DNA from: Paludisphaera rhizosphaerae
GTDB lineage: Bacteria > Planctomycetota > Planctomycetia > Isosphaerales > Isosphaeraceae
Assembly (NCBI RefSeq): GCF_011065895.1
Contig: NZ_JAALCR010000004.1
Coordinates: 124,001 to 188,000 of the forward strand
Reading direction: 5' to 3'
DNA length: 64,000 bases
Position numbers and translations under genes: made by a program. Below the pieces are notes generated by a model. That model was not told the origin of the DNA and did no database searches. It saw only the letters and a program-made list of their open reading frames with translations. Shown piece by piece: positions 1-64,000 of this stretch (its first letter is position 1; every line of letters begins with the position of its first letter).

Positions 1-361
1 CGGTGGTCATGGGAAGCCACCACCCTCGATGCGCAGCGCGGCCGAGCCGGACGACCTCATCGATGGTCAACCGCGATCCCTGGGGATCGTCCTGAAGGGC
101 GATCGCAACGCGGCGATGCGCCCAGGCGCGACCGCGCTTCCAGGCGTCCTCGCCATCGACGAGAACCTTCCCACCTCGGGGCGGCAAGATCCTGGCGATC
201 GTTCGCAGCAAGGTCGTCTTGCCCGATCCGTTCGGCCCCAGGAGCGCCAGGACCGTGCCCGATTCAACGGTCAGGTCGACCCCCGTCAGAACGTCGGGCA
301 ACCCCCGTCCGTATCCGCAGGAAAGTCCTTCGACTCGGAGACGAGGTGCGGCGGCGGTCAT
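1..361 (-). CDS. ABC transporter ATP-binding protein, BtuD/FecE type (partial)
   Basis: The gene runs off the left edge, so only about 120 N-terminal residues are visible. Translation of the minus strand from the ATG at 361 gives an ABC ATPase start with a Walker A motif GPNGSGKTT near residue 45, followed by the usual β-strand and Q-loop region (ALQDD). The start ATG overlaps the stop of the permease gene (ATGA), which is typical of translational coupling. In the family this subunit hydrolyses ATP at the cytoplasmic face to drive import of cobalamin or iron-siderophore. The cobalamin riboswitch at the head of this operon makes vitamin B12, or a related corrinoid, the likely substrate. No periplasmic binding protein or TonB receptor gene is visible in the window. 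Confidence 0.85.
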   Translation of the reverse strand, partial: MTAAAPRLRVEGLSCGYGRGLPDVLTGVDLTVESGTVLALLGPNGSGKTTLLRTIARILPPRGGKVLVDGEDAWKRGRAWAHRRVAIALQDDPQGSRLTIDEVVRLGRAAHRGWWLPMTT

Positions 362-1371
362 CGCAGCGACCTCCGCAGGACGACGAGGAAGAAGGGACCG
401 CCGAGAATCGCCGTCAGAACGCCCACAGGAAGTTCGATGGGCGCGGCGACGGTCCGCGCCAGGTCGTCGGCCAGGATGAGAAGGATGGCGCCCGCGAGTC
501 CGGAAGCTGGAATCAAGTAGCGGTGCCTGGCCCCAACAAGGGCTCTCGCCAGATGAGGAGCGATCAGACCGACGAAGCCGATTACCCCCGCGACGGCCAC
601 AGCGGCGGCTGTCGCCAGGCTGGCCGCCGCCACGATCAGGCCACTGATCGACTTCAGCGGCAACCCGAGGGCCTGCGCCGGCTGCTCGCCCAGCGAGAGC
701 GCGTCCAGAGGTCGGGCCAACGCGCAAAGTCCCAGGAAACCGACCGCGATGTAAGGGCCGCCGCCAAGCACCGCCGACCATCCTCGGCCTGCCAGACTCC
801 CCATCATCCAGAGGACGATCCGCGCCAGATCCTCATCATGGAGCACCATCAACAACCAGACGACAGCCCCCAGGAAGCTGCTCACGGCAGAACCCGCCAG
901 CAGCAGTGAGACGATCGGCGCAGGCCCCCACCAGGTCGTCGTCAGGTAGACGAGGCATGCCGCCGCCATCGCCCCCAGAAACCCGCCGAGGGGAATGGCT
1001 CCGAAGCCCAGGGCCCCCGCCCCTCCCGCCACCATCACGAGCGTCGCCCCTAGCGCCGAGCCGGCTGAAGCCCCGATGACGTAAGGATCCGCCAGCGGGT
1101 TTCGGAAGAGCCCCTGATAGGCCGCTCCCGCCGCTCCCAACGCCAGCCCGACGAGACTCCCCAACAGAATCCGCGGCAGCCGAAGCTCGCGAACGATCGT
1201 CGCCGTCTGCATCGAGTCTGAAGACGTTCGCCCCAGCAGAGCGTCGAAGATCTCCCCGGGCGAGAGCCAAACGGAACCCACTCCCAGGCTCAAGAGTCCC
1301 ACGGCGACGAGCAACGTCAGCAGGCCCATGAGTCGGCCGGTGCGCGACTTCACGGCGCATCGCCCTCGCAT
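358..1371 (-). CDS. FecCD-family ABC permease, probable vitamin B12 permease (BtuC-like)
   Basis: This 337-residue protein has the usual FecCD/BtuC length and hydrophobic profile (about nine to ten membrane segments). Family-typical stretches are LRLPRILLGSLVGLALGAAGAAYQ near residues 60-85 (split here only as a description of the region), GLIAPHLAR and the C-terminal ELPVGVLTAILGGPFF segment that contacts the ATPase. It would form the membrane channel for corrinoid import with the ATPase at 1-361. It lies between the DUF1289 gene and the ATPase gene, overlapping both. The annotated ATG at 1371 overlaps the end of the DUF1289 gene by 22 bases; an internal ATG at 1329 is an alternative start. 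The substrate assignment rests on the riboswitch upstream, not on the permease sequence. Confidence 0.88.
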   Translation of the reverse strand: MRGRCAVKSRTGRLMGLLTLLVAVGLLSLGVGSVWLSPGEIFDALLGRTSSDSMQTATIVRELRLPRILLGSLVGLALGAAGAAYQGLFRNPLADPYVIGASAGSALGATLVMVAGGAGALGFGAIPLGGFLGAMAAACLVYLTTTWWGPAPIVSLLLAGSAVSSFLGAVVWLLMVLHDEDLARIVLWMMGSLAGRGWSAVLGGGPYIAVGFLGLCALARPLDALSLGEQPAQALGLPLKSISGLIVAAASLATAAAVAVAGVIGFVGLIAPHLARALVGARHRYLIPASGLAGAILLILADDLARTVAAPIELPVGVLTAILGGPFFLVVLRRSLR

Positions 1372-1562
1372 GAAGCCACGTTCGCCCGAACCGGCGTCAG
1401 CCCAAGCCGAATCCTTCGTTCGGGGAGTTCAGCCATGACGCGATCCCGGTAATCAGCCGTGGACCGACCCCAGGCGGCGATCTCGGCCCTCGAACGGGCG
1501 CAACCAACGCAATAGATGGACGAGGGGTCCAATCGGCAAACGCCGATGCAGGGAGAGACCAA
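1350..1562 (-). CDS. DUF1289-family small cysteine-rich protein
   Basis: A short protein of about 70 residues with the DUF1289 signature SPCIGVC near its start, then YCVGCARS and EIAAW. The paired cysteines suggest a small metal-binding fold. I place the start at the TTG at 1562 because GGAAAGG lies six bases upstream and the protein then has the usual DUF1289 length. The longer open frame from 1772 would begin inside the cobalamin riboswitch and is not credible. It is the first gene of the riboswitch-controlled operon and overlaps the permease start. Function is unknown; the position suggests a role linked to corrinoid uptake or use, which is an inference. Confidence 0.75.
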   Translation of the reverse strand: MVSPCIGVCRLDPSSIYCVGCARSRAEIAAWGRSTADYRDRVMAELPERRIRLGLTPVRANVASCEGDAP

Positions 1563-1648
1563 GGGAGACCTTTCCGCCGGGCCGGGCGACTGGTGGGATG
1601 GCGGCCGATCGCCACGCGATGAGGCCGTTTCAGATCGATCCCCCGACG

Positions 1649-1830
1649 GGCAGGTCTTCTGGCTCTCGGCTCCTGGCGGTCCCGGACGACCTTCCCGCCG
1701 CAACCTTCGCGGCAGTGGTCTTTCGTCCGTTCCCTGGCCGATCACAGCGGCGGCCCCGCGCCGGAATTTCACCGGCTTCCCTATTCTCCCCCGAAGCCTG
1801 ACGTATCAGACCTCACGGGCACCCGTCGGG
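1649..1830 (-). promoter_or_regulatory. Cobalamin (AdoCbl) riboswitch
   Basis: Read on the minus strand, the region carries the conserved cobalamin-aptamer elements in the right order: GGTGCCCGT near 1825, AATAGGGAAGCCGGTG around 1775-1790, a GCCGCTGTGAT element near 1740, CCACTG then GGGAAGG near 1690-1720, and the B12-box AGCCAGAAGACCTGCC ending at 1649. These match the known class well. It lies directly upstream of the DUF1289-permease-ATPase operon, so it should repress that operon when adenosylcobalamin is plentiful. The final stem ends about 85 bases before the first gene, leaving room for an expression platform. Confidence 0.93.
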
Positions 1831-2071
1831 AGCGCGATCCTATTAGAATCCCCAGGGACAAGTTTATCAAGCGCACGACACTGGGAAGGTCGTCGAGCGG
1901 CTGCCCAGCCGCCGCCCTACGACTGAAGCCACCCTCCCCCTTCCTTGCGAAATCTTCACATATCGCACATCCGGGTTTCGCTCATTCCTCGCCGCCCCCT
2001 CATCGAGCGGGAGTACCTTAATTCCTGTTAGTCATCGTGATGGATTACCCAGGGCCAACGAGCCAGGATCA
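1831..2071. other. Intergenic region between divergent genes
   Basis: The interval must hold the promoter of the riboswitch operon on the minus strand and that of the lipoprotein gene on the plus strand. It is locally less GC-rich than the coding DNA. I do not recognise a specific operator or a convincing promoter consensus in it. Confidence 0.4.
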
Positions 2072-2536
2072 ATGTTCAAAGTGAAGTCTCCCCGCGGGCG
2101 GATCGTCCCGCGGTGCCTCTTGGCGGCGGCGACGATCGCGATCGCGGCGCTGCAGGGATGTTCGGAGTCGGGAGAGGTTCCGACGATGAAGACCTACCCC
2201 GTCAAGGGGTCGGTCAAGCTGGCCGACGGCAAGCCTCTTGCTTCGGGCGTCGTCGTCTTCGCAGCCCCTGAAATGGGGATGGAGTTCTCGTCCCCCCTCG
2301 GCGACGACGGTTCATTCGTCCTCAGGTCTTCCTACGGCGACGGCGCGCCGGAGGGGACCTACAAGGTGCGCATCGAGCGCGACCCATCGAAGGCCGACTC
2401 CCAGGCTCGTGGCGGCCGAAAGTCCGCTGCGCCGGCCCCCTACCCCGCCAAGTACGGCGACGAGAGTTCCTCGGGGCTGACGGCGGCCGTCAAGCCCGCC
2501 GACAACGCCCTGGACCCATTCGTCCTCGTCAAGTGA
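2072..2536 (+). CDS. Small lipoprotein with carboxypeptidase-regulatory-like β-sandwich domain
   Basis: The 154-residue product has a basic N-terminus, a hydrophobic segment (AAATIAIAA) and a lipobox LQGC with the acylated cysteine near residue 30, so it should be an envelope lipoprotein. The mature part (VKGSVKLADGKPLASGVVVF, then GTYKVRI) resembles the transthyretin-like/carboxypeptidase regulatory fold that is common in short planctomycete lipoproteins. It precedes a DUF1559 prepilin-like gene by 54 bases, an arrangement often seen in planctomycetes. The biochemical role of the family is unknown. Confidence 0.8.
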   Translation: MFKVKSPRGRIVPRCLLAAATIAIAALQGCSESGEVPTMKTYPVKGSVKLADGKPLASGVVVFAAPEMGMEFSSPLGDDGSFVLRSSYGDGAPEGTYKVRIERDPSKADSQARGGRKSAAPAPYPAKYGDESSSGLTAAVKPADNALDPFVLVK

Positions 2537-2590
2537 CCGATCCCGCCCCCGACGCCACCACGAACACGTCCGATTCGAATTACAGGGAGT

Positions 2591-3697
2591 ATGGCTTTCA
2601 TGTTTGCGTCTGAGAAGAAGTCCGCCCGATCGGCATTCACGCTGATCGAGCTGCTGGTCGTGATTGCGATCATCGCCGTGCTGATCGCCCTGCTGTTGCC
2701 GGCCGTTCAGAGCGCCCGCGAAGCCGCCCGCCGCGCCCAGTGCGTCAACAACCTCAAGCAGATCGGGCTGGCGATCCACAACTACGAGAGCGGCAACGGC
2801 GCCTTCCCGCCCGGCGGCGAATCGACCAACTACAGCCTGACGCCGACGGCGGGCACTCAGTTCGTCGATGGCGGCTGGAGCACTCTCGCCCGGGTGTTGA
2901 CGTTCATTGAAGGGGGCACGATCTACAACTCCCTCAACTTCAACGTCAAGGAATACAATGAGGCGACCGGGATGAATTTCACCGGAGCCTCGACGGTCAT
3001 GAACGTCTTCCTCTGCCCCTCGGCCAACCGCTCGCCGGCCGGCGGTTCGGACGGAGCCGACCCCAACGACCCGATCTCCACCAAGTACGGCCGCGGCTAC
3101 GGTTACACCGACTACGGCCCGACTTGCTACACCGACATCAGCCCCACGGGCGTGGCCCTCTCCCCCACCACGGCCACTCCGTACCGTGACAAGACCACTA
3201 GGCAGGACGGCGCCCTCAAGCAGGGCAAGACGACCATCTCCGAGATCACCGACGGCACCAGCAACACGATCCTGATCGGTGAAGACGCCGGCCGCGATCC
3301 CCGCTTCATCAGCCCCTATACCGAGGGCCAGATGTACGGCGACGGCACCGCTTATCCCTCGACCTACTACGCCGGCGAACAGGGCCCGGCCGGCGGATCG
3401 GGCATGAAGCGGCGCTACTGGCGGTGGGCTGAGCCCGACAACGCCTACGGCGTCTCCGGCGCCCCGAACAATAAGTTCAAGCCGGCTTACGAGGCGACCC
3501 CCTGGCTCCAGACAGGCGCCACCGGCGGCAACAACGCCGGCGCCAACGACGAGTTGTTCTCGTTCCACTCCGGCGGCGTCAACGTCCTGATGGGCGACGG
3601 CTCGGTCCGCTTCATCAAGGACTCGATCAGCGTCGTCACGCTCCGCGGCCTGGTCACGAAGAGCGGCGGCGAAGTCATCAGCGCCGACTCCTACTGA
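2591..3697 (+). CDS. DUF1559 domain protein with type IV pilin-like N-terminus
   Basis: This 368-residue protein begins with a short basic leader and a prepilin-type methylation motif (FTLIELLVVIAIIAVLIALL, about residues 17-36), followed by AVQSAREAARRAQCVNNLKQIGLA, the entry to the DUF1559 domain. The C-terminus carries the family's H-X9-DG-like ending (FHSGGVNVLMGDGSVRFI near residue 325). Planctomycete genomes encode dozens of such proteins, probably exported pseudopilin-like surface components. The residue before the putative cleavage site is alanine rather than the usual glycine. An ATG nine bases downstream (2600) is an alternative start. Probably co-transcribed with the lipoprotein gene upstream. 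Confidence 0.92.
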   Translation: MAFMFASEKKSARSAFTLIELLVVIAIIAVLIALLLPAVQSAREAARRAQCVNNLKQIGLAIHNYESGNGAFPPGGESTNYSLTPTAGTQFVDGGWSTLARVLTFIEGGTIYNSLNFNVKEYNEATGMNFTGASTVMNVFLCPSANRSPAGGSDGADPNDPISTKYGRGYGYTDYGPTCYTDISPTGVALSPTTATPYRDKTTRQDGALKQGKTTISEITDGTSNTILIGEDAGRDPRFISPYTEGQMYGDGTAYPSTYYAGEQGPAGGSGMKRRYWRWAEPDNAYGVSGAPNNKFKPAYEATPWLQTGATGGNNAGANDELFSFHSGGVNVLMGDGSVRFIKDSISVVTLRGLVTKSGGEVISADSY

Positions 3698-3740
3698 TCC
3701 TGGATAGGGTCGTCGATTCCTCTCCACCGCGCTGACAACG

Positions 3741-3781
3741 CCCCGGCGGCCTCGTCACTCGACGACCGACCGGGGCTCTTT
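3741..3781 (+). terminator. Probable Rho-independent terminator
   Basis: An inverted repeat CCCCGG...CCGGGG encloses a second stem TCGTC/GACGA with an ACTC loop and is followed by CTCTTTC. It sits 44 bases after the DUF1559 stop and could also serve the converging minus-strand gene. The T-tract is short, so confidence is moderate. Confidence 0.55.
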
Positions 3782-3797
3782 CATGCGCGTTCGGCGC

Positions 3798-4844
3798 TCA
3801 TTTCTCGAAGAGCGGGTCGAGTTGCACAACCTTCGCCGAGTCGCCGTCGTGGACCGCCATCTTGCCGCCGGGATACATGCAGCCGCCGGCGAATCGGCCG
3901 TCCTTGGAGACGGCGTAGAACGAGACGTTGAACGTCGTCTTGCCGTCGGGCCGCCGACGTTTGGGGTCGCGGATGCTGCTCTCGGCGATCCGCTTGAGCG
4001 CCTCCATGACGGCGTCCTTCGGCGCCAGCCCGCGGCGCATGTTCTCAACGACGAGATAGCTGGAGCAATGCAACAAGTTGGCCTCGCCGACTCCCGTCGA
4101 GCCGGCGGAGCCCACCTCGTTGTCCAGGTAGAGCCCTGCCCCCAGGATCGGCGAGTCACCGACGCGACCGGGAATCTTCCACGACAGGCCCGATGTGGTC
4201 GTCGTGCAGCCCAGATCGCCGTGGGTGTCGAGCACCGAGCAGTGGATAGTACCCGTGACGCGCTTCTTGATGTACTCGTCCAGGTGGGCGGCTTCGGTCT
4301 GCGGCGGCGGGACCCAGTCGTCGTTGGCGTCGCGGGTCTCCTTCCAGTGGAGCCAAATCCGCCGCGACTCGTCGGTGAGCAGGTCGACCTCGGGGAACCC
4401 GTGGGCGCGGGCGAATCGCAACGCCCCTTCACCGACGATCAGGCAATGTCGCGTCCGCTTCATGACCAGACGGGCGACGGCCGCCGGGTGCATGATGTTG
4501 CGGATCGAGGCGACCGATCCGCCGCCGTGGGTCGGCCCGTGCATCACCGCCGCATCCAGTTCGACGACGCCGTCCTCGTTGGGGAGACCGCCGAAACCGA
4601 CCGAATTGTCCTTGGGGTCGGCCTCGACGATCGCGACGCCCTCAATGGCCGCGTCGAGCGGGTCGATCCCCTTCTTGACCAGTTCCACGGCCTTCTCGAC
4701 GGCCCGCAGGCCGTTGCCGCTCGAAACGGCGATCGGCTTGCGGTCGCCGATCGGTTTCGGCTCGGTCGCCCCAATCGCCAGCGTGCTCAGGCTGGCTGCG
4801 GCAGTGGTCCCCATGAAATAACGGCGGTTCATCGGTCGGCGCAT
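3798..4844 (-). CDS. Tat-exported glycosylasparaginase / isoaspartyl peptidase (Ntn hydrolase)
   Basis: The 348-residue protein aligns by eye with N4-(β-N-acetylglucosaminyl)-L-asparaginase. The predicted nucleophile is Thr199 in GTIHCSV, where autoproteolysis would expose the threonine. Downstream lie the substrate-binding GRVGDSPILGAG (about 226-237) and the STGVGE segment. The family cleaves the GlcNAc-Asn bond or β-aspartyl peptides. A twin-arginine signal (NRRYFMGTTAAASLS) indicates folded export. I choose the ATG at 4844 because GGTGGAAG precedes it by about seven bases; the frame is open to 4964, but that extension lacks a signal-peptide-like start. It is convergent with the DUF1559 gene. 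Confidence 0.87.
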   Translation of the reverse strand: MRRPMNRRYFMGTTAAASLSTLAIGATEPKPIGDRKPIAVSSGNGLRAVEKAVELVKKGIDPLDAAIEGVAIVEADPKDNSVGFGGLPNEDGVVELDAAVMHGPTHGGGSVASIRNIMHPAAVARLVMKRTRHCLIVGEGALRFARAHGFPEVDLLTDESRRIWLHWKETRDANDDWVPPPQTEAAHLDEYIKKRVTGTIHCSVLDTHGDLGCTTTTSGLSWKIPGRVGDSPILGAGLYLDNEVGSAGSTGVGEANLLHCSSYLVVENMRRGLAPKDAVMEALKRIAESSIRDPKRRRPDGKTTFNVSFYAVSKDGRFAGGCMYPGGKMAVHDGDSAKVVQLDPLFEK

Positions 4845-5001
4845 GCGAAGACTTCCACCTCTCAAAACCTGTCGATCCACCGTCGACGGCCGCCGCGGCT
4901 CGGCGCGCGAAAGAATGGCCGTCCGATCCCCAGCATTCTCGGGGATCGCACGGCCTGCCGCCACACTCTTTCTTTCCGCTTCGCCTACGGGTCCTAAACC
5001 C

Positions 5002-5535
5002 TCAGCGACGGGCCCCCGGCTTGTCGGTCGTCGCGATCGAGGAAGCCTTCGTCGGGCAGCTCATGCAGGTCTCGAACGACTCGACCGCCCCGGGCTTGGG
5101 GCTGGCGGCCACGCGGAAGCCGCGGTAAATGGTCTTGGGGGGCAGCCCGTCCTGACGAACCGTCACGGCGACGGCGCAGTTGCGGTCAGCGCCGCGGATG
5201 TCGACGTCCGTCAAAGTCACGAGTTTCTTGCTCTCGCCGAGGCCGGTGAGGGGATCCAGGTGGAAGCTCTGCGTTTTGAAGACGCACGAAGGATTCGCCG
5301 GCTTGACCTCGACCTCGCAGCCCTTCGATCCGACGTCCGAAACGACGAGCTTCAGCGCGATCGTTCGCCCCTTGGGCGTCGCCTTGGCCGGCTCGTCGGC
5401 CGTCGCCTTCCCCGTGGCTGGGACGGGAGGAACGGGGGTGTTCTTCGTTTCCTGGCCGAAGAGCGGGCCGCCGAGGACTGAGCCGGTCACGATCCCCGCT
5501 GCCAGCGCCGACGCCTTCCAGAACCTGATTCGCAT
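5002..5535 (-). CDS. Secreted protein of unknown function
   Basis: The product of about 177 residues starts with a signal peptide (basic RIRFWK, then a hydrophobic stretch ending near GQE). The mature part has a low-complexity Pro/Thr/Lys linker and then a β-rich region with several cysteines (SKGCEVE, NPSCVF, DRNCAV, and a C-terminal CMSC pair). The CMSC motif could bind metal or form a disulfide. I do not recognise the family. The frame stays open to 5688, but the ATG at 5535 gives the signal peptide and has GGAG upstream. It lies between two unrelated minus-strand genes. Confidence 0.65.
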   Translation of the reverse strand: MRIRFWKASALAAGIVTGSVLGGPLFGQETKNTPVPPVPATGKATADEPAKATPKGRTIALKLVVSDVGSKGCEVEVKPANPSCVFKTQSFHLDPLTGLGESKKLVTLTDVDIRGADRNCAVAVTVRQDGLPPKTIYRGFRVAASPKPGAVESFETCMSCPTKASSIATTDKPGARR

Positions 5536-5901
5536 GACGGCTCGACTCCATTCTCCAAGGGCCGGCCGACCCGTCCTGGGCCGTCCGTCGTCTGGTCGCC
5601 CGACCGCCCCGGCGCATCGCATCGCGCCGGCTCGATCGACCGGGCCCCGGTCGTCCTGATCGTCCGGTCGTCGTCGGTGTTGGACCAACGACTCCGGCGT
5701 CGTCGTCAGCTCATGCGTCCCAGTCGGCGAATGCGACCCGGAACTTGAGGCTCATTCGAGGTGGGCCGCAGATTACTCCGACCGCCCCGCTCCGGCAAGG
5801 CCAACCTGCAACGGGCCTGGCGCACGAACAAGGCCGGCGTCCCCCTACGATCTGCAGGGGCCGCCGGCCTCATCGGAGACTCGGGGAGAATGGGCCGTCG
5901 C
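5536..5901. other. Intergenic region of 366 bases
   Basis: The part near 5536-5700 should hold the promoter of the secreted-protein gene. The part at 5831-5870 is the terminator hairpin of the Bax-inhibitor gene. I see no further gene or repeat. Confidence 0.4.
5831..5870 (-). terminator. Strong hairpin downstream of the Bax-inhibitor gene
   Basis: The inverted repeat AGGCCGGCG(T)CCCC...GGGG(CC)GCCGGCCT forms a long GC-rich stem with a loop of about 11 bases. On the minus strand it lies about 30 bases beyond the stop codon at 5902 and is followed by a weakly T-rich stretch (TTGTTCG). It fits a factor-independent terminator, though the U-tract is imperfect. Confidence 0.6.
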
Positions 5902-6690
5902 TCAGTCGCGGCTGTTCGCCAGCTTGCTCAGCAGGCGGAGGATCTCAAGGTACAGCCAGACCAGGGTGACCATCAGGCCGAAGGCGCCGTACCACTCCAT
6001 GTACTTGGGGGCCTCGCGGCGAGCGGCCTCTTCGATGAAGTCGAAGTCCAGCAGCAGGTTGAACGCCGCCAGGCCGACCACCAGGACGCTGAAACCGATG
6101 CCCAAAGGCGTCGCGCTCCAAACCAGCGGCATCTGGACGCCGAAAAGGCGGAGCAGCATCGTCGCCACGTAGAACAGCATCAGCGCGCCGGTCGCCATGA
6201 TGACGCCGGATCTCAGCTTGTCCGTGACCCGAACCGTGCCACTGGCATAAAGGAACAGCATGACCAGTGTGGTTCCCGCCGTGAGCGAGACCGCCTGGAG
6301 GGCCACGCCCTGATAGGCGTTGCCGTACTTCATTCGCAGCCCCATCTCAACGGCCTGCGAGACGGCGCCCAGGAAAACGCCTTCCATTGCAGCGTAGATG
6401 GGGGCCGTCCAGGGAGCGAGCGTGGGCTTGAAGATCGTGACCATGCCGACGATGAAGCCGGCCAGCGCCGAACCGCCGACGACGGCACCCGCCAGTTGAC
6501 CTGACCCCGCGGCGTTCCAGGACCACAGGGCGGTCGCCGAGAGGATAGCCAGCAGAAGGAACGTCTTGCTGACCGTTCCCTGAACGGTCGTCACCATGCT
6601 CCGAGGCGCGCCGTACACCTGGTCGTAACCGGCGAACATATCCTGCGAGAAGGCCGGATTGCTGGAGGACAGCGACTTGTCGTAGGCCAC
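5902..6690 (-). CDS. Bax inhibitor-1/YccA family membrane protein
   Basis: A 262-residue protein with seven or so hydrophobic segments after a soluble N-terminus, matching the BI-1/YccA family in length and layout. Recognisable features are FIVGMVTIFKPTLAPWTAPIY (an early helix plus loop) and the terminal helices with FIEEAARR and YGAFGLMVTLVWLYLEILRLL. Family members are inner-membrane proteins linked to ion leak and to FtsH regulation. The start is the GTG at 6690, preceded by AAGGAG at good spacing; the longer frame to 6837 adds a low-quality extension. A strong hairpin follows the gene. Confidence 0.88.
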   Translation of the reverse strand: MAYDKSLSSSNPAFSQDMFAGYDQVYGAPRSMVTTVQGTVSKTFLLLAILSATALWSWNAAGSGQLAGAVVGGSALAGFIVGMVTIFKPTLAPWTAPIYAAMEGVFLGAVSQAVEMGLRMKYGNAYQGVALQAVSLTAGTTLVMLFLYASGTVRVTDKLRSGVIMATGALMLFYVATMLLRLFGVQMPLVWSATPLGIGFSVLVVGLAAFNLLLDFDFIEEAARREAPKYMEWYGAFGLMVTLVWLYLEILRLLSKLANSRD

Positions 6691-6921
6691 GGGAATCGTC
6701 TCCTTCGTGAAACGCGACGGACTCAGCCGGTCGGCCAAGCTTCGGGGGCCGGGGCCGTCAACGGGCCTATTCTCGACTCCCCCTCCCCATTTGGCAAGCA
6801 GAACCGCCGTCGCGCGGAACTGCCTCGATATCTCCACTATACGACGGGATTCGGCCCCGAGTTCGCCGGATTCGACCGGGGACCAAATCCATCAATCGCG
6901 TTCAATGGTCTCCAGTTCTCT

Positions 6922-8637
6922 TCATCGCGCCGTGGCGTGCGGCCAGGCGACGTCCACGCCCTCGGCCTTGAGACGATTCTGGAACGCCGTGAACCTCTGT
7001 CGGTCGCCCCGGACGGCCCGGGGTGATTCCTTGATCGCCAGGCAATGGGCCACAAGCGAGCCGGCGGCCTCGCCGATCAACCATTCGACGGGATGCAAAC
7101 GGAAGCAGCCATTGGAGATGTGGGTGACGCCCAGGTTCTTGCAGGCGGGCAGAAGATTCTCGACGCGGACTGGCAGGAGAGCCCCGAGGGGGATCTGAAA
7201 CGGCAGCGAGCCGACGTCCACGTAGTTCTTGCCGCCGGTCGCCGGGTGGAGGTCGATCCGATAACTCCCCACGCCGACGGAATCCCAGAACGGCTCGGCG
7301 GAGACGTCGTCCTTCCCCAGCGCCTTGCGACGAGCCTCAAGGCCGATGTGGTTTTCGGTGACAGTGAACTCCGCCTTGATTCGGCGCGACTCGCGAACGT
7401 ACGGAGCCTTGGCGAGCCCGTCGTCGGTCCCTACCATGTCGGGACGGAGCCGGAGGCCCTTCCAACCGACGCCGCCGTCCGGACGGGGGCATTCCGTCTG
7501 AAGCCAGTAGAGCAGGGACAGGCTGAGTTGCTTCGCCCGACGGACGTGGGCCTCGGCCTGTTCGGCCGTCTGCCCATCGGCGACGAGCGGTCCCAGCAGG
7601 TAGTCGTTCTGAGGCCAGTTGACGAGGGTTACGCCGTCGCCGTCGTAGGCGCCGGGACGGAAGATCGACGGATCGAGGATCCTTCGATAGAGCCACAACC
7701 CTTTCCCCTTGCCGGTCGGGTCGAAGCCCTGGGTGATGGGCTTGAGGGTGATCGGCTGCGAATAGGTCAAGCTGAGCAACTTCCCCGCCCAGGGGGGCGA
7801 CAGCTCGGGGACGTAGTTGCGCCAGAAGTCGTACTCCGCGGGACGGTCGATCGTGTGGTCTTCGCCGGGCCTGTGCTCGGTCGGGAAGCAGACGGTGAAC
7901 GCCTGCTGGATGCCCGGAGCGGGTTCGCTGAGGGCGTGGGGCTCGCCGGTCTGGGCCTGCGATTCGGCTCCCACGACGTGTTCGACGCCGGCCATCGGCA
8001 AGAGGTCGCCGAGTTCGGTGGCATCGAGGATGTACGGGGCGGTCAACGCGATCTCGTCCCCGGTTCGCAGATTGCGAACGAAGACGGCTCGAACGCGATC
8101 CCCCTGGACGTCGACCCGGGTCGGCTGGTGCTCCAAAAGCGTGAGGAGCTTCCCTGTGGAAGCGTACGCCGAAAGCATGTCCGTCAGGACAGACAACCCC
8201 ACGCGCGGCTCGTGGCAAAGGCGGGAGACTCCGCCTCCGCCCGGGTTGAGGAACGGATTCTCGAGCGCCTCCACCGTCAGCGGGTAATGGGTCTTGTAAT
8301 ACTGGCGGACGCCTGAACGATAGGCTCGATAGGAGACCGACGAGCCGAACTGCTCGATCCAGGGGTGCTCGTCGGGCGGCACGGCCTGGCTCGTAAGCTG
8401 CCCGCCGATCCAGTCGGTGGGTTCTGTCAAAACCACGCGAAGGCCGGCTTTCAAAGCCGCCAGGGCCGCAGCCACTCCCCCCACTCCACCGCCGACGATG
8501 ACGAGATCAGCGGCGATCTCTCCCCGAGGCGCTGCGAGCCTTGCTAGAGCCTGCCGCTCAGACATGGAAGAACCCAGCAGTGGCAGCAGCGTCAACGCTC
8601 TTCCACCCTGGCGCAGCAATTCACGACGCGTCGTCAT
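6922..8637 (-). CDS. FAD-dependent oxidoreductase with Tat-like signal
   Basis: The 571-residue protein has an N-terminal RR motif and hydrophobic stretch (TTRRELLRQ...LTLLPLLGSS) suggesting Tat export of a folded flavoprotein. It then has an ADP-binding βαβ motif with GGGVGG at about residues 49-54 and the family motif EPTDWIGGQLTSQ. The overall pattern fits the PF12831 group of FAD-dependent oxidoreductases, which are abundant in planctomycetes and often associated with polysaccharide breakdown. The substrate cannot be told from the sequence. It stands alone between the Bax-inhibitor gene and the tRNA. Confidence 0.85.
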   Translation of the reverse strand: MTTRRELLRQGGRALTLLPLLGSSMSERQALARLAAPRGEIAADLVIVGGGVGGVAAALAALKAGLRVVLTEPTDWIGGQLTSQAVPPDEHPWIEQFGSSVSYRAYRSGVRQYYKTHYPLTVEALENPFLNPGGGGVSRLCHEPRVGLSVLTDMLSAYASTGKLLTLLEHQPTRVDVQGDRVRAVFVRNLRTGDEIALTAPYILDATELGDLLPMAGVEHVVGAESQAQTGEPHALSEPAPGIQQAFTVCFPTEHRPGEDHTIDRPAEYDFWRNYVPELSPPWAGKLLSLTYSQPITLKPITQGFDPTGKGKGLWLYRRILDPSIFRPGAYDGDGVTLVNWPQNDYLLGPLVADGQTAEQAEAHVRRAKQLSLSLLYWLQTECPRPDGGVGWKGLRLRPDMVGTDDGLAKAPYVRESRRIKAEFTVTENHIGLEARRKALGKDDVSAEPFWDSVGVGSYRIDLHPATGGKNYVDVGSLPFQIPLGALLPVRVENLLPACKNLGVTHISNGCFRLHPVEWLIGEAAGSLVAHCLAIKESPRAVRGDRQRFTAFQNRLKAEGVDVAWPHATAR

Positions 8638-8712
8638 ACCAAAACCTCTTGGGACAGCCAGATGATCCTGCTACGATAACTTCCCACCGGCCCGATCGCG
8701 ACGGGCCGCCCC

Positions 8713-8794
8713 GCGAGAGTGGCGGAACTGGCAGACGCGCAGGATTTAGGTTCCTGTGCCGCAAGGCGTGAGGGTTCGAGTCCCTCCTCTCGCA
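8713..8794 (+). tRNA. tRNA-Leu (anticodon TAG)
   Basis: The sequence folds as a class II tRNA. The acceptor stem is GCGAGAG/CTCTCGC with discriminator A, and the anticodon stem CAGGA/TCCTG carries the loop TTTAGGT, giving anticodon TAG for CUA codons. There is a variable arm GTGCCGCAAGGCGT, and the T-arm contains GGTTCGAGTCC. No CCA is encoded. It lies at the edge of the mobile-element zone that follows, so it could have served as an integration landmark, but I found no duplicate of its 3' end in the window. Confidence 0.95.
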
Positions 8795-9037
8795 ATCGAC
8801 AGAATCAAAAGGGCTTATGGCGACGACCTCAGGGCCGGTCGATCCGGGGTTCTGCATTTCTTCTGCACTCTCCCGGGCCGGGCTGGTCTGACGTTGGGGG
8901 GCTCCGAAGGCCTCAATCCAAGGTAAAGGCGACGGCTGGCTCTGCCAGCCCCTCCACTCCGGATGGCGGGGCACGTTCGCCCCAGGTAAGGTCTCGGAGG
9001 ACTTCCCTACGAATGGCGATCGTGGGGTTAACGGTTA
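8795..9037. other. Intergenic stretch between tRNA and transposase remnant
   Basis: No convincing gene is seen. The open frame at 8913-9182 on the minus strand is mostly the wrong frame of the decayed IS3-type transposase described next. I see no repeat of the tRNA end and no terminal inverted repeat. Confidence 0.4.
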
Positions 9038-9175
9038 TCAGGATCGCTCGAACTTGTCCGGGAACTTGTAGCCGACCGACGAATGCCGTTGGACTCGGTT
9101 GTAGAAGACCTCGATGTACTCGAAGACGCTCGCCCTCGCCGTGGACCAGTTCCTTCTTGAACGAGGCATCATTCA
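9038..9175 (-). pseudogene. IS3-family transposase C-terminal remnant (frameshifted)
   Basis: Translating the minus strand shows the end of an IS3-type orfB in two frames: NDASFKKELVHGE in one, then VFEYIEVFYNRVQRHSSVGY followed by KFPDKFERS and a stop at 9038 in another. In intact relatives these segments are contiguous near the C-terminus of the DDE transposase, so a frameshift has occurred and everything upstream is missing. The recombinase gene abuts it, its stop lying at 9169 within the remnant's first codons. Confidence 0.78.
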
Positions 9176-11346
9176 CCTCCACTCGGTGATCGCGTTGTCC
9201 GGCCGGGATCGCCTGTTCGCTCCGGCCGACTGATTAACTCGGCCGGCGGCGACCGTCGGCCGCGGGACTCGATCTCGAACGTCCGCAGTCGGCGAAGCCT
9301 GTCGACCTCATCGGCGTCGGCCCACACGATCCACCGTCCATTCTCGCCTCGCAGTTGCCGCGCGTGTAGCCATCCCGACCACCGCCATCGATGGATCACG
9401 ATCGGCTTCACGCCGAGTTCCGCCGCCAGTGCGGGCAGCCACCACTCGCCCGTCCCCGGCGGATCGGTCGAGTCGCGGATTCCGGCCGGGACGCCCGCCC
9501 GTCCGAACCGCGCCAGCAATTGACGCACCTGATGACCTGTGAAACCGTCGCTTCGGGCCGCCCGATATACCTCGCGGTCGAGCGCCTCGGCGATCGCATC
9601 CGCAGTCCATCCCGCTCCGCGCAGTTCCAGGATGCGCCCTCGAAGCCGCTCCAGATCGCCGAGCGACCGATAGGTCCGCAGGCCCTGCCGGATCTCGTGT
9701 CGCGTGGTCGTCCCCCCTCGCCAGTGGATCGCCGCGTCGATCCGCTCCGATTCCCCGTCGCGAGTCAGGTCCACTCGCTCTATCAGGAGCCGAACGATCG
9801 CCCGTCGGTCGCCCCCGGTCGTCGTCGGGCAGTGCCACAGCCCTGGCAGGTCGGCCGCCAACGCCGCGATCCGCCCTCGATCGGACGCGTCGAGTCGTCG
9901 AGGCTGCGCGGCCTGGAATCGGTCGTAGTCCTCCTCCAGCCGTCGCCGCTCGGCCAGCTTCCGCTCCCACTGACGCTCAAGCTCCCGCGCCACCAGCCGG
10001 TTCTCGGGTTCGACCGCGTCGTATTGTCGGCGCGCACGGTCCGCCTCGTACTCGGCCCGCTCCACTCGCTGTTTCCAGATCGCATGCAAACGCTCGCGGT
10101 CCTGCTCGACTCGCTCGGCGGTTCGGAAGCTCAGTTCCAGCGACGCCGGCTCCACGGCCTTGAGCACCAGCGATTCGACCGGCTTGTCCGGGTACGCGGC
10201 GACCAGGCTCTGGCAGCGCGGCCCGCCATACTCGTGGAACTCCCAATCGCAGACGTACCACGGGTTCGCCGAGGCTCGCGCGTTCCTCGCCCCCATCGGG
10301 CGGCCGCATCGACCGCACCGAACGATCCCGTTCAGGAGGGTCGGCGCCCGGCCCGTCGCCTTCTTCGAGCCCGGCCCGCGATCGTTCTCGGCCAGCCGCC
10401 GTCGGTTCGCCTCGTACCGTTCCCACGAGATGTACGCCGGCGCGGCGTCCCGGAGCAGGCAGACCCATTCTTCGGGCGGCGCGTTCCAGCGGCCCGATTT
10501 CGGCTTCCCCGCGATCCGTCGGGCCGGGTCGAAGGGGGAGCGGCCGTAGCAGTAGGCCCCGGCGTACATCGGATGCCGCAGCATCTCGTAGAGGGTGCTG
10601 CGTCGGGGGCGGTGCCACTCCAGCCGTCCCTTGCCCGGGCCCTTGTACACCCGGAGCCCGAGTTGCACGTCGTTGGCCGCGAAGTAGGCGTGCGCCTTCG
10701 TCAGCGAGCCGAGTTCGGCGAACTTGTCGAACACCAGCGACACGACCGCTCGCACCTGCTCGTCCGGGTCCAATGCGATCCCGCCGTCTGGCGATCGCAC
10801 GTATCCGACCGGCACGCAGGTGAACAGCTCGCCCCGCCGAGCCTTGTTCAACTTGCCCTGGTGCATCCGCGTCTTCAGGACGTGGACCTCCGCCTCGCTC
10901 ATCATGCCGCGCAGCCCCAGCAGCATCCGATCGTTGGGGTCGGTGGGATCGTATACGCCGTCGGCGTCGGCGAGCAGCACCTGGAACAGGCCGCACAGCT
11001 CAAGCAGCTGATACCAGTCCTTGCACGACCGCGAGAGCCGGCTCATCTCGCGGCCGAACGCGACGCCGACGTGCCCGAGCGACGCCTCGGCCAGCAGCCG
11101 CTGGAACCCCGGGCGGTTCTCGACGGACGCCCCGCTGAGCCCCTGGTCGTCGTCGATCACCACGACGCGGCCTGCGGCCCAGCCCAGAGAGACCGCCCGT
11201 CGACGCAGTTGGTATTGCAAGTCGGACGATTCGCGGTTGCCGGCGACCTGCTGCGGGGTGGATTGACGGACGTAGACGACGGCGAGTCGGTCGCAGTGCC
11301 GAGGCCGTATCTTGTGGGCGGACGGATGGGCGTCATCGCGAATCAT
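9169..11346 (-). CDS. Large serine recombinase
   Basis: The 725-residue protein has an N-terminal resolvase/invertase domain with the catalytic serine at about residue 29 (YVRQSTPQQ), the downstream DDQGLSG and FGREMSRLSR active-site arginine segments, and a central 'Recombinase' DNA-binding domain. A zinc-ribbon (CGRCGRPM...YVCDW...PRC) follows, then a charged coiled coil and a long C-terminal region with a HTH-like part (TADAIAEALD, and HRWRWSGW). Such enzymes integrate and excise mobile elements by double-strand exchange at short att sites. It overlaps a 60-residue companion gene by 14 bases. It appears intact, but the boundaries of the element that it mobilises are not clear. Confidence 0.9.
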   Translation of the reverse strand: MIRDDAHPSAHKIRPRHCDRLAVVYVRQSTPQQVAGNRESSDLQYQLRRRAVSLGWAAGRVVVIDDDQGLSGASVENRPGFQRLLAEASLGHVGVAFGREMSRLSRSCKDWYQLLELCGLFQVLLADADGVYDPTDPNDRMLLGLRGMMSEAEVHVLKTRMHQGKLNKARRGELFTCVPVGYVRSPDGGIALDPDEQVRAVVSLVFDKFAELGSLTKAHAYFAANDVQLGLRVYKGPGKGRLEWHRPRRSTLYEMLRHPMYAGAYCYGRSPFDPARRIAGKPKSGRWNAPPEEWVCLLRDAAPAYISWERYEANRRRLAENDRGPGSKKATGRAPTLLNGIVRCGRCGRPMGARNARASANPWYVCDWEFHEYGGPRCQSLVAAYPDKPVESLVLKAVEPASLELSFRTAERVEQDRERLHAIWKQRVERAEYEADRARRQYDAVEPENRLVARELERQWERKLAERRRLEEDYDRFQAAQPRRLDASDRGRIAALAADLPGLWHCPTTTGGDRRAIVRLLIERVDLTRDGESERIDAAIHWRGGTTTRHEIRQGLRTYRSLGDLERLRGRILELRGAGWTADAIAEALDREVYRAARSDGFTGHQVRQLLARFGRAGVPAGIRDSTDPPGTGEWWLPALAAELGVKPIVIHRWRWSGWLHARQLRGENGRWIVWADADEVDRLRRLRTFEIESRGRRSPPAELISRPERTGDPGRTTRSPSGGE

Positions 11347-11515
11347 GCGTCCCCTCCGCTTGTGCGTCGGGGTCGGCGAGTCGCTCCGCCAGCATCCGGC
11401 CGAGTCGACGGAGCAACTCTTCCCGGCGGCTCTCCGGCAGGTCCTGCCATCGAGGCCCGGTCGGTCGAGGCGGCTTCAGGCGCGGGGGGGGGACGGAGGC
11501 GATTCGGTCGGGCAT
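11333..11515 (-). CDS. Small protein coupled to the serine recombinase
   Basis: A 60-residue protein starting at the ATG at 11515, preceded by AAGGAG at good spacing. It is proline-rich at the start (VPPPRLKPPRPTG) and then forms a charged helix (RREELLRRLGRMLAERL). The stop lies inside the first codons of the recombinase gene (14-base overlap), so the two are probably translated together. I do not recognise the family. It might be an accessory or directionality factor, but that is only a guess from position and size. The frame continues upstream to 11587 without a better start. Confidence 0.6.
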   Translation of the reverse strand: MPDRIASVPPPRLKPPRPTGPRWQDLPESRREELLRRLGRMLAERLADPDAQAEGTHDSR

Positions 11516-11596
11516 GGTGAAGCTCCTTCGGCGTCGGCGCGATGCTCCAGACAAAAGCGGGCCAGGTCGAGCAAGGCCCAGGGACACGCCACGACC

Positions 11597-12633
11597 TCAG
11601 TTATATCCACTCCGACAACGCTCTCGTCGACGGGCGGTCGTCGCCGGCTCCTTCTTCAGGCAGGCGAAGAGGCTCTCCATCGAGGCGTTGTCCCAGCAGT
11701 CGCCTCAGTGACTCAGGTGGCAGGTGATGCCGCGAACGGCCAGTAGGCGTTGGTAGTGCTCGCTGGCGTACTGGCTGCCCCGATGGAGTGGGCCGTCAGC
11801 CCGCCTCGGGGAGTCTCCGAGCGATCGCCATCTCCAGGGCGTCGACGATGAGCCGGCTGTCGATCCGCTCCAACATCGACCAGCCGACGATCCGCCGCGA
11901 GTGCAGGTCCTCGACCGCCGCCAGGTACAGCTTGCCCGCGCGGGTGGGGATGTAGGTGATGTCGGACGCCGAGGCGCGGTCGACGGCGCCCGGGTCGAAC
12001 CATCGCCCGAGGACGTTCTCCGCCACGGGGCGGTGGTCGTTCGAGTCGGCAGTGCGGCGGAACCTCCTCTTGGCCTTGGCGGCGATCCCGCGTTCCCGCA
12101 TCAGCTTCGCCACGGTGTTCACGCTGCAACGTCCGCTCGCGGCGGCCAATTCGGCGTGGATCCGGGGGCTGCCGTAACGGGCCCTCGTCCGTCGATGTAT
12201 CGCCTCGACCTCGAAGGCCAGGGATTCCCGTCGCCGATGGCCGACGCTCGGCGGGTACCCTCGCCAGTCGTAGAGCACACCGGCAGAGTCGCCCAGGGCC
12301 CGGCACATCAGTCGGACCGGCCAATCCCCACAGTGGAACTCGACGAACGCGAACCTCACGACGACTTCCTGGCGAAGAAGGCCGCCGCTTTTTTAAGACA
12401 TCGCACTCCATACGGAGCCGCTGGTCCTCGGCCCGGAGGCGATGCGGCTCCTCCTCGACGGCCGGGAGGATCCCGCGGCCGGGGAAGGCATGGCCGACCT
12501 TGGCGGCCAAGGCCTGATTCCAGCCGTGGAGCAGGTTCTCGCCGAATTTAAACTCCCGCGCGACCTCGGAGAGGCCGTTGCCCCCCTTCCAAGGTCCGAC
12601 GCACCGCCTCGGCCGTGAACGTCCTTCAACTCC
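11597..12633 (-). pseudogene. IS3-family insertion sequence remnant (orfA and orfB, frameshifted)
   Basis: The minus strand shows an almost full IS3-type transposase in pieces. Decayed orfA includes FTAEAVRRTLEGG, EVAREFKFGENLLHGWNQAL and ECDVLKK. It is joined to orfB at an AAAAAAG run at 12388-12394, the usual programmed -1 frameshift site in this family. OrfB (best frame 11796-12359) carries RLMCRALGDSAGVLYDWR, GSPRIHAEL and SDITYIPTRAGKLYLA of the integrase core. After about 11810 a one-base loss shifts the frame, yet GDCWDNASMESLFACLKKEPA is still legible to about 11640. A frameshift also breaks orfA near 12590. It is therefore inactive. Confidence 0.82.
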
Positions 12634-12815
12634 TGGACAACGCTGCCCTGCTCAAGATAAGCTTGCGCGTTTTTCCGGGCGCTCGCCTTTCGTGGGGAAG
12701 TCCAGCAGGTCGCTCTAAACTGTTTCGCACCCTCGCTGCGTTATGAAGGCCTAATACATACTGCTCTGGTGCCGGCCATATTCGGAACCATGCTCATTAC
12801 GTCGATCGCCGTCAC
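12634..12815. other. Intergenic region after the two-component operon
   Basis: About 180 bases between the decayed IS and the stop of the response regulator. It may include the outer end of the IS, but I cannot define a terminal inverted repeat here. Confidence 0.35.
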
Positions 12816-13496
12816 TCACCGGGGAACGCGTTCGTTCTCCAAGACCCACTGAGCGGCGATACACGCCAACTGGGCTCCATCCACGATATCCAGTTTAGTC
12901 CGAATGCGATCTCGGTACGTCTCAACCGTCTTAACGCTCAGATGCATTCGTTGAGCGATTTCCCCTGTCCTCACACCACGGCCGATGAAACGGAAAACCT
13001 CCAGCTCGCGATCGGTCAGGTCTTCCAGCGGCGATGCGGAACTTGGATGACGGACGCCTACAGAACGGTGGAGCATACGCTGGGTCATTGCCTCACTCAA
13101 CCAGACTTCACCTCGGCGGACTTTGCGGATCGCTTCGACAATGGTATCGGTAGCCTGGTCTTTGTTGACATACCCCAGCGCGCCGGAGCGGAGGGCCCTT
13201 TCAGCGTAGAGGGTCTCAGCATGCATAGACCAAACAACAATCTGAACAAGCGCATTTCTGTCTTTAATCCTCCGGATCAAATCAATTCCATTTCCTGACT
13301 TGAGGGAAATGTCGATTACAGCGACATCCGGACGGCAGGCTGGAAGCACTTGGAGTGCTTCCCCCGTGTCAGCGGCCTCGCCGCATACCGCCATGTCCGC
13401 TTGTCGTCCGATCCGGATAGCCAGGGCCTCTCTAACCGCCGGGTGGTCGTCGACGATTAAGACCCGGGTCGGCCTGCAGTTTTGAGCTTCAGTCAT
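12816..13496 (-). CDS. NarL/FixJ-family response regulator
   Basis: The 226-residue protein has a receiver domain with the acidic pair Asp16-Asp17, phosphoacceptor Asp62 (VAVIDISL), Ser/Thr switch and Lys134-like KDQ. A LuxR-type HTH follows at about 155-215 (LTDRELEVFRFIGRG, then EIAQRMHLSVKTVETYRDRIRTKL). It would bind DNA when phosphorylated. Its start overlaps the end of the histidine-kinase gene by eight bases, so the two form an operon and a cognate pair. Targets are unknown; the neighbours are mobile-element remnants on both sides, and the nearest large locus is the EPS cluster to the right. Confidence 0.93.
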   Translation of the reverse strand: MTEAQNCRPTRVLIVDDHPAVREALAIRIGRQADMAVCGEAADTGEALQVLPACRPDVAVIDISLKSGNGIDLIRRIKDRNALVQIVVWSMHAETLYAERALRSGALGYVNKDQATDTIVEAIRKVRRGEVWLSEAMTQRMLHRSVGVRHPSSASPLEDLTDRELEVFRFIGRGVRTGEIAQRMHLSVKTVETYRDRIRTKLDIVDGAQLACIAAQWVLENERVPR

Positions 13497-15978
13497 CGTG
13501 GTTCCTCGCTAATCGGCAGGTGACGACCGTGCCACCGTGGACGCCTGGCGAGATAGTCAGCCGCGCGGCAAGAATAGCCGCACGATTTTTCATGATTCTT
13601 AGACCCAGGCCTCGTAGGTCTTTCTCTAAGGGGACCAGTCCTCGCCCGTCGTCCTCGACGCGCAGAACCACTCCGTCGCGAGCCTCGAGGACGATTCGGA
13701 TGGTCCTGGGTCGGGCGTGCTTGACCGCATTGTGGACCGCTTCCTGAGCGATGAGGTAAAGATGCGTGGCGACGAGGTTGTCCACAATGGCGACGGGGCT
13801 ATGGCATTCGAAGGTGCATACAAGTTGGTTGTCGCGACAGACGCGCTCGGACAAGTCGGCCAATGCCAACATCAAACCGTCCTGCTCGGCCGGGACTGGG
13901 AGCAGGCCGCGAATGACAACGCGGAGTTGGTTCTGGCAACGCTGCAAGCCCCGGGTCAGACGACCGGCCAACTCGTTTGCGTCCCTGGGAACGGTTTCCA
14001 TGGTGTCTGAGAGTTCGCCCGCCAGGATGCTCAGGGCGGTCAACTCTTGTCCTATCATGTCGTGCAGATCTTGCCCAATACGCCTCTGTTCACGATAGGC
14101 GACCTCCACAACCTCTCGCTCTAAATCCTTACGTAAGCTCGCGTCGCGGATGACGACTGTATATCGCCTCCCATGGCCCATCTCGCTCACGGCTGATTCG
14201 ATGGGGAACGAGGTCCCATTTTTCCGTCGGGCGACCCCCTCCCGGCGAGCCCAGCGTTGCCGGCCCAGGCTGCAGTCCGTGGCATCAGCCGAATGGCCTT
14301 CGGAGAGCTTATCGAAGGGATTCGCCAGCAGGCGCGAGAGGCTTTCGCCGATCAATTCCCCCGGCTCGTAGCCGAACATTCGGTCGGCGGCCGAGTTGAC
14401 CGTCTCGATAATACTCCGTTGATCGATCGTCATGATCGCGTCGGCCTCTGCGTCGAGGATCGCCGTAAGTCGAGCCTCGCGCTGGTTCAATGCCTCCTCG
14501 ATGAGCTTCTGCCGCGTTAGATCTCGGACGATGGTCAGCATGTATTCCCGTTCCCCGATTTCGATTCGATCGCACGAAAGACTGGCATGGCGAATGGCGC
14601 CTGAGCTTTGGAGCACGGACAACTCGATGCCTCGAATGGAGCCGTGCTCACTCAAATGGGTTAGGACGCGTTCATGGTCAAGCGGAGCGACCTGCACGAT
14701 CAGTTCGGAGAGCTTTCGGCCGATGGCCTGATCGGGCGGCAGCCCGAAGAGGGATTCCCAGGCGGGGTTCACTTCGAGGATCAGGCTGTCGTCCAGGCGA
14801 CTGATGATGTGCGCGTCCGGATTATTCCGGAAGGCCGCGATGAACCGCCTCTCGGAGGCGCCTAGGGCGTTCTCGGCTCGACTCGGCCCCGTCTCGCTCT
14901 GGTGGCCGGCAACCTCGGCGCAGCGGCGAACGGACTCGGTTCGGCGACAACCGGCAATGTCAAATACGATAGAATCGACACCGGCAACAAGTTTGCACTC
15001 GTTACGTCTGTTGACAGATTCGGTGTGGACGTAACCAATCTGGTCCTGGCGCTCAGGCAGAGCCTCGAACGATCGGGCTTGGCTCACTAGCCACCCCTCG
15101 ATAGACGCGCTGACCATCTCGAAATCTGAATCGATAATGGCCCCTGATCCATGCCGATCCGAGAGTGCCTCTCTGGTACTCGCGAAACATCGCTGGTAAG
15201 CCTCGTCGTTGAGTCCAGAGCAACCGTCGCGGTTGATGTACGCGGTCAGCACAGACGGGGGGGCGTTGAGCAGCAATTCTAGCTGGCAGTCAACCTGTGC
15301 CGAGTGGTTCAGGGCTTCGGTACGAATGGCGTGTACCGATGACTGATTCCCGCTGGGGCCAGCAGTCGAAACGGTGCTCACTCGAGCCGCAACGGGTTTG
15401 CTATCCTTGGCATTGTTCGACAGGCCCTTCCGGTCAGGGTGCCCATGACGCAACGCGTCGTAGGAATCCTCGACGGCCGCTCGGTCGATCCCGGCCTCTT
15501 CGTCCTGTATGAGTCCGGGAGCGACCACCGCACTCCGTCCCGTCCTGGCTACGGTGTGTAGCCGCCGAAGCCCCTTCACGCCCCAAGCGTGCACGAGCCT
15601 CGGGCGAGAACCTCGAACGCCGGCACCGAGCAATGGCAGCGATGAGAGGTATGATGTCTCCGCTGCTGCGCTGATGATTAGCCCCGACGCACCAAAGAGG
15701 AGGATCTCCCACCAGGTGGCGCCGACAATCGGAACGAGGGAGACCGCAGCGGCGCTCAAGACTGTTGCGAGGATCCCCGAACTCCCGCCGTAGCCGATAG
15801 CGACGAGCGCAACGGCCAGGTTGAACGGCTCGAGTCCAGCCCCCATACCGATGCTTCGAAGAAGCAGATGAATTCCGCATGCTGCCACAGTGGCCGATAC
15901 GGCGGCGATGTATTGAACGAGTCGACCCGGGGTAGGCGCGTGAAGATGAGCCGCCCCATGCGCGGGCGAGGGGGGCAT
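13489..15978 (-). CDS. Membrane PAS sensor histidine kinase (NarX-type HisKA_3)
   Basis: The 829-residue protein starts with three to four membrane segments (residues about 20-105, DUF4118/KdpD-like). A long poorly conserved region of about 200 residues follows, with a candidate degenerate PAS (CQLELLLNAPPSVLTAY). Then come two clear PAS domains (FIAAFRNNPDAHIISRL; RLTAILDAEADAIMTID), a HisKA_3 dimerisation domain with the phospho-histidine near residue 632 (GQDLHDMIGQ), and a HATPase domain (EAVHNAVKHA N-box, VEDDGRG G-box). It should phosphorylate the regulator encoded immediately downstream. The signal is unknown. The gene's GC-poor codons and mobile surroundings hint at acquisition, but this is weak. 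Confidence 0.92.
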   Translation of the reverse strand: MPPSPAHGAAHLHAPTPGRLVQYIAAVSATVAACGIHLLLRSIGMGAGLEPFNLAVALVAIGYGGSSGILATVLSAAAVSLVPIVGATWWEILLFGASGLIISAAAETSYLSSLPLLGAGVRGSRPRLVHAWGVKGLRRLHTVARTGRSAVVAPGLIQDEEAGIDRAAVEDSYDALRHGHPDRKGLSNNAKDSKPVAARVSTVSTAGPSGNQSSVHAIRTEALNHSAQVDCQLELLLNAPPSVLTAYINRDGCSGLNDEAYQRCFASTREALSDRHGSGAIIDSDFEMVSASIEGWLVSQARSFEALPERQDQIGYVHTESVNRRNECKLVAGVDSIVFDIAGCRRTESVRRCAEVAGHQSETGPSRAENALGASERRFIAAFRNNPDAHIISRLDDSLILEVNPAWESLFGLPPDQAIGRKLSELIVQVAPLDHERVLTHLSEHGSIRGIELSVLQSSGAIRHASLSCDRIEIGEREYMLTIVRDLTRQKLIEEALNQREARLTAILDAEADAIMTIDQRSIIETVNSAADRMFGYEPGELIGESLSRLLANPFDKLSEGHSADATDCSLGRQRWARREGVARRKNGTSFPIESAVSEMGHGRRYTVVIRDASLRKDLEREVVEVAYREQRRIGQDLHDMIGQELTALSILAGELSDTMETVPRDANELAGRLTRGLQRCQNQLRVVIRGLLPVPAEQDGLMLALADLSERVCRDNQLVCTFECHSPVAIVDNLVATHLYLIAQEAVHNAVKHARPRTIRIVLEARDGVVLRVEDDGRGLVPLEKDLRGLGLRIMKNRAAILAARLTISPGVHGGTVVTCRLARNHDD

Positions 15979-16614
15979 CTGATTGTCCTTAATAAAGCCT
16001 GCAGAAATGATGAGATGCTGATCACAAGGATCGAATCGTAGGCATTCTATCTCCGACCCCGGTTCTTTTGAAGCGACTAACTAGAGAAGGCCCGCTCACA
16101 TCGATATTGGGATAAGCGAAAGGGGTTTGTCGCCTGAGGGGGGGGCCGGCCTGCCCATGACGGCGACGCCCTGAGCACTCGCGAGGTGTGTTCTGGTCGG
16201 CCTCGCCTTGAATTCGGCGATCCGGGTCTGAAAGGCCGAGATCGCAGTCGCCATGACGGTTTGTGCTTCTGTCGGGATCGTGCCGCACGTCGCCTGTCGT
16301 ATGACCTCCGGCCGCTCCAATTCGTGGGTCCGCTTCGGATCGAGTGACGGCTACACGACCCGAGTAGGACTTTCCCCTACATTGCCATCGACCTCGTCCC
16401 TGACTGTCATGGCCCGGCTGACGATGTAGGGTGAGGGTCGGGAACTCTCAAGGCCATCGTGGCACTTCGCGGCGGCTCGGACGAGCGAGCTTATCCCAGG
16501 GTCGGGGAGCCAACGCTATAGAACAGGTCACGGTGACTGTGACTGGAGTGCCCCGTGAATTCTGGTCCAGGCGTAATGGGAGACGCCCAGCTGGCTGAGT
16601 GCCAGGGTGACTCC
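15979..16614. other. 636 bases without a supported gene
   Basis: The first part (15979-16060) should hold the promoter of the histidine-kinase operon on the minus strand. A 74-codon minus-strand frame (16096-16320) starts at a TTG without a visible ribosome-binding site and has no recognisable relatives, so I leave it out. The stretch near 16537-16565 (AGTGCCCCGTGAATTCTGG) may be the left end of the IS3-type remnant that follows. Confidence 0.4.
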
Positions 16615-17130
16615 ATGGAGAAGCGACCGCCCTCTGAACGGATCGCCGCCGTCATTCGTGAGGTCGAGGCCGACGTCGCGGCGAGGCTGACCGTCGAATA
16701 GTCCTGTCACAAGATCGGCGTCTGCTCGTCGACGTATTATCGCTGGAAGTTCCGACAGGCCAAACCCATCTCCCGCGAGCGGTTGCGGCTGGTCAAGTTG
16801 GAGGACGAGGTCGTCCGGCTCAAGACGTTGGTGGCCGAATTGGCGTTGGATCGCCGCATGCTCCAGGAGGCAGTAAAAAAAGCCATGAGTGCCATCCGTC
16901 GTCGGATCATCGCCGCCGAGGTCGCTCGCGACTTCGGCGTCTCGCTGTGCACGGTCGCCACCTTGGGGGAGGCTCGGTCCAGCCTGCGTTATGTCCAATC
17001 TGGGCTGAGCAAGCACGACGCCCTGCTCCCTCAGCGCGAGGAGTTGGCGGTCCAACTCCCGCGTTACGGCCATCGGCGAATTGCAGGCGTGCTTCGGGCC
17101 GAGGGCTGGTCGGTGAACCGTAAGACCACC
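16615..17130 (+). pseudogene. Second IS3-family transposase remnant (nonsense mutation, truncated)
   Basis: From the ATG at 16615 the plus strand reads like an IS3-type orfA: AAVIREVEADVAARLTVE, then a TAG stop at 16699, then CSSTYYRWKFRQAK and LKTLVAELALDRRMLQEAVKK. A run of seven adenines (16875-16881) marks the usual frameshift site. Beyond it, orfB continues in the same frame (EVARDFGVSLCTVATLGEARSSLRY, then LPRYGHRRIAGVLRAEGWSVNRK) until about 17120, where similarity stops; the integrase core is missing. This copy belongs to a different IS3 subgroup from the two minus-strand pieces and is dead. Confidence 0.78.
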
Positions 17131-17800
17131 ATCTGCCACCGACGGACGACTACGTCCGCCTGCAGCAAATTCTTATGGTATTTCGTGATCCACTCCAGCT
17201 GGAAGTTAGATGTCGAAGCGAGTGTGGGCGGTCCGTCGGTAGTGCCCCAGCCTGGAGCCCGCTGTGAGTGTGGTCGCCTGAGTGCGCGAGATTTCGATCC
17301 CAGAACTAGGACATTAACGTTACTTAGGGTAGCCTGGGCTGTGGCCCTCAATGGCGGCGGTCGACATCCGGACCTGGACCGACGCGGCACCCAGAGCAGG
17401 ACTCCAGTCAGTCGAATCTCGACATCGGCCCTGGGCTAAGGCAGGAGGGCTCATGAATCGAGCTACGTCTCCTCAACAGGGCTTCAGGCCCCAGGGATCA
17501 GGCCAAACCGGCGGCGACTCACCGCTCGATTCGCCTGGACCGGAGACGAGGGTGGCGGCGAATCGAGACGTTCAACCCGCAGCAACCTGGGCTTAACCCA
17601 TTGGCTCTCTGCCAGCGAGTGCCGATCTCGGTTGATTTCAATCCAAGGCGGTTAGCCAGCCGAATGCCGGATGATGCGGACCGCATTAGAGTCAAGGAGA
17701 GGCGATAGCTCCTGAACTCCCGACGGCGAAGGGGGTTGAGCAAAAGTCGCCTAAAACCCTCTTGAGATGGTGGCCGAACAAACCTGCACGGAGCAGAGCC
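17131..17800. other. 670 bases without a supported gene
   Basis: The frame of the transposase remnant stays open to 17439 but no longer resembles a transposase. A 100-codon minus-strand frame (17519-17821) has no credible start or recognisable domain. I see no structured RNA or repeat. The last 100 bases probably include the promoter of the sigma-factor gene. Confidence 0.35.
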
Positions 17801-18394
17801 ATGACCCATCCGAGGCCCCAATTGCTCGACGCAGCTTTCTCGTTGACGGAAGCCGATTCGCCACGATCGGGCCTGGGGCCCGCCGCCCCGGAAAGGATAC
17901 CTACGACGAGTCAGGCGATCGTTGAGAGCTGCCTGAAACGAGCCCGCCGGTGGCGTCCCCCACCACGCTGGTCGAGCCGGGAATGGTGCGAGGAGAATCG
18001 GGCGGAAGCGGCCCTGATCCTGCTGGCCGCGGAGCGGGCCTTCGACTCGGGCAGAGGCGTCTCCTGGGACTCTTTTCTCAGGTCGCGGCTCATGGCTGGT
18101 CTCATCACCCGCCTGCGGTCCGAGTGGAGGTCGGCCAGGTTTCTGATCGATGAGAAGTCCCAGGACGTCCTCGACCTCCAGCCGCTGAGCGAGCGAGAGT
18201 TCACCGAGGATGAGCTCAAAATCCTGTATGCCAGCATCGGCAGGTTGAGCCTGTCCGATCGACAGGTCCTCCAGGCCCTCTACTGGGATGGATTGAGCGA
18301 GTCCAGGGCGGCTCTAATCCTGGGAGTCAGCCAGCAGGCGATAAATAAGCGTAAGCGGACTATAATTGTCAGGCTGCAAGCTTTGTTAACTTAG
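17801..18394 (+). CDS. Sigma-70-like (ECF-type) RNA polymerase sigma factor
   Basis: The product of about 197 residues ends in a clear sigma region 4 helix-turn-helix: LSLSDRQVLQALYWDGLSE then SRAALILGVSQQAINKRKR (about residues 145-190). The preceding region (residues 60-115, with AERAFDSGRG and WDSFLRSRLMAGLITRL) fits a weak sigma region 2. The start at the ATG at 17801 has GGAG six bases upstream; the frame is open from 17762. It sits directly upstream of the EPS locus in the same orientation, separated by 368 bases, so it may control that locus. No anti-sigma gene is next to it. Confidence 0.72.
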   Translation: MTHPRPQLLDAAFSLTEADSPRSGLGPAAPERIPTTSQAIVESCLKRARRWRPPPRWSSREWCEENRAEAALILLAAERAFDSGRGVSWDSFLRSRLMAGLITRLRSEWRSARFLIDEKSQDVLDLQPLSEREFTEDELKILYASIGRLSLSDRQVLQALYWDGLSESRAALILGVSQQAINKRKRTIIVRLQALLT

Positions 18395-18762
18395 GCCGAA
18401 TTGATGGATTTATGGTTTCTTGGTTGTAGAGCGACTCGAATTCGTAAATAAAGAGTCGTAAGGAGGCTGTCGAAAGCCTCCCCACTTCTGCGACGGTTCG
18501 TCCCGGGAATCCGATCAAGGATTCGGCACGAAGCCGGTTGCGAGCCGATTTATCCGCTAGGGCGGCGGATCATCATTTGCGCAAGGATTGCGCCATATAT
18601 ATCGGCGGGCAAAGGCCTGCAACCGACGGGCCCAAGGAACGCGCTTGACGCGAGCACATCGGGGGCGATCCCGGTCGCCTCGACGTGTAGTCGCGAACGA
18701 GCGCAACCGGACCGTCGCGGTCTGGGGCCGCGTCGCCTCTGCGACATTGAAGGGAGCTGAGA
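18395..18762 (+). promoter_or_regulatory. Leader region of the EPS locus with several hairpins
   Basis: No gene is seen in these 368 bases. Three inverted repeats stand out: GGAGGCT/AGCCTCC near 18462-18481, GCGCAA-GGA-TTGCGC at 18579-18593, and a nested pair at 18602-18625 in which TCGG/CCGA encloses GCGGGC-AAAG-GCCTGC. The first gene downstream encodes a specialised NusG paralogue, and such factors act on nascent leader RNA hairpins or ops-like sites in other bacteria. I infer a transcription-antitermination leader; I do not recognise a known riboswitch class. Confidence 0.4.
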
Positions 18763-19335
18763 TTGACCATCCTCGCCGCAGAACCCGACATCTATCCTCC
18801 TGACCTACTTGACCTGCCTGCTGACCCCACACGAGGTCGGTGTTGGTGGTGCCTTCACACGAAACCCCGGCAAGAGAAGCAAGCCGCCAGGGTTTTGAGA
18901 AAGCGGGCGCTCCCTCACTACCTCCCCTCGGTCGACCACGTTAGCCACACCCCTAATGGGCGTAAGATTCGCTCCCGCCTTCCGCTGTTTCCGGGATACC
19001 TTTTCCTGTTCAGCGACGAGTACGAACGGGTCGAGGCGACGAAGGGGGGCCATCTGGCTAACGTGCTAGCCGTCTACGATCAGGACGAGATCCAGGGGGA
19101 CCTGCGTCAGATCCAGAGGCTCCTTAATTCGGGCCTGACTGTTAAAGCCGAGCCGAGTATTCCTGTCGGCGCCGTCGTTCAGGTCAGTAGCGGGCCGCTG
19201 GAAGGATTGAGGGGCACCGTCGTCCGGCGGCAGGGTCGCGACGAATTCGTCGCGGTCGTCAGATTCCTGGGAAGGGGCGCCACAATCGAGCTTGCGGATT
19301 GGCAGGTCGAACGGGTCGATGACCGACGCGGTTGA
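18763..19335 (+). CDS. NusG/RfaH-like specialised transcription elongation factor
   Basis: The 190-residue protein has a NusG N-terminal (NGN) domain: WWCLHTKPRQEKQAARVLRK at about 27-46 and LPLFPGYLFLFSD near 76-88. It also has a C-terminal KOW domain (VGAVVQVSSGPLEGLRGTVVRRQG, about 143-166). This matches the RfaH/LoaP/UpxY type of NusG paralogues that prevent premature termination in long polysaccharide operons. It is the first gene of the EPS locus, as is common for such factors. It starts at a TTG (18763) preceded by AAGGGAG. Its stop overlaps no neighbour; the next gene begins 28 bases on. Confidence 0.88.
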   Translation: MTILAAEPDIYPPDLLDLPADPTRGRCWWCLHTKPRQEKQAARVLRKRALPHYLPSVDHVSHTPNGRKIRSRLPLFPGYLFLFSDEYERVEATKGGHLANVLAVYDQDEIQGDLRQIQRLLNSGLTVKAEPSIPVGAVVQVSSGPLEGLRGTVVRRQGRDEFVAVVRFLGRGATIELADWQVERVDDRRG

Positions 19336-19363
19336 AAGCGGATTGTTCCCAAGGGAGCAGGCC

Positions 19364-20692
19364 ATGCGCCTCTGTATCGTGGAGGATGGCGGGGTCAGCA
19401 ACCTCGAGCCGCTGACTCTAACACGTCCCGTCTTCGATCTGCGCTTCGGCGCCGACAGACTCGGCGCGCGGGTCGCTCGGTCGTTCGGGCTGGCCCCTGG
19501 CGGGGGCCGATTTGGTGCGATCGTCCGGCCTCATCTCGTCGACCTGTGGCACCGGCGAGATCCGCTCTGGGCTCTGAACGATCGGGCCTGGTTGGGCCGT
19601 AGCCCGGTGCTCGTTGTTAATGGCCGCTGGGTGCCCTCTGCCGAATTCGAGCCGCCTGAGGTGAGGCGACCGCTGGTCGGTCTTTGCGAGGGACGACCAG
19701 CATGCGCGTGGGCGGGACCGGGGCAGGCGGTCGGGCTGGAACTCAGCAATGTGGGAGACTGGTTTGACGAGATGGTCTCCTCCGTTGATGTCTTCGATGT
19801 AGGAGGTCGCTGGATCGAGAGGCCGTGGGATCTCGTGTCGGGGAACGCCGAGGCGTTACGTTCTGACTTCCGCCCCGGCCGTCAGGACGGACTGCGATTG
19901 AGCGATTTGCAGCACGTCGCTGTCGTCGGCTCGCAAGATCGGCTCTTCGTACACGAGTCGGCTCGCGTCGACCCTTACACCGTCTTCGACACAACGAATG
20001 GGCCGATCACTGTCGAGGCCGATGCCTGGGTCCAGCCGTTTACACGGATCGAAGGACCCTGCTTTATTGGCCGCGACACTCATCTCTTCCGGGCTAACTT
20101 ACGAGGCGGAGTCACCCTCGGGCCGAACTGTCGCGTCGGCGGAGAAGTCGAGGCCGCGATCGTTCACGGATACTCAAACAAATACCACGAAGGCTTCCTC
20201 GGCCACGCCTATGTCGGCGAGTGGGTCAACCTAGGGGCCATTACATCGAATTCGGACCTTCGCAACGATTACGGCGAGGTCCACGTCCCGTTGCAAGGCG
20301 ATCCGATCGCCACCGGGCAGAACAAGGTCGGCTGCTTCGTGGGCGACCACACTCGCACCGGGCTGGGCTCGATGCTAAATACGGGCGCAGCAATCGGCGT
20401 GATGTGTGACGTCCTGCCGGCTGGTATCCTGCTGCCGAAGCACGTCCCCAGCTTCGTGAGGGTGGCTTTCGGCCGCGTTGCACCCGGCCCGTCGCTAGAG
20501 CAGAAGTTCGCCACTGCTCGGACTGTTAAGCGGCGGCGCGGTCTGGAGTTCACCGAGCAAGAAGAACGCCTCTATGAAGGTCTGTTCGAGGCCACCCGGC
20601 TTGAGCGGGAACGAGCCATCCATAAGGCGGCCGCACTCGCCCGAGGCGAGGCCGCCTCACGTGACCTCTCGCAGCGTGCCGTCGGCGAGTAA
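19364..20692 (+). CDS. Alternative GlmU-type sugar nucleotidyltransferase / acetyltransferase
   Basis: The protein of about 442 residues begins MRLCIVEDGG and has LEPLTLTRPVFDLRFGADRL, typical of the 'putative sugar nucleotidyltransferase' N-terminal domain (NTP_transf_4 type). It lacks the classical GXGTRM pyrophosphorylase loop. The second half is a left-handed β-helix with hexapeptide repeats (from IEGPCFIGRDTHLF to CDVLPAGILLPKHVPSFVRV) like GlmU acetyltransferase parts. The family is known as alternative GlmU and probably makes UDP-GlcNAc-like donors. I chose the ATG at 19364 (AAGGGAG upstream), not the open frame from 19292 that overlaps the NusG-like gene. It would supply precursors for the EPS. 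Confidence 0.78.
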   Translation: MRLCIVEDGGVSNLEPLTLTRPVFDLRFGADRLGARVARSFGLAPGGGRFGAIVRPHLVDLWHRRDPLWALNDRAWLGRSPVLVVNGRWVPSAEFEPPEVRRPLVGLCEGRPACAWAGPGQAVGLELSNVGDWFDEMVSSVDVFDVGGRWIERPWDLVSGNAEALRSDFRPGRQDGLRLSDLQHVAVVGSQDRLFVHESARVDPYTVFDTTNGPITVEADAWVQPFTRIEGPCFIGRDTHLFRANLRGGVTLGPNCRVGGEVEAAIVHGYSNKYHEGFLGHAYVGEWVNLGAITSNSDLRNDYGEVHVPLQGDPIATGQNKVGCFVGDHTRTGLGSMLNTGAAIGVMCDVLPAGILLPKHVPSFVRVAFGRVAPGPSLEQKFATARTVKRRRGLEFTEQEERLYEGLFEATRLERERAIHKAAALARGEAASRDLSQRAVGE

Positions 20693-20811
20693 CCATTCCA
20701 TCGCGGGCCACAACCTGCGCGCCATCCAGGGTTTTGCGAACGTCAGCTGCCGTGCCAACCCGTTCTACGATCCTTTGCTGGTTCGGACTGACTGAGCCGT
20801 CGGACAATGGA

Positions 20812-21072
20812 TTACAGACGACGGCGGGCAGGCCTCTGATGGGGTAGAGGGGCCGGCGACCTGGTCGGCCTTAGGCTTGCCCCCCGGCAAAAGACGACGA
20901 GACGCCGTGTGGCGGCGATGACCCTTAGAGCCACCGCCGCCGCGAGGGCCACCAGCAACCAGACAGCCAAAGCGATGAGCCAGAGCGGAAGCATTAGAGC
21001 GCGGATCACCATCACGGCCTGGGCGAAGAGAAGTTCGACGAACGTAGAGCCAGTTGAGTCGTGCTGATTCAT
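20812..21072 (-). CDS. Small membrane protein, antisense to the EPS locus
   Basis: An 86-residue protein with two adjacent hydrophobic segments (LFAQAVMVIRALMLPLWLIALAV region and LLVALAAAVALRVIAA region) and an arginine/proline-rich tail. The ATG at 21072 has GAGGA six bases upstream; the frame extends to 21183 with a non-hydrophobic extension. It is the only likely gene on the minus strand in the EPS region. I do not recognise the family. Its hydrophobic pattern and ribosome-binding site support it; length and strand make it uncertain. Confidence 0.5.
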   Translation of the reverse strand: MNQHDSTGSTFVELLFAQAVMVIRALMLPLWLIALAVWLLVALAAAVALRVIAATRRLVVFCRGASLRPTRSPAPLPHQRPARRRL

Positions 21073-21422
21073 CGGCGTTCCTCGGGCCGGATGCCTCGTC
21101 GCTGGCTGATTTCGGTTCGGATCGGTTTTCGAGGCTGGTCGGCCGCCGGACTTCGGGGAGAGTATCGGTTCTTTATTCATCACTTAGGCGTGGTTCGAGC
21201 ATAACCGATGCCGAAATCTCCAGATACCCGGATTTTGGTCGCCGGCCGATTGGATTTCCGAAGTACTCGGCCAACCTCCGACCTGAGCCCACTTGGATCT
21301 ACGGTCGTCGGTAGGGCGGTCGACGACGCCACCGTGTGCTGAGATACGAGAGCCGGCTGGCAGAGTGCGGACGACTCGCCGGGCTAGCACCAGGATTAAC
21401 AAGCCCGCCGCCGGGGGGAATC
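21073..21422. other. 350 bases before the exosortase gene
   Basis: This region separates the first two EPS genes from the exosortase block and probably holds divergent promoters for the small membrane protein and the exosortase operon. It is relatively AT-rich around 21180-21270. I see no repeat or recognisable operator. Confidence 0.4.
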
Positions 21423-22376
21423 ATGACGGACGAGCTGAGTGCGAGCGTCGAGCCGGGCCGCCGGCGCGCGATGTTACTTCCAGCCGCGATGCTGGTCTTC
21501 GGGGCGTGGTTCTGGTGGCCTGTCCTATCGGGAATGGCCGCACGCTGGTCGGAGGATCCTCGATATTCGCATGGCTATCTCGTAGCACCATTCGCCTGCT
21601 ACTTGCTCTGGATTCGCCGCGAGCGGCTCGAAGCACCCCCGACCCGGCCAACATCCTGGGGACTGATACCGTTGGCCGCTGGCGTTGCGTCGCAGATCGC
21701 CGGTGCGTACCTCTTCCAACCTTGGCTAGAAGCCGTGGCCATTCTGCCGATCCTCGCGGGCCTCGCTCTGCTGGTCGGCGGCACACGAGTGCTGGATTGG
21801 ACCTGGCCGGCGATCGCTTTCCTTGTCTTTATGATCCCGCTCCCCTATCGGATCGAAGTCGCCCTGGGTGCTCCGCTCCAGGGAGTAGCGACCGAGGCCA
21901 GCACGTATGCGTTGCAGACCCTGGGACAACCGGCCTTTGCTGAAGGGTTCGTCATTCACCTAGGCACCCACCGCATCGGCGTCGTCGAGGCGTGTAACGG
22001 GCTGGGGATGCTCTATATGTTCCTCGGGTTCGCCACGGGGGCGGCGCTGCTGCTGGCGCGACCGACCGTGGACCGGGTTTTGATCCTGCTCAGCGCCGCA
22101 CCAATCGCCTTGGCGGCCAACGTGATTCGAATCACGGTCACCGGCCTGCTGCACCAGGTGGCCGGGAGTCGTTGGGCGGAATACTTCTACCACGACTTCG
22201 CCGGCTGGTTGATGATGCCGCTGGCCCTGCTGATGCTGCGGGCCGAGGTTGCTGCTCTCGACCACTTATTCACGCCCATCGAACCCGTGAGTTCTCACGT
22301 CGATCCCCGGATCGTCCTCATTCGAAACGGGGGCGACTCGCGTCGAGTCCCAGCTCCGGGACCTGGGCGAGCCTGA
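21423..22376 (+). CDS. Exosortase
   Basis: The 317-residue polytopic membrane protein carries the exosortase catalytic triad in order: Cys191 in VVEACNGLGMLYMF, Arg236 in ANVIRITVTG and His257 in YFYHDFAGW. The conserved N-terminal segment WSEDPRYSHGYLVAP (about 42-56) and IPLPYRIE are also present. Exosortases are transpeptidase-like enzymes that cut the PEP-CTERM tail of exported proteins and attach them to the envelope. The start is the ATG at 21423 with GGGGGGA upstream, giving a better N-terminus than 21336. An EpsI gene lies two genes downstream and a PEP-CTERM protein is at 57080. Confidence 0.93.
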   Translation: MTDELSASVEPGRRRAMLLPAAMLVFGAWFWWPVLSGMAARWSEDPRYSHGYLVAPFACYLLWIRRERLEAPPTRPTSWGLIPLAAGVASQIAGAYLFQPWLEAVAILPILAGLALLVGGTRVLDWTWPAIAFLVFMIPLPYRIEVALGAPLQGVATEASTYALQTLGQPAFAEGFVIHLGTHRIGVVEACNGLGMLYMFLGFATGAALLLARPTVDRVLILLSAAPIALAANVIRITVTGLLHQVAGSRWAEYFYHDFAGWLMMPLALLMLRAEVAALDHLFTPIEPVSSHVDPRIVLIRNGGDSRRVPAPGPGRA

Positions 22377-22527
22377 GCACGGGGACGGACGGAGCCAAGC
22401 TCTTCCGATAGCTGGCGGCGAAATCGCGCCTCGGCCCTCGATCGTCGGCGTGCCCAAGTGGACGCCGGCGGCCCCCGGAAGTTCCTGAACGAGGTTGTCG
22501 TCTCCCGCTAACGAAGGAGCGAACACC

Positions 22528-24771
22528 ATGGACCAGCCCGAGATCACTCCCGACAACTTCGGTACGGAGCCGCATCCGGCGACCGTCAACCTGCCCGCCG
22601 GCAGGAGCGTGCGCGCCGGTTTCTCGTCCCACGCCCGTGCCGAGGACCCGGGGCGGCCTCCGGGCCTCTCATCGACACCTGACCTTCTGTCGCTGCTCCA
22701 GGCCCTACGACGACGGTGGGTCCTTGCCTTGTTCGCAGGCGTCCTGCTCGCCAACGCTGCGGGGTTCTCGGTCTGGTACGCGATCCCCCCAGCAAAGTAC
22801 ACAGCGAGGGCGCTCCTCCATGTGTCAACCTATCAGCCCAAAGTCATCTTCGACACGGCGGAACGCAGGGCTGAATACCACACGTACCAGCGCTCCCAGG
22901 TGACGCTCATCAAGAGCCGCCGGGTGCTCGGCGCCGCATTGAGCACGCCGTCGGTCGCGGAGCTCGAGACGGTCCGAGAGACGTACGACCCGATCGAGTG
23001 GCTCGAAGGGGAACTCGCCGTCGAGTTCGCCGGCGGCTCAGAGTTTCTCCAGATCTCCCTCAGCGGCAAACGGCCGAAGGACCTGGCCACGCTGGTCAAT
23101 TCCGTGACCGAGGCATACCTCCGGACGGTCGAGACGGCCGAACGGACGGGCCGTAGCGAGAGGCTGGATTCTCTCAAGAAGCTGTACGACAGCTATATGC
23201 AGTCTCTCGAGAAGAAGCGGCGACGGATCCGGGCGCTCGCGGAGGAAGTCGGGTCGAACGACCAAGAGACCCTCGCCCTGAAGCAGCAATACAACCTCGA
23301 GATGGTCGCCTCCGCCCGCCGCGATCTCATGTCGCTCCAGTCAGAGCTGCGACGGGCCCAGGTCGAGATGGCGTTACTGGAGGCCCGCGATGCGGACGAG
23401 GTCCCGAAGTTGCTCACAACGGCGGAGATCGAGGAGTTGCTCGCACAGGACGAGCAGATGAGGGACCATCGCGAGGACCTCGCCTCGATCACCCGCCAAC
23501 TCGCGGATGCCTCGCGTTCGTCGCGGAAGGGTAACGACCCGATCGTCATCGCGTTCCGGGAACGCCAACGCGCGATGCAGAAGACCATGGACGCTCGCCG
23601 GCAATACCTTACAACCCGAGCCGAACGCGATATGCGCGACCGTCACGAGGAGGAGCTCAACCACTTGAAGGACCGGGTGGCCATCTTGAAGCAGATCGAT
23701 CAGGTCCTCCGGGCGGACATCGACAAAATGGGGCAGGAGTCCCAGGCCATCAACAGGGGGACGCTTGATCTCCAAACGCATCAGGATGAAATCGTCCTGA
23801 CCAGTGAGGTCGCGAAGAAGGTCGGAGGAGAGGTCGAAGCGCTCGAGGTGGAATTGGGAGCCAAACCCAGGATTACCCAGATCGACCGAGCCGAGGTCCC
23901 CCGGACCAAGGACGAGCTCAAGCAACTCAAGGCGAGCGGCATCGCGGCCCTGGCCGCATTCGCGGCCACGTTGCTCGGGATCTCTTTCTGGGAGTTCCAG
24001 GCCCGCCGAATCTCGACGACCGACGAGGTCGTCAACGGCCTTGGGATGCGGCTGATCGGTTCCCTGCCGGCGCCGCCGACTCGGGGCCGCCGACTCCGGT
24101 CGCTACCCGCCGAGGCCGACCGCCGCTGGCAGAGCCTGCTCGTCGAATCCGTCGACGCGACTCGGACGATGATCCTGCACCTGGCCCGCGTTTCGGGAAT
24201 CCGAGTCGTTATGATTACGAGCGCACAGAAGGGGGAGGGCAAGACCTCGTTGGCCGGCCACCTCGCTACTAGCCTGGCCCGGGCTGGTCGACGCACGGTG
24301 TTGGTGGATTGCGACCTACGCAACCCATCGGCCCACCGGCTCTTGGACATCCCTCAGGTCCCCGGGACGGCCGAGCTCCTGCGCGGAGAGGCCAACCTTG
24401 ACGAGGTCACGCGGCCGGTCCTCGCCGGCGAATTGTTCATCATCACCGCCGGCCGATGCGATACGCTGGCCGTCCAGGCTCTGGCCCAGGATGGGCTGCA
24501 GCCGGTCATGGATCAACTGCGCGGCTCGTTCGACTTTGTAATCGTTGATACAGCACCAGTCCTACCGGTCGTCGACTCCTTGCTGGTAAGTCAGCACGTC
24601 GACGCCGTCCTCTTCTCGATCCTCCGCGGAGTGAGTCGATTGCCCCTGGTTTATACAGCCTGCGAACGCCTGTCCGTCCTGGGGGTGCGCATGATCGGCG
24701 CCGTGGTCAGCGGCACCCAGTACGACGCCGGGGGGCCCGGGTATTACGATTCGGCAACGGCTGAGGCTTAA
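22528..24771 (+). CDS. Wzz-type chain-length regulator fused to BY-kinase (Wzc-like)
   Basis: The 747-residue protein has a Wzz domain between two membrane helices (first near residues 66-88, second near 465-485). A long periplasmic coiled coil (about 200-460) is followed by a cytosolic tyrosine-kinase domain with Walker A SAQKGEGKTS near 565 and Walker A' VLVDCDLRNPS near 591. The C-terminus has only three tyrosines (TQYDAGGPGYYDS). Such proteins set polymer length and regulate export by cycles of autophosphorylation. The start at 22528 has AAGGAG upstream. It sits between exosortase and EpsI, as in other exosortase/EPS loci. Confidence 0.92.
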   Translation: MDQPEITPDNFGTEPHPATVNLPAGRSVRAGFSSHARAEDPGRPPGLSSTPDLLSLLQALRRRWVLALFAGVLLANAAGFSVWYAIPPAKYTARALLHVSTYQPKVIFDTAERRAEYHTYQRSQVTLIKSRRVLGAALSTPSVAELETVRETYDPIEWLEGELAVEFAGGSEFLQISLSGKRPKDLATLVNSVTEAYLRTVETAERTGRSERLDSLKKLYDSYMQSLEKKRRRIRALAEEVGSNDQETLALKQQYNLEMVASARRDLMSLQSELRRAQVEMALLEARDADEVPKLLTTAEIEELLAQDEQMRDHREDLASITRQLADASRSSRKGNDPIVIAFRERQRAMQKTMDARRQYLTTRAERDMRDRHEEELNHLKDRVAILKQIDQVLRADIDKMGQESQAINRGTLDLQTHQDEIVLTSEVAKKVGGEVEALEVELGAKPRITQIDRAEVPRTKDELKQLKASGIAALAAFAATLLGISFWEFQARRISTTDEVVNGLGMRLIGSLPAPPTRGRRLRSLPAEADRRWQSLLVESVDATRTMILHLARVSGIRVVMITSAQKGEGKTSLAGHLATSLARAGRRTVLVDCDLRNPSAHRLLDIPQVPGTAELLRGEANLDEVTRPVLAGELFIITAGRCDTLAVQALAQDGLQPVMDQLRGSFDFVIVDTAPVLPVVDSLLVSQHVDAVLFSILRGVSRLPLVYTACERLSVLGVRMIGAVVSGTQYDAGGPGYYDSATAEA

Positions 24772-24801
24772 GAGCACGGTTGGTCCCGCCCCGAGACCAC
24801 C

Positions 24802-25446
24802 ATGACACGTGAACTAACGCTAGTTGCCGCCATCGGTCTCATAGCCGCCGCCGGCACCTATTCCCGCGGGCGCGCCGACCGTGTGGGGACCTCACGTGCC
24901 GTGGCTGCCGCTGCAGCACGGCTCTGCCGGATCCCATCGAACTGCGGCGAGTGGCGAGGGGTGGACCTGGAGTACAACGTCCGGGACTTCATCAACGCCG
25001 GAGTCGGCGGCGTTCGCATCCGTCGATACACCAATGCGCAGGGCGAACGCGTGGTGATCATGCTCCTCTGCGGACAACCCGGGCCGCTGGCTGTCCACAC
25101 GCCAGACGCCTGTTTTGTCGCCGCTGGTCTCGAGCTGCGAGGAACTCCCCAGAGACGGCCCGAAGCTTCGGGAACCGAGTTTCTGATCGCAAGCTTCTCC
25201 AAGCCTGCAACGTCGGCCGTCCCCGAAGCCCTGCAGATTCGCTGGGCCTGGTCCGACGGGGGGGGGTGGCTGGCGCCGGAGCACCCCCGGCTCAGCTACG
25301 CCGGACGACCGGTGCTGTTCAAGCTATATATCATCCGCGATCTGGCGGACACCGTCCGGGAAGATGAGGCAGACCCGGTCCCTCGCTTCCTTCGCGACTT
25401 TCTGCCTACCCTTGCCCCAATCGTTGCCCCCGACACATCGTCCTGA
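24802..25446 (+). CDS. EpsI-family exosortase-associated protein (DUF3485)
   Basis: The 214-residue protein has an N-terminal membrane anchor or signal (LTLVAAIGLIAAAGTYSRG) and the EpsI pattern: a YNVRDF segment, VVIMLLCGQPGPLAVHTPDACF at about 89-110 and a C-terminal LYIIRDL. EpsI proteins are encoded with exosortases in EPS loci; their role is unknown but probably concerns exosortase processing or polymer export. It follows the Wzz/kinase gene by 30 bases and precedes the sugar transferase by 63 bases. Confidence 0.87.
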   Translation: MTRELTLVAAIGLIAAAGTYSRGRADRVGTSRAVAAAAARLCRIPSNCGEWRGVDLEYNVRDFINAGVGGVRIRRYTNAQGERVVIMLLCGQPGPLAVHTPDACFVAAGLELRGTPQRRPEASGTEFLIASFSKPATSAVPEALQIRWAWSDGGGWLAPEHPRLSYAGRPVLFKLYIIRDLADTVREDEADPVPRFLRDFLPTLAPIVAPDTSS

Positions 25447-25509
25447 CATCTCATAAGGCTCCCGAAGCGGCGGACACGCCGTGTAACAGACGACTACCAG
25501 GAGGCAGAG

Positions 25510-26268
25510 ATGGCCCGTGAGGCTACGCGCCGACTGAACGTACGCTGGGACTCCGAGCCAGTCTCGTCAGACATCGTCGAGAGCTATACCACCAGCAAGA
25601 GCCTGGCCGACCGCATACTGGCCGCGCTGATACTCCTTACGTTGTCCCCGCTGGTGCTGATAATAATGTTGGCGGTGAAATTGACCTCCCGCGGCGGGGC
25701 GATTTACCGGCAAGAGAGAGTCGGTCTCGGCGGCGGCCTGTTCGTGATGTACAAGATCCGGACGATGGTCTACGACTGCGAACGCAGCAGCGGAATCTGC
25801 TGGTCTTCAGTCGGAGACCCCCGCGCCACGCCGCTGGGCCGCCTGCTTCGCCGCACCCACCTCGACGAACTGCCGCAGCTTTGGAATATCGTTCGGGGAG
25901 AGATGAGTCTGGTCGGCCCGCGCCCGGAACGGCCTGAGATCGTCTGTGAGCTCGAGCAGAAAATCCCCCATTACCGGCAGCGACTCGACGTTCTCCCGGG
26001 GCTGACCGGGCTGGCCCAGATCCTCCTGCCGCCCGACTCGGATGTAGACGACGTCCGCCGCAAGCTGACTTATGACTTGTATTACGTCTATCATTGCAAC
26101 CTATGGCTTGATCTAAGAATCCTCGCTTGCACCGCGTGCTTCCTTGGCGGCATCCCCTTCGCGCTGACCCGATCATTGTTCCGAGTGCCGGACCAACTTG
26201 AGGTCGAGGGGGCCTTCGCTTCGATGTCCACCGAACTCGACGCCCACACGCAAGTCCGGACGGCTTGA
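25510..26268 (+). CDS. Polyprenyl-phosphate sugar phosphotransferase (initiating sugar transferase)
   Basis: The 252-residue protein is a monotopic bacterial sugar transferase (PglC/WcaJ C-terminal type). It has one N-terminal membrane helix ([19 protein letters not shown], about 36-54), the catalytic part with [36 protein letters not shown] (about 117-144) and GLTGLAQ. The Asp-Glu pair in LDELPQ is the catalytic dyad of the family. It would transfer a sugar-1-phosphate from a UDP-sugar to undecaprenyl phosphate and so start the repeat unit. The stop overlaps the possible TTG start of the next gene. Confidence 0.92.
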
Positions 26269-26309
26269 ACTTGGCTCGTCGCGCCCGTTGTTGGCCGTTT
26301 CGGGAAGAA

Positions 26310-27419
26310 ATGATGGCGACGCCCACCAACGACGAATCGATCCCTTCGCTGGGGCCGGCCGATGATGTGACGAGAAGCGTCCGGCGCATGCGGTTCCTCA
26401 GCCTCGATATGGTGAAAGGCGTCGGCGTGCTGAGCTTTATACTTTGGCACGCGATGGCTTACTTTCACCAGTCAGGGGCCGAATCGGCACCGGCGGTCCG
26501 ATTCACACACTACGCGACGGGTCTCTTCGTCTTCGTAACGGGCTTTATCCTGGGCCTGCGCGGCCAGGCCGACAAGCGCCCGCTACTGCCGGCGTCCTCG
26601 GTGTGGCGTGCCTCCCGGCTCTTGCTGATCTGCCTGGCGGCAGGGATCGCGAAACAAGCTCTTCAGGGGCGGGTGCTGTCCTCATCCCTCGTCCTTGTTC
26701 CCCTATGGGAGATCTGCTCGCTCGGGATGGTGAGTCGCTGGGACGTACCGCTTCAGGTCCTAGTCGTGATTGCCGCCGTCTTACTCCTCGCACCTTTCGT
26801 CGTGGAGGCGTGTCGGGGCAGACGATTCGCGGCGATCGTGTTCGCTGCCGCCCTCCCATTGGCTCTCGAGCCGACTCTGCGCCTGCGAGTGCCGTACCTC
26901 TGGCACTTCCTCCTACTGGGTGTTTGGGGGACGCTGATCGGCGTCGGTCTAGCCCAAAACCGGGAGCGTGCTCTAGCCGCTCTGCAGCGGCTTCCTGGCC
27001 CGGCCTTCGCGGTGTCCGCACTCGCCTATCTGTGGCTCCAGTTGGGGGTGACGACTCATGAAGCCTGGTACGTCGCAGCCCTCTTTACAATGGCGGGGAA
27101 CCTGGCATCCGTCGTGATCAACGTCTGCTTCTGGGGGGGCCCGACGCTGGTTCGCCATGACCTGGGCGGCGAGCCTGCGGGCGGGATAGTCCGCGTGCTC
27201 GCCTTGCTCGGCCGGCATTCCCTATTCGCCTACGTGCTGCAGATCGTCGCCCTCAACGCGGTGCGGGCGAGCGGGTTGGCGACCCCCTCCGCGTCGGCAT
27301 TGCCCGCAGCCCTCGTCACGGCCGCGATTGCGGCGCTGTGCCTGGCGGCCTGCAGCGCCATCGAGTTGGCCAGGCGCCTGCCGCGCTTCGAGATAGGTTA
27401 CCGAACTCTCTTCGCCTAG
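26310..27419 (+). CDS. Membrane acyltransferase-like protein (OpgC/DUF1624-like)
   Basis: A protein of about 369 residues with about ten hydrophobic segments. The first (FLSLDMVKGVGVLSFILWHAM) resembles the start of OpgC and heparan-α-glucosaminide N-acetyltransferase-type membrane acyltransferases, in which Asp and His residues at this position matter. It would transfer an acyl group to the polysaccharide or its lipid-linked precursor; the donor and acceptor are unknown. The frame is open from a TTG at 26265 that overlaps the previous stop; I prefer the ATG at 26310. The assignment is based on topology and the first motif, so it is tentative. Confidence 0.65.
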   Translation: MMATPTNDESIPSLGPADDVTRSVRRMRFLSLDMVKGVGVLSFILWHAMAYFHQSGAESAPAVRFTHYATGLFVFVTGFILGLRGQADKRPLLPASSVWRASRLLLICLAAGIAKQALQGRVLSSSLVLVPLWEICSLGMVSRWDVPLQVLVVIAAVLLLAPFVVEACRGRRFAAIVFAAALPLALEPTLRLRVPYLWHFLLLGVWGTLIGVGLAQNRERALAALQRLPGPAFAVSALAYLWLQLGVTTHEAWYVAALFTMAGNLASVVINVCFWGGPTLVRHDLGGEPAGGIVRVLALLGRHSLFAYVLQIVALNAVRASGLATPSASALPAALVTAAIAALCLAACSAIELARRLPRFEIGYRTLFA

Positions 27420-27467
27420 CGACATCCGTCAGACCAGGCTGACCTCGCCGTATGGCAACGAGGCCTC

Positions 27468-28772
27468 GTGGACTTCTACCTTCTGAACCTGCTGAACGCC
27501 GTTCTCTTCGTCCGGCCGTCGGAGATCGTCGAAGCCCTTTCGACGATCCCCGTATACAACATTGTGATTTCCACCTGCATCGCAATCAAATATCCGACAA
27601 TTTTGGGACAATTGAGCGGACGGTCGCTTCGAGAACGGCCGATCACAGCGTGCGTCGTTGGGATGTGGGTCGCGGTAGTCCTGTCGCACCTGTCCCATTT
27701 CACCATCTACTACGCACGCATCCAGGGGCCCGAATTCGCCAAGGTGATTGTCTATTACCTCCTCCTCGTCGGAGTGGTCGACACGACCGAGCGCCTGAAG
27801 CGTTTCTTGACGTCGCTGGTCGTTTTCGGGGTCATACTGTCGGTCATTGCCCTGCTGAACTATCACGGCTATATCTACCTGCCCTCCCTTGCGGCCGTGG
27901 GGGACTCGGAGATCGATGCTGCCACGGGCGAGGAATACATCCTGATGCGCCTCTGCAGCACGGGAATCTTTAACGACCCGAACGATCTGGCCATCATGCT
28001 CGTGGTGTGCATGCTGATTTGCATCTACCGGATCGTATCGCCGGCTGCCGATCTCTGGCGCGTCGTATGGGTTGCACCTCTTGTCCTCTTCGGCCACGGA
28101 TTGGCGATGACGCACTCGCGTGGGGGCTTTCTTACCCTTCTGGCCGGCCTGCTCGCCCTATTCCAGGCGCGATTCGGCTGGCGGAAGGCGTTCCCTATGG
28201 CCTTGGTAGTCCTCCCTGCTATGGCGTTGCTCTTTGCTGGTCGGCAGACCGACATCTCCGCCAGCGAGGATACCGGCCAAGGCCGGGTCCAGATCTGGAG
28301 CATGGCCATGGCCCTGCTGCCACAAGCCCCCGTGTTTGGAATCGGCATGGGCCAGCTGGAGGACGTTATCTTGCACGCCGCCCATAACTCATTTGTCCAT
28401 GCTTATGTGGAAACGGGAATCTTCGGCGGCACGCTGTTCTTCGGGGCGTATTGGATCGCACTGACCACGTTGGGTCGTCTCGGCGGGCGTCGGTCCGGGC
28501 TTGTTGATCCGGGCCTCAGGGCTCTGCAGCCCGTCCTGATGTCGATTCTCTCCGGTTCCTTCGTGGGGATGATGACGCTGTCCAGGAACTACGAAGTCCC
28601 CACGTTCATGCTCTTTGGACTGGCAGCCGTGTTTCTTCGCCTCGCGGGCGAACAAAGGGGAGCTTCGGTTCCACGACTGGACGCGCGGCTCGTGTGCCAC
28701 ACCTGCGCCGCGAGCTTGGTTTTTCTGGCCTTACTCTATGCGTACATCAGGGTTTTCGTACGTTGGGCTTGA
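27468..28772 (+). CDS. O-antigen ligase/polymerase family protein (Wzy/WaaL-like)
   Basis: The 434-residue protein has ten or more membrane segments. A large loop follows the middle helices and contains the family hallmark: FNDPNDLAIMLVVCMLIC (about 167-184), LAMTHSRGGFLTLL (about 209-222) and a C-terminal AAHNSFVHAYVETGIFG (about 303-319), the Wzy_C signature. These proteins polymerise undecaprenyl-linked repeat units or ligate polymer to an acceptor. The start is a GTG at 27468. The next gene starts close to or overlapping its stop. Confidence 0.88.
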   Translation: MDFYLLNLLNAVLFVRPSEIVEALSTIPVYNIVISTCIAIKYPTILGQLSGRSLRERPITACVVGMWVAVVLSHLSHFTIYYARIQGPEFAKVIVYYLLLVGVVDTTERLKRFLTSLVVFGVILSVIALLNYHGYIYLPSLAAVGDSEIDAATGEEYILMRLCSTGIFNDPNDLAIMLVVCMLICIYRIVSPAADLWRVVWVAPLVLFGHGLAMTHSRGGFLTLLAGLLALFQARFGWRKAFPMALVVLPAMALLFAGRQTDISASEDTGQGRVQIWSMAMALLPQAPVFGIGMGQLEDVILHAAHNSFVHAYVETGIFGGTLFFGAYWIALTTLGRLGGRRSGLVDPGLRALQPVLMSILSGSFVGMMTLSRNYEVPTFMLFGLAAVFLRLAGEQRGASVPRLDARLVCHTCAASLVFLALLYAYIRVFVRWA

Positions 28773-28807
28773 ATCCCACGTCCGCCCTGCCCCGGAGCAC
28801 CCTGCCC

Positions 28808-29710
28808 GTGAGCAGCCCGATCGCGGCCATCGAAAGACACCCGGACACAGGGGCTGTGTCCCCCCCTCACGCCGGCGCGGGGCCGTGCGTGGCAGTCATC
28901 GGCCCGCTGGAAGGCTGGCAGTGGATTGACCTTGCCGAACTCTGGCGGTTTCGCGAGTTGGTCTATTTCCTCGCCTGGCGCGACGTTAAGGTCCGCTACA
29001 AGCAAACCGTCCTCGGCATCGCCTGGGCGATCCTCCAGCCACTAATGATGATGGCGGTTTTCACAGTCTTCTTTGGAAGGATGGCCGGCGTGCCTTCGGC
29101 CGGACTACCCTATCCGTTGTTTGCCTATGCGGGTCTCCTATCCTGGACGTTCTGCGCCACCGCGGTAACAGGCGCCAGCAACAGCGTGGTGAGTTCGGAG
29201 CGCCTCATCACGAAGATCTACTTTCCACGCCTGGCCATCCCCTTCGCCGCCGTCGGGGCGGCGGTCGTCGACTTCGCCGTCGCCCTGAGCCTGTTATTCA
29301 TAATGATGCTGTGGTATGGCGTCTCCCCCGGCGTTGGTCTCTTCGCCGTCCCAGCGGTCTTCAGCTTGATCGTGCTCATGGCGCTAGGGGTCGGAACTCT
29401 TTTGGCCGCGCTGAACGTGGCCTACCGCGACTTTCGATATGTGACGCCGTTCCTTCTCCAACTCTGGATGTTCGCAACCCCTACCGTGTACATGCAGTTG
29501 CCGGAGAGCCAGGTCGGTGGGGGGCTACTGGGGTCGCTTCTGGCTCTAAACCCGATGACAGGCCTGGTCGACGCCTTCCGGACCGTGGCTCTGGGAGGGG
29601 TGATTCCCTGGAGCCGCCTCGGCTGGTTGACGTTGGCGCCCTTGGCAACCTTCGCGGTCGGTTGCCTCTACTTCCGCCGGGTCGAAGATCGCTTCGCCGA
29701 CGTGATATGA
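28808..29710 (+). CDS. Polysaccharide ABC exporter permease (Wzm-like)
   Basis: The product of about 300 residues has the ABC2-membrane layout: a soluble N-terminus with ELWRFRELVYFLAWRDVKVRYKQTVLG (about 45-71), which is typical of Wzm/TagG permeases, then six membrane helices. These transporters carry lipid-linked polysaccharide across the inner membrane. The frame opens at 28694 inside the upstream gene; I chose the GTG at 28808 (GGAG upstream) and note the TTG at 28769, which overlaps the previous stop. The ATPase gene follows 13 bases later. Confidence 0.9.
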   Translation: MSSPIAAIERHPDTGAVSPPHAGAGPCVAVIGPLEGWQWIDLAELWRFRELVYFLAWRDVKVRYKQTVLGIAWAILQPLMMMAVFTVFFGRMAGVPSAGLPYPLFAYAGLLSWTFCATAVTGASNSVVSSERLITKIYFPRLAIPFAAVGAAVVDFAVALSLLFIMMLWYGVSPGVGLFAVPAVFSLIVLMALGVGTLLAALNVAYRDFRYVTPFLLQLWMFATPTVYMQLPESQVGGGLLGSLLALNPMTGLVDAFRTVALGGVIPWSRLGWLTLAPLATFAVGCLYFRRVEDRFADVI

Positions 29711-29723
29711 ATCTGCATGACTC

Positions 29724-30986
29724 ATGACGCCCGCCATCCGTATCGTAGGACTGGGCAAGCGATATCGCGTCGACAGGGCCTTGCCGAAGGACCTGTCGAG
29801 TAACTACCGGACCCTGCGCGAGGACCTGACGCGCTTCGTCAGCACTCAGATCAACCGGCTAGGTAGGGCGACGCCGACTCGACGCGACGACTTCTGGGCG
29901 ATTCAAGAGATCGATCTCGTAGTTGAGGAAGGCGAGGTGATGGGCATCGTCGGGAGCAACGGCGCCGGCAAGAGCACGCTCCTGAAAATCCTGGCGAGGA
30001 TCATTCGGCCGACCCTGGGTCGGGTGGAACTCCGCGGCCGGGTCGGCAGTCTGCTCGAGGTGGGGACCGGATTCCATCCCGAACTGACTGGCCGTGAGAA
30101 CGTCTACCTGAATGGCTCGATCCTCGGCATGAGTCGCGCGGAGATCCGCCGGGGATTTGACGAAATCGTTGAATTCGCCGGCGTTGAGGACTTCCTCGAC
30201 GTGCCCGTGAAGCGATACTCCAGCGGTATGCAGGTCCGCCTCGCCTTTGCCGTCGCGGCGCATCTGACTCCCGAAATCCTGCTGATCGACGAGGTACTAG
30301 CCGTCGGCGACGCCGACTTCCAGCGCAAGTGTATGGGCAAGATGGGTTCGGTCGCACGCTCGGGCCGCACAGTCTTGTTCGTCAGCCACAACATGGCCGC
30401 AGTGCAAAACCTCTGCACGCGGGCCATTCTGCTCCGCAACGGTAAGGCCGAACCGCCTGGCCCAACCACCGAAGTCGTCGCGGCCTATCTCAAGAGCGTC
30501 GACGGGAACGCGAAGACGAACACCGACCTATCGGCCAGGAGGGCACCAGGTTGGCTCGAGGTCATCCGGGCCGTTGAAATCCTAGGCCCCGACGACCAGC
30601 CGACGCACCGCGTCCCGGCCGGCTCGTCGCTGACCATTCGCCTCCACTACCACTCGCCCGTGCCGCTGCATTTGCCCCGTTTTGGCATCTTCGTCGAGAC
30701 CATTCTTGGTGAGCGCCTCTTCGGCCTCCAGACCCTACTTCAGCACGGCTCGGTCGAAAAGTTGCCGCGATGTGGCGTGGTGGAATGCCACGTGCCCGAA
30801 CTGCCGCTGGCGCCCGGGACTTATTACTTATCGCTGGGATGCTCCATGCCCCAAAGGAGGCTGGATTTTCTTGAGAGGGCGATTGCGATCACCATCGAAC
30901 GGGCTGACTTCTTTGGCACCGGCAACCTCCCCCTTCCCGAGCACGGGGCGATGCTTGTCAGAGCCAACTGGACCTTTCGGAGCTGA
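29724..30986 (+). CDS. Polysaccharide ABC exporter ATPase with C-terminal carbohydrate-binding domain (Wzt-like)
   Basis: The 420-residue protein has an ABC ATPase domain with Walker A GSNGAGKST (about 75-83), signature YSSGMQVRLAFA (about 163-174) and Walker B ILLIDEVLAVGD (about 188-199), then the H-loop SHNMAA. Residues from about 265 form an extra β-rich domain like Wzt-C, which in characterised systems recognises the modified end of the polymer before export. It pairs with the permease upstream. Modification genes (sulfotransferase, methyltransferases) follow directly, which fits end-cap recognition. Confidence 0.92.
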   Translation: MTPAIRIVGLGKRYRVDRALPKDLSSNYRTLREDLTRFVSTQINRLGRATPTRRDDFWAIQEIDLVVEEGEVMGIVGSNGAGKSTLLKILARIIRPTLGRVELRGRVGSLLEVGTGFHPELTGRENVYLNGSILGMSRAEIRRGFDEIVEFAGVEDFLDVPVKRYSSGMQVRLAFAVAAHLTPEILLIDEVLAVGDADFQRKCMGKMGSVARSGRTVLFVSHNMAAVQNLCTRAILLRNGKAEPPGPTTEVVAAYLKSVDGNAKTNTDLSARRAPGWLEVIRAVEILGPDDQPTHRVPAGSSLTIRLHYHSPVPLHLPRFGIFVETILGERLFGLQTLLQHGSVEKLPRCGVVECHVPELPLAPGTYYLSLGCSMPQRRLDFLERAIAITIERADFFGTGNLPLPEHGAMLVRANWTFRS

Positions 30987-31013
30987 ACCCGCTTGAAAAC
31001 CGGGGCCGTTGCG

Positions 31014-32234
31014 ATGAGCGAGAACTCACCCTTATTCGTCGTCGGGGCTCCGCGTTCCGGAACGACGCTCCTGGCAGCGATGCTCTCGGCGCATCCCCGC
31101 ATCCAGGGAGGGCAAGAGACCCATTTCTTCAACCGCCTCGCGCGGACGTCGACGCTTGAGCTTCTAGATCCCCGCTGCTGGCCCGGGCCAGCAACTGCCT
31201 TCCTCGCATCCAACCTGACCCTAGGTCGTCCGGTCCATGAAGCGTTCGGCCTGACCTTGGAGGAAGTTCGGGGTTATCTCGCCTCGCGCGAGCCTTCGAT
31301 CGCCGCCATGTTGGAGAGCCTGACTCGCGTCAACGCTCAGCGTGAGGGGAAGCCCCGTTGGCTCGAGAAGACGCCGAATCACCTGCTTCATCTCCAGGAC
31401 CTTCGCCGCGCGTTCCCCGACGCCTACGTGCTCCGGATCGTACGCGATCCGCGTGACGTGGCGCTCTCGATGTGCCGGGTGCCTTGGGGCAGCCTGTCGC
31501 CCTTGGCGAACATCAGCCTCTGGCAGAACTGGGACAACGCGAGCTGGCGGTTCTTCGAAGCCGATCCAAGGAGCATGACGATCCGCTTCGAGGAGTTGGT
31601 CACCGATCCCGAGGGTACGCTAAGGGCGGTCTGCACGCAGATCGGCGAGGAATTCGATCCCGGCATGCTCGACACCGCCGAATCCGCCAAGGCGCTAGTC
31701 AGCCCGATCGAGTGGTGGAAGGCCGATGCCGGCAAGCCGATCGACAGGACGCGTCTCGGCACCTGGGAACGGCTCTTCCCCACGGAAGAGCTTAGGGCGG
31801 CAGAGTTCCTCTGTTCTGACGGCCTGTCGCGTTACGACTACGCAGTGACACGGGGAGCCCCGTTAGGTGTGCTGACGGTCGTCCCCATGTCTCGGGAGCT
31901 GGTGGAGGCTCACCGCGACGTGATTCTTCGGCTGGCGGATAGGGGAGTGGCCCTACGCTCGCTCTCGCATGACATCTGGGATCTGAACTGGGCCGAATCC
32001 GAGGGCCGGGAGTGCCTGGTGTTTTGGGGCGTTCCCTTCCCCGGTCATTCGCGGGCCGAGCGGTTGGCCAGCATCGCGAGGCTGGCGCGGCTGCTGATTC
32101 GTCGAAGCCTCTCGGGAAAGCGATCCCTCTGCTGGCCGGTCGGCTTCGGTCGAATTTCGGGGAAGTCCGAAGGCCTGTCTCGGCTCCTCATCCGCCTCTG
32201 CTGCCGCGAGGTCGCGCTAGAGGCGATGAGGTAA
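31014..32234 (+). CDS. Sulfotransferase
   Basis: The product of about 406 residues has the PAPS-binding 5'-phosphosulfate loop GAPRSGTTLL near residue 12 and the 3'-phosphate site RIVRDPRDVALS near 138. A WLEKTPNHLLH segment between them matches Sulfotransfer_3-type enzymes. It would move sulfate from PAPS to a hydroxyl of the polysaccharide. The C-terminal 100 residues have no obvious match and end in an Arg-rich helix. A TTG at 30993 gives a seven-residue longer product with a GGAG upstream; the ATG at 31014 has a weaker site, so the start is uncertain. Confidence 0.85.
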   Translation: MSENSPLFVVGAPRSGTTLLAAMLSAHPRIQGGQETHFFNRLARTSTLELLDPRCWPGPATAFLASNLTLGRPVHEAFGLTLEEVRGYLASREPSIAAMLESLTRVNAQREGKPRWLEKTPNHLLHLQDLRRAFPDAYVLRIVRDPRDVALSMCRVPWGSLSPLANISLWQNWDNASWRFFEADPRSMTIRFEELVTDPEGTLRAVCTQIGEEFDPGMLDTAESAKALVSPIEWWKADAGKPIDRTRLGTWERLFPTEELRAAEFLCSDGLSRYDYAVTRGAPLGVLTVVPMSRELVEAHRDVILRLADRGVALRSLSHDIWDLNWAESEGRECLVFWGVPFPGHSRAERLASIARLARLLIRRSLSGKRSLCWPVGFGRISGKSEGLSRLLIRLCCREVALEAMR

Positions 32235-32319
32235 CCGACCGATCAAGACGGGCGATCAGCCCGCACAGCCTCCTGGCGATACCCGAGCGGGACGACATGG
32301 CCTGGGATGGGGACCTGCG

Positions 32320-33231
32320 ATGTCGAAACCTCCAATCTTGGCCCGGATTGGAAGCCGCCTCGTTGGCTCTTACCTTGAGTCCTCGCCCATCGAACGAGGG
32401 AAGACTCGCCTTCTGCGTGCAACGGCCTTTTTCCTGGTCGCCCGGCTTGACACGGGCCCCTGGGTCCGGGTCTCGGGGGTCTCCGACTTCGAGTGGCAGA
32501 TCCTCGGCCGACGCTTCAAGGAGGCCGGCACCATCCGTCTCTTCGCGGAGTTGCTCCGGCCTGGGATGACTGTCGTCGACCTCGGGGCGAACATCGGCTA
32601 CTTCACTCTGACAGCCGCCGATCTCGTTGGACCGAAAGGGCATGTTCATGCGATCGAGCCAACGCCTTCGACCGCCTCTCGGCTCCGCGAGAATGTGGCC
32701 CTCAATGGGTTCGACCAGGTTTCCATCCACCAGATCGCCGCCAGCGACGACGAGGGTACGCTCCGACTCCACCTCTCGGAAGACGACTGCGAGGGGAACT
32801 CTCTCTTCGCGGCAGAGCCCGGAGGCAATTCGATCGAGGTCGACGTTACCACGCTGGACCACTTCGCCGATCAGCAAGGGCTGCGGCGCATCGACTTGCT
32901 CAAGGTCGACGTCGAGGGGGCAGAAGTGCGTGTTCTAAGGGGCGCTCGACGTGTTCTCAGCGGCACTGTAGCACCGGTCCTGATCGTCGAGGCGAATTCC
33001 CCGGCTCTTCGGGCCGCGAAGAGCCATCCAACAGAACTGTATGACCTCCTTGACACGCTCGGCTACTCCTGGCGAGTGGTGGAGCGGATGCCCTGGCAGG
33101 GCGAGGTCGTGCTCAATCTTGTGGCGTTCAAGCCGTATCACGGCAGTTCCTTACGCCGCCTCGCGGACTCCTGGGCTCGCCAAGCAGCGGCAGAGCCGCC
33201 GTCAAAGTGCCCGCTGGAGGGCATCTCATGA
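32320..33231 (+). CDS. FkbM-family methyltransferase
   Basis: The 303-residue protein shows the SAM-binding motif VVDLGANIGYFTLTA (about 85-99), the acidic motif II IEPTP and the FkbM hallmark LLKVDVEGAEVRVLRGA (about 191-207). FkbM-type enzymes O-methylate sugars or polyketides; here a sugar hydroxyl of the EPS is the probable target. Its stop overlaps the start of the next methyltransferase (ATGA), so translation is coupled. Confidence 0.9.
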   Translation: MSKPPILARIGSRLVGSYLESSPIERGKTRLLRATAFFLVARLDTGPWVRVSGVSDFEWQILGRRFKEAGTIRLFAELLRPGMTVVDLGANIGYFTLTAADLVGPKGHVHAIEPTPSTASRLRENVALNGFDQVSIHQIAASDDEGTLRLHLSEDDCEGNSLFAAEPGGNSIEVDVTTLDHFADQQGLRRIDLLKVDVEGAEVRVLRGARRVLSGTVAPVLIVEANSPALRAAKSHPTELYDLLDTLGYSWRVVERMPWQGEVVLNLVAFKPYHGSSLRRLADSWARQAAAEPPSKCPLEGIS

Positions 33232-34253
33232 TATCGGGGCTTAGTCGAATCGCGACGCTGCACCAGTCCAAGGGCGGAGCGGTGACGCTCGAGGAATTCC
33301 AGGCGGCGATCAACCTCATCTTTCATGATATCGAAGCGACAGTGTACGACGTTGTGCACCGTCGAGGGTGGATCGATCTACCGAGAGAATTCGGGCGACT
33401 CGCCAGAGCCGCTGGGCTGGGGGCCGGCCGAAGGGGGCTGAGGCTGCTGGATGTCGGCTGCGGCACGGGCCGCGGAACGGCCCTGATCTTGCGTTCTCCC
33501 CTAGGGCCTCGGGTCAGCCAGGTCGACTTGCTCGACACGTCTGCACGGATGGTCGAGAAGGCTCTCCACAGGGCGCGGTCCTGGCCCGTCTCGGTTGCGT
33601 CGCATGTCGGTAGCGTTGACGACCTCGACGGGGCCGGCGAGTTCGACCTCATCCTGACGAACTCAGTCCTCCATCATATTCCCGACCCGCCCAGGATGCT
33701 GGCGTGCTTCGTCGAGTTGCTGTCGCCAGGCGGACATTACTTCCAGATGAACGAACCCCACTCCGATGCTCTCTCCGGGAAAGTCCTGCCGGAACGCGTT
33801 CGGGAGTTGAGCGCCTACAACGCCGCGGCGTCCTGCTCGCTCCCCGCCCGTCTAGCCAGTGGCATTGGAGCCTGTCGTGAGCGGGTCCGACGAGGCCTCG
33901 GGAGCATCCGGACGACGGCCGGGGACAGCTACGCTTACCTCGATCAGGTCAATCGGGCCCTGCTGGCTCAAGGGGTCATCCGGGTTCCCTTGACCGAGGA
34001 CGAGATCTGGTCCGTCACCGACATTCATGACCACTCCGCTGGCGGGGTCGGCATTCCGGATATGGCCGAGGCGCTCGACGGATGCGAGCTCGTGGCCTGG
34101 CACACCTTTGCGTTCTTCGGAGCCCTCCGCGGCCAACTTCCGGCGAGATTCCGGCGGCGCGAAGACCGTTTGGCTGCCGACGAAGATCGGGATGGCTCCA
34201 AGATCGCCTCAGTCTGGCGGCGAGCCGGGCGGAAGCCGGCGGCGAACGGGTGA
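33228..34253 (+). CDS. Class I SAM-dependent methyltransferase
   Basis: The product of about 341 residues carries motif I LLDVGCGTGRGTAL (about 74-87), a motif II Asp in VDLLDTS and the post-motif SVLHHIPDP. It is probably one of the tailoring methyltransferases of the locus. The start ATG at 33228 overlaps the FkbM stop and has GGAGGG upstream, which decides it over the ATG at 33207. About 90 bases separate it from the next gene. Confidence 0.85.
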   Translation: MISGLSRIATLHQSKGGAVTLEEFQAAINLIFHDIEATVYDVVHRRGWIDLPREFGRLARAAGLGAGRRGLRLLDVGCGTGRGTALILRSPLGPRVSQVDLLDTSARMVEKALHRARSWPVSVASHVGSVDDLDGAGEFDLILTNSVLHHIPDPPRMLACFVELLSPGGHYFQMNEPHSDALSGKVLPERVRELSAYNAAASCSLPARLASGIGACRERVRRGLGSIRTTAGDSYAYLDQVNRALLAQGVIRVPLTEDEIWSVTDIHDHSAGGVGIPDMAEALDGCELVAWHTFAFFGALRGQLPARFRRREDRLAADEDRDGSKIASVWRRAGRKPAANG

Positions 34254-34341
34254 TCGGCAAGCGCTCCGGAGAATTCTGCCCTCACCTGAAGCGCGAGGCG
34301 GGGATAAGCGGCGATCGGAATGTGTCGAGGGCGAAGCAATC

Positions 34342-35214
34342 ATGTCGGTCGAAGCCACGACGCTGAGGCAGGTCTGCCCAATGTGCGGTTCGCCGAAGGC
34401 GACTCGCCTTCACGCCGTCGAGTCGCGAGGCGAGCGATTCGAGCTGGCCCGATGCCGGAGGTGCGGCCTTCATTACACCGATCCGAGGCCGACGGAAGAG
34501 TTCCTGGCGGCCTACTATTGCGGGGAATACCACCGAGAGCTGCAACGAGAAGGCGGGGCGGAATACGCCTTCGGAAGGAAGTATCGGCGGTATGCCGACT
34601 GGATCATGCGGCATACAAACGGAGGTCGATTCCTCGACATCGGCTGCGCGACCGGGCTTTTAGTGAGGATGATGGCCGACCGCGGCTTCCAGGCTGAAGG
34701 AGTCGAGATCAACGAAGAGAGCGCGGCCTGGGGGCGCAGCCACTACGGAGTCACAATCCACGACGGGCCCCTGGATCGATGCGGCCTGAGCCCCGAGTCG
34801 TTCAATGTGATCACGCTGACGGACGTACTGGAGCACACACTCCACCCGAGGGACTTTCTACTAAGGGCCGGGATGCTACTGAAGCCCGGCGGGATCGCTC
34901 TCATCTCCTTCCCGGATATCAACTCCATCGAGTCGAGATACCTCCACTTGATCGCGAAGCTGGCCCGGCGGCCCTGGCTGTGGGCGACGTGCTATATCCC
35001 CGGCCATATCTGGGAGTTCACGAGAGCCACCGCGCTCGACTGCTTCGAGAGCGCCGGCTTCGAACTCATCGGATTCCGACGATCTCACCAAGAGGACGAA
35101 GGACGGGCAAGAGCTCTGAAACTCCTATCGCTGCCTCTCCGCACGCTCGCCTGGACTCCGTTGGGAACCCGCCTCGGATCACAGATGGAATTCCTGATCC
35201 GGCTGAAATCTTAG
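34342..35214 (+). CDS. Methyltransferase with N-terminal zinc ribbon (Methyltransf_23 type)
   Basis: The product of about 290 residues starts with two CxxC pairs (CPMCG at about 12-16 and CRRCG at about 36-40) that form a zinc-ribbon-like lead. The SAM domain follows with FLDIGCATGLLVRMM (about 94-108), EGVEINEES and LTDVLEHTLHP. Such proteins are frequent in EPS and O-antigen loci as sugar or phosphate methyltransferases. The open frame extends far upstream into the previous gene, but the ATG at 34342 follows GAGG. It abuts the next gene with no gap. Confidence 0.88.
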   Translation: MSVEATTLRQVCPMCGSPKATRLHAVESRGERFELARCRRCGLHYTDPRPTEEFLAAYYCGEYHRELQREGGAEYAFGRKYRRYADWIMRHTNGGRFLDIGCATGLLVRMMADRGFQAEGVEINEESAAWGRSHYGVTIHDGPLDRCGLSPESFNVITLTDVLEHTLHPRDFLLRAGMLLKPGGIALISFPDINSIESRYLHLIAKLARRPWLWATCYIPGHIWEFTRATALDCFESAGFELIGFRRSHQEDEGRARALKLLSLPLRTLAWTPLGTRLGSQMEFLIRLKS

Positions 35215-36402
35215 ATGAATATCCTAATATATTCGACAAATTATCCTACCCTGAATGGGCCCGGGGGGATCGGCACTTACACGAAGCACCTGGCCCATGC
35301 GCTCGCCGACCTAGGGCAGAGGGTCCAGGTCGTAACGCATGTCGACGGTTCGCCGAGGTCGCATCTTAGTGACGGGGCGGTCCAGGTCGAGGCGGTCCCA
35401 GCCGGCTATCTGCCGATCCTCGATCGGGTGGTGCCGGGCGCGGGTGCCTGCATGAGGCTCAGGTCCTCGATGAGGAGTCGGGCCCGTCGCTATCGAGCGG
35501 ACGTGGTGGAGTTCCCCAACTGGGGGGGAGACGGCCTCGGGTTCGTGGTCCGTCGGCCTGTCCCTGTCGTCGTCAGGCTCCATACGTCATCCCTGACGAG
35601 CAGCGAAATCGACGGCCTCACTGCACAGCGAGCCGCGCGCTGGGATTCGCGGCGAGAGCGCTGGCTTTCCCTCGCGGCCGACGCTCTCGTGACCCACTCC
35701 CTGGCCCAGCGCCGCAAGTCCGCGCAAGAGCTACGGATTGATGAGGAAAGGATCGCGGTCGTACCGCACGGGATCGCGGTCGACCCCAAGTTCCGTCGGC
35801 CGCCGCGGGCGGGCCCCGGCCTAACGGTGGTCTACCTAGGTCGGATGGAGCGACGTAAGGGAACGCTCGACCTGATCCGGGCCATCCCCGAGGTGATCCG
35901 CCGGGTGCCCGAGGCCTCGTTCGTCCTCATCGGCGCCGACCGGCCGCACTGCCCCGGTGGGAGGACCCATGCCCAGTACATCGCCCAGGAACTGCCCGCC
36001 GAGGCGAGGGCGCGGATCGAGCTGACGGGCGAGCTCTCCGACGACGAGGTCGACCGCCGGCTCCAGCGGGCGGATCTCTTCGTCGCGCCCTCGCTATACG
36101 AGTCCTTCGGGCTCATCTTCCTGGAGGCCATGCGATGGGGGACGCCTGTGCTTGGCACCGCCACGGGCGGCATCCCGGAGATCGTTGAGGACGGCCGCTC
36201 GGGCCTGCTGGTTCCTCCAGAGGATCCCGAACGCCTCGCGGCGGCGATCGTCAATCTGCTGACCGACGAATCGCTGCGCTGCCGGCTCGGCGAGGCCGGC
36301 CGCCGTCGGGTCGAGACGCGCTTCACCGTCGAGCAGATGGCCCGCGGGACCCTCAGGGTCTACGAGCAGGCCCTGGAGCAATGGCGATGTCGAGCCAGCT
36401 AG
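35215..36402 (+). CDS. Glycosyltransferase family 4
   Basis: The 395-residue GT-B enzyme begins with the N-terminal GPGGIGTYTKHLAHALADLG (about 15-34), typical of GT4 acceptor-site loops. It has the C-terminal donor-binding motif SLYESFGLIFLEAMRWGTPVLG (about 295-316), including the E-x7-E pattern. It would add one sugar of the repeat unit from a nucleotide-sugar. Its start directly follows the preceding stop; its end overlaps the next glycosyltransferase gene by 22 bases. Confidence 0.92.
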   Translation: MNILIYSTNYPTLNGPGGIGTYTKHLAHALADLGQRVQVVTHVDGSPRSHLSDGAVQVEAVPAGYLPILDRVVPGAGACMRLRSSMRSRARRYRADVVEFPNWGGDGLGFVVRRPVPVVVRLHTSSLTSSEIDGLTAQRAARWDSRRERWLSLAADALVTHSLAQRRKSAQELRIDEERIAVVPHGIAVDPKFRRPPRAGPGLTVVYLGRMERRKGTLDLIRAIPEVIRRVPEASFVLIGADRPHCPGGRTHAQYIAQELPAEARARIELTGELSDDEVDRRLQRADLFVAPSLYESFGLIFLEAMRWGTPVLGTATGGIPEIVEDGRSGLLVPPEDPERLAAAIVNLLTDESLRCRLGEAGRRRVETRFTVEQMARGTLRVYEQALEQWRCRAS

Positions 36403-37352
36403 TGTCGTGCGTGATCCCGGCGTACAACTACGGCCACCTGGTGAGCCGCGCCGTCGAGAGCGCGCTCGCGCAGACCTACCGCGAGATCGAAGTCATCGTT
36501 GTCGACGACGGCAGCACTGACGGCACCGCCGAGCGGCTCGCGCCTTACCGAGACCGGATCCGGTATTTCTATCAGGAAAATCGGGGGTTGTCTGCAGCGC
36601 GGAACGCCGGGATCCGGCTCGCCAGGGGTGAATGGGTGGCCTTCCTCGACGCGGATGACGTTTGGCATCCCCGTAAGACCGAGGTGCAACTCAACGTGGC
36701 AGCCGGCAGGAGCGACGTCGCCCTGATCGGATCCCCTAAATACTACTCCACCATGCCGGAGCACCTGCCGCCGAATCCTGTCGTCCGGCAGCTAGGCGTC
36801 CGCGAGTTCCTGCTTTCAGCGCCGATCGGACCTTCCTCGGCACTGGTTCGGCGGACTTGCTTCGACGAGGTCGGCTACTTCGACGAGGCCCTCAGCTCGA
36901 TCGAGGACCGCGACATGTGGCTGCGTGTGGCGTCCCGCCACGCGGCGATCCAGGTCGATTGCCCCTGCTGGTACTACGAGCGGCACCCCGATCAGATGAG
37001 CCGGCACTCCGCACGGATGTACCTCAACTACGAGAGGGTCCTCCGAAAGTTCTTCGCCGAGCACCCTGAAGCGAACCGTCAGCGGGGGTTGGCCTACAGT
37101 TATCTCTACTACGACACGGCGCACAGCTACCGCCTCGAAGGTAACAGCTGGGCTGCCCTGCGCTTCATGTGCCGCTCGATCGGGCGTTGGCCCAGGGCCC
37201 TGGACGATCAGCGCACGAGCGAGCCCTTCATGAGATGGAAGTTTCTCGCCGTCGAGTTCCGGCGGGCTCTGGCATCGGGCGGCGCGCCGCCGCTGCCGCC
37301 CTGGCGGGAGTTTTCGTCCAGGCCCCACGCGAACGAGGCGGCCCGCCCATGA
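36381..37352 (+). CDS. Glycosyltransferase family 2
   Basis: The 323-residue GT-A enzyme shows SCVIPAYNYGHLVSRAVES (about 8-26), VIVVDDGSTDGT and the metal-binding DAD in AFLDADDVWHP (about 89-99), with an ENRGLSAARNAG segment between. It is an inverting transferase of the EPS repeat unit. It overlaps the GT4 gene upstream (by 22 bases) and the epimerase gene downstream (ATGA), so it belongs to one translationally coupled block. Confidence 0.92.
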   Translation: MAMSSQLVSCVIPAYNYGHLVSRAVESALAQTYREIEVIVVDDGSTDGTAERLAPYRDRIRYFYQENRGLSAARNAGIRLARGEWVAFLDADDVWHPRKTEVQLNVAAGRSDVALIGSPKYYSTMPEHLPPNPVVRQLGVREFLLSAPIGPSSALVRRTCFDEVGYFDEALSSIEDRDMWLRVASRHAAIQVDCPCWYYERHPDQMSRHSARMYLNYERVLRKFFAEHPEANRQRGLAYSYLYYDTAHSYRLEGNSWAALRFMCRSIGRWPRALDDQRTSEPFMRWKFLAVEFRRALASGGAPPLPPWREFSSRPHANEAARP

Positions 37353-38440
37353 AAGTCATCGTCGTTGCTGGCACGCGGCCGAATTTCATGAAAGTGGCGC
37401 CGTTGATGTGGGAATTGGCCCGACGGCCCGCCGTTGAGCCCTTCTTGATCCACACCGGCCAGCACTACGACCAGCGGATGTCGCGCCTCTTCTTCGAGGA
37501 ACTGAACATCCCGAGTCCCGACGTCGACCTCGGCGTTGGCTCGGGCACGCATGCGAGCCAGACGGCCGAGGTTCTGAAGCGGATCGAGCCGGTCCTGGTC
37601 GACTGGAAGCCCGACGTCGTTATGGTCGTCGGAGACGTCAACTCGACGCTCGCCGCCGCGCTGGCGGCGGTCAAGCTGGGCATACCGGTGGCCCACGTCG
37701 AAGCCGGGTTGCGCAGCTTCGACCGAACGATGCCCGAGGAGATCAACCGAATTCTGACTGATGCGATCAGCCGCTTCCTCTTCGTCTCGGAACGTAGCGG
37801 AGTCGAGAACTTGCGTCGGGAGGGGATATCAGGCGAGCAGGTCGTTCTGGTCGGCAACGTGATGATCGATACCCTGCTGGCCTGCCGCCGCCGCAGCGAG
37901 GGGTCGCCGATCCTGGCCGACCTGGGCCTGTCGAGCCGCCCCTATGCCGTCCTGACGCTCCACCGGCCGGCCAATGTCGAGAATCCGAACGTCTTCCGCG
38001 GGCTCATGGAGGCCATCGAGAGGCTCGGCCAGGCGCTGCCGATCGTCTTTCCGGTCCATCCGAGGACCCGAGCCGTCCTGGACGGCACTCGAGCCACGTC
38101 GAACCACAACCTGATCCTGACCGAACCGCTGGGCTATCTCGACTTCATGAAGCTCCTTGCGAACGCTCGATTAGTGCTGACCGACTCGGGTGGAATTCAA
38201 GAAGAGACGACGGTGCTCGGCGTCGCGTGTGTCACGCTGAGAGAGAACACCGAGCGACCAGTGACCGTCGAACAGGGCACCAATGTCTTGGCCGGGCTCG
38301 AGCCCAAGCGGATTGTCGCCGCGGGATTGGACGCCCTGGAGCGGCCGCTTCGCCAGGAACGCATCCCCGAACTATGGGACGGACAGGCAGCCGGGCGCAT
38401 CGTCGACGTCCTGACGGCGGACTCGGCCCATGTTCTTTGA
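37349..38440 (+). CDS. wecB: UDP-N-acetylglucosamine 2-epimerase (non-hydrolysing)
   Basis: The 363-residue protein matches WecB/MnaA: AGTRPNFMKVAPLM (about 6-19), HTGQHYDQRMS, GDVNSTLAAALAA (about 91-103), HVEAGLRSFDRTMPEEINR (about 112-130) and VHPRTR. The late motif TDSGGIQEE (about 278-286) is also present. It interconverts UDP-GlcNAc and UDP-ManNAc. The start at 37349 overlaps the previous stop; the longer frame from 37169 is not credible. Together with the dehydrogenase at 55242 it can make UDP-ManNAcA. Confidence 0.94.
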   Translation: MKVIVVAGTRPNFMKVAPLMWELARRPAVEPFLIHTGQHYDQRMSRLFFEELNIPSPDVDLGVGSGTHASQTAEVLKRIEPVLVDWKPDVVMVVGDVNSTLAAALAAVKLGIPVAHVEAGLRSFDRTMPEEINRILTDAISRFLFVSERSGVENLRREGISGEQVVLVGNVMIDTLLACRRRSEGSPILADLGLSSRPYAVLTLHRPANVENPNVFRGLMEAIERLGQALPIVFPVHPRTRAVLDGTRATSNHNLILTEPLGYLDFMKLLANARLVLTDSGGIQEETTVLGVACVTLRENTERPVTVEQGTNVLAGLEPKRIVAAGLDALERPLRQERIPELWDGQAAGRIVDVLTADSAHVL

Positions 38441-39476
38441 GCGTCAGGCGGGGCTGGAGTCGAAGAGGTGGAGGTTGGTCATCCGGGCGTTATCCTGGGC
38501 CTGCCGGGGCTACCTCGTGGCGACGCTTGGATTATGGCTCGTCGTGGCGACGCTTGGCGACCGCTGGTGGCCGGCGACCCTGTTCCTCTATGGCCCTCGC
38601 TGGCTCTGGGCCCTGCCGCTGGCGGCCCTCGTCCCCGCAGCGGTCGTCGCGCGGCGGTGGGGCCTGCTCTGGCAATTGGGAAGCGCCGCGGTCGTTGTCG
38701 CCGTTCCGGTGATGGGCCTCTGCATCCCGTGGCGGTTCTGGCTTGATCGCAGGCCGTCGCAGTTCGCGGTACGGGTGCTCTCGCTGAACACTCAGGGCGG
38801 AGGGGTCGATACCGATCGTCTGGCCGCCCTGATAGGCGACACAACGCCGGACGTGGTTGCCCTCCAGGAGCAGACCGGATTCCCGGAGGCCGGCCGCGAT
38901 TGGAGGACCGACTGGCACGTTTCCACGAGCGACGGGCTTTGCGTGGGAAGTCGTTACCCGATCGAGTCGCCCAAACAGATGGCGAACGTCGTCCCGGGGG
39001 TCGACGGGGCTGTCACCAGGGTCGACCTGGTCACGCCCGCCGGCCGTGTTGCTTTCTACAATCTCCATTTGGAGACGCCGCGAGAGGGACTGGCGGCCGT
39101 GGTAAATCGGCGACTCGGAGCCCTCGCCGGCGTCCCGGAACTCGACGAAGTCACAGCCCAGCGCCACGCCGAATCGCGGGTCATGAGCGATTGGATAGCG
39201 CCATCCGACGGCGGGGCGGTGCTGCTGGCCGGCGACTTCAACATGCCCGGCGAGAGCGTCATCTTCAGGCGGCTCTGGTCGCGATACACGGACGCCTTTT
39301 TGGCCGCCGGCCTGGGATTCGGCCACACGAAATTTACTCGCTGGTTCGGTGTGCGGATCGATCACATCCTGGCCGGGCCGGGCTGGAGAGTCCGCCGCTG
39401 CTGGGTCGGCCCCGACGTAGGATCGGACCACAGGCCCTTGATCGCGGATATCGACTGGGTCGGAGGCGTCGAGTGA
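38430..39476 (+). CDS. Membrane-anchored endonuclease/exonuclease/phosphatase-fold protein
   Basis: The 348-residue protein has three hydrophobic helices at the start (residues about 18-95). A DNase-I-like EEP domain follows with VRVLSLNTQGG (about 113-123), PDVVALQEQ (catalytic Glu), NLHLETPREG, LAGDFNMP (about 270-277) and the terminal GSDHRPLIADI with the catalytic His. In this fold the substrate may be DNA, a phosphoinositide-like lipid or another phosphodiester. The membrane anchor and location suggest a lipid- or sugar-phosphate ester rather than DNA; this is an inference. It overlaps the wecB-like gene by 11 bases. Confidence 0.82.
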   Translation: MFFERQAGLESKRWRLVIRALSWACRGYLVATLGLWLVVATLGDRWWPATLFLYGPRWLWALPLAALVPAAVVARRWGLLWQLGSAAVVVAVPVMGLCIPWRFWLDRRPSQFAVRVLSLNTQGGGVDTDRLAALIGDTTPDVVALQEQTGFPEAGRDWRTDWHVSTSDGLCVGSRYPIESPKQMANVVPGVDGAVTRVDLVTPAGRVAFYNLHLETPREGLAAVVNRRLGALAGVPELDEVTAQRHAESRVMSDWIAPSDGGAVLLAGDFNMPGESVIFRRLWSRYTDAFLAAGLGFGHTKFTRWFGVRIDHILAGPGWRVRRCWVGPDVGSDHRPLIADIDWVGGVE

Positions 39477-39493
39477 ATCCGGGAGGAGCGGCG

Positions 39494-40252
39494 ATGGTGA
39501 GCGTGTATCGGTTCGTCGCCATGTCGGGGCACCCCGCGGCGCGGGCGGCCCGGTCGATCCGCCAGCGGGTGCTTGACTTCACCTTGCCCGCCCCGCGACC
39601 CCTCGTGCTCCCAATAGTCTGGACCTTCCTGGCGCTTCGTGCCGCCTACTACTTCGCCGTGAGAGTGTTCGTCTGCGAGCCCTTTTTCAAGGCTTCCTGT
39701 CGTCGATGCGGCCGAGGAGTGCGGACGGGGGTTTATATCCACTGGATCCAGGGGCCAGGTCAGATCATCGTCGGGGACGGCGTTCTGGTCGACGGGAAGT
39801 GCGCTTTCAGCTTCGCTGCGCGTTATTGCGAGAGTCCCACTCTGGAGATCGGCGATCTGACGGAGATCGGGCACGGTTGCAGGTTCACGGTCGGGAAACG
39901 GATCACCATCGGACGCCGCTGTCACCTGTCATCCAGCGTCTGGATGTTCGACTCAAGCGGCCATCCCTCTGACGCCGGCCGCCGCGCGGCCGGGTTGCCG
40001 GCGGACGACGCGGACGTGCGACCGATCACGCTCGGCAACGACGTCTGGATCGGCAGCTGCGCAATGATCCATCCCGGAGTAAGCCTGGGTGACGGATGTG
40101 TCGTCTCGGCCGGGTCGGTCGTCCTGACCGACGTACCGCCGAACACCATCGTCGCAGGGAATCCGGCGAGGCAGATCGTTTCCCTGCCGCGGGCCGTGGT
40201 CTCCAGGCCCGAGGCGGCCGCTAACGGTCGGCTCGGCGTCGCCCGCACATGA
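39494..40252 (+). CDS. Left-handed β-helix O-acyltransferase
   Basis: The 252-residue protein has a hydrophobic N-terminal region (about residues 38-60) and then hexapeptide repeats: GQIIVGDGVLVDG, TLEIGDLTEIGHG, NDVWIGSCAMIHPGVSLGDG and the closing SVVLTDVPPNTIVAGNPARQI (about 210-230). This is the LbH acetyltransferase fold, with the usual NP-A ending. It would O-acetylate an EPS sugar. The ATG at 39494 has GGAGGAG upstream. It is followed after 46 bases by the carrier-protein gene. Confidence 0.85.
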   Translation: MVSVYRFVAMSGHPAARAARSIRQRVLDFTLPAPRPLVLPIVWTFLALRAAYYFAVRVFVCEPFFKASCRRCGRGVRTGVYIHWIQGPGQIIVGDGVLVDGKCAFSFAARYCESPTLEIGDLTEIGHGCRFTVGKRITIGRRCHLSSSVWMFDSSGHPSDAGRRAAGLPADDADVRPITLGNDVWIGSCAMIHPGVSLGDGCVVSAGSVVLTDVPPNTIVAGNPARQIVSLPRAVVSRPEAAANGRLGVART

Positions 40253-40298
40253 GCGGTCCGAATCGGATTTATCTATTCCCTTTCGAGGAGGAGAAGCC

Positions 40299-40544
40299 GT
40301 GCCGATGGCCACTGCGCTGGACGAGATCACCGCGACGCTTCTCCGGGTCGGAAAGCTTGAGAGCATCGGCCTTGAGGAGGACATCTATGAAGCCGGATTC
40401 CCGTCGATCCAGGCTCTCGAACTGCTCCTGGAGTTGGAGTCGGCCTGCGGCGTGAGCATCCCGGACGACCAGTTCATGAAAGCGAGGACGGCGCGTGCCC
40501 TGCTCGGGTTGGTCGTCGGCCTCCAGCAGGAGCAGGCCGCATGA
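40299..40544 (+). CDS. Stand-alone acyl/peptidyl carrier protein
   Basis: An 81-residue acidic helical protein with a carrier-protein helix II: the predicted phosphopantetheine serine is Ser36 in YEAGFPSIQALELLLELE. The usual DSL triplet is replaced by PSI, as is common in carriers that serve amino acid:[carrier protein] ligases rather than fatty-acid synthases. It starts at a GTG (40299; GAGGAGGAG upstream) or at the ATG six bases later. The stop overlaps the ATG of the ligase gene, so both proteins are made together. It would hold an aminoacyl thioester. Confidence 0.85.
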   Translation: MPMATALDEITATLLRVGKLESIGLEEDIYEAGFPSIQALELLLELESACGVSIPDDQFMKARTARALLGLVVGLQQEQAA

Positions 40545-41716
40545 CGACCAAGATTCGTGCCGCAATCCGACTGGCGACGCCCGCACATGAGATGGCTCAG
40601 GAGGAGATCCTTAAGCAGGTCGCCTATCTATCCAAGGAGATCGCCGACCCGTGTTTCGATCCGGGCGGGACGATGCTGGAGTTCGACGCCCCGACTGATT
40701 CGGCGGACGCGTTGGGGCGCGGCGTCGAAGAATTGGCCCGGCGCGTGCAACGGGGCCTTCGCGGCCTCCAACGCCGCGTCGCCTATCGGAGTTCAGCGGC
40801 TGAACGCCCGACCTTCCTGGGCGACGGTGAAGTACCGGGGCTCCATCGACTCGGTCCCGGACAGGTCGCTTTGGAAGGGCTGACGCTTCAGCTTTTCCGC
40901 TACTTCGACCGCGTCTTCGAGGAGTTCGGGCGGGCCTGGGACGCGCGGCCGGTCCTGACCCCGACCCTGATCCCAACCGGGGCGTTGGCCAAGTGCGACT
41001 ACTTCCGGTCGTTCCCGAATGTCGTCACCTTCGCCTGCCACCTGCCCGAAGACCCGGCTCGCGTCGAGGACTTCCGGGCCCGGCACTACGATCGCCAGGA
41101 TCTCGACGATCGGGCCCTGGCCGACCTGGAGACCCCCGAGGCGTGCCTCTCACCGGCCGTCTGCTACCACGTCTACCACCTGAACTCCGGGCGAGTCGTC
41201 CCGTCCGGAGGCTTGACCTACGGGGTCAGCGGGAAGTGCTTCCGGTACGAGTCCAGCAACCTGTCCGACCTCCGCCGGCTCTGGGATTTCACGATGCGAG
41301 AGGTCGTCTTCCTCGGTGGACGGGAGCAGGTCCTGGCGCTACGCGAGCAGTCGATTGAGCGGATGGGTCGGTTCCTGGAGGAGCATCGATTGGCCGGCGA
41401 GATCCGCACAGCGAGCGACCCCTTCTTCATCGCTCCGGAGGCGGTCGCCAAGGCCTACTTTCAACTCAGTTCGGAAACGAAGTTCGAGATCTCCTTGATG
41501 CTCCCCGACGACGCTCGCCTGGCCGTTGGGTCGCACAACTACCACACCGACTTCTTCGGCCGGGCGTTCGACGTGAGACTCGACGACGGCGGGCTGATGC
41601 ACAGCGTCTGCGTCGCCTTCGGCCTGGAACGCTGGGTGCACGCATTTCTGACGCAACACGGTGTCGACGCCAGACGCTGGCCCGAGGTCGTCCGCTCCGC
41701 TCGCGAGTTCCAATAA
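40541..41716 (+). CDS. Amino acid:[carrier protein] ligase (class II aaRS-like)
   Basis: The 391-residue protein resembles the truncated seryl-tRNA-synthetase homologues that load amino acids on carrier proteins. It shows a motif 2-like GKCFRYES (231-238) and a motif 3-like CVAFGLERW (357-365). There is no N-terminal tRNA-binding coiled coil. Cys152 (ALAKCDYF), Glu237 and Cys357 are placed like the zinc ligands of atypical archaeal SerRS, though I cannot verify the alignment. The family activates glycine, alanine or a similar amino acid with ATP and transfers it to phosphopantetheine. The upstream, overlapping carrier-protein gene supports this role. Confidence 0.8.
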   Translation: MTTKIRAAIRLATPAHEMAQEEILKQVAYLSKEIADPCFDPGGTMLEFDAPTDSADALGRGVEELARRVQRGLRGLQRRVAYRSSAAERPTFLGDGEVPGLHRLGPGQVALEGLTLQLFRYFDRVFEEFGRAWDARPVLTPTLIPTGALAKCDYFRSFPNVVTFACHLPEDPARVEDFRARHYDRQDLDDRALADLETPEACLSPAVCYHVYHLNSGRVVPSGGLTYGVSGKCFRYESSNLSDLRRLWDFTMREVVFLGGREQVLALREQSIERMGRFLEEHRLAGEIRTASDPFFIAPEAVAKAYFQLSSETKFEISLMLPDDARLAVGSHNYHTDFFGRAFDVRLDDGGLMHSVCVAFGLERWVHAFLTQHGVDARRWPEVVRSAREFQ

Positions 41717-41793
41717 CCCTGTGCGGAGGTCGTTCATCGGACGGTCCGATGGGCGACTCGTTCGCACGCCCGACAGCGAATGCGAGGGAAAGC

Positions 41794-42465
41794 ATGGTCG
41801 GGACTATGCGATCCGCGTACTGGACGGCCCGACGGACCCTGGGCTTGACCCCCATGCGTCGGACGCTTGCCGAATTGGAACGGCGAGGGGTCGTCGTGAA
41901 GGATTTGGTCACACTGGAAGCCTTCGGGGGCACGGGCGACAACCACATCCTCGATTACGCCGCCCGGGTGGCCTCCCTGGAAATCTGGGAGATCGACCCC
42001 GCGTGCGAGCCCATCCTCCGGCGCAAGGCGCCGACAGCCAAGATCCTCATCACCGACTCGATCGCCCAACTCCATCGGACTCAATCCCGATACGACTTCA
42101 TCATCTTCGACAATCCCATGGCCGACTATAACGACCACAAGTATTGCGAGCACTTCGACCTGTTCCCCGGCGTGTTCGAAGTTGCGGCCGACGAGGCCGT
42201 CCTGGCCTTGAGCGTGGTGACGAGGCCCACGCCACTGTCCCGGAGGCGAGCGCCGCACCTCTTCAATGAGGTCCACCTGCGGCGTCGACGGGAATTCTAC
42301 GGCACTTCGACCCCGGATGACGTCGGCTTTGACGAAATGGCCCGAACTTACCACCGGCTCGCGGAGGCGGCCGGCTTTCATGTCGACTGGTGGTTCGGCC
42401 TCGAGCGGTCGATCGCCCATTTCATAGTCATGAAGATTCGGCGGTCCTGCGCCGCCGTCGAGTGA
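41794..42465 (+). CDS. SAM-dependent methyltransferase-like protein
   Basis: The product of about 223 residues has a Rossmann SAM-binding pattern: LEAFGGTGDNHILDYA (about 42-57), the acidic EIWEIDP (about 63-69) and DFIIFDNPMADYND (about 99-112), resembling spermidine-synthase-like methyltransferases. The start at 41794 is preceded by GAGGG; the ATG at 41749 has no ribosome-binding site. It lies between the amino acid:carrier ligase and the dioxygenase, so it could methylate a carrier-bound amino acid, or the final ester or amide. The substrate is an inference; the fold assignment is fairly sure. Confidence 0.7.
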   Translation: MVGTMRSAYWTARRTLGLTPMRRTLAELERRGVVVKDLVTLEAFGGTGDNHILDYAARVASLEIWEIDPACEPILRRKAPTAKILITDSIAQLHRTQSRYDFIIFDNPMADYNDHKYCEHFDLFPGVFEVAADEAVLALSVVTRPTPLSRRRAPHLFNEVHLRRRREFYGTSTPDDVGFDEMARTYHRLAEAAGFHVDWWFGLERSIAHFIVMKIRRSCAAVE

Positions 42466-42542
42466 GCCGAGGCGGCCGTCGGCTCGCACTCCCCTCGCTT
42501 CGCCACGTCTCCTCCCCTCTCCTGCGCGCACCGAGGACTCGC

Positions 42543-43385
42543 ATGATGACCATCGACCAGCAGCTTCAATATGAGAACCAGGGGTTCCTTCACCTCCCCG
42601 GAGTGATCCCACCCGGATTGGTGAGCCGCCTGCGCAGCGCCTTCGACGTCGCCGCGGGCCGCGAGCGAGGAAGGAATGGGCTGGGCTTCTTCGACATCCC
42701 GAACATCCTCGACGTCGACGACTGCTTCGTCGACCTTGTGGACCTGCCGACCGTCATTCCGATCCTTCTGGAAGCCGTCGGTCCAGACATCCAGCTCAAC
42801 CACACGCACGCCCGAGTCTTTCCTCCGGGCAAGACGTTCACTGCGGCCTGGCACAGCGATCTGGTCGACGTCCTTGGGATCGATCTGGCCAACAGCCTGC
42901 ATTTCTTTGTCAAGGTGCACTTCTACTTCGAGGATCTGCGGCCCGACCAGGGATGCCTCGCATTCCTGCCGGGCACCCACCGCCTGCCGGTGGATTTTCC
43001 CCGGCCGCAGATCAAGGATATCGACCGATCACCGGCGGTGGTGAAGATCGTCCCCAGGGCGGGAGACGCCGTCCTGTTCAACACGCACCTCTTGCACATG
43101 GCCCTCGACAATGACAGCCACCTGGACCGGAAGTCGCTGATCTACGCCTACTCGCATTTCTGGCTCAAGAATTACGCCAACGCGGTCCCCTCCGACCTCG
43201 ACAGGTTGGCGACGACCCGGCTCCGCCGGCAACTCTTTGGGATCGAGGAGGAGGGCGTTTCCTACTTCGACCAGCGGGTCGATAAGAACGCCGAGGAACG
43301 ACACGCCTACAGCTCGCTCCGCGCGGCGAGCCGCCGCCTCATCCACCGGTTCCGCAAAAGCTCGTCCATCACGTCACTGCGCTAA
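42543..43385 (+). CDS. Phytanoyl-CoA dioxygenase (PhyH) family Fe(II)/2-oxoglutarate oxygenase
   Basis: The 280-residue protein has the PhyH iron-binding facial triad: His104-Ser-Asp106 in AAWHSDLVD and distal His185 in NTHLLHMALDN, with Arg196 (HLDRKSL) to bind 2-oxoglutarate. The early EYENQGF-like segment (YENQGFLHLPGVI, about 10-22) is family-typical. Because the Asp is present, hydroxylation is expected rather than halogenation, which needs Ala or Gly there. The family includes enzymes that modify carrier-bound amino acids, which fits the carrier and ligase genes just upstream. It is 77 bases downstream of the methyltransferase-like gene. Confidence 0.86.
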   Translation: MMTIDQQLQYENQGFLHLPGVIPPGLVSRLRSAFDVAAGRERGRNGLGFFDIPNILDVDDCFVDLVDLPTVIPILLEAVGPDIQLNHTHARVFPPGKTFTAAWHSDLVDVLGIDLANSLHFFVKVHFYFEDLRPDQGCLAFLPGTHRLPVDFPRPQIKDIDRSPAVVKIVPRAGDAVLFNTHLLHMALDNDSHLDRKSLIYAYSHFWLKNYANAVPSDLDRLATTRLRRQLFGIEEEGVSYFDQRVDKNAEERHAYSSLRAASRRLIHRFRKSSSITSLR

Positions 43386-43415
43386 CCTTCGTTTCACTCG
43401 CTCAGCACTTACACC

Positions 43416-44765
43416 ATGACAGATCGTCAGCGCTGCTGGTGTCTCGGGAGCCTTCTAGCCTTGGGGCTGGCCTTGCGAGTCGGGCTGGCCGCATCCCTGG
43501 GGCTGAGCGCTGCCCCCGAGCCGGGCACGGACCAGCAGGAATACGACACCTATGCCTGGAGCGTCGCCCAGGGCCGGGGCTACCGCGGCATGAGCGCCGA
43601 TGTCGCGGATCGGGACCACTTGACGGCTTTCCGGCCTCCCGGAACGTCCCTGGCCTGGGCGGCGATTTACGGGGTCGTCGGGCATCGCTATGACGCGGTT
43701 CGACTGCTTCACTGCCTGGCCTCGGCGCTGACGATCCTCTTGGTGTACGACATCGGCCGACGCGTTTTCTCCCCGAGCGTCGGCCTGCTTGCGGCGGCGG
43801 GCTACGCCATCTATCCGACCGCCCTTCTGTTCTCGACCCAGTTGCTTTCCGAGCCCCTCGGTACGTTCTGGTTTCTCGCTGCCCTGGCCATGTGCCTCAG
43901 ATTCGCCGAATGCCCGGCATGGGACCAGGCCGTCGCCGCGGGAATCCTGCTGGGCGTCGCGATCCTGACGCGTCCCCATGCGGCGTTAATGGCGCCCCTA
44001 ATCGGGTTCTGGGTTCTGTGGCAGTTCCGTCAGGACAGGCGGGCGTGGGTCGAGGGCCTGCTGATCCCCGTCGCTTGCCTGGCGACGATGAGCCCCTGGA
44101 TCGTCCGCAATTATCTCATCTTCGGAGCCTTCATTCCGATCTCGACTCTGAGCGGTTCTGGCCTGCTGCAGGGCAACAATAGAATCGTCGCCACCGACCC
44201 AAGATACTACGGGTATTCCATCTGGGATTCGTATATCCCCGAGTACCGACAGGCCCTGCAGACCGCTGGCGACGAGGTCGAGAGAGATCGTCGTGCGAAG
44301 CGATTGGCGTTGCAGTGGCTCCGCGACAATCCCGACCGATGGTGGTATTTAGCACGCGCCAAGACCGTCCGGGCCTGGACCCCATTCCTCCAATCGAGCA
44401 CGCCGAGATACCAGCGAATCAGCATGCTCTTATCATGGGGCCCTGTGCTGATCTTGTTCGTCCTGGCCTTCCTGCCCACCCTGGTCGGTCTCCTCCGGGG
44501 GGGGCGGCCTGGTTGGCTGCTCCATCTAGTGATCGTCAACAACGTAGTCTTGAATCTGATCTTCTGGGGCGAGGCGCGATACCGGCACTCGATTGAGCCG
44601 ATCTGTTTGATTTTCGCCGCCCAGGCTCTCGCTTACCTGATGGCATCAGAACGGCGCGCCCTCGACGGACGAAGGTCCAAGGGCGCTGAGAACCGGCCTG
44701 CCGACCCCTGGGCGACTCCTACCCTAGCCTTTGATGGCGGTTTGCAGGAGATCCGCACGCCATGA
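43416..44765 (+). CDS. Membrane glycosyltransferase, GT39/ArnT-like
   Basis: The 449-residue polytopic protein has the GT39-type N-terminal first loop with acidic residues (TDQQEYDTYAWSVAQGRGY, about 38-56), RPPGTSLAWAA and a series of eight to ten membrane helices. A C-terminal soluble part of about 30 residues follows. Such enzymes use polyprenyl-phosphate sugars on the periplasmic side to modify lipids, proteins or polymer. The stop overlaps the next gene by four bases. Confidence 0.82.
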   Translation: MTDRQRCWCLGSLLALGLALRVGLAASLGLSAAPEPGTDQQEYDTYAWSVAQGRGYRGMSADVADRDHLTAFRPPGTSLAWAAIYGVVGHRYDAVRLLHCLASALTILLVYDIGRRVFSPSVGLLAAAGYAIYPTALLFSTQLLSEPLGTFWFLAALAMCLRFAECPAWDQAVAAGILLGVAILTRPHAALMAPLIGFWVLWQFRQDRRAWVEGLLIPVACLATMSPWIVRNYLIFGAFIPISTLSGSGLLQGNNRIVATDPRYYGYSIWDSYIPEYRQALQTAGDEVERDRRAKRLALQWLRDNPDRWWYLARAKTVRAWTPFLQSSTPRYQRISMLLSWGPVLILFVLAFLPTLVGLLRGGRPGWLLHLVIVNNVVLNLIFWGEARYRHSIEPICLIFAAQALAYLMASERRALDGRRSKGAENRPADPWATPTLAFDGGLQEIRTP

Positions 44766-45508
44766 ACGTGATGTCCCAGGTCGATCGATACAACGACCCA
44801 ATCGGGACCCGGCTAGATCGCTACGTCTTGTTCGACCGCGTCAATCGGCCCTACGCGGCGTGGCAGGTCCAGCAATTCCGTCCTTATCTGGGCCGCCGGA
44901 TCCTGGAAATCGGCTGCGGGGTCGGCGGGATCATCGACCTGCTCGGGCCGCGCGACCAGATTGTCGGCGTCGACGTCGAGGAGGACGTGCTAGCCTACGC
45001 CTCGGATCGGTTCCGCGACCGGCCCGAATGCCGGTTCCTCCTGGCGGACGTTGGCAACCTCGACGGCTCGGTCCTCGCGGAACTCGAGGCCCAGGAGTTC
45101 GACACCCTGATCTGCATGAACGTCCTGGAACACGTCCGCGACGACGTCGCCGCCCTGCAGATGATGGAGCGGCTTCTCGCTCCAAACGGCGTCCTCGCGC
45201 TGTTGGTTCCGGCCCACCTGGCACTCTACGGCCCTTACGACAAACTCGATGGCCACTACCGGCGCTACAGCAAGTCGTACCTTAGGACAATCCTCGGCCA
45301 CACTGGGCTGGGCGAGATCCGGATGCATTACTTCAACGCCGTCGGTGCGGCGGGCTGGTGGGTTCATCATCGCCTCCTGAAGCGGACGATCCACGGTAAT
45401 GGTCAATTCGCGGTTATGAACCGGCTCCTGCCGTTCGTGCGACTCGCCGAGGCCTGGATCAAACCGCCCTTCGGACTCTCACTGGTCGCCGTCTGCCGGA
45501 AGGCCTGA
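44762..45508 (+). CDS. Class I SAM-dependent methyltransferase
   Basis: The 248-residue protein shows motif I ILEIGCGVGGIIDLL (about 47-61), the acidic VGVDVEED and the conserved MNVLEHVRDD (about 119-128). It ends with a hydrophobic patch (GGWWVHH region, then LSLVAVCRKA). It is probably a sugar or lipid-carrier methyltransferase in the EPS pathway. It overlaps the GT39-like gene by the ATGA, and 125 bases precede the next glycosyltransferase gene. Confidence 0.87.
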   Translation: MNVMSQVDRYNDPIGTRLDRYVLFDRVNRPYAAWQVQQFRPYLGRRILEIGCGVGGIIDLLGPRDQIVGVDVEEDVLAYASDRFRDRPECRFLLADVGNLDGSVLAELEAQEFDTLICMNVLEHVRDDVAALQMMERLLAPNGVLALLVPAHLALYGPYDKLDGHYRRYSKSYLRTILGHTGLGEIRMHYFNAVGAAGWWVHHRLLKRTIHGNGQFAVMNRLLPFVRLAEAWIKPPFGLSLVAVCRKA

Positions 45509-45633
45509 GGCGACTGACGCATCCAACTTGCGAGGCGTCCCAGGCGGCGGCGCCCTCAACGCTGACTTCGTCCCTGGATAGTTTCCCCACCGATCGCGAC
45601 GCCAGGTTCTCAACTCGCTGGGAGGATCGGACC

Positions 45634-46854
45634 ATGCCGAGCCTGATCGAGCCCCTCCGCACGTTTCGCGAGCCGCCGACCGACGCCGACGATGACGTCA
45701 AACCCGAGGTCTCCGTAGTGATGCCCTGCTTGAACGAGGCGGAGACGCTGGGTGCCTGCATCGTGAAGGCGCATCGGGCGTTCCACGAGTTGGGTTGCCG
45801 CGGCGAGGTCGTGGTCGCCGACAACGGGAGCACCGACGGTTCACAGGAGATCGCGTGGCGGCTTGGCGCGAGGGTCGTGCCGATCGCTGCCAGGGGGTAC
45901 GGCAATGCCTTGCGCGGCGGGATCGTCGCGTCGCGGGGGCGTTTCGTCATCATGGGCGACTCCGACGACAGTTACGACTTCACCTCGATCGGCCCGTTCG
46001 TGACACGGCTTCGGGACGGCTGCGACCTCGTGATGGGCAACCGCTTCCGGGGCGGCATCATGCCCGGCGCCATGCCGTGGAAGCACAAGTGGATCGGCAA
46101 CCCGGTGCTATCGAGCCTCGGCCGCCTCTTCTTCCACTGCCCGGTCGGCGACTTTCACTGTGGCCTTCGCGGGTTCAGCAAGGAGGCCTATGAGCGAATG
46201 CAGCTTCAGACCACTGGGATGGAATTCGCCAGCGAGATGGTCATCAAAGGGACGCTGTTGAGGATGAGGATCGCCGAGGTGCCGACCGTGCTGCACCCCG
46301 ACGGCCGCTCGCGCCCCCCTCATCTGAGGAGTTGGCGCGACGGCTGGAGGCATCTGCGCTTCATGCTCCTGTTCAGTCCTCGTTGGTTGTTCCTCATTCC
46401 GGGCGCAGCACTATTACTCCTCGGCCTTGTCGCAATGCTGGCCCTGTGGATGGGGCCGGTCTGGGTCGGCCCGGCGGCGTTGGACGTCCATACAATGCTA
46501 GTCGCTGGGTTCATCTCCCTCGTCGGCTTTCAGCTCATCGTCTTCGCCCTGTTCACCAAGATCTTCGCCGTAACCGAAGGACTGCATCCCTCGACCCTGC
46601 TGAGCCAGGTTCCAAGAGAGATCAACCTCGAGTTCGGCGTGGCGGCCGGTCTACTCACATCCCTGGCCGGTCTGACGCTCCTCGGGCTTGCGGCGTGGGA
46701 CTGGAAATCCGTGGGATTCGGAACCCTAGACCCCAGGGTGACGATGCGGCAAGTCATACCTGCGGTCGTGCTACTTATGCTCGGCTTGCAGACGATTTTC
46801 GCGAGCTTCTTCTTAAGTGTGCTCACCCTGCGTCGGGGGCAGAAGGATGGGTAA
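45634..46854 (+). CDS. Glycosyltransferase family 2, dolichol-phosphate-mannose-synthase-like with membrane tail
   Basis: The 406-residue protein has a GT-A domain with VSVVMPCLNEAETLGACI (about 26-43), VVADNGSTDGS and the metal site FVIMGDSDDSYDF (about 104-116), close to DPM1/GtrB enzymes. Four membrane helices follow (about 250-400). It would make a polyprenyl-phosphate sugar, possibly the donor used by the GT39-like enzyme at 43416. It overlaps the next gene by eight bases. Confidence 0.9.
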   Translation: MPSLIEPLRTFREPPTDADDDVKPEVSVVMPCLNEAETLGACIVKAHRAFHELGCRGEVVVADNGSTDGSQEIAWRLGARVVPIAARGYGNALRGGIVASRGRFVIMGDSDDSYDFTSIGPFVTRLRDGCDLVMGNRFRGGIMPGAMPWKHKWIGNPVLSSLGRLFFHCPVGDFHCGLRGFSKEAYERMQLQTTGMEFASEMVIKGTLLRMRIAEVPTVLHPDGRSRPPHLRSWRDGWRHLRFMLLFSPRWLFLIPGAALLLLGLVAMLALWMGPVWVGPAALDVHTMLVAGFISLVGFQLIVFALFTKIFAVTEGLHPSTLLSQVPREINLEFGVAAGLLTSLAGLTLLGLAAWDWKSVGFGTLDPRVTMRQVIPAVVLLMLGLQTIFASFFLSVLTLRRGQKDG

Positions 46855-48070
46855 ATCCCGCGCCCAGACTTTTGACTTCGGCGCAGGGGCCGCTCTGAAA
46901 CCTCGTGCTCTTTCGATTGCGCATATAGTGCTGTCGCTCGAACTCGGCGGCCTCGAACGCCTGGCCCTCGACCTCGTGCGCGAGCACCAGGTATCTGGGC
47001 AGAGAACCGGCGTGATCTGCCTAGAGCGCCCGGGGCGTCTTGCGGCGGAGGCCGAGGCGCTGGGGACGCGCGTCGTCTGCGTCGATAAACGGCCGGGAAT
47101 TCGGCCCGAGACGTTCGGCAGACTCCGGAACGCGATCGCAGAGTTACAGCCGGACGTCGTGCACACTCACCAGGTCGGGGCCCTCTTCTACTCCGGTCCG
47201 GTGGCCGGCGTGCCCATCGTCCACACGGAGCACGGGAAAGCGGGCGACGACATCCCGCGGCGGCGTTGGTTAGGTCGACTGGCCGGGTGCTTCGCGACGC
47301 GCTATTGCTGTGTATCGAAGGATATCGCGGACGAGTTGCTGGAGCGGCGGATCGTTCCAGCCCGCAAGATCATGGTTGTGCCCAACGGGATCGACTTATC
47401 GCGATTCCGAGGCAGGACGACTCGAGCCGATTGTCGCGCGTCGCTCGGGATTCCCGCGGGAGTCCCAGTCGTCGGCACCGTCGGACGACTCGACGAGGTC
47501 AAACGTCAGGATGTCCTGATCCGCGCCTTCGGCCGTCTGCTCGGTCACGTTTCGGAGGCGCACCTGCTGATTGTCGGCGACGGGCCTCAAGGCGCAGAAC
47601 TGCGGCAGCTGGCTGAGAGCCTGGACATCGCTGGCCGCGTCCACTTCACCGGCTATCAACCGCGACCCGAGGAATTCCTGGCGGCGATGGACGTGTTCGG
47701 CCTGTCGAGCCGTTCCGAAGGGATGCCCCTGGCGGTTCTCGAAGCCTGGGCGGCGGGACTGCCGGTGGTGGCGACGCGGGTTGGTGGACTGCCGGAACTG
47801 ATCGACGACGGCCGGTCCGGCGTCTTGGTCGACAACGGTAATGAAGCTGCCTTCGCTCAAGCCCTTGCCAACCTCATCGTCGAACCTACGGTTGCACTCG
47901 AATTGGGCGAGTGCGGCAGACGGCGAGTCGAGGCCGACTACAGCTTGAGTCGAATGATCCAGACTTATGAGCGTATCTACGTCGATCTTGCCCACACGGA
48001 CCGGACCTCGGCACCGACCCGCCTCGCCTATCGCCGAACTCGATCAGGCCTGGGAGACCTCGGGAGTTGA
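46847..48070 (+). CDS. Glycosyltransferase family 4
   Basis: The product of about 407 residues has a GT-B fold. The N-terminal motif is HIVLSLELGGLERLALDLVREH (about 24-45). The donor-binding C-terminal part has GTVGRLDEVKRQDVLIRAF (about 208-226) and SRSEGMPLAVLEAWAAGLPVVAT (about 285-307). It adds a sugar of the EPS repeat. The start at 46847 overlaps the preceding gene, with AGAAGG upstream. Its stop overlaps the TTG start of the following gene. Confidence 0.92.
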   Translation: MGKSRAQTFDFGAGAALKPRALSIAHIVLSLELGGLERLALDLVREHQVSGQRTGVICLERPGRLAAEAEALGTRVVCVDKRPGIRPETFGRLRNAIAELQPDVVHTHQVGALFYSGPVAGVPIVHTEHGKAGDDIPRRRWLGRLAGCFATRYCCVSKDIADELLERRIVPARKIMVVPNGIDLSRFRGRTTRADCRASLGIPAGVPVVGTVGRLDEVKRQDVLIRAFGRLLGHVSEAHLLIVGDGPQGAELRQLAESLDIAGRVHFTGYQPRPEEFLAAMDVFGLSSRSEGMPLAVLEAWAAGLPVVATRVGGLPELIDDGRSGVLVDNGNEAAFAQALANLIVEPTVALELGECGRRRVEADYSLSRMIQTYERIYVDLAHTDRTSAPTRLAYRRTRSGLGDLGS

Positions 48071-49110
48071 CGCCTCTACTTGCGGAACAGGCCTGGCAGG
48101 ATGAGGTACGGCTCTGCTGCCCGAACTGTCGGCGCGAGATTGCGTCGGACGCGCCGGCCGGGGGGTGTCCGGACTGTGGTCGCAACATCAGCCGGATCGC
48201 GCAGGGGCTGACGAATTTTCTTCCGGTCGAGGACACCGTTGCGCGGGCCGCCCTGGGGTGGCCACCGGAATTCGTCCGATCACTCGGAGGCTGGGTGGGC
48301 GACGACGTCAAGGCGGAACCGCTGCCCTCGGGGTTCCGCCGGCAACTCTCCAGCTACGGCCTGGTCGGTCCGGACGGAGAGCTTACAACGCTGGGCGCCG
48401 GCATCCGATACCACGTGATCGAATCCCAGTGGCAGGCCGCCTGCGAAGATCGCGACGGACTCCCCGCGCTCATGACGGACCGGCCGGGCATCCGGGTGCT
48501 TGATGTCGGCTGTGGGGCGGCCCAGACCTTACGCCTGCTGGCAACTGCCGGGAGTGCGAAACTCGTGGGCATCGACACGGACCTCGTCGCCCTCGCGCTA
48601 GGGCTTCGATTCGCTCAACTCGAAGGCGTCTCGATCGGACTCGCAGGTGCCGCGGCCGACTCATTGCCATTTCGGGACGAGAGCTTCGACCTGGTCCTCT
48701 GCCGCGTAGCCTTGAATTACATGCACCAGCGTGGCGCCCTCGCCGAGATGGCCCGCGTGCTGGCAGTCGGCGGGCACCTCTACCTGCGAGTAGAACGAAT
48801 CTGGCATGACGCCTACCTCATCGCCCAATCGCGGTCGGCCCGCGCCCTGGCTTGCCGCTGTCGCGACCTCGGGCACGGTGTGGTGCACGCTCTGGCGGGC
48901 TGGCAGGTCGCCCCAGGCAGCCGCATACGCGTCGGTCGCGCCTTCGCTTCTGCCGGTCGGGTCGAGCATATGCTTAGGCCGCTCGGTTGCCGCATCGTCC
49001 GGGTTGAGGAGACCCAGAGCTGCCCTCGGATCCTAGGGCGGCGGACTCAGCTGACGATCGTGGCTCGTCGAGAATCGATGGGCTCGCAGACCGACGTCGC
49101 AAGGGGGTGA
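48067..49110 (+). CDS. Methyltransferase with N-terminal zinc-ribbon
   Basis: The 347-residue protein has a zinc-ribbon-like lead with CCPNC (about 17-21) and CPDCG (about 34-38), followed by a linker. The SAM domain has VLDVGCGAAQTLRLL (about 141-155), GIDTDLVAL and an LCRVALNYMHQRGALAEMARVL segment. It starts at a TTG (48067) that overlaps the previous stop. It is the sixth methyltransferase-type protein of the locus; the acceptor is unknown. Confidence 0.82.
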   Translation: MTPLLAEQAWQDEVRLCCPNCRREIASDAPAGGCPDCGRNISRIAQGLTNFLPVEDTVARAALGWPPEFVRSLGGWVGDDVKAEPLPSGFRRQLSSYGLVGPDGELTTLGAGIRYHVIESQWQAACEDRDGLPALMTDRPGIRVLDVGCGAAQTLRLLATAGSAKLVGIDTDLVALALGLRFAQLEGVSIGLAGAAADSLPFRDESFDLVLCRVALNYMHQRGALAEMARVLAVGGHLYLRVERIWHDAYLIAQSRSARALACRCRDLGHGVVHALAGWQVAPGSRIRVGRAFASAGRVEHMLRPLGCRIVRVEETQSCPRILGRRTQLTIVARRESMGSQTDVARG

Positions 49111-49144
49111 AGCTCCCGCCGCGAGAGAAACTCGGGATCTGGAC

Positions 49145-50281
49145 ATGGCGAAATCGTCGAGCCGCATGACGCAACTGGACGGCCTGCGAGGCCTCGCCGC
49201 GCTCGCCGTTGTCTTCACTCACAATGGCAACCCGGCGTTGGCCTGGGCGCTCGATTTAGGGGCCGTCGGCGTCAAGCTCTTCTTCGTGCTGAGCGGATTC
49301 CTGATCACGGGCATCCTGTTGGAAGCCAGGAGGAAGGCTGATCCGGAGGGCCTGGGTTGTCGCGGGGTTCTCCTCGCTTTCTACGCGCGGCGATTCCTGA
49401 GGATCTTTCCGCTCTATTATCTAGTTTTACTTGCCTGCGCCATGGTCGATATGCCGGGCGTCAGGGCCAATCTCCCCTGGCACGTCGCCTATCTGACCAA
49501 TTTCCATATTGGACGTGACGGCGACTGGGGGTTGTCTCTGAGCCATTTCTGGACACTAGCGGTCGAGGAGCAATTCTACCTGCTATGGCCTACGATCGTC
49601 CTATTCGTCCCGGCTCGTTGGTTGTCGACCATCGTCGTTTCGATAATCCTGATCGGCCCCCTGAGCCGAGCTTGCCTCGCAGTCGCCACGACGAACCTGG
49701 TCACGAGCATGACCGCCACTACATCCTGTCTCGATTCACTCGGTTTGGGCGCTCTGCTCGCGATGCGGAACGCGAGCGGGCGACGGCCTAATCTGGTGTT
49801 TCTTCGCGGGCTGCTCTGGGCCGGGCTAATCATCTCCGGCACCGTCGCTGCGGTGCGGTTCTCCGGCGTCGGCCGTTCCCACGGGACAGGCTGGGTGATC
49901 ATCCTGACCCTGAAAGATCTCGGCTATTCGCTTGTCTTCGCCTGGCTCGTGAGCCTCGCCGCGGAAGGCTTTACCGGCGTCTCCGGACTCCTTCTCGCAT
50001 GGCGGCCGCTCGTCTACACGGGGACGATCAGCTACGGGATTTACGTCTATCACGAGATACTGCCCTACTTGTGGCATTCGCGAACCTGGACCTTGCCGGG
50101 CGATGGGGCAAGCAGGTTTCTAATCGTCATGGCCGCAACCTATCTCGTGGCGGCTCTCTCGTGGGCTCTTTACGAGCGACCCCTGAACAACCTGAAGGAT
50201 AGATTCCCCTACTTCGGACCAGCCGGGAGAGGCCGCGACCCCCGCGTCTCGCCCCTACAGCCATGCGAATCCTCGTCTTGA
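49145..50281 (+). CDS. Acyltransferase 3 family membrane protein (OafA-like)
   Basis: The 378-residue protein shows the acyltransferase 3 hallmarks: LDGLRGLAALAVVFTH at about 11-26 (catalytic His), LFFVLSGFLITGILL (about 46-60), FYARRFLRIFPLYYL (about 79-93) and SHFWTLAVEEQFYLLWP (about 138-154). About ten membrane helices follow. It would O-acetylate the polysaccharide at the membrane using cytosolic acetyl-CoA. It starts at an ATG 34 bases after the previous gene and overlaps the next by 19 bases. Confidence 0.92.
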   Translation: MAKSSSRMTQLDGLRGLAALAVVFTHNGNPALAWALDLGAVGVKLFFVLSGFLITGILLEARRKADPEGLGCRGVLLAFYARRFLRIFPLYYLVLLACAMVDMPGVRANLPWHVAYLTNFHIGRDGDWGLSLSHFWTLAVEEQFYLLWPTIVLFVPARWLSTIVVSIILIGPLSRACLAVATTNLVTSMTATTSCLDSLGLGALLAMRNASGRRPNLVFLRGLLWAGLIISGTVAAVRFSGVGRSHGTGWVIILTLKDLGYSLVFAWLVSLAAEGFTGVSGLLLAWRPLVYTGTISYGIYVYHEILPYLWHSRTWTLPGDGASRFLIVMAATYLVAALSWALYERPLNNLKDRFPYFGPAGRGRDPRVSPLQPCESSS

Positions 50282-51525
50282 CGAACCTTTACCCGAACCC
50301 CTTTCGGCCGAACCGCGCCACCTTCAATCGGCAGCAGGTGAAAGCCCTGGCCGATCAGCACGACGTATCGGTCATCGCACCGGTCGCCTGGGTTGACGAG
50401 TTATCGGCCTGGTGGCGGGGCGAGGCGGCGCTGCCCGCGGATCGGCGGACGAAGTGTGACGGGGTCGCAGTCGAGCACCCTCGCTACTTCTACATTCCGA
50501 AGATGGCCCGCGGGTGCTACGGCCGCTTCTACCGGGCCTCGGTTCGAGCGGCCTTCGAACGCGCTCGATTCACGCTCAAGCCCGACCTCATCTTTGCCCC
50601 CTGGGCCTACCCGGACGGCTGGGCCGCCGTCGAGTTGGGCCGTGAGGCAGGCCTGCCGGTGGTGGTCAAGGTGCACGGCTCTGACGTCCACGCCCTTGAC
50701 TCCTACCCGGCGCGGCGGCGGAGGACGCGAGAAGCCCTGTGTGGAGCCGATGCCGTCGTCGCCGTGAGCCGCGATCTGGCCGGACGGGTTGGCGAGTTCG
50801 GTGTCCCGGAGGAGAAGGTCCGGGTTGTATATGACGGCATCGATTCAGAAATGTTCCACCCAGGCGACCGCCTCGAGGCACGCCGTCGACTCGGCCTGCC
50901 GGCCGGCGAGCCGATGCTTCTTTTCGTCGGCAATCTGGTCCCGGTCAAAGGACTGGACGTCCTGGTGGAGGCGTGCGGCGTGCTCGCCAAGTCCGGGTGT
51001 CGGTTCGTCGGCTATCTCGTCGGGGAGGGGCCTCTCAGGAGCGGGTTGGAAAGCCATATTCAGCGGCTTGGAATCTCGGACCGGCTTCGCCTGGCGGGGG
51101 CCTGCTCGCACGAGCGGTTGGCCGATTGGTATCGGGCAGCCGATTTGCTCGTTCTCCCGAGTCGTTCTGAAGGCCTCCCGATTGTGCTTCTCGAATCGGC
51201 GGCCTGCGGAATTCCCTTCGTCGCGAGTTCCGTCGGCGGTGTTCCGGAAGCCGTCGGGCTGGTGCCCAGTCGCTTGGTCGTCCCAGGAAACTCCAAAGTA
51301 TTAGCTAATGCGATTCGCGACGGCCTGGAAGGCAGGCTCGTCCTCGACGGCCGCCATCCGCGACGGTTGCGTGATCACCGCGACGCCGCGGACGAGCTAG
51401 TCGCCCTGTTCCAAGAAGTGATACGCGGCAGCCAGGCGCAAGGCGCCTCTGTAGTCCCAGGGCCGTGCACATCGGCCGGCGTACCCGCGCCCAGAATCAA
51501 TCTCAGCGAGGTCCCGATCCGATGA
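50263..51525 (+). CDS. Glycosyltransferase family 4
   Basis: The 420-residue GT-B enzyme begins MRILVLTNLYPNPFRPNRATF and has KVHGSDVHAL (about 144-153). It has the donor-site motif SRSEGLPIVLLESAACGIPFVAS (about 301-323). It is close to teichuronic-acid and capsule GT4 enzymes. It overlaps the acyltransferase gene upstream and the next glycosyltransferase gene (ATGA) downstream. Confidence 0.92.
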   Translation: MRILVLTNLYPNPFRPNRATFNRQQVKALADQHDVSVIAPVAWVDELSAWWRGEAALPADRRTKCDGVAVEHPRYFYIPKMARGCYGRFYRASVRAAFERARFTLKPDLIFAPWAYPDGWAAVELGREAGLPVVVKVHGSDVHALDSYPARRRRTREALCGADAVVAVSRDLAGRVGEFGVPEEKVRVVYDGIDSEMFHPGDRLEARRRLGLPAGEPMLLFVGNLVPVKGLDVLVEACGVLAKSGCRFVGYLVGEGPLRSGLESHIQRLGISDRLRLAGACSHERLADWYRAADLLVLPSRSEGLPIVLLESAACGIPFVASSVGGVPEAVGLVPSRLVVPGNSKVLANAIRDGLEGRLVLDGRHPRRLRDHRDAADELVALFQEVIRGSQAQGASVVPGPCTSAGVPAPRINLSEVPIR

Positions 51526-52724
51526 TCGAAGCTCCTGCCCGCCACGGACGGATCGCCGACGAGTCCGCTGCGGTACTCCGCGGTAGGGACATTGTCTGCT
51601 TCAGCCATGACTGGAATGGCGACCCGCTCTCGAAAACGCACCTAATGCGCCTGCTCGCCCGCGACAATCGAGTGCTCTGGGTCAATTCGATCGGCTATCG
51701 GACTCCGACTGTCTCGCGCGCGGACGCCAGCCGCGCCTTTCGCAAGCTGGCCGCCGCCACTCGCCCGATACGAGCGGTCGAGCCGAATCTCTTCGTCCTG
51801 AGTCCGTTGGCTGTGCCGGTCTACGACCGAAAGGCGGTTCGCATACTGAACCGCTACTGGCTTCGGTTCCAGGTCCGCCTCGCGATGCGAAGGCTGGGGT
51901 TCCGGAGGCCGATCAACTGGGTGTTCAACCCAGCGGCCGCAGTCGTTGCCGGCGCTCTAGGCGAGGAAACAATCATCTATCATTGCGTTGACGAGTACTC
52001 CGCCTTCACCGGCGTCTCAGCGGCAGCGATGCTGGAGTTGGAAGCCCACCTGCTGCGGCTTGCTGACCTGGTGGTTGTCTCGGCAGATCGCCTGCTCCAA
52101 TCGAAGGCCCCGTTCAATGCCAGGACGGTCCTGGTACGACACGGCGTGGACTTCGATCACTTTCGCAAGGCCCTCGATCCCGGCATGCAGGTGCCGGCGC
52201 GGATCGCTGGGCTGCCGCGTCCGGTCATTGGCTTCTTCGGCCTGATCGCGGATTGGGTCGACGTCGACCTGATGGCCGAGGTCGCCGCCCGCCATCCCCA
52301 CGGCTCGCTCGTAGTCCTGGGCAAGACGACGACCGACGTCTCGAAACTCAGCCGGCTGCCGAACGTCCATCTGTTGGGGCGGATTCCCTACACCGACCTG
52401 CCCGCTTACTGCAAGGGATTCGACCTCGCCCTGATGCCTTTCCGAATCAACGAACTCACCCTCAATGCCAATCCGCTGAAGGTCCGCGAATACCTGGCCG
52501 CAGGGCTGCCCGTCGTCTCGACGGCGATCCCGGAGGTGGAGGAGCTCGGTTGTTGTAGGATCGGTGTCGGTCGCGAGGGATTTCTTGGCGAGGTCGAGGC
52601 TGCTCTGGCCGACCCCGGGCCGCGCATCGAGCGAAGCGAGCTGATGCGGCACGAGAGTTGGGGCGCCCGGCTCGACGAAATACGCCTCCACCTGGCGACT
52701 TCAGGCACAAGAGGGTCGCTCTAA
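51522..52724 (+). CDS. GT-B glycosyltransferase (TuaH-like)
   Basis: The 400-residue protein has DIVCFSHDWNGDPLSKTHLM (about 23-42) and WVNSIGYRTP near the start. The donor-binding region has LMPFRINELTLNANPLKVREYLAAGLPVVST (about 305-335), as in TuaH and related glycosyltransferases. It lacks the standard E-x7-E spacing of the neighbouring GT4 enzymes. The start at 51522 overlaps the previous stop, and its TAA overlaps the next ATG. Confidence 0.86.
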   Translation: MIEAPARHGRIADESAAVLRGRDIVCFSHDWNGDPLSKTHLMRLLARDNRVLWVNSIGYRTPTVSRADASRAFRKLAAATRPIRAVEPNLFVLSPLAVPVYDRKAVRILNRYWLRFQVRLAMRRLGFRRPINWVFNPAAAVVAGALGEETIIYHCVDEYSAFTGVSAAAMLELEAHLLRLADLVVVSADRLLQSKAPFNARTVLVRHGVDFDHFRKALDPGMQVPARIAGLPRPVIGFFGLIADWVDVDLMAEVAARHPHGSLVVLGKTTTDVSKLSRLPNVHLLGRIPYTDLPAYCKGFDLALMPFRINELTLNANPLKVREYLAAGLPVVSTAIPEVEELGCCRIGVGREGFLGEVEAALADPGPRIERSELMRHESWGARLDEIRLHLATSGTRGSL

Positions 52725-53920
52725 TGGCCGCCGAATGGGTCTTCGCCCTGAGCGCCAGCCTCCTTCTTTACACGTATATCGGTTATCCGCTCCTCATCGG
52801 TGCGATCGCACGGCTCCGCGCTCGTCCGACGAGTCCTGAAGGGACGAATGGCCGTGCAACACCGCCGTGCTCGTTGATCCTCGCGGGCCATAACGAAGAG
52901 GCGACGATCGGCCGGAGGGTTGCCGAACTCGCCGCGCTCGTCGCCGACGCGAACCCCGAGAGTGAGCTGATCGTCGTCTCCGACGGTTCCGATGACAGGA
53001 CGGTCGATCGGGCGAGGGCGTCGGCGGAGAGATCGGGGGTTTCGCACCGTGTGATCGAACTGGCCCGCCGGTCCGGCAAGGCCGAGGCGGTAACGCGAGG
53101 GTTCCTCGCCTCTCGCCATGAGATCGTCGTCTTCGCGGACGCCCGCCAACGATGGGGGGCAGACGCTCTGGTGCGACTCCTGGAGAACTTCGACGACCCT
53201 GAGATCGGCGCCGTCAGCGGAGACCTGATCATCGAGAGCGGGTCGGGGGTCCTCGCCGGGGTCGGGCTCTACTGGCGGTTCGAGAAATGGATCCGTCGGC
53301 AGGAGAGCCGCTTCGGCTCGTCGGTCGGCGTTACGGGGGCAATCTGTGCCGTCCGACGCGGCCTCTTCCGGCCGATACCGCCGGGGACGGTCCTCGACGA
53401 TGTATACTGGCCCCTACTCGTGGCGATGAACGGGGCGCGAGTCGTGCACGACGGCCGTGCGAAGGCGTTCGACCGCCTCCCCGAGCGAACCCGCGACGAG
53501 TTTCGCCGGAAGGTCCGGACCCTCGCGGGCAACTACCAACTCCTGATCCGGCTCCCGGCCGTCCTGCGACCCTGGAGAAATCCGATCTGGCTCCAGTTCG
53601 TCTCGCACAAGCTGCTGCGGTTGGTCGCACCTTGGGCCATGCTGGCTCTGCTCGCCTCAAGCGCGGCGATGACGCACCCGTTTTACCGGGCTGCCCTGTT
53701 GGGGCAGGGAGCCCTCTACCTCCTGGGCCTGGCAGGGTTGTGGACGCCCATCGGCGGCCGGTGGCGCCTTGCCTCGGCGGCGGGGTCCTTCCTGACTCTC
53801 AACGCAGCGGCCTGGGCCGCCTTCTGGGTCTGGGCCTCGGGACACTGCGAATCGGCCTGGGGACGGGTCCACTACGAGAGCCCGCCCCGGGACTGCTCCT
53901 TTCCCAATCTGGGGCGCTAA
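52724..53920 (+). CDS. Processive-type glycosyltransferase family 2 with membrane helices
   Basis: The product of about 398 residues begins with a membrane helix (WVFALSASLLLYTYIGYPLLI). It has a GT-A domain with IVVSDGSDDRT (about 85-95), a DAR metal site in VVFADARQRW (about 129-138), VTGAICAVRR and DDVYWPLLV (about 226-234), then three C-terminal helices. This is the BcsA/IcaA/HasA-like topology, so it may add sugars processively or build a side chain. The start at 52724 shares one base with the preceding TAA. Confidence 0.9.
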   Translation: MAAEWVFALSASLLLYTYIGYPLLIGAIARLRARPTSPEGTNGRATPPCSLILAGHNEEATIGRRVAELAALVADANPESELIVVSDGSDDRTVDRARASAERSGVSHRVIELARRSGKAEAVTRGFLASRHEIVVFADARQRWGADALVRLLENFDDPEIGAVSGDLIIESGSGVLAGVGLYWRFEKWIRRQESRFGSSVGVTGAICAVRRGLFRPIPPGTVLDDVYWPLLVAMNGARVVHDGRAKAFDRLPERTRDEFRRKVRTLAGNYQLLIRLPAVLRPWRNPIWLQFVSHKLLRLVAPWAMLALLASSAAMTHPFYRAALLGQGALYLLGLAGLWTPIGGRWRLASAAGSFLTLNAAAWAAFWVWASGHCESAWGRVHYESPPRDCSFPNLGR

Positions 53921-53985
53921 CCCGGGTGCCGCGTTGATCACACTGAGAGAGGGTGGCACCCCTCGTCGAGCGGGACACGGCGGTC

Positions 53986-55200
53986 ATGAATTCGATCGTT
54001 TTGGTCTCGGTAATGACCGCGGCGGGCATTGCGGCCGTGGCCGCATTCGCGACCTGGATCCTCCGCCGTCGCCACCTGGACCGCTGGCTCGTGACGTATC
54101 TGATTCAAGCTCCTAAGCGGCGGGCTCCCACTTCCAACGAGCCGATCCATCTGCTGCTGTGCATCGCCGATCATTTCGAACCCCGCGGCGGAGGGGTTAC
54201 GCCCGAGGTCGCATGCGAGCGGGTTCGTTGCTGGACGGAATCTTATCAGCATGTCTTCGGATCCTTTCGGGACAGTGACGGCCGCCCCCCCCGGCACACC
54301 TTCTTCTTCCCCTTGGAGGAATACGACCCCGAGCACCTTGATCTCCTGTCGGAACTTTGCCGCGCCGGCTACGGCGAGATCGAGGTGCACTTGCACCACG
54401 ACGGGGAGACCGCCGCCAGCCTGCGACGGCGGCTCCTGGACTTCAAGAAGACCCTGGCCGACCGCCATGGCCTCCTGGCGAGAGACCGCGACACGGGGGC
54501 CCTCGCCTACGGCTTCATCCATGGCAACTGGGCGTTGGACAATGCCCGTCCCGACGGCCGCTGGTGCGGCGTAAACAATGAGCTCGACATTCTCCGGGAG
54601 ACGGGCTGCTACGCCGACTTCACCTTGCCGTCGGCCCCGCATCCGACCCAAACGCGCAAGATCAATAGCATTTACTACGCGGTCGATGATCCCCACCGCC
54701 CCAAATCGCACGACTCCGGGCGGGACGTCGGCCAGGGAGGTCCCCCTCGCGGCGCCCTGCTCCTGATCCAGGGCCCCCTGCTTCTCGATTGGGGACGTCG
54801 CAAGTGGGGGCTCCTCCCTCGTATTGAGAACGGCTGCATCCAGGCCAGCCAGCCACCCGATGCCCGCCGCGTCGACCTCTGGCTGCGAGCCCGCGTCCAG
54901 GTGCCGACCCGCCCCGACTGGTTCTTCGTCAAGCTCCACACGCATGGCGCGACGGAGGAGAACCGGCGAGTCCTGCTCGGCCCGCCGACGGTCGAATTCC
55001 ACCGCGACCTTGAACGTCGAACTCGCCGCGACCCGAATTTCCACTTCCACTATGTGACCGCCCGCGAGTTGTACAACCTCATCCGGGCCGCGGAATCAGG
55101 CTGGAGCGGCTCGGTCGCCGAGGCCCTCGACTACCATCTGACCTGGGACGCCGGCCGAGCCGCAGCGGGCAGGTCCGACGGCACGCTCGCCGCCCTCTGA
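53986..55200 (+). CDS. Membrane-anchored protein with polysaccharide-deacetylase-like barrel
   Basis: The product of about 404 residues has an N-terminal membrane helix (about 3-28) and then a domain with LLLCIADHFEPRGGG (about 56-70), HTFFFPLEEYDPEHL (about 102-116) and EIEVHLHHDGET (about 131-142). These features recall the metal-binding Asp and His motifs of NodB-type deacetylases, but the motifs are not canonical. Later parts (GFIHGNWALDN, KLHTHGA) have more histidines. If active it would remove N-acetyl groups from the EPS. A GTG at 53953 is an alternative start. Function is therefore tentative. Confidence 0.6.
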   Translation: MNSIVLVSVMTAAGIAAVAAFATWILRRRHLDRWLVTYLIQAPKRRAPTSNEPIHLLLCIADHFEPRGGGVTPEVACERVRCWTESYQHVFGSFRDSDGRPPRHTFFFPLEEYDPEHLDLLSELCRAGYGEIEVHLHHDGETAASLRRRLLDFKKTLADRHGLLARDRDTGALAYGFIHGNWALDNARPDGRWCGVNNELDILRETGCYADFTLPSAPHPTQTRKINSIYYAVDDPHRPKSHDSGRDVGQGGPPRGALLLIQGPLLLDWGRRKWGLLPRIENGCIQASQPPDARRVDLWLRARVQVPTRPDWFFVKLHTHGATEENRRVLLGPPTVEFHRDLERRTRRDPNFHFHYVTARELYNLIRAAESGWSGSVAEALDYHLTWDAGRAAAGRSDGTLAAL

Positions 55201-55241
55201 AGCAGCCAACCCGACCCGTTCGATACGTCCTCTCGGGAGGC

Positions 55242-56648
55242 ATGGCCTTGTACCGAACCGAACAATTCTTGGGCCCGCTCAACAGCAGCGACGAGGCGAT
55301 CTCGGACGTGCCGCCGGCAGCCGACTGGGGCCTTTGCCAGGAGCTTCGCGACCGGATCGAGGCGAAGTCGGCCCTCGTGGGCATCATCGGCCTGGGGTAC
55401 GTCGGCCTACCGCTGGCCCGAGCGTTTTCAAACGGCGGCTTTCGGGTCCTCGGGTTCGACAGCGACCCGACCAAGGTGGTCCGACTCCGACGCGGCGAGA
55501 GCTACATCGGCCACATCCCGGATGCCACAGTCCAGGAGATGCAGGCCCGTCAGTTCAACGCGACCGACTCCTTGTTCCGCCTCGACGAGCCGGACGCCAT
55601 CATCATCTGCGTCCCCACCCCGCTGACCGCCGCCCGCGAGCCCGATCTCTCCTACGTCGTCCAGTCGGCTCGCGCGATCGTCGATCGGCTCCGGCCGGGC
55701 CAACTCGTGGTCCTGGAGAGCACCACGTATCCGGGGACGACGCGCCAGGTCGTCCTGCCGATTCTCGAGAGCGGCAGCCTGCGGGTCGGCCGCGACTACT
55801 TCCTGGCCTATAGCCCCGAGCGAGAGGACCCGGGTAATCCCACCTACACCGGAGCCGCAATCCCAAAGGTCGTCGGCGGGATCGATTCCGCAGGGCTCAC
55901 GCTGGCCTCGGCCCTTTACGAGCGAGCCATGACCGCGGTCGTACCTGTCTCGACCTGCGAGGTTGCCGAAGCGTGCAAGATCTTGGAGAACACCTATCGC
56001 GCCGTGAACATCGCCCTGGTCAATGAGCTGAAGGTCCTTTACGACCGGATGGGGATCGACGTCTGGGAGGTGATCGACGCGGCGAGGACCAAGCCCTTCG
56101 GCTTCCAGGCGTTCTATCCGGGGCCTGGATTGGGTGGGCACTGTATCCCGATCGACCCGTTCTATCTGGCCTGGGTCGCTCGCAAGTACGGCCTGTCCAC
56201 ACGATTCATCGAGCTGGCCGGCGAGGTCAACACGGCCATGCCCGATTTCGTCGTCTCGAAGATCTCCGAGGCGCTGAACGATCGCGGCAAGCCGATCAAG
56301 GGCAGCCGGATCACCCTGCTGGGAATGGCCTACAAGAAGGACGTGGACGACCCCCGCGAGTCGCCCGGCTTCGAACTGATGGGCCAACTCCTACGACGGG
56401 GGACCGTGGTCCATTACAACGACCCGTACATTCCCACGCTGCCGCAGACGCGTCGCCTCGGCCATCTCCCGATGGCCAGCCAGGAGTTGAGCCCCGAGTA
56501 CCTTCGCGACCAGGACTGCCTCGTCATCGTCACCGACCACTCGGCCTACGACTGGGCCTGGATTGCCGCGCACGCCCCGCTGATCGTCGACACCCGCGAC
56601 GCCATGCGGGGCGTCGCCGTTGCGCCGGGCCATGTCATCCGCGCTTGA
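55242..56648 (+). CDS. Nucleotide sugar dehydrogenase (UDP-ManNAc/UDP-GlcNAc dehydrogenase type)
   Basis: The 468-residue protein has the NAD-binding GIIGLGYVGLPLARAF (about 48-63), VPTPLTAAREPDLSYV (about 125-140) and the catalytic cysteine in GPGLGGHCIPIDPFYLAW (about 297-314). The pattern SPEREDPGNP is typical of the WecC/VipA/WbpA group rather than UDP-glucose dehydrogenase. It would oxidise UDP-ManNAc (from the epimerase at 37349) or UDP-GlcNAc to the uronate. GGGAGG precedes the ATG at 55242. It is the last gene of the contiguous EPS locus. Confidence 0.92.
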   Translation: MALYRTEQFLGPLNSSDEAISDVPPAADWGLCQELRDRIEAKSALVGIIGLGYVGLPLARAFSNGGFRVLGFDSDPTKVVRLRRGESYIGHIPDATVQEMQARQFNATDSLFRLDEPDAIIICVPTPLTAAREPDLSYVVQSARAIVDRLRPGQLVVLESTTYPGTTRQVVLPILESGSLRVGRDYFLAYSPEREDPGNPTYTGAAIPKVVGGIDSAGLTLASALYERAMTAVVPVSTCEVAEACKILENTYRAVNIALVNELKVLYDRMGIDVWEVIDAARTKPFGFQAFYPGPGLGGHCIPIDPFYLAWVARKYGLSTRFIELAGEVNTAMPDFVVSKISEALNDRGKPIKGSRITLLGMAYKKDVDDPRESPGFELMGQLLRRGTVVHYNDPYIPTLPQTRRLGHLPMASQELSPEYLRDQDCLVIVTDHSAYDWAWIAAHAPLIVDTRDAMRGVAVAPGHVIRA

Positions 56649-57079
56649 GGGGGCCACCCGCGGAGCCCCTTCGCCATAGAGTCCCCGGCCAAGGTTCTGT
56701 CGTCGACGTTCCAACGGCTCGTCAGGTGTCGATGGGCCCCTCCAGATAGTAGGCCTCCCCGTTATGAACGTCGGTTCGCTTCCTCGGCCAGCCGGGAGAA
56801 AGGAGGGATCGACCAGAATCGCAATGGCCGTCGAACGCGGCTGACCGGGCTGCGTCGCCTGACGGATCAGTGAGAGGACGTGGTATGCGACGGACGTCGC
56901 TGACCAAGGCCTCGTCCGGTCCCGAACACGACTCGGCAGGCTCATCATCTTGCCAAGCACACCCGCGAATCCGCCTGTCTGAGGAGACGCGTTCGGAGCC
57001 GTTCCGGAAACCAACCCTCTGCGGCTCGCACCCCGCGGAGGCCATCGACCTAACGGGTGCAGAATTAGGAGAGTGAATC
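56649..57079. other. 431 bases between EPS locus and PEP-CTERM gene
   Basis: No credible gene is seen; short frames on both strands have no domains and random-looking composition. The region must hold the promoter of the PEP-CTERM gene. TTAGGAGAG just before 57080 is its ribosome-binding site. I searched by eye for a -24/-12 type sigma-54 site, common before PEP-CTERM genes in proteobacteria, and did not find a good one. Confidence 0.4.
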
Positions 57080-57847
57080 ATGCTTCGCGGACCGACTCGG
57101 ATCAGCAAGCGACTGCTCTTACTAACAACCCTGTCCGCGGCGTGCCTGCTCGGCTCGCCTCGGGCCGCCCACGCCGTCCCCGTGCTGCAGCTTGCACTGG
57201 TTGAAGATTCGGCGAGCACGCCGGTATTGATCAATTACGTGGGCCCCTCGGGAGGCTTCGGCCCCGGCGGCGCTGTAACGTTCTCTGGAGTCTACGGAGA
57301 CTTCACAGTGACAATCTATGGCGGGTCGTCAACCAACTCCGCCAGCCTGAGCAACCTCCTCTCTTCCACGGTGAGTGTCGTTAACAACAGTGTCGGAGAG
57401 CACACGCTCTACCTCTGGGTCTCCCAGACAGACTACACCCTGCCGGTGGGGCCGATGCTGTTCGGCGAGGCCGGGACGGGGGGCAGCATAACCTCCGGCA
57501 CCCTCGGCATGATGGGTATCTACCAGGCGTGGGCAGACTTCGGCAACACCCTCTTCGGGACGACCCCTTTTCCAGGCGGCGTCACGACCGGCCTTCAAAA
57601 TGGAACCCAGTCCGGCAGCACGTTCGATTCGGGTTCAGCTTCCGGCGTGTTCACGCGCCCGGTGACGCCGTTCTCCTTGACGAGCCTCACCATCCTCAAG
57701 ATGAGCGGGGGCGGCATTGTGAATTTCGCCGATCACATCCTCGTGACGGGGGTTGCTCCTGAGCCTACGACGATGGCCTCGGCACTCATCGGCCTCGGGC
57801 TCGCCGGCGGCCTGGCGCAACTGCGTCGCCGACGCGTCACCGTCTGA
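57080..57847 (+). CDS. PEP-CTERM sorting-domain protein
   Basis: The 255-residue protein has a signal peptide (basic start, LLLLTTLSAACLLG, cleavage near AHA at about 34). A Gly/Ser/Thr-rich secreted domain of unknown function follows. The C-terminal sorting signal has PEP at about 230 in VAPEPTTMASALIGLGLAGGLA, then a basic RRRR tail. This is the tripartite PEP-CTERM layout recognised by exosortases. It is the only such protein in the window and lies close to the exosortase locus, so it is a probable substrate. Confidence 0.9.
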   Translation: MLRGPTRISKRLLLLTTLSAACLLGSPRAAHAVPVLQLALVEDSASTPVLINYVGPSGGFGPGGAVTFSGVYGDFTVTIYGGSSTNSASLSNLLSSTVSVVNNSVGEHTLYLWVSQTDYTLPVGPMLFGEAGTGGSITSGTLGMMGIYQAWADFGNTLFGTTPFPGGVTTGLQNGTQSGSTFDSGSASGVFTRPVTPFSLTSLTILKMSGGGIVNFADHILVTGVAPEPTTMASALIGLGLAGGLAQLRRRRVTV

Positions 57848-58107
57848 AAGCGACGCGAATCGGCGACCACGCAAACAGATGTCCTCGAGCGGGGAGGCCG
57901 ACGAGCCTCCCTGCGCCCTTTTCCGACGGTTCGCCGCCACGGCCCGCCGCGGCGTCGCGAGACTTCATGCGACCGGTCGAGACCGGCCCGCACACCACCC
58001 ATCCCGGCGGAGATGATTGAGACGGCCGCCCAGGCCGACCGGCGACCCAGTCCCAGGCGGCTCGACCCCGAGCGACCATACCTTGCAAGGCAGGCGGCGG
58101 ACCTCCG

Positions 58108-61100
58108 ATGCAACGAAAACTCAACGTGCGGTTTCTCGGGTTCCTGATCGGCCTCTTCGTCCTTTCCGGCGTGGGCGTTCACACGCTGCACGGCCACCAA
58201 CTACGCCGCTCTGCCGGCGGCCTGCTGCAGCAGGCCGCCGAAGCCGAGTCCGAAAATGATCTCCCCAAGGCTGTGGACCACCTCGAGCGTTACCTGGGGA
58301 TCCGGCCCGACGACTCCGATGCGCTCGCCCGGTACGCTCTGCTCCGCGAGCAGTTGGCGACCACCACCGCCAACCGCAAACGGCTGCTTCCGGTCCTGGA
58401 GCGGGCCCAGATCCACAATCCGGGTCGTTCCGACCTTCGGCTCCGGATCGCGCGGATCGACATCGAGCTCGGCGATCTGGCCGCCGCGCGAGAACACTTG
58501 ACGGTGCTGCCGAAGACGGGCGAGACGGAGCAGCTCCTCGGCGAATGCGAGGAAGGCATCGGCCACCACGAGGCGGCGGCGGCCTGGTACGCAAAGGCGC
58601 GGGGCCACGCGCCGGCGCAGATCGAGAGCTATGTGCGCCTTGCGAACTTGCTGCGTCGCCGCCTCAAAGATCCGGACGGTGCCGACAGGATCATGGACGC
58701 CCGAGCTGACGCAGGGGGCCTTGTCGCGACCAACCCGAAGTCCTTCCGGGCCTATCTGGAACGGGCACGCTACCGCCAGGAATACGGGCTGGCCGGCGGC
58801 GACGAGGACGTTCGGCGTGCCGCGGACCTGGCACCCGACGAGGCGGACGTCCTTTTTGCGGGGGCCGAGCGGGCGCTGGCCCGCGGCGAGCACGAAGCGG
58901 CCCGCGCCGCATTTGATCGCCTCGCCCGTCTCCACCCGCAGGATCATCGCCCGTATCAGGGCCTTGCCGATCTGGAGTTGTCGGCCCACAAGCCCGACGA
59001 GGCCGTGCGCTGGCTGCAGAAGGGGATCGAGGCTCTGCCGGGAGTCGCGGACCTTCGCTGGCGGCTCGCGGAGGTGCTCGTCCAGACCGGACGGGGAGAT
59101 GAAGCGGGCCGGATCGTCGGCCGGCTGGCCGAAGAGGGCTACCCGGTGGAGATGGTCGACTACCTCCAGGCCCGCCTTGACGTTGGGCGAAACCACTGGG
59201 TTGAGGCGGCTCGGCGCCTCGAAGAGGTCGTCCAGAGACTTGCGACGCACGAGGTGCTCGTCCCCAAGGACCAGCGTGCGTTTAGCAGGCAAGTCCAGCT
59301 CCTGCTCGGCCGCTGCTACGAGCGGATCGGCGACCAGGAGAGGCTCTACGACGCCTACCGGAAGGCGCTCGACCTCGATCCCGGCACCTACGATCCTCTC
59401 GAGCTCACAATCAGGTGGAGCCTGGCCGCCGCCCTGACTTCCCTGGACAGGATCGACGAGGCCCTGACCGAATATGAGCGGATACTGCCGCGTGCCCCCG
59501 AAGCCCGTTCGATCATGGCGAGGCTCGCGATCGTGCGAAACCTGCGCCTCGCGCCAGAGAAGCGGAATTGGGGCGACGTGGACCGGCTGATCGACGGCCT
59601 GGGGACGGCCCCGACGATCGTCGCCAAGGGGGCGCTGTTAAGGGCCGAGGTCGCTCTCGCCCGGGGAGAGGCGGCACGGGCTCGCGAACTGCTCGTCGCG
59701 GCGAAGGAGAGTCATCCCGACGAAGCTGAATTGTGGACTACCCTGGCCGACCTGACCGGCCGCCAAAACCGACCTGACGAGGCGCTCGAGCTCCTTGATG
59801 AGGCGCGGCGTCGCTTCGGCGACACGGTCGAGATCCGGCTGGCGACGGCGCGATCCTGGGCCCTTCGCTCAGGGCCTGAGGCCCGCGAAGCCCTAGCCCG
59901 GCTGGCCGATGGCGTCGACCGTTTCGGTGAGGAAGCCGGGACGCTCCTGGCGGGGCTGGCCTCGGTCCACCTGCAGGCCGGCGACACGGCGGCTGCTCGC
60001 CGGCTCTGGACAGAGGTGGCCCGTCGACGGTCGTACGACCTAGGTAGCCGCCTGATCCTCTTCGACCTGGCCACCCGAGACCGCGACGCCGCCGCGATGG
60101 GTGGTCTGATCGACGAACTCCGGAGGATCGAAGGAGACGGGGGCGTCCACTGGCGCCTTGCCGAAGCACTTCGCCTCATCGCCCTTGTCGAAACTCATCA
60201 AGACGAGGCCGAGTCGACCCTCCGGGCTCGCACGCTGCTGGCTGAGGTCGCCGTCGTTCGGCCGAACTGGTCTGGAGCCGCACTGGCCCAGGCCCGGCTC
60301 GATGAGCTGCGAGGCGACGCCGACCTGGCCGCCAAGGGGTACCTCAAGGCGATCGAGTTGGGCGACCGCAGACCGGACTCGATCCGACGGGCAGTCCAAC
60401 TGCTGATGAGCCGCCAACGCTACGTCGAAGCGGCTCAGTTGCTCCAGCAGGCGCAGGGCCAGACCCCGCTCTCGGGCGACCTCCAACGATTGGCTGCCGA
60501 CGTCGCGCTCCGGGGTCACGAAGATCGACGAGCCCTCGACATGGCCCGGAAGGTCGTCGCTGAGGGCTCCAAGGACTACCGCGATTACTTGTGGCTTGGC
60601 CAGACGGTCGAGGCGATCGGCCGCCGCGCGGCGGCCGAGGGACGGGCCGATGAGGCGAAGGCCCGGATGACTGAAGCCGAGCGAGCCTTGCGACGCGCTG
60701 CGGCTCTGGCTCCAGAGGTGCCGGAGCCCCGAGTCGCTCTGGTGCAATTGCTGGTTGCCGACCGGCGGCGCGATGAGGCTGAAGCCGCCATCCGAGAGGT
60801 CCAGTCCAAGCTCGCGGCGAGCGCCCCCCTGGCCCTCGGCTGGTGCTACGAGACGGTCGGACGCCCCGACCAGGCGTTCGAGACCTACCAGGCGGCCCTT
60901 GCCGCGAGACCCAAAGACCCTACGACAATCCAGGGACTCGCTTCCTACTATCTACGCACGGGTCGGCCGGCTGAGGCTGAAAAACACCTCGAAAACCTCG
61001 TCCAACTCGGCGAGCGGGCCCCCGAGCAGTCGGGCTGGGCCCGTCGGACCCTCGCGATCTTGCTCGCGGCGGGAGGCACGCACCGGCAGGCGATCCAGGC

Positions 61101-62334
61101 CCTCGAACTCCTCGGCGCGGAAAGCGGGACTGCGTCAGGCCCTGCCGTCGACGCCGACCTTCGCGCCCGAGCGCGGGTCCTGGCGCTGCAACCCAGCCGC
61201 GCGCGACGCCGAGAGGCGATCGCCCTTCTCGAGCAGCTGGGTCGACGAGCCACCCCCGACGACCAGTTCTTGCTCGCCCAACTTGCCGAGGCCGACGGAG
61301 ACTGGCCCAAGGCCCGTGAGCGGCTGCACGGCCTTCTCGACGCCGACGGCCAGAATCCGCAGTACCTTGCCCTCCTCGTCGGGGGCCTGCTGCGTCACGG
61401 TCATGTCGAGGAGGCTCAGGCCTGGTTCCAGCACCTCGAGACGGCCCAGCCCCGGGCTCCGGAAACCATCGAGATGCGGGCCCGGATTCTGGAGGCGCGG
61501 GGCCGCCGAGACGACGCAGAGAAAGTGCTCCTGGACTTCGCCCGCGAGGACGAGGTGAGAGCAGAACCCGTCGCGGTCCTCCTCGAGCGGCTTCACCACC
61601 CGGCTGCGGCCGAGAATCTTTATCGGACCGCCGCGTCACGGCGACGCCCTGAGGCGGTGCTCCGCCTGGCGACCTTCCTCGCCCGTCAGGGGCGCGTCGA
61701 TGAGGCGCTCGACATTTGCGACCAGGCCTGGGGGGCCTTCAGCTCGGACAAGGTAGCCGTCACGAGCGTCGAGGTCCTCACCACGGCCGTCGCCAGCGAA
61801 CCGCAATGCCAACGCGTCGCCGACCGAATCGCAAGGGCGCTGGACAAGGCCCCTGAGTCAGCGACGCTCCGATTCTCGTTGGCGAACGTTCGGACCCTCC
61901 AGGGAAATTACCAGGAGGCAGAAATGCTCTACCTCCGGATTTTCGAGCAGGATCGGACGAACGGAACCCCGCTGAACAACCTCGCCTGGCTCCTGGCCAC
62001 CCTGGGTGTACGCGGCCCAGAGGCTCTTAAATTGGCGGAGCGGGCCATCGAGCTGAACGGCCCCAGGCCCGACCTGATCGACACGCGTGGGGTCGCCCAC
62101 CTGGCTATGGGCCACGCCGACCTGGCGGCTAGAGACCTGCAAGACGCCGTCGCCGTCACCCCTGCCCCAGATAAGTACTTCCATCTCGCACGCGCCTATT
62201 TGATGGCGAAGAAGATCGACGAGGCACGGGCTGCGCTTCGCGAGGCCGTCGATCTGGGGCTCCAGGAGGGCTCGCTCCACCCGCTCGAGAGGCCCGCTCT
62301 CCGAACCCTGACGGCTGCCCTCGCCCGCCACTGA
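58108..62334 (+). CDS. Large TPR-repeat protein of the EPS/exosortase region
   Basis: The 1408-residue protein starts with a single membrane helix (FLGFLIGLFVLSGVGVHTL, about 10-28). It consists almost entirely of TPR-type helix pairs (for example AVDHLERYLGIRPDD, AYRKALDLDPGTYDPLE, AFETYQAALAARPKDPTTIQGLASYYL, AEMLYLRIFEQDRTNGTPLNNLAWLLA). Similar giant TPR proteins (PrsT-like, or PelB-like in polymer export) are encoded in exosortase and EPS loci and probably scaffold export in the periplasm. No catalytic domain is seen. It follows the PEP-CTERM gene by 260 bases. Confidence 0.85.
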   Translation: MQRKLNVRFLGFLIGLFVLSGVGVHTLHGHQLRRSAGGLLQQAAEAESENDLPKAVDHLERYLGIRPDDSDALARYALLREQLATTTANRKRLLPVLERAQIHNPGRSDLRLRIARIDIELGDLAAAREHLTVLPKTGETEQLLGECEEGIGHHEAAAAWYAKARGHAPAQIESYVRLANLLRRRLKDPDGADRIMDARADAGGLVATNPKSFRAYLERARYRQEYGLAGGDEDVRRAADLAPDEADVLFAGAERALARGEHEAARAAFDRLARLHPQDHRPYQGLADLELSAHKPDEAVRWLQKGIEALPGVADLRWRLAEVLVQTGRGDEAGRIVGRLAEEGYPVEMVDYLQARLDVGRNHWVEAARRLEEVVQRLATHEVLVPKDQRAFSRQVQLLLGRCYERIGDQERLYDAYRKALDLDPGTYDPLELTIRWSLAAALTSLDRIDEALTEYERILPRAPEARSIMARLAIVRNLRLAPEKRNWGDVDRLIDGLGTAPTIVAKGALLRAEVALARGEAARARELLVAAKESHPDEAELWTTLADLTGRQNRPDEALELLDEARRRFGDTVEIRLATARSWALRSGPEAREALARLADGVDRFGEEAGTLLAGLASVHLQAGDTAAARRLWTEVARRRSYDLGSRLILFDLATRDRDAAAMGGLIDELRRIEGDGGVHWRLAEALRLIALVETHQDEAESTLRARTLLAEVAVVRPNWSGAALAQARLDELRGDADLAAKGYLKAIELGDRRPDSIRRAVQLLMSRQRYVEAAQLLQQAQGQTPLSGDLQRLAADVALRGHEDRRALDMARKVVAEGSKDYRDYLWLGQTVEAIGRRAAAEGRADEAKARMTEAERALRRAAALAPEVPEPRVALVQLLVADRRRDEAEAAIREVQSKLAASAPLALGWCYETVGRPDQAFETYQAALAARPKDPTTIQGLASYYLRTGRPAEAEKHLENLVQLGERAPEQSGWARRTLAILLAAGGTHRQAIQALELLGAESGTASGPAVDADLRARARVLALQPSRARRREAIALLEQLGRRATPDDQFLLAQLAEADGDWPKARERLHGLLDADGQNPQYLALLVGGLLRHGHVEEAQAWFQHLETAQPRAPETIEMRARILEARGRRDDAEKVLLDFAREDEVRAEPVAVLLERLHHPAAAENLYRTAASRRRPEAVLRLATFLARQGRVDEALDICDQAWGAFSSDKVAVTSVEVLTTAVASEPQCQRVADRIARALDKAPESATLRFSLANVRTLQGNYQEAEMLYLRIFEQDRTNGTPLNNLAWLLATLGVRGPEALKLAERAIELNGPRPDLIDTRGVAHLAMGHADLAARDLQDAVAVTPAPDKYFHLARAYLMAKKIDEARAALREAVDLGLQEGSLHPLERPALRTLTAALARH

Positions 62335-62555
62335 GCCGTCAGCACGAGCGCCTCTGCTCCGAAGTGCCGCAAGGCCACGGCGGCACCAGCCGTCGAGGCC
62401 GAGATTTTGGGGACGTTCGGGCAGCCAGAACCCGCCCGGACGACGCAACGGTCGGACGGCGGCGGTACATGATACGCGCCTTCCTAAGACTGGGGGCGGT
62501 CTTTCCTCTTTAACGCGCCGAAATTCTGGCGTCCGGCACTATTGGACGTGGAATC

Positions 62556-63872
62556 ATGAATTATACAAGAACTATTGTATGTTGTACTGGCCATGAAACT
62601 GTTGCATCAGGATTAAGCGGTCCAACATCCGCCGCCGGGGGGCGAGCCGTCGAACTGTCGACATGCTGCAGTTCGTCATTGAACCTGGAGAAGCGCTCCA
62701 GTGAGCCCTTCCTGGCAGCATGCGGAGCGGCCGAACCCCTCCGCCTGCTTGTCGAAGTGCCTGGGGAGTACCATCCGAGAGAAATTGTCCTGCCTGGACC
62801 GTTCGCCGTCGTGGGACGCGACCCACAGGCCGACGTCTACCTGAACCACCCGCAAGTGAGCATGCGCCACGCCTATCTGCAGGTCGCCTTCGGGCGACTC
62901 TTCTGGTTCGACCTCGGCAGCCGAACCGGGACGGTTGGTTGCTCCGGGAGCCGTCCCGCCGGGCGGCTAGTATTTGGCGACAGGCTTGGCATCGGGCCGT
63001 TCATCCTCCGCCTAGCGGCAGCCACAGATCCGGCCGTGAACGACGAGGACTCGGAAGGTCTCACCCCACTGTCGTCCCGATTCGTCGGCAAAGACGACTT
63101 GCCGAGCAGAGCGTTGGAGATTCGAAGCGAGTCGAGAGGCAGCTCAGTCCACGAATTACAGAGGTTGCTGACGCTGGTGGGGCGCTCGCCGATCTGTCGT
63201 ATCTGCCTTAGCGACGCGACCGTCTCGAGGGCCCACTGCTCCCTGGTCCTGACGCCGCATGGCCTCTGGGTCGTCGATCTACTTGGTCGCGGCGGGACTG
63301 CCGTCGACGGCGATCGGGTACGATTCTCCCGGCTCGATGCGGGCGACACCCTATCCGTTGGCAGCCTCAGATTGCGCGTGCGCGACGATGCGGCGCCGTG
63401 TGTGGAGGGACCTTTTTCCATAGGTGCTGACATCACGCCCGGCGTGCTGGCCCCATCGGAGGCGCTGATCGCGCCGCTTATTCAGCAGTTCGGTCAGATG
63501 CAGGACCAGATGTTCGACCAGTTTCGCTCATTGCTCGTGGCGACCTTCCAGATGTTCGGAAAGCTGCAGCGTGACCAGATCGACTTTCTGCGCTCGGAGC
63601 TCGACCAGATCCGCCGGCTCTCCGAGGAAGTCGCCGAGATCAAGGCCGACCGCGCGGGAGCCTCGAGATCCTTAACTTCTGAGCCACGCCAAGCCCAGGC
63701 CGTCCAGTCGCCTCGCTCACGCAACGGGCACCGCCCGCAGCCAAAGCCCCTCGACCCTCAAGTCCACTCGCTGCTCGACCGCCGCATCGCAGCGATGGAG
63801 CAAGAATCCCAGGATCGCTGGAGCTCGCTGGTTCAAACCCTCCTTGGCGGCTCCTGTCCTCCACGTGTTTGA
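62556..63872 (+). CDS. Protein with two FHA domains
   Basis: The 438-residue protein has a low-complexity Cys/Ser-rich start (about 1-65). A first FHA domain follows (VVGRDPQADVYLNHPQVSMRHAYL, about 87-110). The second FHA domain is at about 208-285 (VGRSPICRICLSDATVSRAHCSLV). The C-terminal half has a coiled coil (FGQMQDQMFDQFRSLLVATFQMF, then LRSELDQIRRLSEEVAEIKA) and a disordered tail. FHA domains bind phosphothreonine, so it should read Ser/Thr kinase signals; no kinase gene is visible in the window. The first 60 bases are unusually AT-rich. Confidence 0.85.
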   Translation: MNYTRTIVCCTGHETVASGLSGPTSAAGGRAVELSTCCSSSLNLEKRSSEPFLAACGAAEPLRLLVEVPGEYHPREIVLPGPFAVVGRDPQADVYLNHPQVSMRHAYLQVAFGRLFWFDLGSRTGTVGCSGSRPAGRLVFGDRLGIGPFILRLAAATDPAVNDEDSEGLTPLSSRFVGKDDLPSRALEIRSESRGSSVHELQRLLTLVGRSPICRICLSDATVSRAHCSLVLTPHGLWVVDLLGRGGTAVDGDRVRFSRLDAGDTLSVGSLRLRVRDDAAPCVEGPFSIGADITPGVLAPSEALIAPLIQQFGQMQDQMFDQFRSLLVATFQMFGKLQRDQIDFLRSELDQIRRLSEEVAEIKADRAGASRSLTSEPRQAQAVQSPRSRNGHRPQPKPLDPQVHSLLDRRIAAMEQESQDRWSSLVQTLLGGSCPPRV

Positions 63873-64000
63873 TGCCGGCTCCATTGACGAGCCCTGAAGG
63901 ACTTCACTGCGGCGAAGCCAGCCAACAAAGCGGCAACGGATCCCTGAGTCACCCGCCCAGCATCCCCTCGATTCCGCCACGCGACAATTCGGGTGGAATA
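63873..64000. other. Right edge, no gene seen
   Basis: The last 128 bases contain no credible coding start or structure; a minus-strand frame (63717-63980) is a shadow of the FHA gene. Confidence 0.4.

Follow-up and report, generated by a model that had tools for sequence, protein, structure and literature searches.

A conserved LbH acyltransferase, carrier and ligase gene unit in a planctomycete exopolysaccharide locus, with a possible role in aminoacylation of surface sugars

A tRNA-synthetase-like ligase of the kind that loads amino acids on carrier proteins, a family whose purpose is still unknown, is encoded inside an exopolysaccharide (EPS) locus of Paludisphaera rhizosphaerae. The window analysed here, 64,000 nucleotides of contig NZ_JAALCR010000004.1, holds genes with Pfam matches to EpsH exosortase, Wzz, Bac_transf, Wzy_C, Wzt and glycosyltransferases. 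Within it, genes for a stand-alone phosphopantetheine carrier (40299..40544, 81 aa), a class II aaRS-like amino acid:[carrier protein] ligase (40541..41716, 391 aa), a putative SAM-dependent methyltransferase (MT, 41749..42465) and a PhyH-type Fe/2OG dioxygenase (42543..43385) lie tightly spaced on the plus strand, the ligase gene overlapping the carrier gene by 4 bases. The co-oriented run extends beyond these four genes: upstream from an EEP (endonuclease/exonuclease/phosphatase-family) gene (38430..39476; PF03372, 3.9e-26) and an LbH (hexapeptide) acyltransferase gene (39494..40252, 252 aa), and downstream to a PMT-type glycosyltransferase gene (43416..44765; PF13231, 5.7e-17).

The carrier matched PF00550 at 2.4e-11 and NCBIfam PRK07081 at 7e-8, the latter under the cut-off (32 of 72 bits). 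Ser36, its predicted attachment site, and Gly33 were invariant in all 21 aligned carriers; the gene starts with GTG at 40299, an ATG at 40305 being another candidate. The ligase matched NCBIfam PRK07080 (NF005479, amino acid--[ACP] ligase) at 1.8e-48 and the Bll0957 chains (3mey) at 1.2e-31. Residues C208, E254, C357, R235 and R364 were invariant in 30 of 30 rows of an alignment comprising the window and 29 of 33 loci (L042, L043, L044 and L049 were left out); we take the first three to be zinc ligands and the two arginines to be those of class II motifs 2 and 3. As regards the tRNA-binding arm, taken to be absent in the initial annotation, the match with the SerRS core of archaeal type (positions 216-502 of 518) covered only residues 108-385, the N-terminal 107 lying outside that comparison. 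These data confirm the stand-alone carrier with Ser36 and the ligase proposed in the initial annotation, and the invariance of R235 and R364 bears out the alignment with motifs 2 and 3. By sequence, the window ligase is placed on a divergent branch outside the PRK07080 equivalog, its score of 165 bits falling below the equivalog cut-off of 357. In each of the 21 loci with a close ligase, which include the window and represent four phyla, a carrier gene was found directly upstream of the ligase gene (spacing of -10 to 58 bp for starts picked by script). This shared neighbourhood supports the carrier-plus-ligase reading.

The initial annotation had joined MT and PhyH to this pair as a co-conserved four-gene block, in which an amino acid loaded by the ligase is oxidised (hydroxylated) by PhyH and perhaps methylated by MT while on the carrier, before it is passed to the polysaccharide. 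The shared strand and tight spacing of the four genes favour such a pathway, as does the fact that NRPS systems use PhyH-type enzymes to act on amino acids bound to a carrier. PhyH itself had been correctly recognized: it matched PF05721 at 4.7e-17 (63.4 bits against a cut-off of 22), and the HxD motif (WHSD) and distal H can be read from the sequence. Its plausible start is ATG 42543, in place of the GTG at 42390 that the program-made ORF list gives. The MT reading frame is intact. MT gave no match at the thresholds used in Pfam, NCBIfam, PHROG or PDB sequences, and nothing usable in viral contigs; its SAM fold is a motif reading by eye, and its single-sequence model had a pLDDT of 33.5.

The neighbourhood survey did not recover the four-gene block. 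Neither MT nor PhyH gave a tblastn match at 1e-4 in loci L010-L052 or a profile match in L020-L052 or L073, and their homologues were absent from the examined flanks of the other 20 close-ligase loci. Among 198 genomes, MT had one homologue besides itself (G023), located near an LpxB-type gene and on a different contig from the G023 ligase. The order EEP-PhyH-PMT-GT was found in genome G009, the nearest relative, among the EPS genes that flank PhyH here; PhyH lies there on the same contig as the ligase, which speaks for the proposed pathway, but 23 kb away, which speaks against it, as does the presence of PhyH without a ligase in G006. On the basis of these searches and of the comparison with G009 and G006, the four-gene unit was rejected, and the assignment of MT and PhyH to the pathway of the ligase was not upheld. 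The best explanation is that PhyH is a member of the EEP-PhyH-PMT-GT block of EPS genes, and that MT and PhyH are locus-specific extras. We therefore regard hydroxylation and methylation on the carrier as unlikely, even though MT sits in the slot that a GNAT gene takes in many relatives; the two enzymes could still act together with the ligase in this one genome. A separate observation, at G019:C7, leans toward the initial annotation: a distant PhyH-type gene there is next to an LbH homologue (45%), with neither carrier nor ligase present.

The conserved unit is LbH acyltransferase-carrier-ligase, not the four-gene block. Clustering of neighbouring ORFs was blurred by antisense ORFs of the high-GC DNA, and profile maps were used thereafter. 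In 14 of the 21 close-ligase loci the carrier gene was preceded, at a spacing of -11 to 77 bp, by a closely related and co-oriented LbH gene. In L025 such a gene lay 834 bp from the carrier, and in L026, L028 and L035 it shared the contig at a distance of up to about 15 kb (contig identity inferred from coordinates for L026 and L028); L034 had a divergent LbH gene at 41 bp, and L027 and L033 had no linked LbH gene. A whole-genome search of 17 ligase genomes detected the LbH protein in 16 at E<=1e-30, with at least 50% identity in 14 (42% in G208, 35% in G214), and did not find it in G209. Among 396 sampled Acidobacteriota genomes, a close ligase and a close LbH protein (both E<=1e-60) were each present only in the centre genome, G202. 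Among 198 relatives, LbH at E<1e-60 was found in 5/5 close-ligase genomes versus 4/193 others (Fisher 5e-8, uncorrected for kinship and with the E threshold set afterwards); in one of the five, G019, it is on another contig than the ligase and outside the main clade. Polyangium locus L047, with a distant ligase (38%), has the order carrier-ligase-LbH, while the other distant loci gave no LbH match (13 of the 14 in L039-L052), nor did six relatives with distant ligases at 1e-20.

LbH and ligase trees agree only partly. Their Mantel correlation was 0.78 over 16 loci and 0.42 over 12 non-redundant loci (p 0.008), and that between ligase and GNAT was not significant (0.32, p 0.11). The window LbH pairs with an Acidobacteriota gene and the window ligase with an Isosphaeraceae gene. 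The three adjacent genes resemble a mobile kit that would charge a small carrier protein with an amino acid and pass it on to a slime-coat sugar.

An aside in the initial annotation had named the upstream LbH protein as a candidate for the final transferase, and the gene neighbourhoods in four phyla support this choice. The reading that we favour, with a probability of roughly 0.52, is that the three-gene cassette supplies an aminoacyl group and places it on a sugar of the EPS whose synthesis the surrounding locus encodes, LbH being the transferase. The LbH protein matches Pfam Hexapep PF00132 at 8.3e-11, and its AlphaFold model (pLDDT 90.3) had its best TM among the 50 matches listed with AntD, which N-acylates nucleotide sugars (0.75 of target, about 22% identity). 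H157, presumably the catalytic histidine, was invariant in 17 of 17 sequences and falls on the HP motif when aligned to maltose acetyltransferase. EPS loci often contain LbH acetyltransferases, and by sequence the protein is nearest to the acetyl-CoA-dependent maltose/galactoside acetyltransferases, its nearest solved relatives also using acetyl-CoA. It might be an ordinary acetyl-CoA O-acetyltransferase of the EPS, while the carrier-ligase pair works with a different acceptor or transferase; a GNAT, an unknown protein or a membrane acyltransferase like the one at 49145 (PF01757, 7.4 kb downstream) would be examples. A GNAT gene is present in 15 of the 21 close-ligase loci, and LbH clade members occur in G006 (on a 4.2 kb contig) and G017 with no carrier nearby and neither ligase nor FkbH in the genome; outgroup members in G019 (two), G073 and G169 likewise had no carrier in the stretch examined. 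Against this alternative, LbH directly adjoins the carrier in two-thirds of the close-ligase loci (14/21), across phyla, and a close LbH is rare where the ligase is missing (0/395 sampled Acidobacteriota; 4/193 relatives, two of them beside an FkbH-carrier pair). The best stand-in for the relatives' GNAT in the window genome (E 0.33) was not credible and was rejected. We judge an acetyl-CoA-dependent role possible, with the odds clearly against it.

The same LbH clade was also found next to a different loader. In L067 and L069, from two genomes of one genus that lack the ligase (G014 and G031), an FkbH gene and a different carrier gene come after the LbH gene; FkbH is missing from the window genome. 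This pairing tentatively suggests a general scheme of glycan acylation in which one LbH clade reads the carrier, and interchangeable loaders, the aaRS-like ligase for amino acids or FkbH for glyceryl, may set the group that is put on the sugar. Under that scheme, surface-sugar aminoacylation in several phyla would be the main physiological role of tRNA-synthetase-like carrier ligases. As a single genus supplies the FkbH pairing, and as G006 and G017 have the LbH protein without either loader, less weight falls on the aminoacyl cassette and on the interchangeable loaders, and more on the acetyl-CoA alternative. Eight Anaerolineae loci, with more distant ligases, combine carrier, ligase, GNAT and aminoglycoside-NAT-like genes with members of the gene cluster that corresponds to NeuB in L044. 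Among the known components of glycans are N-alanyl legionaminic acid and N-glyceroyl amino sugars (PMC10609480).

Relatives of the pair appear to serve natural products as well, as the carrier-ligase pair adjoins a PKS/AMP-ligase gene in L027 (no LbH in the 21 kb examined) and the ligase lies near an NRPS gene in L051. The window pair might make a small peptide-like metabolite or siderophore, its position in an EPS locus being incidental, and two frames on different contigs of the window genome, 2181 and 2906 aa long, do contain PP-binding domains. However, the 20 window proteins scanned with Pfam contained no PKS/NRPS domain besides the carrier itself, and flippase or glycosyltransferase genes lie near the cassette in L020, L026, L032 and L038. 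We consider this explanation very improbable.

For the aminoacyl cassette, the following route can be proposed. A phosphopantetheinyl transferase, two of which score over cut-off in the window genome, would arm Ser36 of the carrier, a step well supported by the family. The ligase, judging from its family and conserved active site, would form an aminoacyl-AMP and load the amino acid on the carrier thiol; glycine and alanine are the precedent substrates of such ligases, and either is likely here. Gene linkage and fold suggest that LbH would then take the aminoacyl-carrier as acyl donor instead of acyl-CoA, the acceptor probably being a sugar linked to a nucleotide or lipid, at one of its amino or hydroxyl groups; the exosortase-type EPS machinery would polymerize and export this sugar. 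For the GNAT of most relatives, capping of the amino group is one possible role and that of a second kind of transferase another.

If this is correct, the cassette would supply the family of tRNA-synthetase-like carrier ligases with a job. It would also mean that tRNA-synthetase-type catalysis is reused in building amino-acid-bearing bacterial coats. With the cassette come a concrete candidate transferase, EPS or nonulosonate sugars as a concrete class of acceptors and, in Sorangium cellulosum, named strains for study.

A literature search that covered few subscription papers and was aimed at experimentally tested glycan systems of the aminoacyl-carrier or LbH kind returned only a prediction from 2010, that Bll0957/PRK07080-type ligases join amino acids to surface sugars (PMC2922099); the portions of PMC6594144 and PMC12419801 consulted held nothing on such systems. 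The window ligase resembles the Bll0957/PRK07080 ligases of Bradyrhizobium and Agrobacterium in its homologous core, zinc-ligand and class II motif positions and adjacent stand-alone carrier, and differs in its bit score and in length (391 aa versus a 318-position model). A note in proof to the 2010 paper named Atu2574 as transferase together with a Rossmann-fold redox enzyme, whereas the window ligase is linked to an LbH acyltransferase; this link, the FkbH swap and the NeuB setting extend that prediction (PMC2922099).

Two known systems follow a similar general plan. In one, AlmE is of the A-domain type and AlmG is not known to be an LbH protein; the other, the Dlt system, uses an unrelated adenylating enzyme and a membrane transferase. 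AlmE-AlmF-AlmG of Vibrio cholerae, which places glycine on lipid A, a surface glycolipid, resembles the proposed cassette in its logic of activation, carrier and transferase, and DltA-DltC with DltB/DltD likewise uses a carrier-borne aminoacyl donor for a cell-surface polymer in teichoic acid D-alanylation (both as described in part of PMC12930378). AntD has the LbH fold in common with the window protein, and its entries contain CoA or hydroxybutyryl-CoA, not a carrier. VioB and LpxA/LpxD are related LbH sugar N-acyltransferases. FkbH loads glyceryl and not an amino acid, and the FkbH-plus-carrier loaders of G014 and G031 have in common with the window the charging of a carrier beside the same LbH clade.

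The initial annotation had proposed four genes here, for a carrier protein, an amino acid:[carrier protein] ligase, a methyltransferase and a PhyH-type dioxygenase, and all four open reading frames are present in the window, positions 124001-188000 of its contig. The carrier gene (40299-40544, + strand; PF00550, 2.4e-11) overlaps the ligase gene (40541-41716, + strand) by 4 bases. As the annotation described, the carrier has a non-DSL motif: across 21 aligned carriers DSL is replaced by G-[FVLI]-x-S, with Ser36 and Gly33 invariant. Its match to the NCBIfam carrier model PRK07081 is weak (7e-8, under the cut-off), and two phosphopantetheinyl transferases score above the Pfam cut-off in the 8.05 Mb window genome. 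The ligase assignment was likewise borne out by matches to the NCBIfam amino acid--[ACP] ligase (1.8e-48; 165 bits, below the equivalog cut-off of 357) and to the crystal chains of Bll0957 (1.2e-31); its closest named record is from an Isosphaeraceae MAG. When the window ligase was aligned with those of 29 of 33 scanned loci (n = 30; 27 to 74% identity to the window ligase), R235 and R364, the arginines of the class II motifs, were invariant, as were C208, E254 and C357 at the positions of the Bll0957 zinc ligands. Carrier and ligase belong to a known kind, of which they form a divergent branch; its role is given as unknown in a 2022 review (PMC9437257). A note in proof of 2010 (PMC2922099) had predicted that ligases of this family take part in attaching amino acids to surface sugars, with a different transferase, Atu2574.

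The 33 loci came from a scan of genome contigs, and 19 of them hold close ligases (57 to 74% identity, L020-L038). Together with the window and the G024 locus (L073) these make up a close set of 21, which already leaves aside copies of L020, L027 and L032 (L010, L011 and L012) and a shorter form of L073 (L013). A carrier gene lies upstream of the ligase in all 21, with gaps of -10 to 58 bp by script-chosen starts. In 14 of them the carrier in turn has a closely related LbH acyltransferase gene, at 39494-40252 (+ strand) in the window, -11 to 77 bp upstream (the window, L020, L021, L022, L023, L024, L029, L030, L031, L032, L036, L037, L038 and L073). Among the others, the LbH-carrier gap is 834 bp in L025; in L034 the LbH gene 41 bp upstream is a divergent one (28%); LbH is 4.4 kb off on the opposite strand in L035, and approximately 15 kb and 11 kb off in L026 and L028, on the same contig as indicated by coordinates. 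The genome of L027 has its LbH on another contig only, and that of L033 has only a 42% homologue elsewhere. Fifteen of the 21 loci contain a GNAT-type acyltransferase gene, often directly downstream; GNAT is absent from the window, with no match of credible score in the rest of its genome. Among 14 distant ligase loci (L039-L052), only L047, from a Polyangium MAG (ligase 38%), has an LbH match, in the order carrier-ligase-LbH.

Conservation of the four proposed genes as a unit did not emerge from this survey. The putative methyltransferase (41749-42465) and PhyH (plausible start 42543, to 43385) had no tblastn matches at 1e-4 across L010-L052 and no profile match in close loci other than the window; several of these loci are short contigs, so this absence is limited to the flanking DNA examined. 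PhyH is a clear PF05721 member. For the methyltransferase protein, searches of Pfam, NCBIfam, PHROGs and PDB sequences gave nothing at the thresholds used, its single-sequence model was unusable (pLDDT 33.5), and a SAM fold is suggested by motifs read by eye. Its sole homologue in 198 related genomes (in G023) lies near an LpxB-type gene, on a different contig from that genome's ligase. The proposed methyltransferase-PhyH pathway thus lacks support as a unit. In G009, the genome with the closest ligase (74%), PhyH (72% identical) is found in an EEP-PhyH-PMT-GT4-GT series, at a distance of 23 kb from LbH-carrier-ligase. The window has these five genes in the same order, with LbH-carrier-ligase and the methyltransferase gene lying between EEP and PhyH and further genes farther down; G006 has PhyH (66%) without a ligase. 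On this evidence PhyH is best read as belonging to the EPS gene block. Counting against this reading, a distant PhyH-type gene in G019 (contig C7, L089:11497-13415) adjoins a 45% LbH homologue, with carrier and ligase not nearby. An EpsH-type exosortase gene (21336-22376) stands at the start of the window's EPS locus.

LbH and ligase also co-occur across genomes. Searches of 17 whole ligase genomes (L021-L026, L028-L031, L033-L038 and L047) found LbH at E<=1e-30 in 16, with 42% and 35% identity for the two weakest. Among 396 Acidobacteriota genomes, a close ligase (E<=1e-60) was found only in G202, the centre genome of that sample, and a close LbH likewise. Among 198 window relatives, LbH at E<1e-60 occurs in all five with a close ligase and in 4 of the 193 without; in G019 it lies on another contig than the ligase and outside the main LbH clade. 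At a threshold of 1e-20, LbH is missing from the six relatives whose ligases are distant (E 1e-4 to 1e-26). Fisher tests, both ignoring kinship, gave 5e-8 and 1e-12, the latter comparing seven ligase-selected genomes (six with LbH) with a sample. A clade of 22 in the LbH tree (support 88/95) comprises 18 members that share their locus or contig with a ligase, two beside an FkbH-carrier pair and two (G006, G017) with neither; the neighbourhoods reviewed were those of the clade and of outgroup members other than L064, L065 and L111. Ligase and LbH distance matrices correlate with r 0.78 over 16 loci and 0.42 (p 0.008) over 12 non-redundant ones, while ligase and GNAT matrices, redundancy removed, do not correlate significantly (0.32, p 0.11). 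The LbH and ligase trees agree only in part: in the former the window pairs with L031 (Acidobacteriota), in the latter with L020 (Isosphaeraceae). The ligase of L033, a MAG labelled Planctomycetota, nests among Bryobacterales ligases, if the binning is right. The picture is of a patchy, exchanged cassette.

Distant ligases occur in other settings. Eight Anaerolineae loci (L040-L046, L052; ligase 37 to 44%) contain carrier, ligase, GNAT and aminoglycoside-NAT-like genes, and share a gene cluster that is NeuB by Pfam in L044, the sole locus annotated. The nonulosonate locus of L044 (NeuB, cytidylyltransferase; 6032-13741) has similar stretches in L040-L043, L045, L046 and L052, with gene clusters common to all, and these loci are candidates for the synthesis of N-aminoacyl nonulosonic acids. 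Carrier and ligase genes in a Singulisphaera MAG (L027:9746-19657) directly precede a gene for a 2813-aa PKS that contains an AMP-ligase domain, and possibly supply an amino acid for a polyketide. Relatives of the ligase also occur in Actinobacteria (Umezawaea, Streptomyces), at L051:3839-10729 and in L048. Near the ligase of L051 lie genes for an NRPS and an MFS exporter; this NRPS and the L027 PKS count against an exclusive sugar role.

The initial annotation had named the upstream LbH protein as a candidate transferase, and its adjacency to the carrier is consistent with this. In sequence, however, its nearest relatives are enzymes that use acetyl-CoA, a point against a carrier donor. In G014 and G031, two genomes of one genus without a ligase, LbH stands beside FkbH and another carrier (LbH, FkbH, then carrier; L067:3933-6693 and L069:5995-8755), a candidate glyceroylation cassette for a polysaccharide; L020 and L026 contain both loaders, ligase and FkbH. 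The neighbours of LbH, ligase and carrier in most of the close loci and FkbH and carrier in these two genomes, speak for a carrier donor, and we infer that LbH would transfer the aminoacyl group from the carrier. No LbH transferase that takes its acyl group from an aminoacyl-carrier was described in the literature searched, whose coverage was incomplete. New are the conserved LbH-carrier-ligase cassette, the pairing of this LbH clade with a second loader, and the occurrence of distant relatives in nonulosonate loci.

Among known systems, PMC12930378 describes AlmEFG, which likewise combines activation, carrier and transferase to put an amino acid on a surface glycolipid. N-linked Ala, Gly, Ser and Thr on amino sugars, the D-alanyl legionaminic acid of E. 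coli O161 and a glyceroyl amino sugar appear in PMC10609480, and such N-acylated amino sugars are the kind of product expected from the LbH-carrier-ligase model. The predicted structure of the window LbH (pLDDT 90.3) places maltose-type acetyltransferases on top when Foldseek matches are ranked by E-value, and AntD best among the 50 matches listed when they are ranked by TM-score. AntD is the N-acyltransferase of dTDP-4-amino-4,6-dideoxyglucose, and its likeness to LbH is one of fold, with a TM-score of 0.75 of target.
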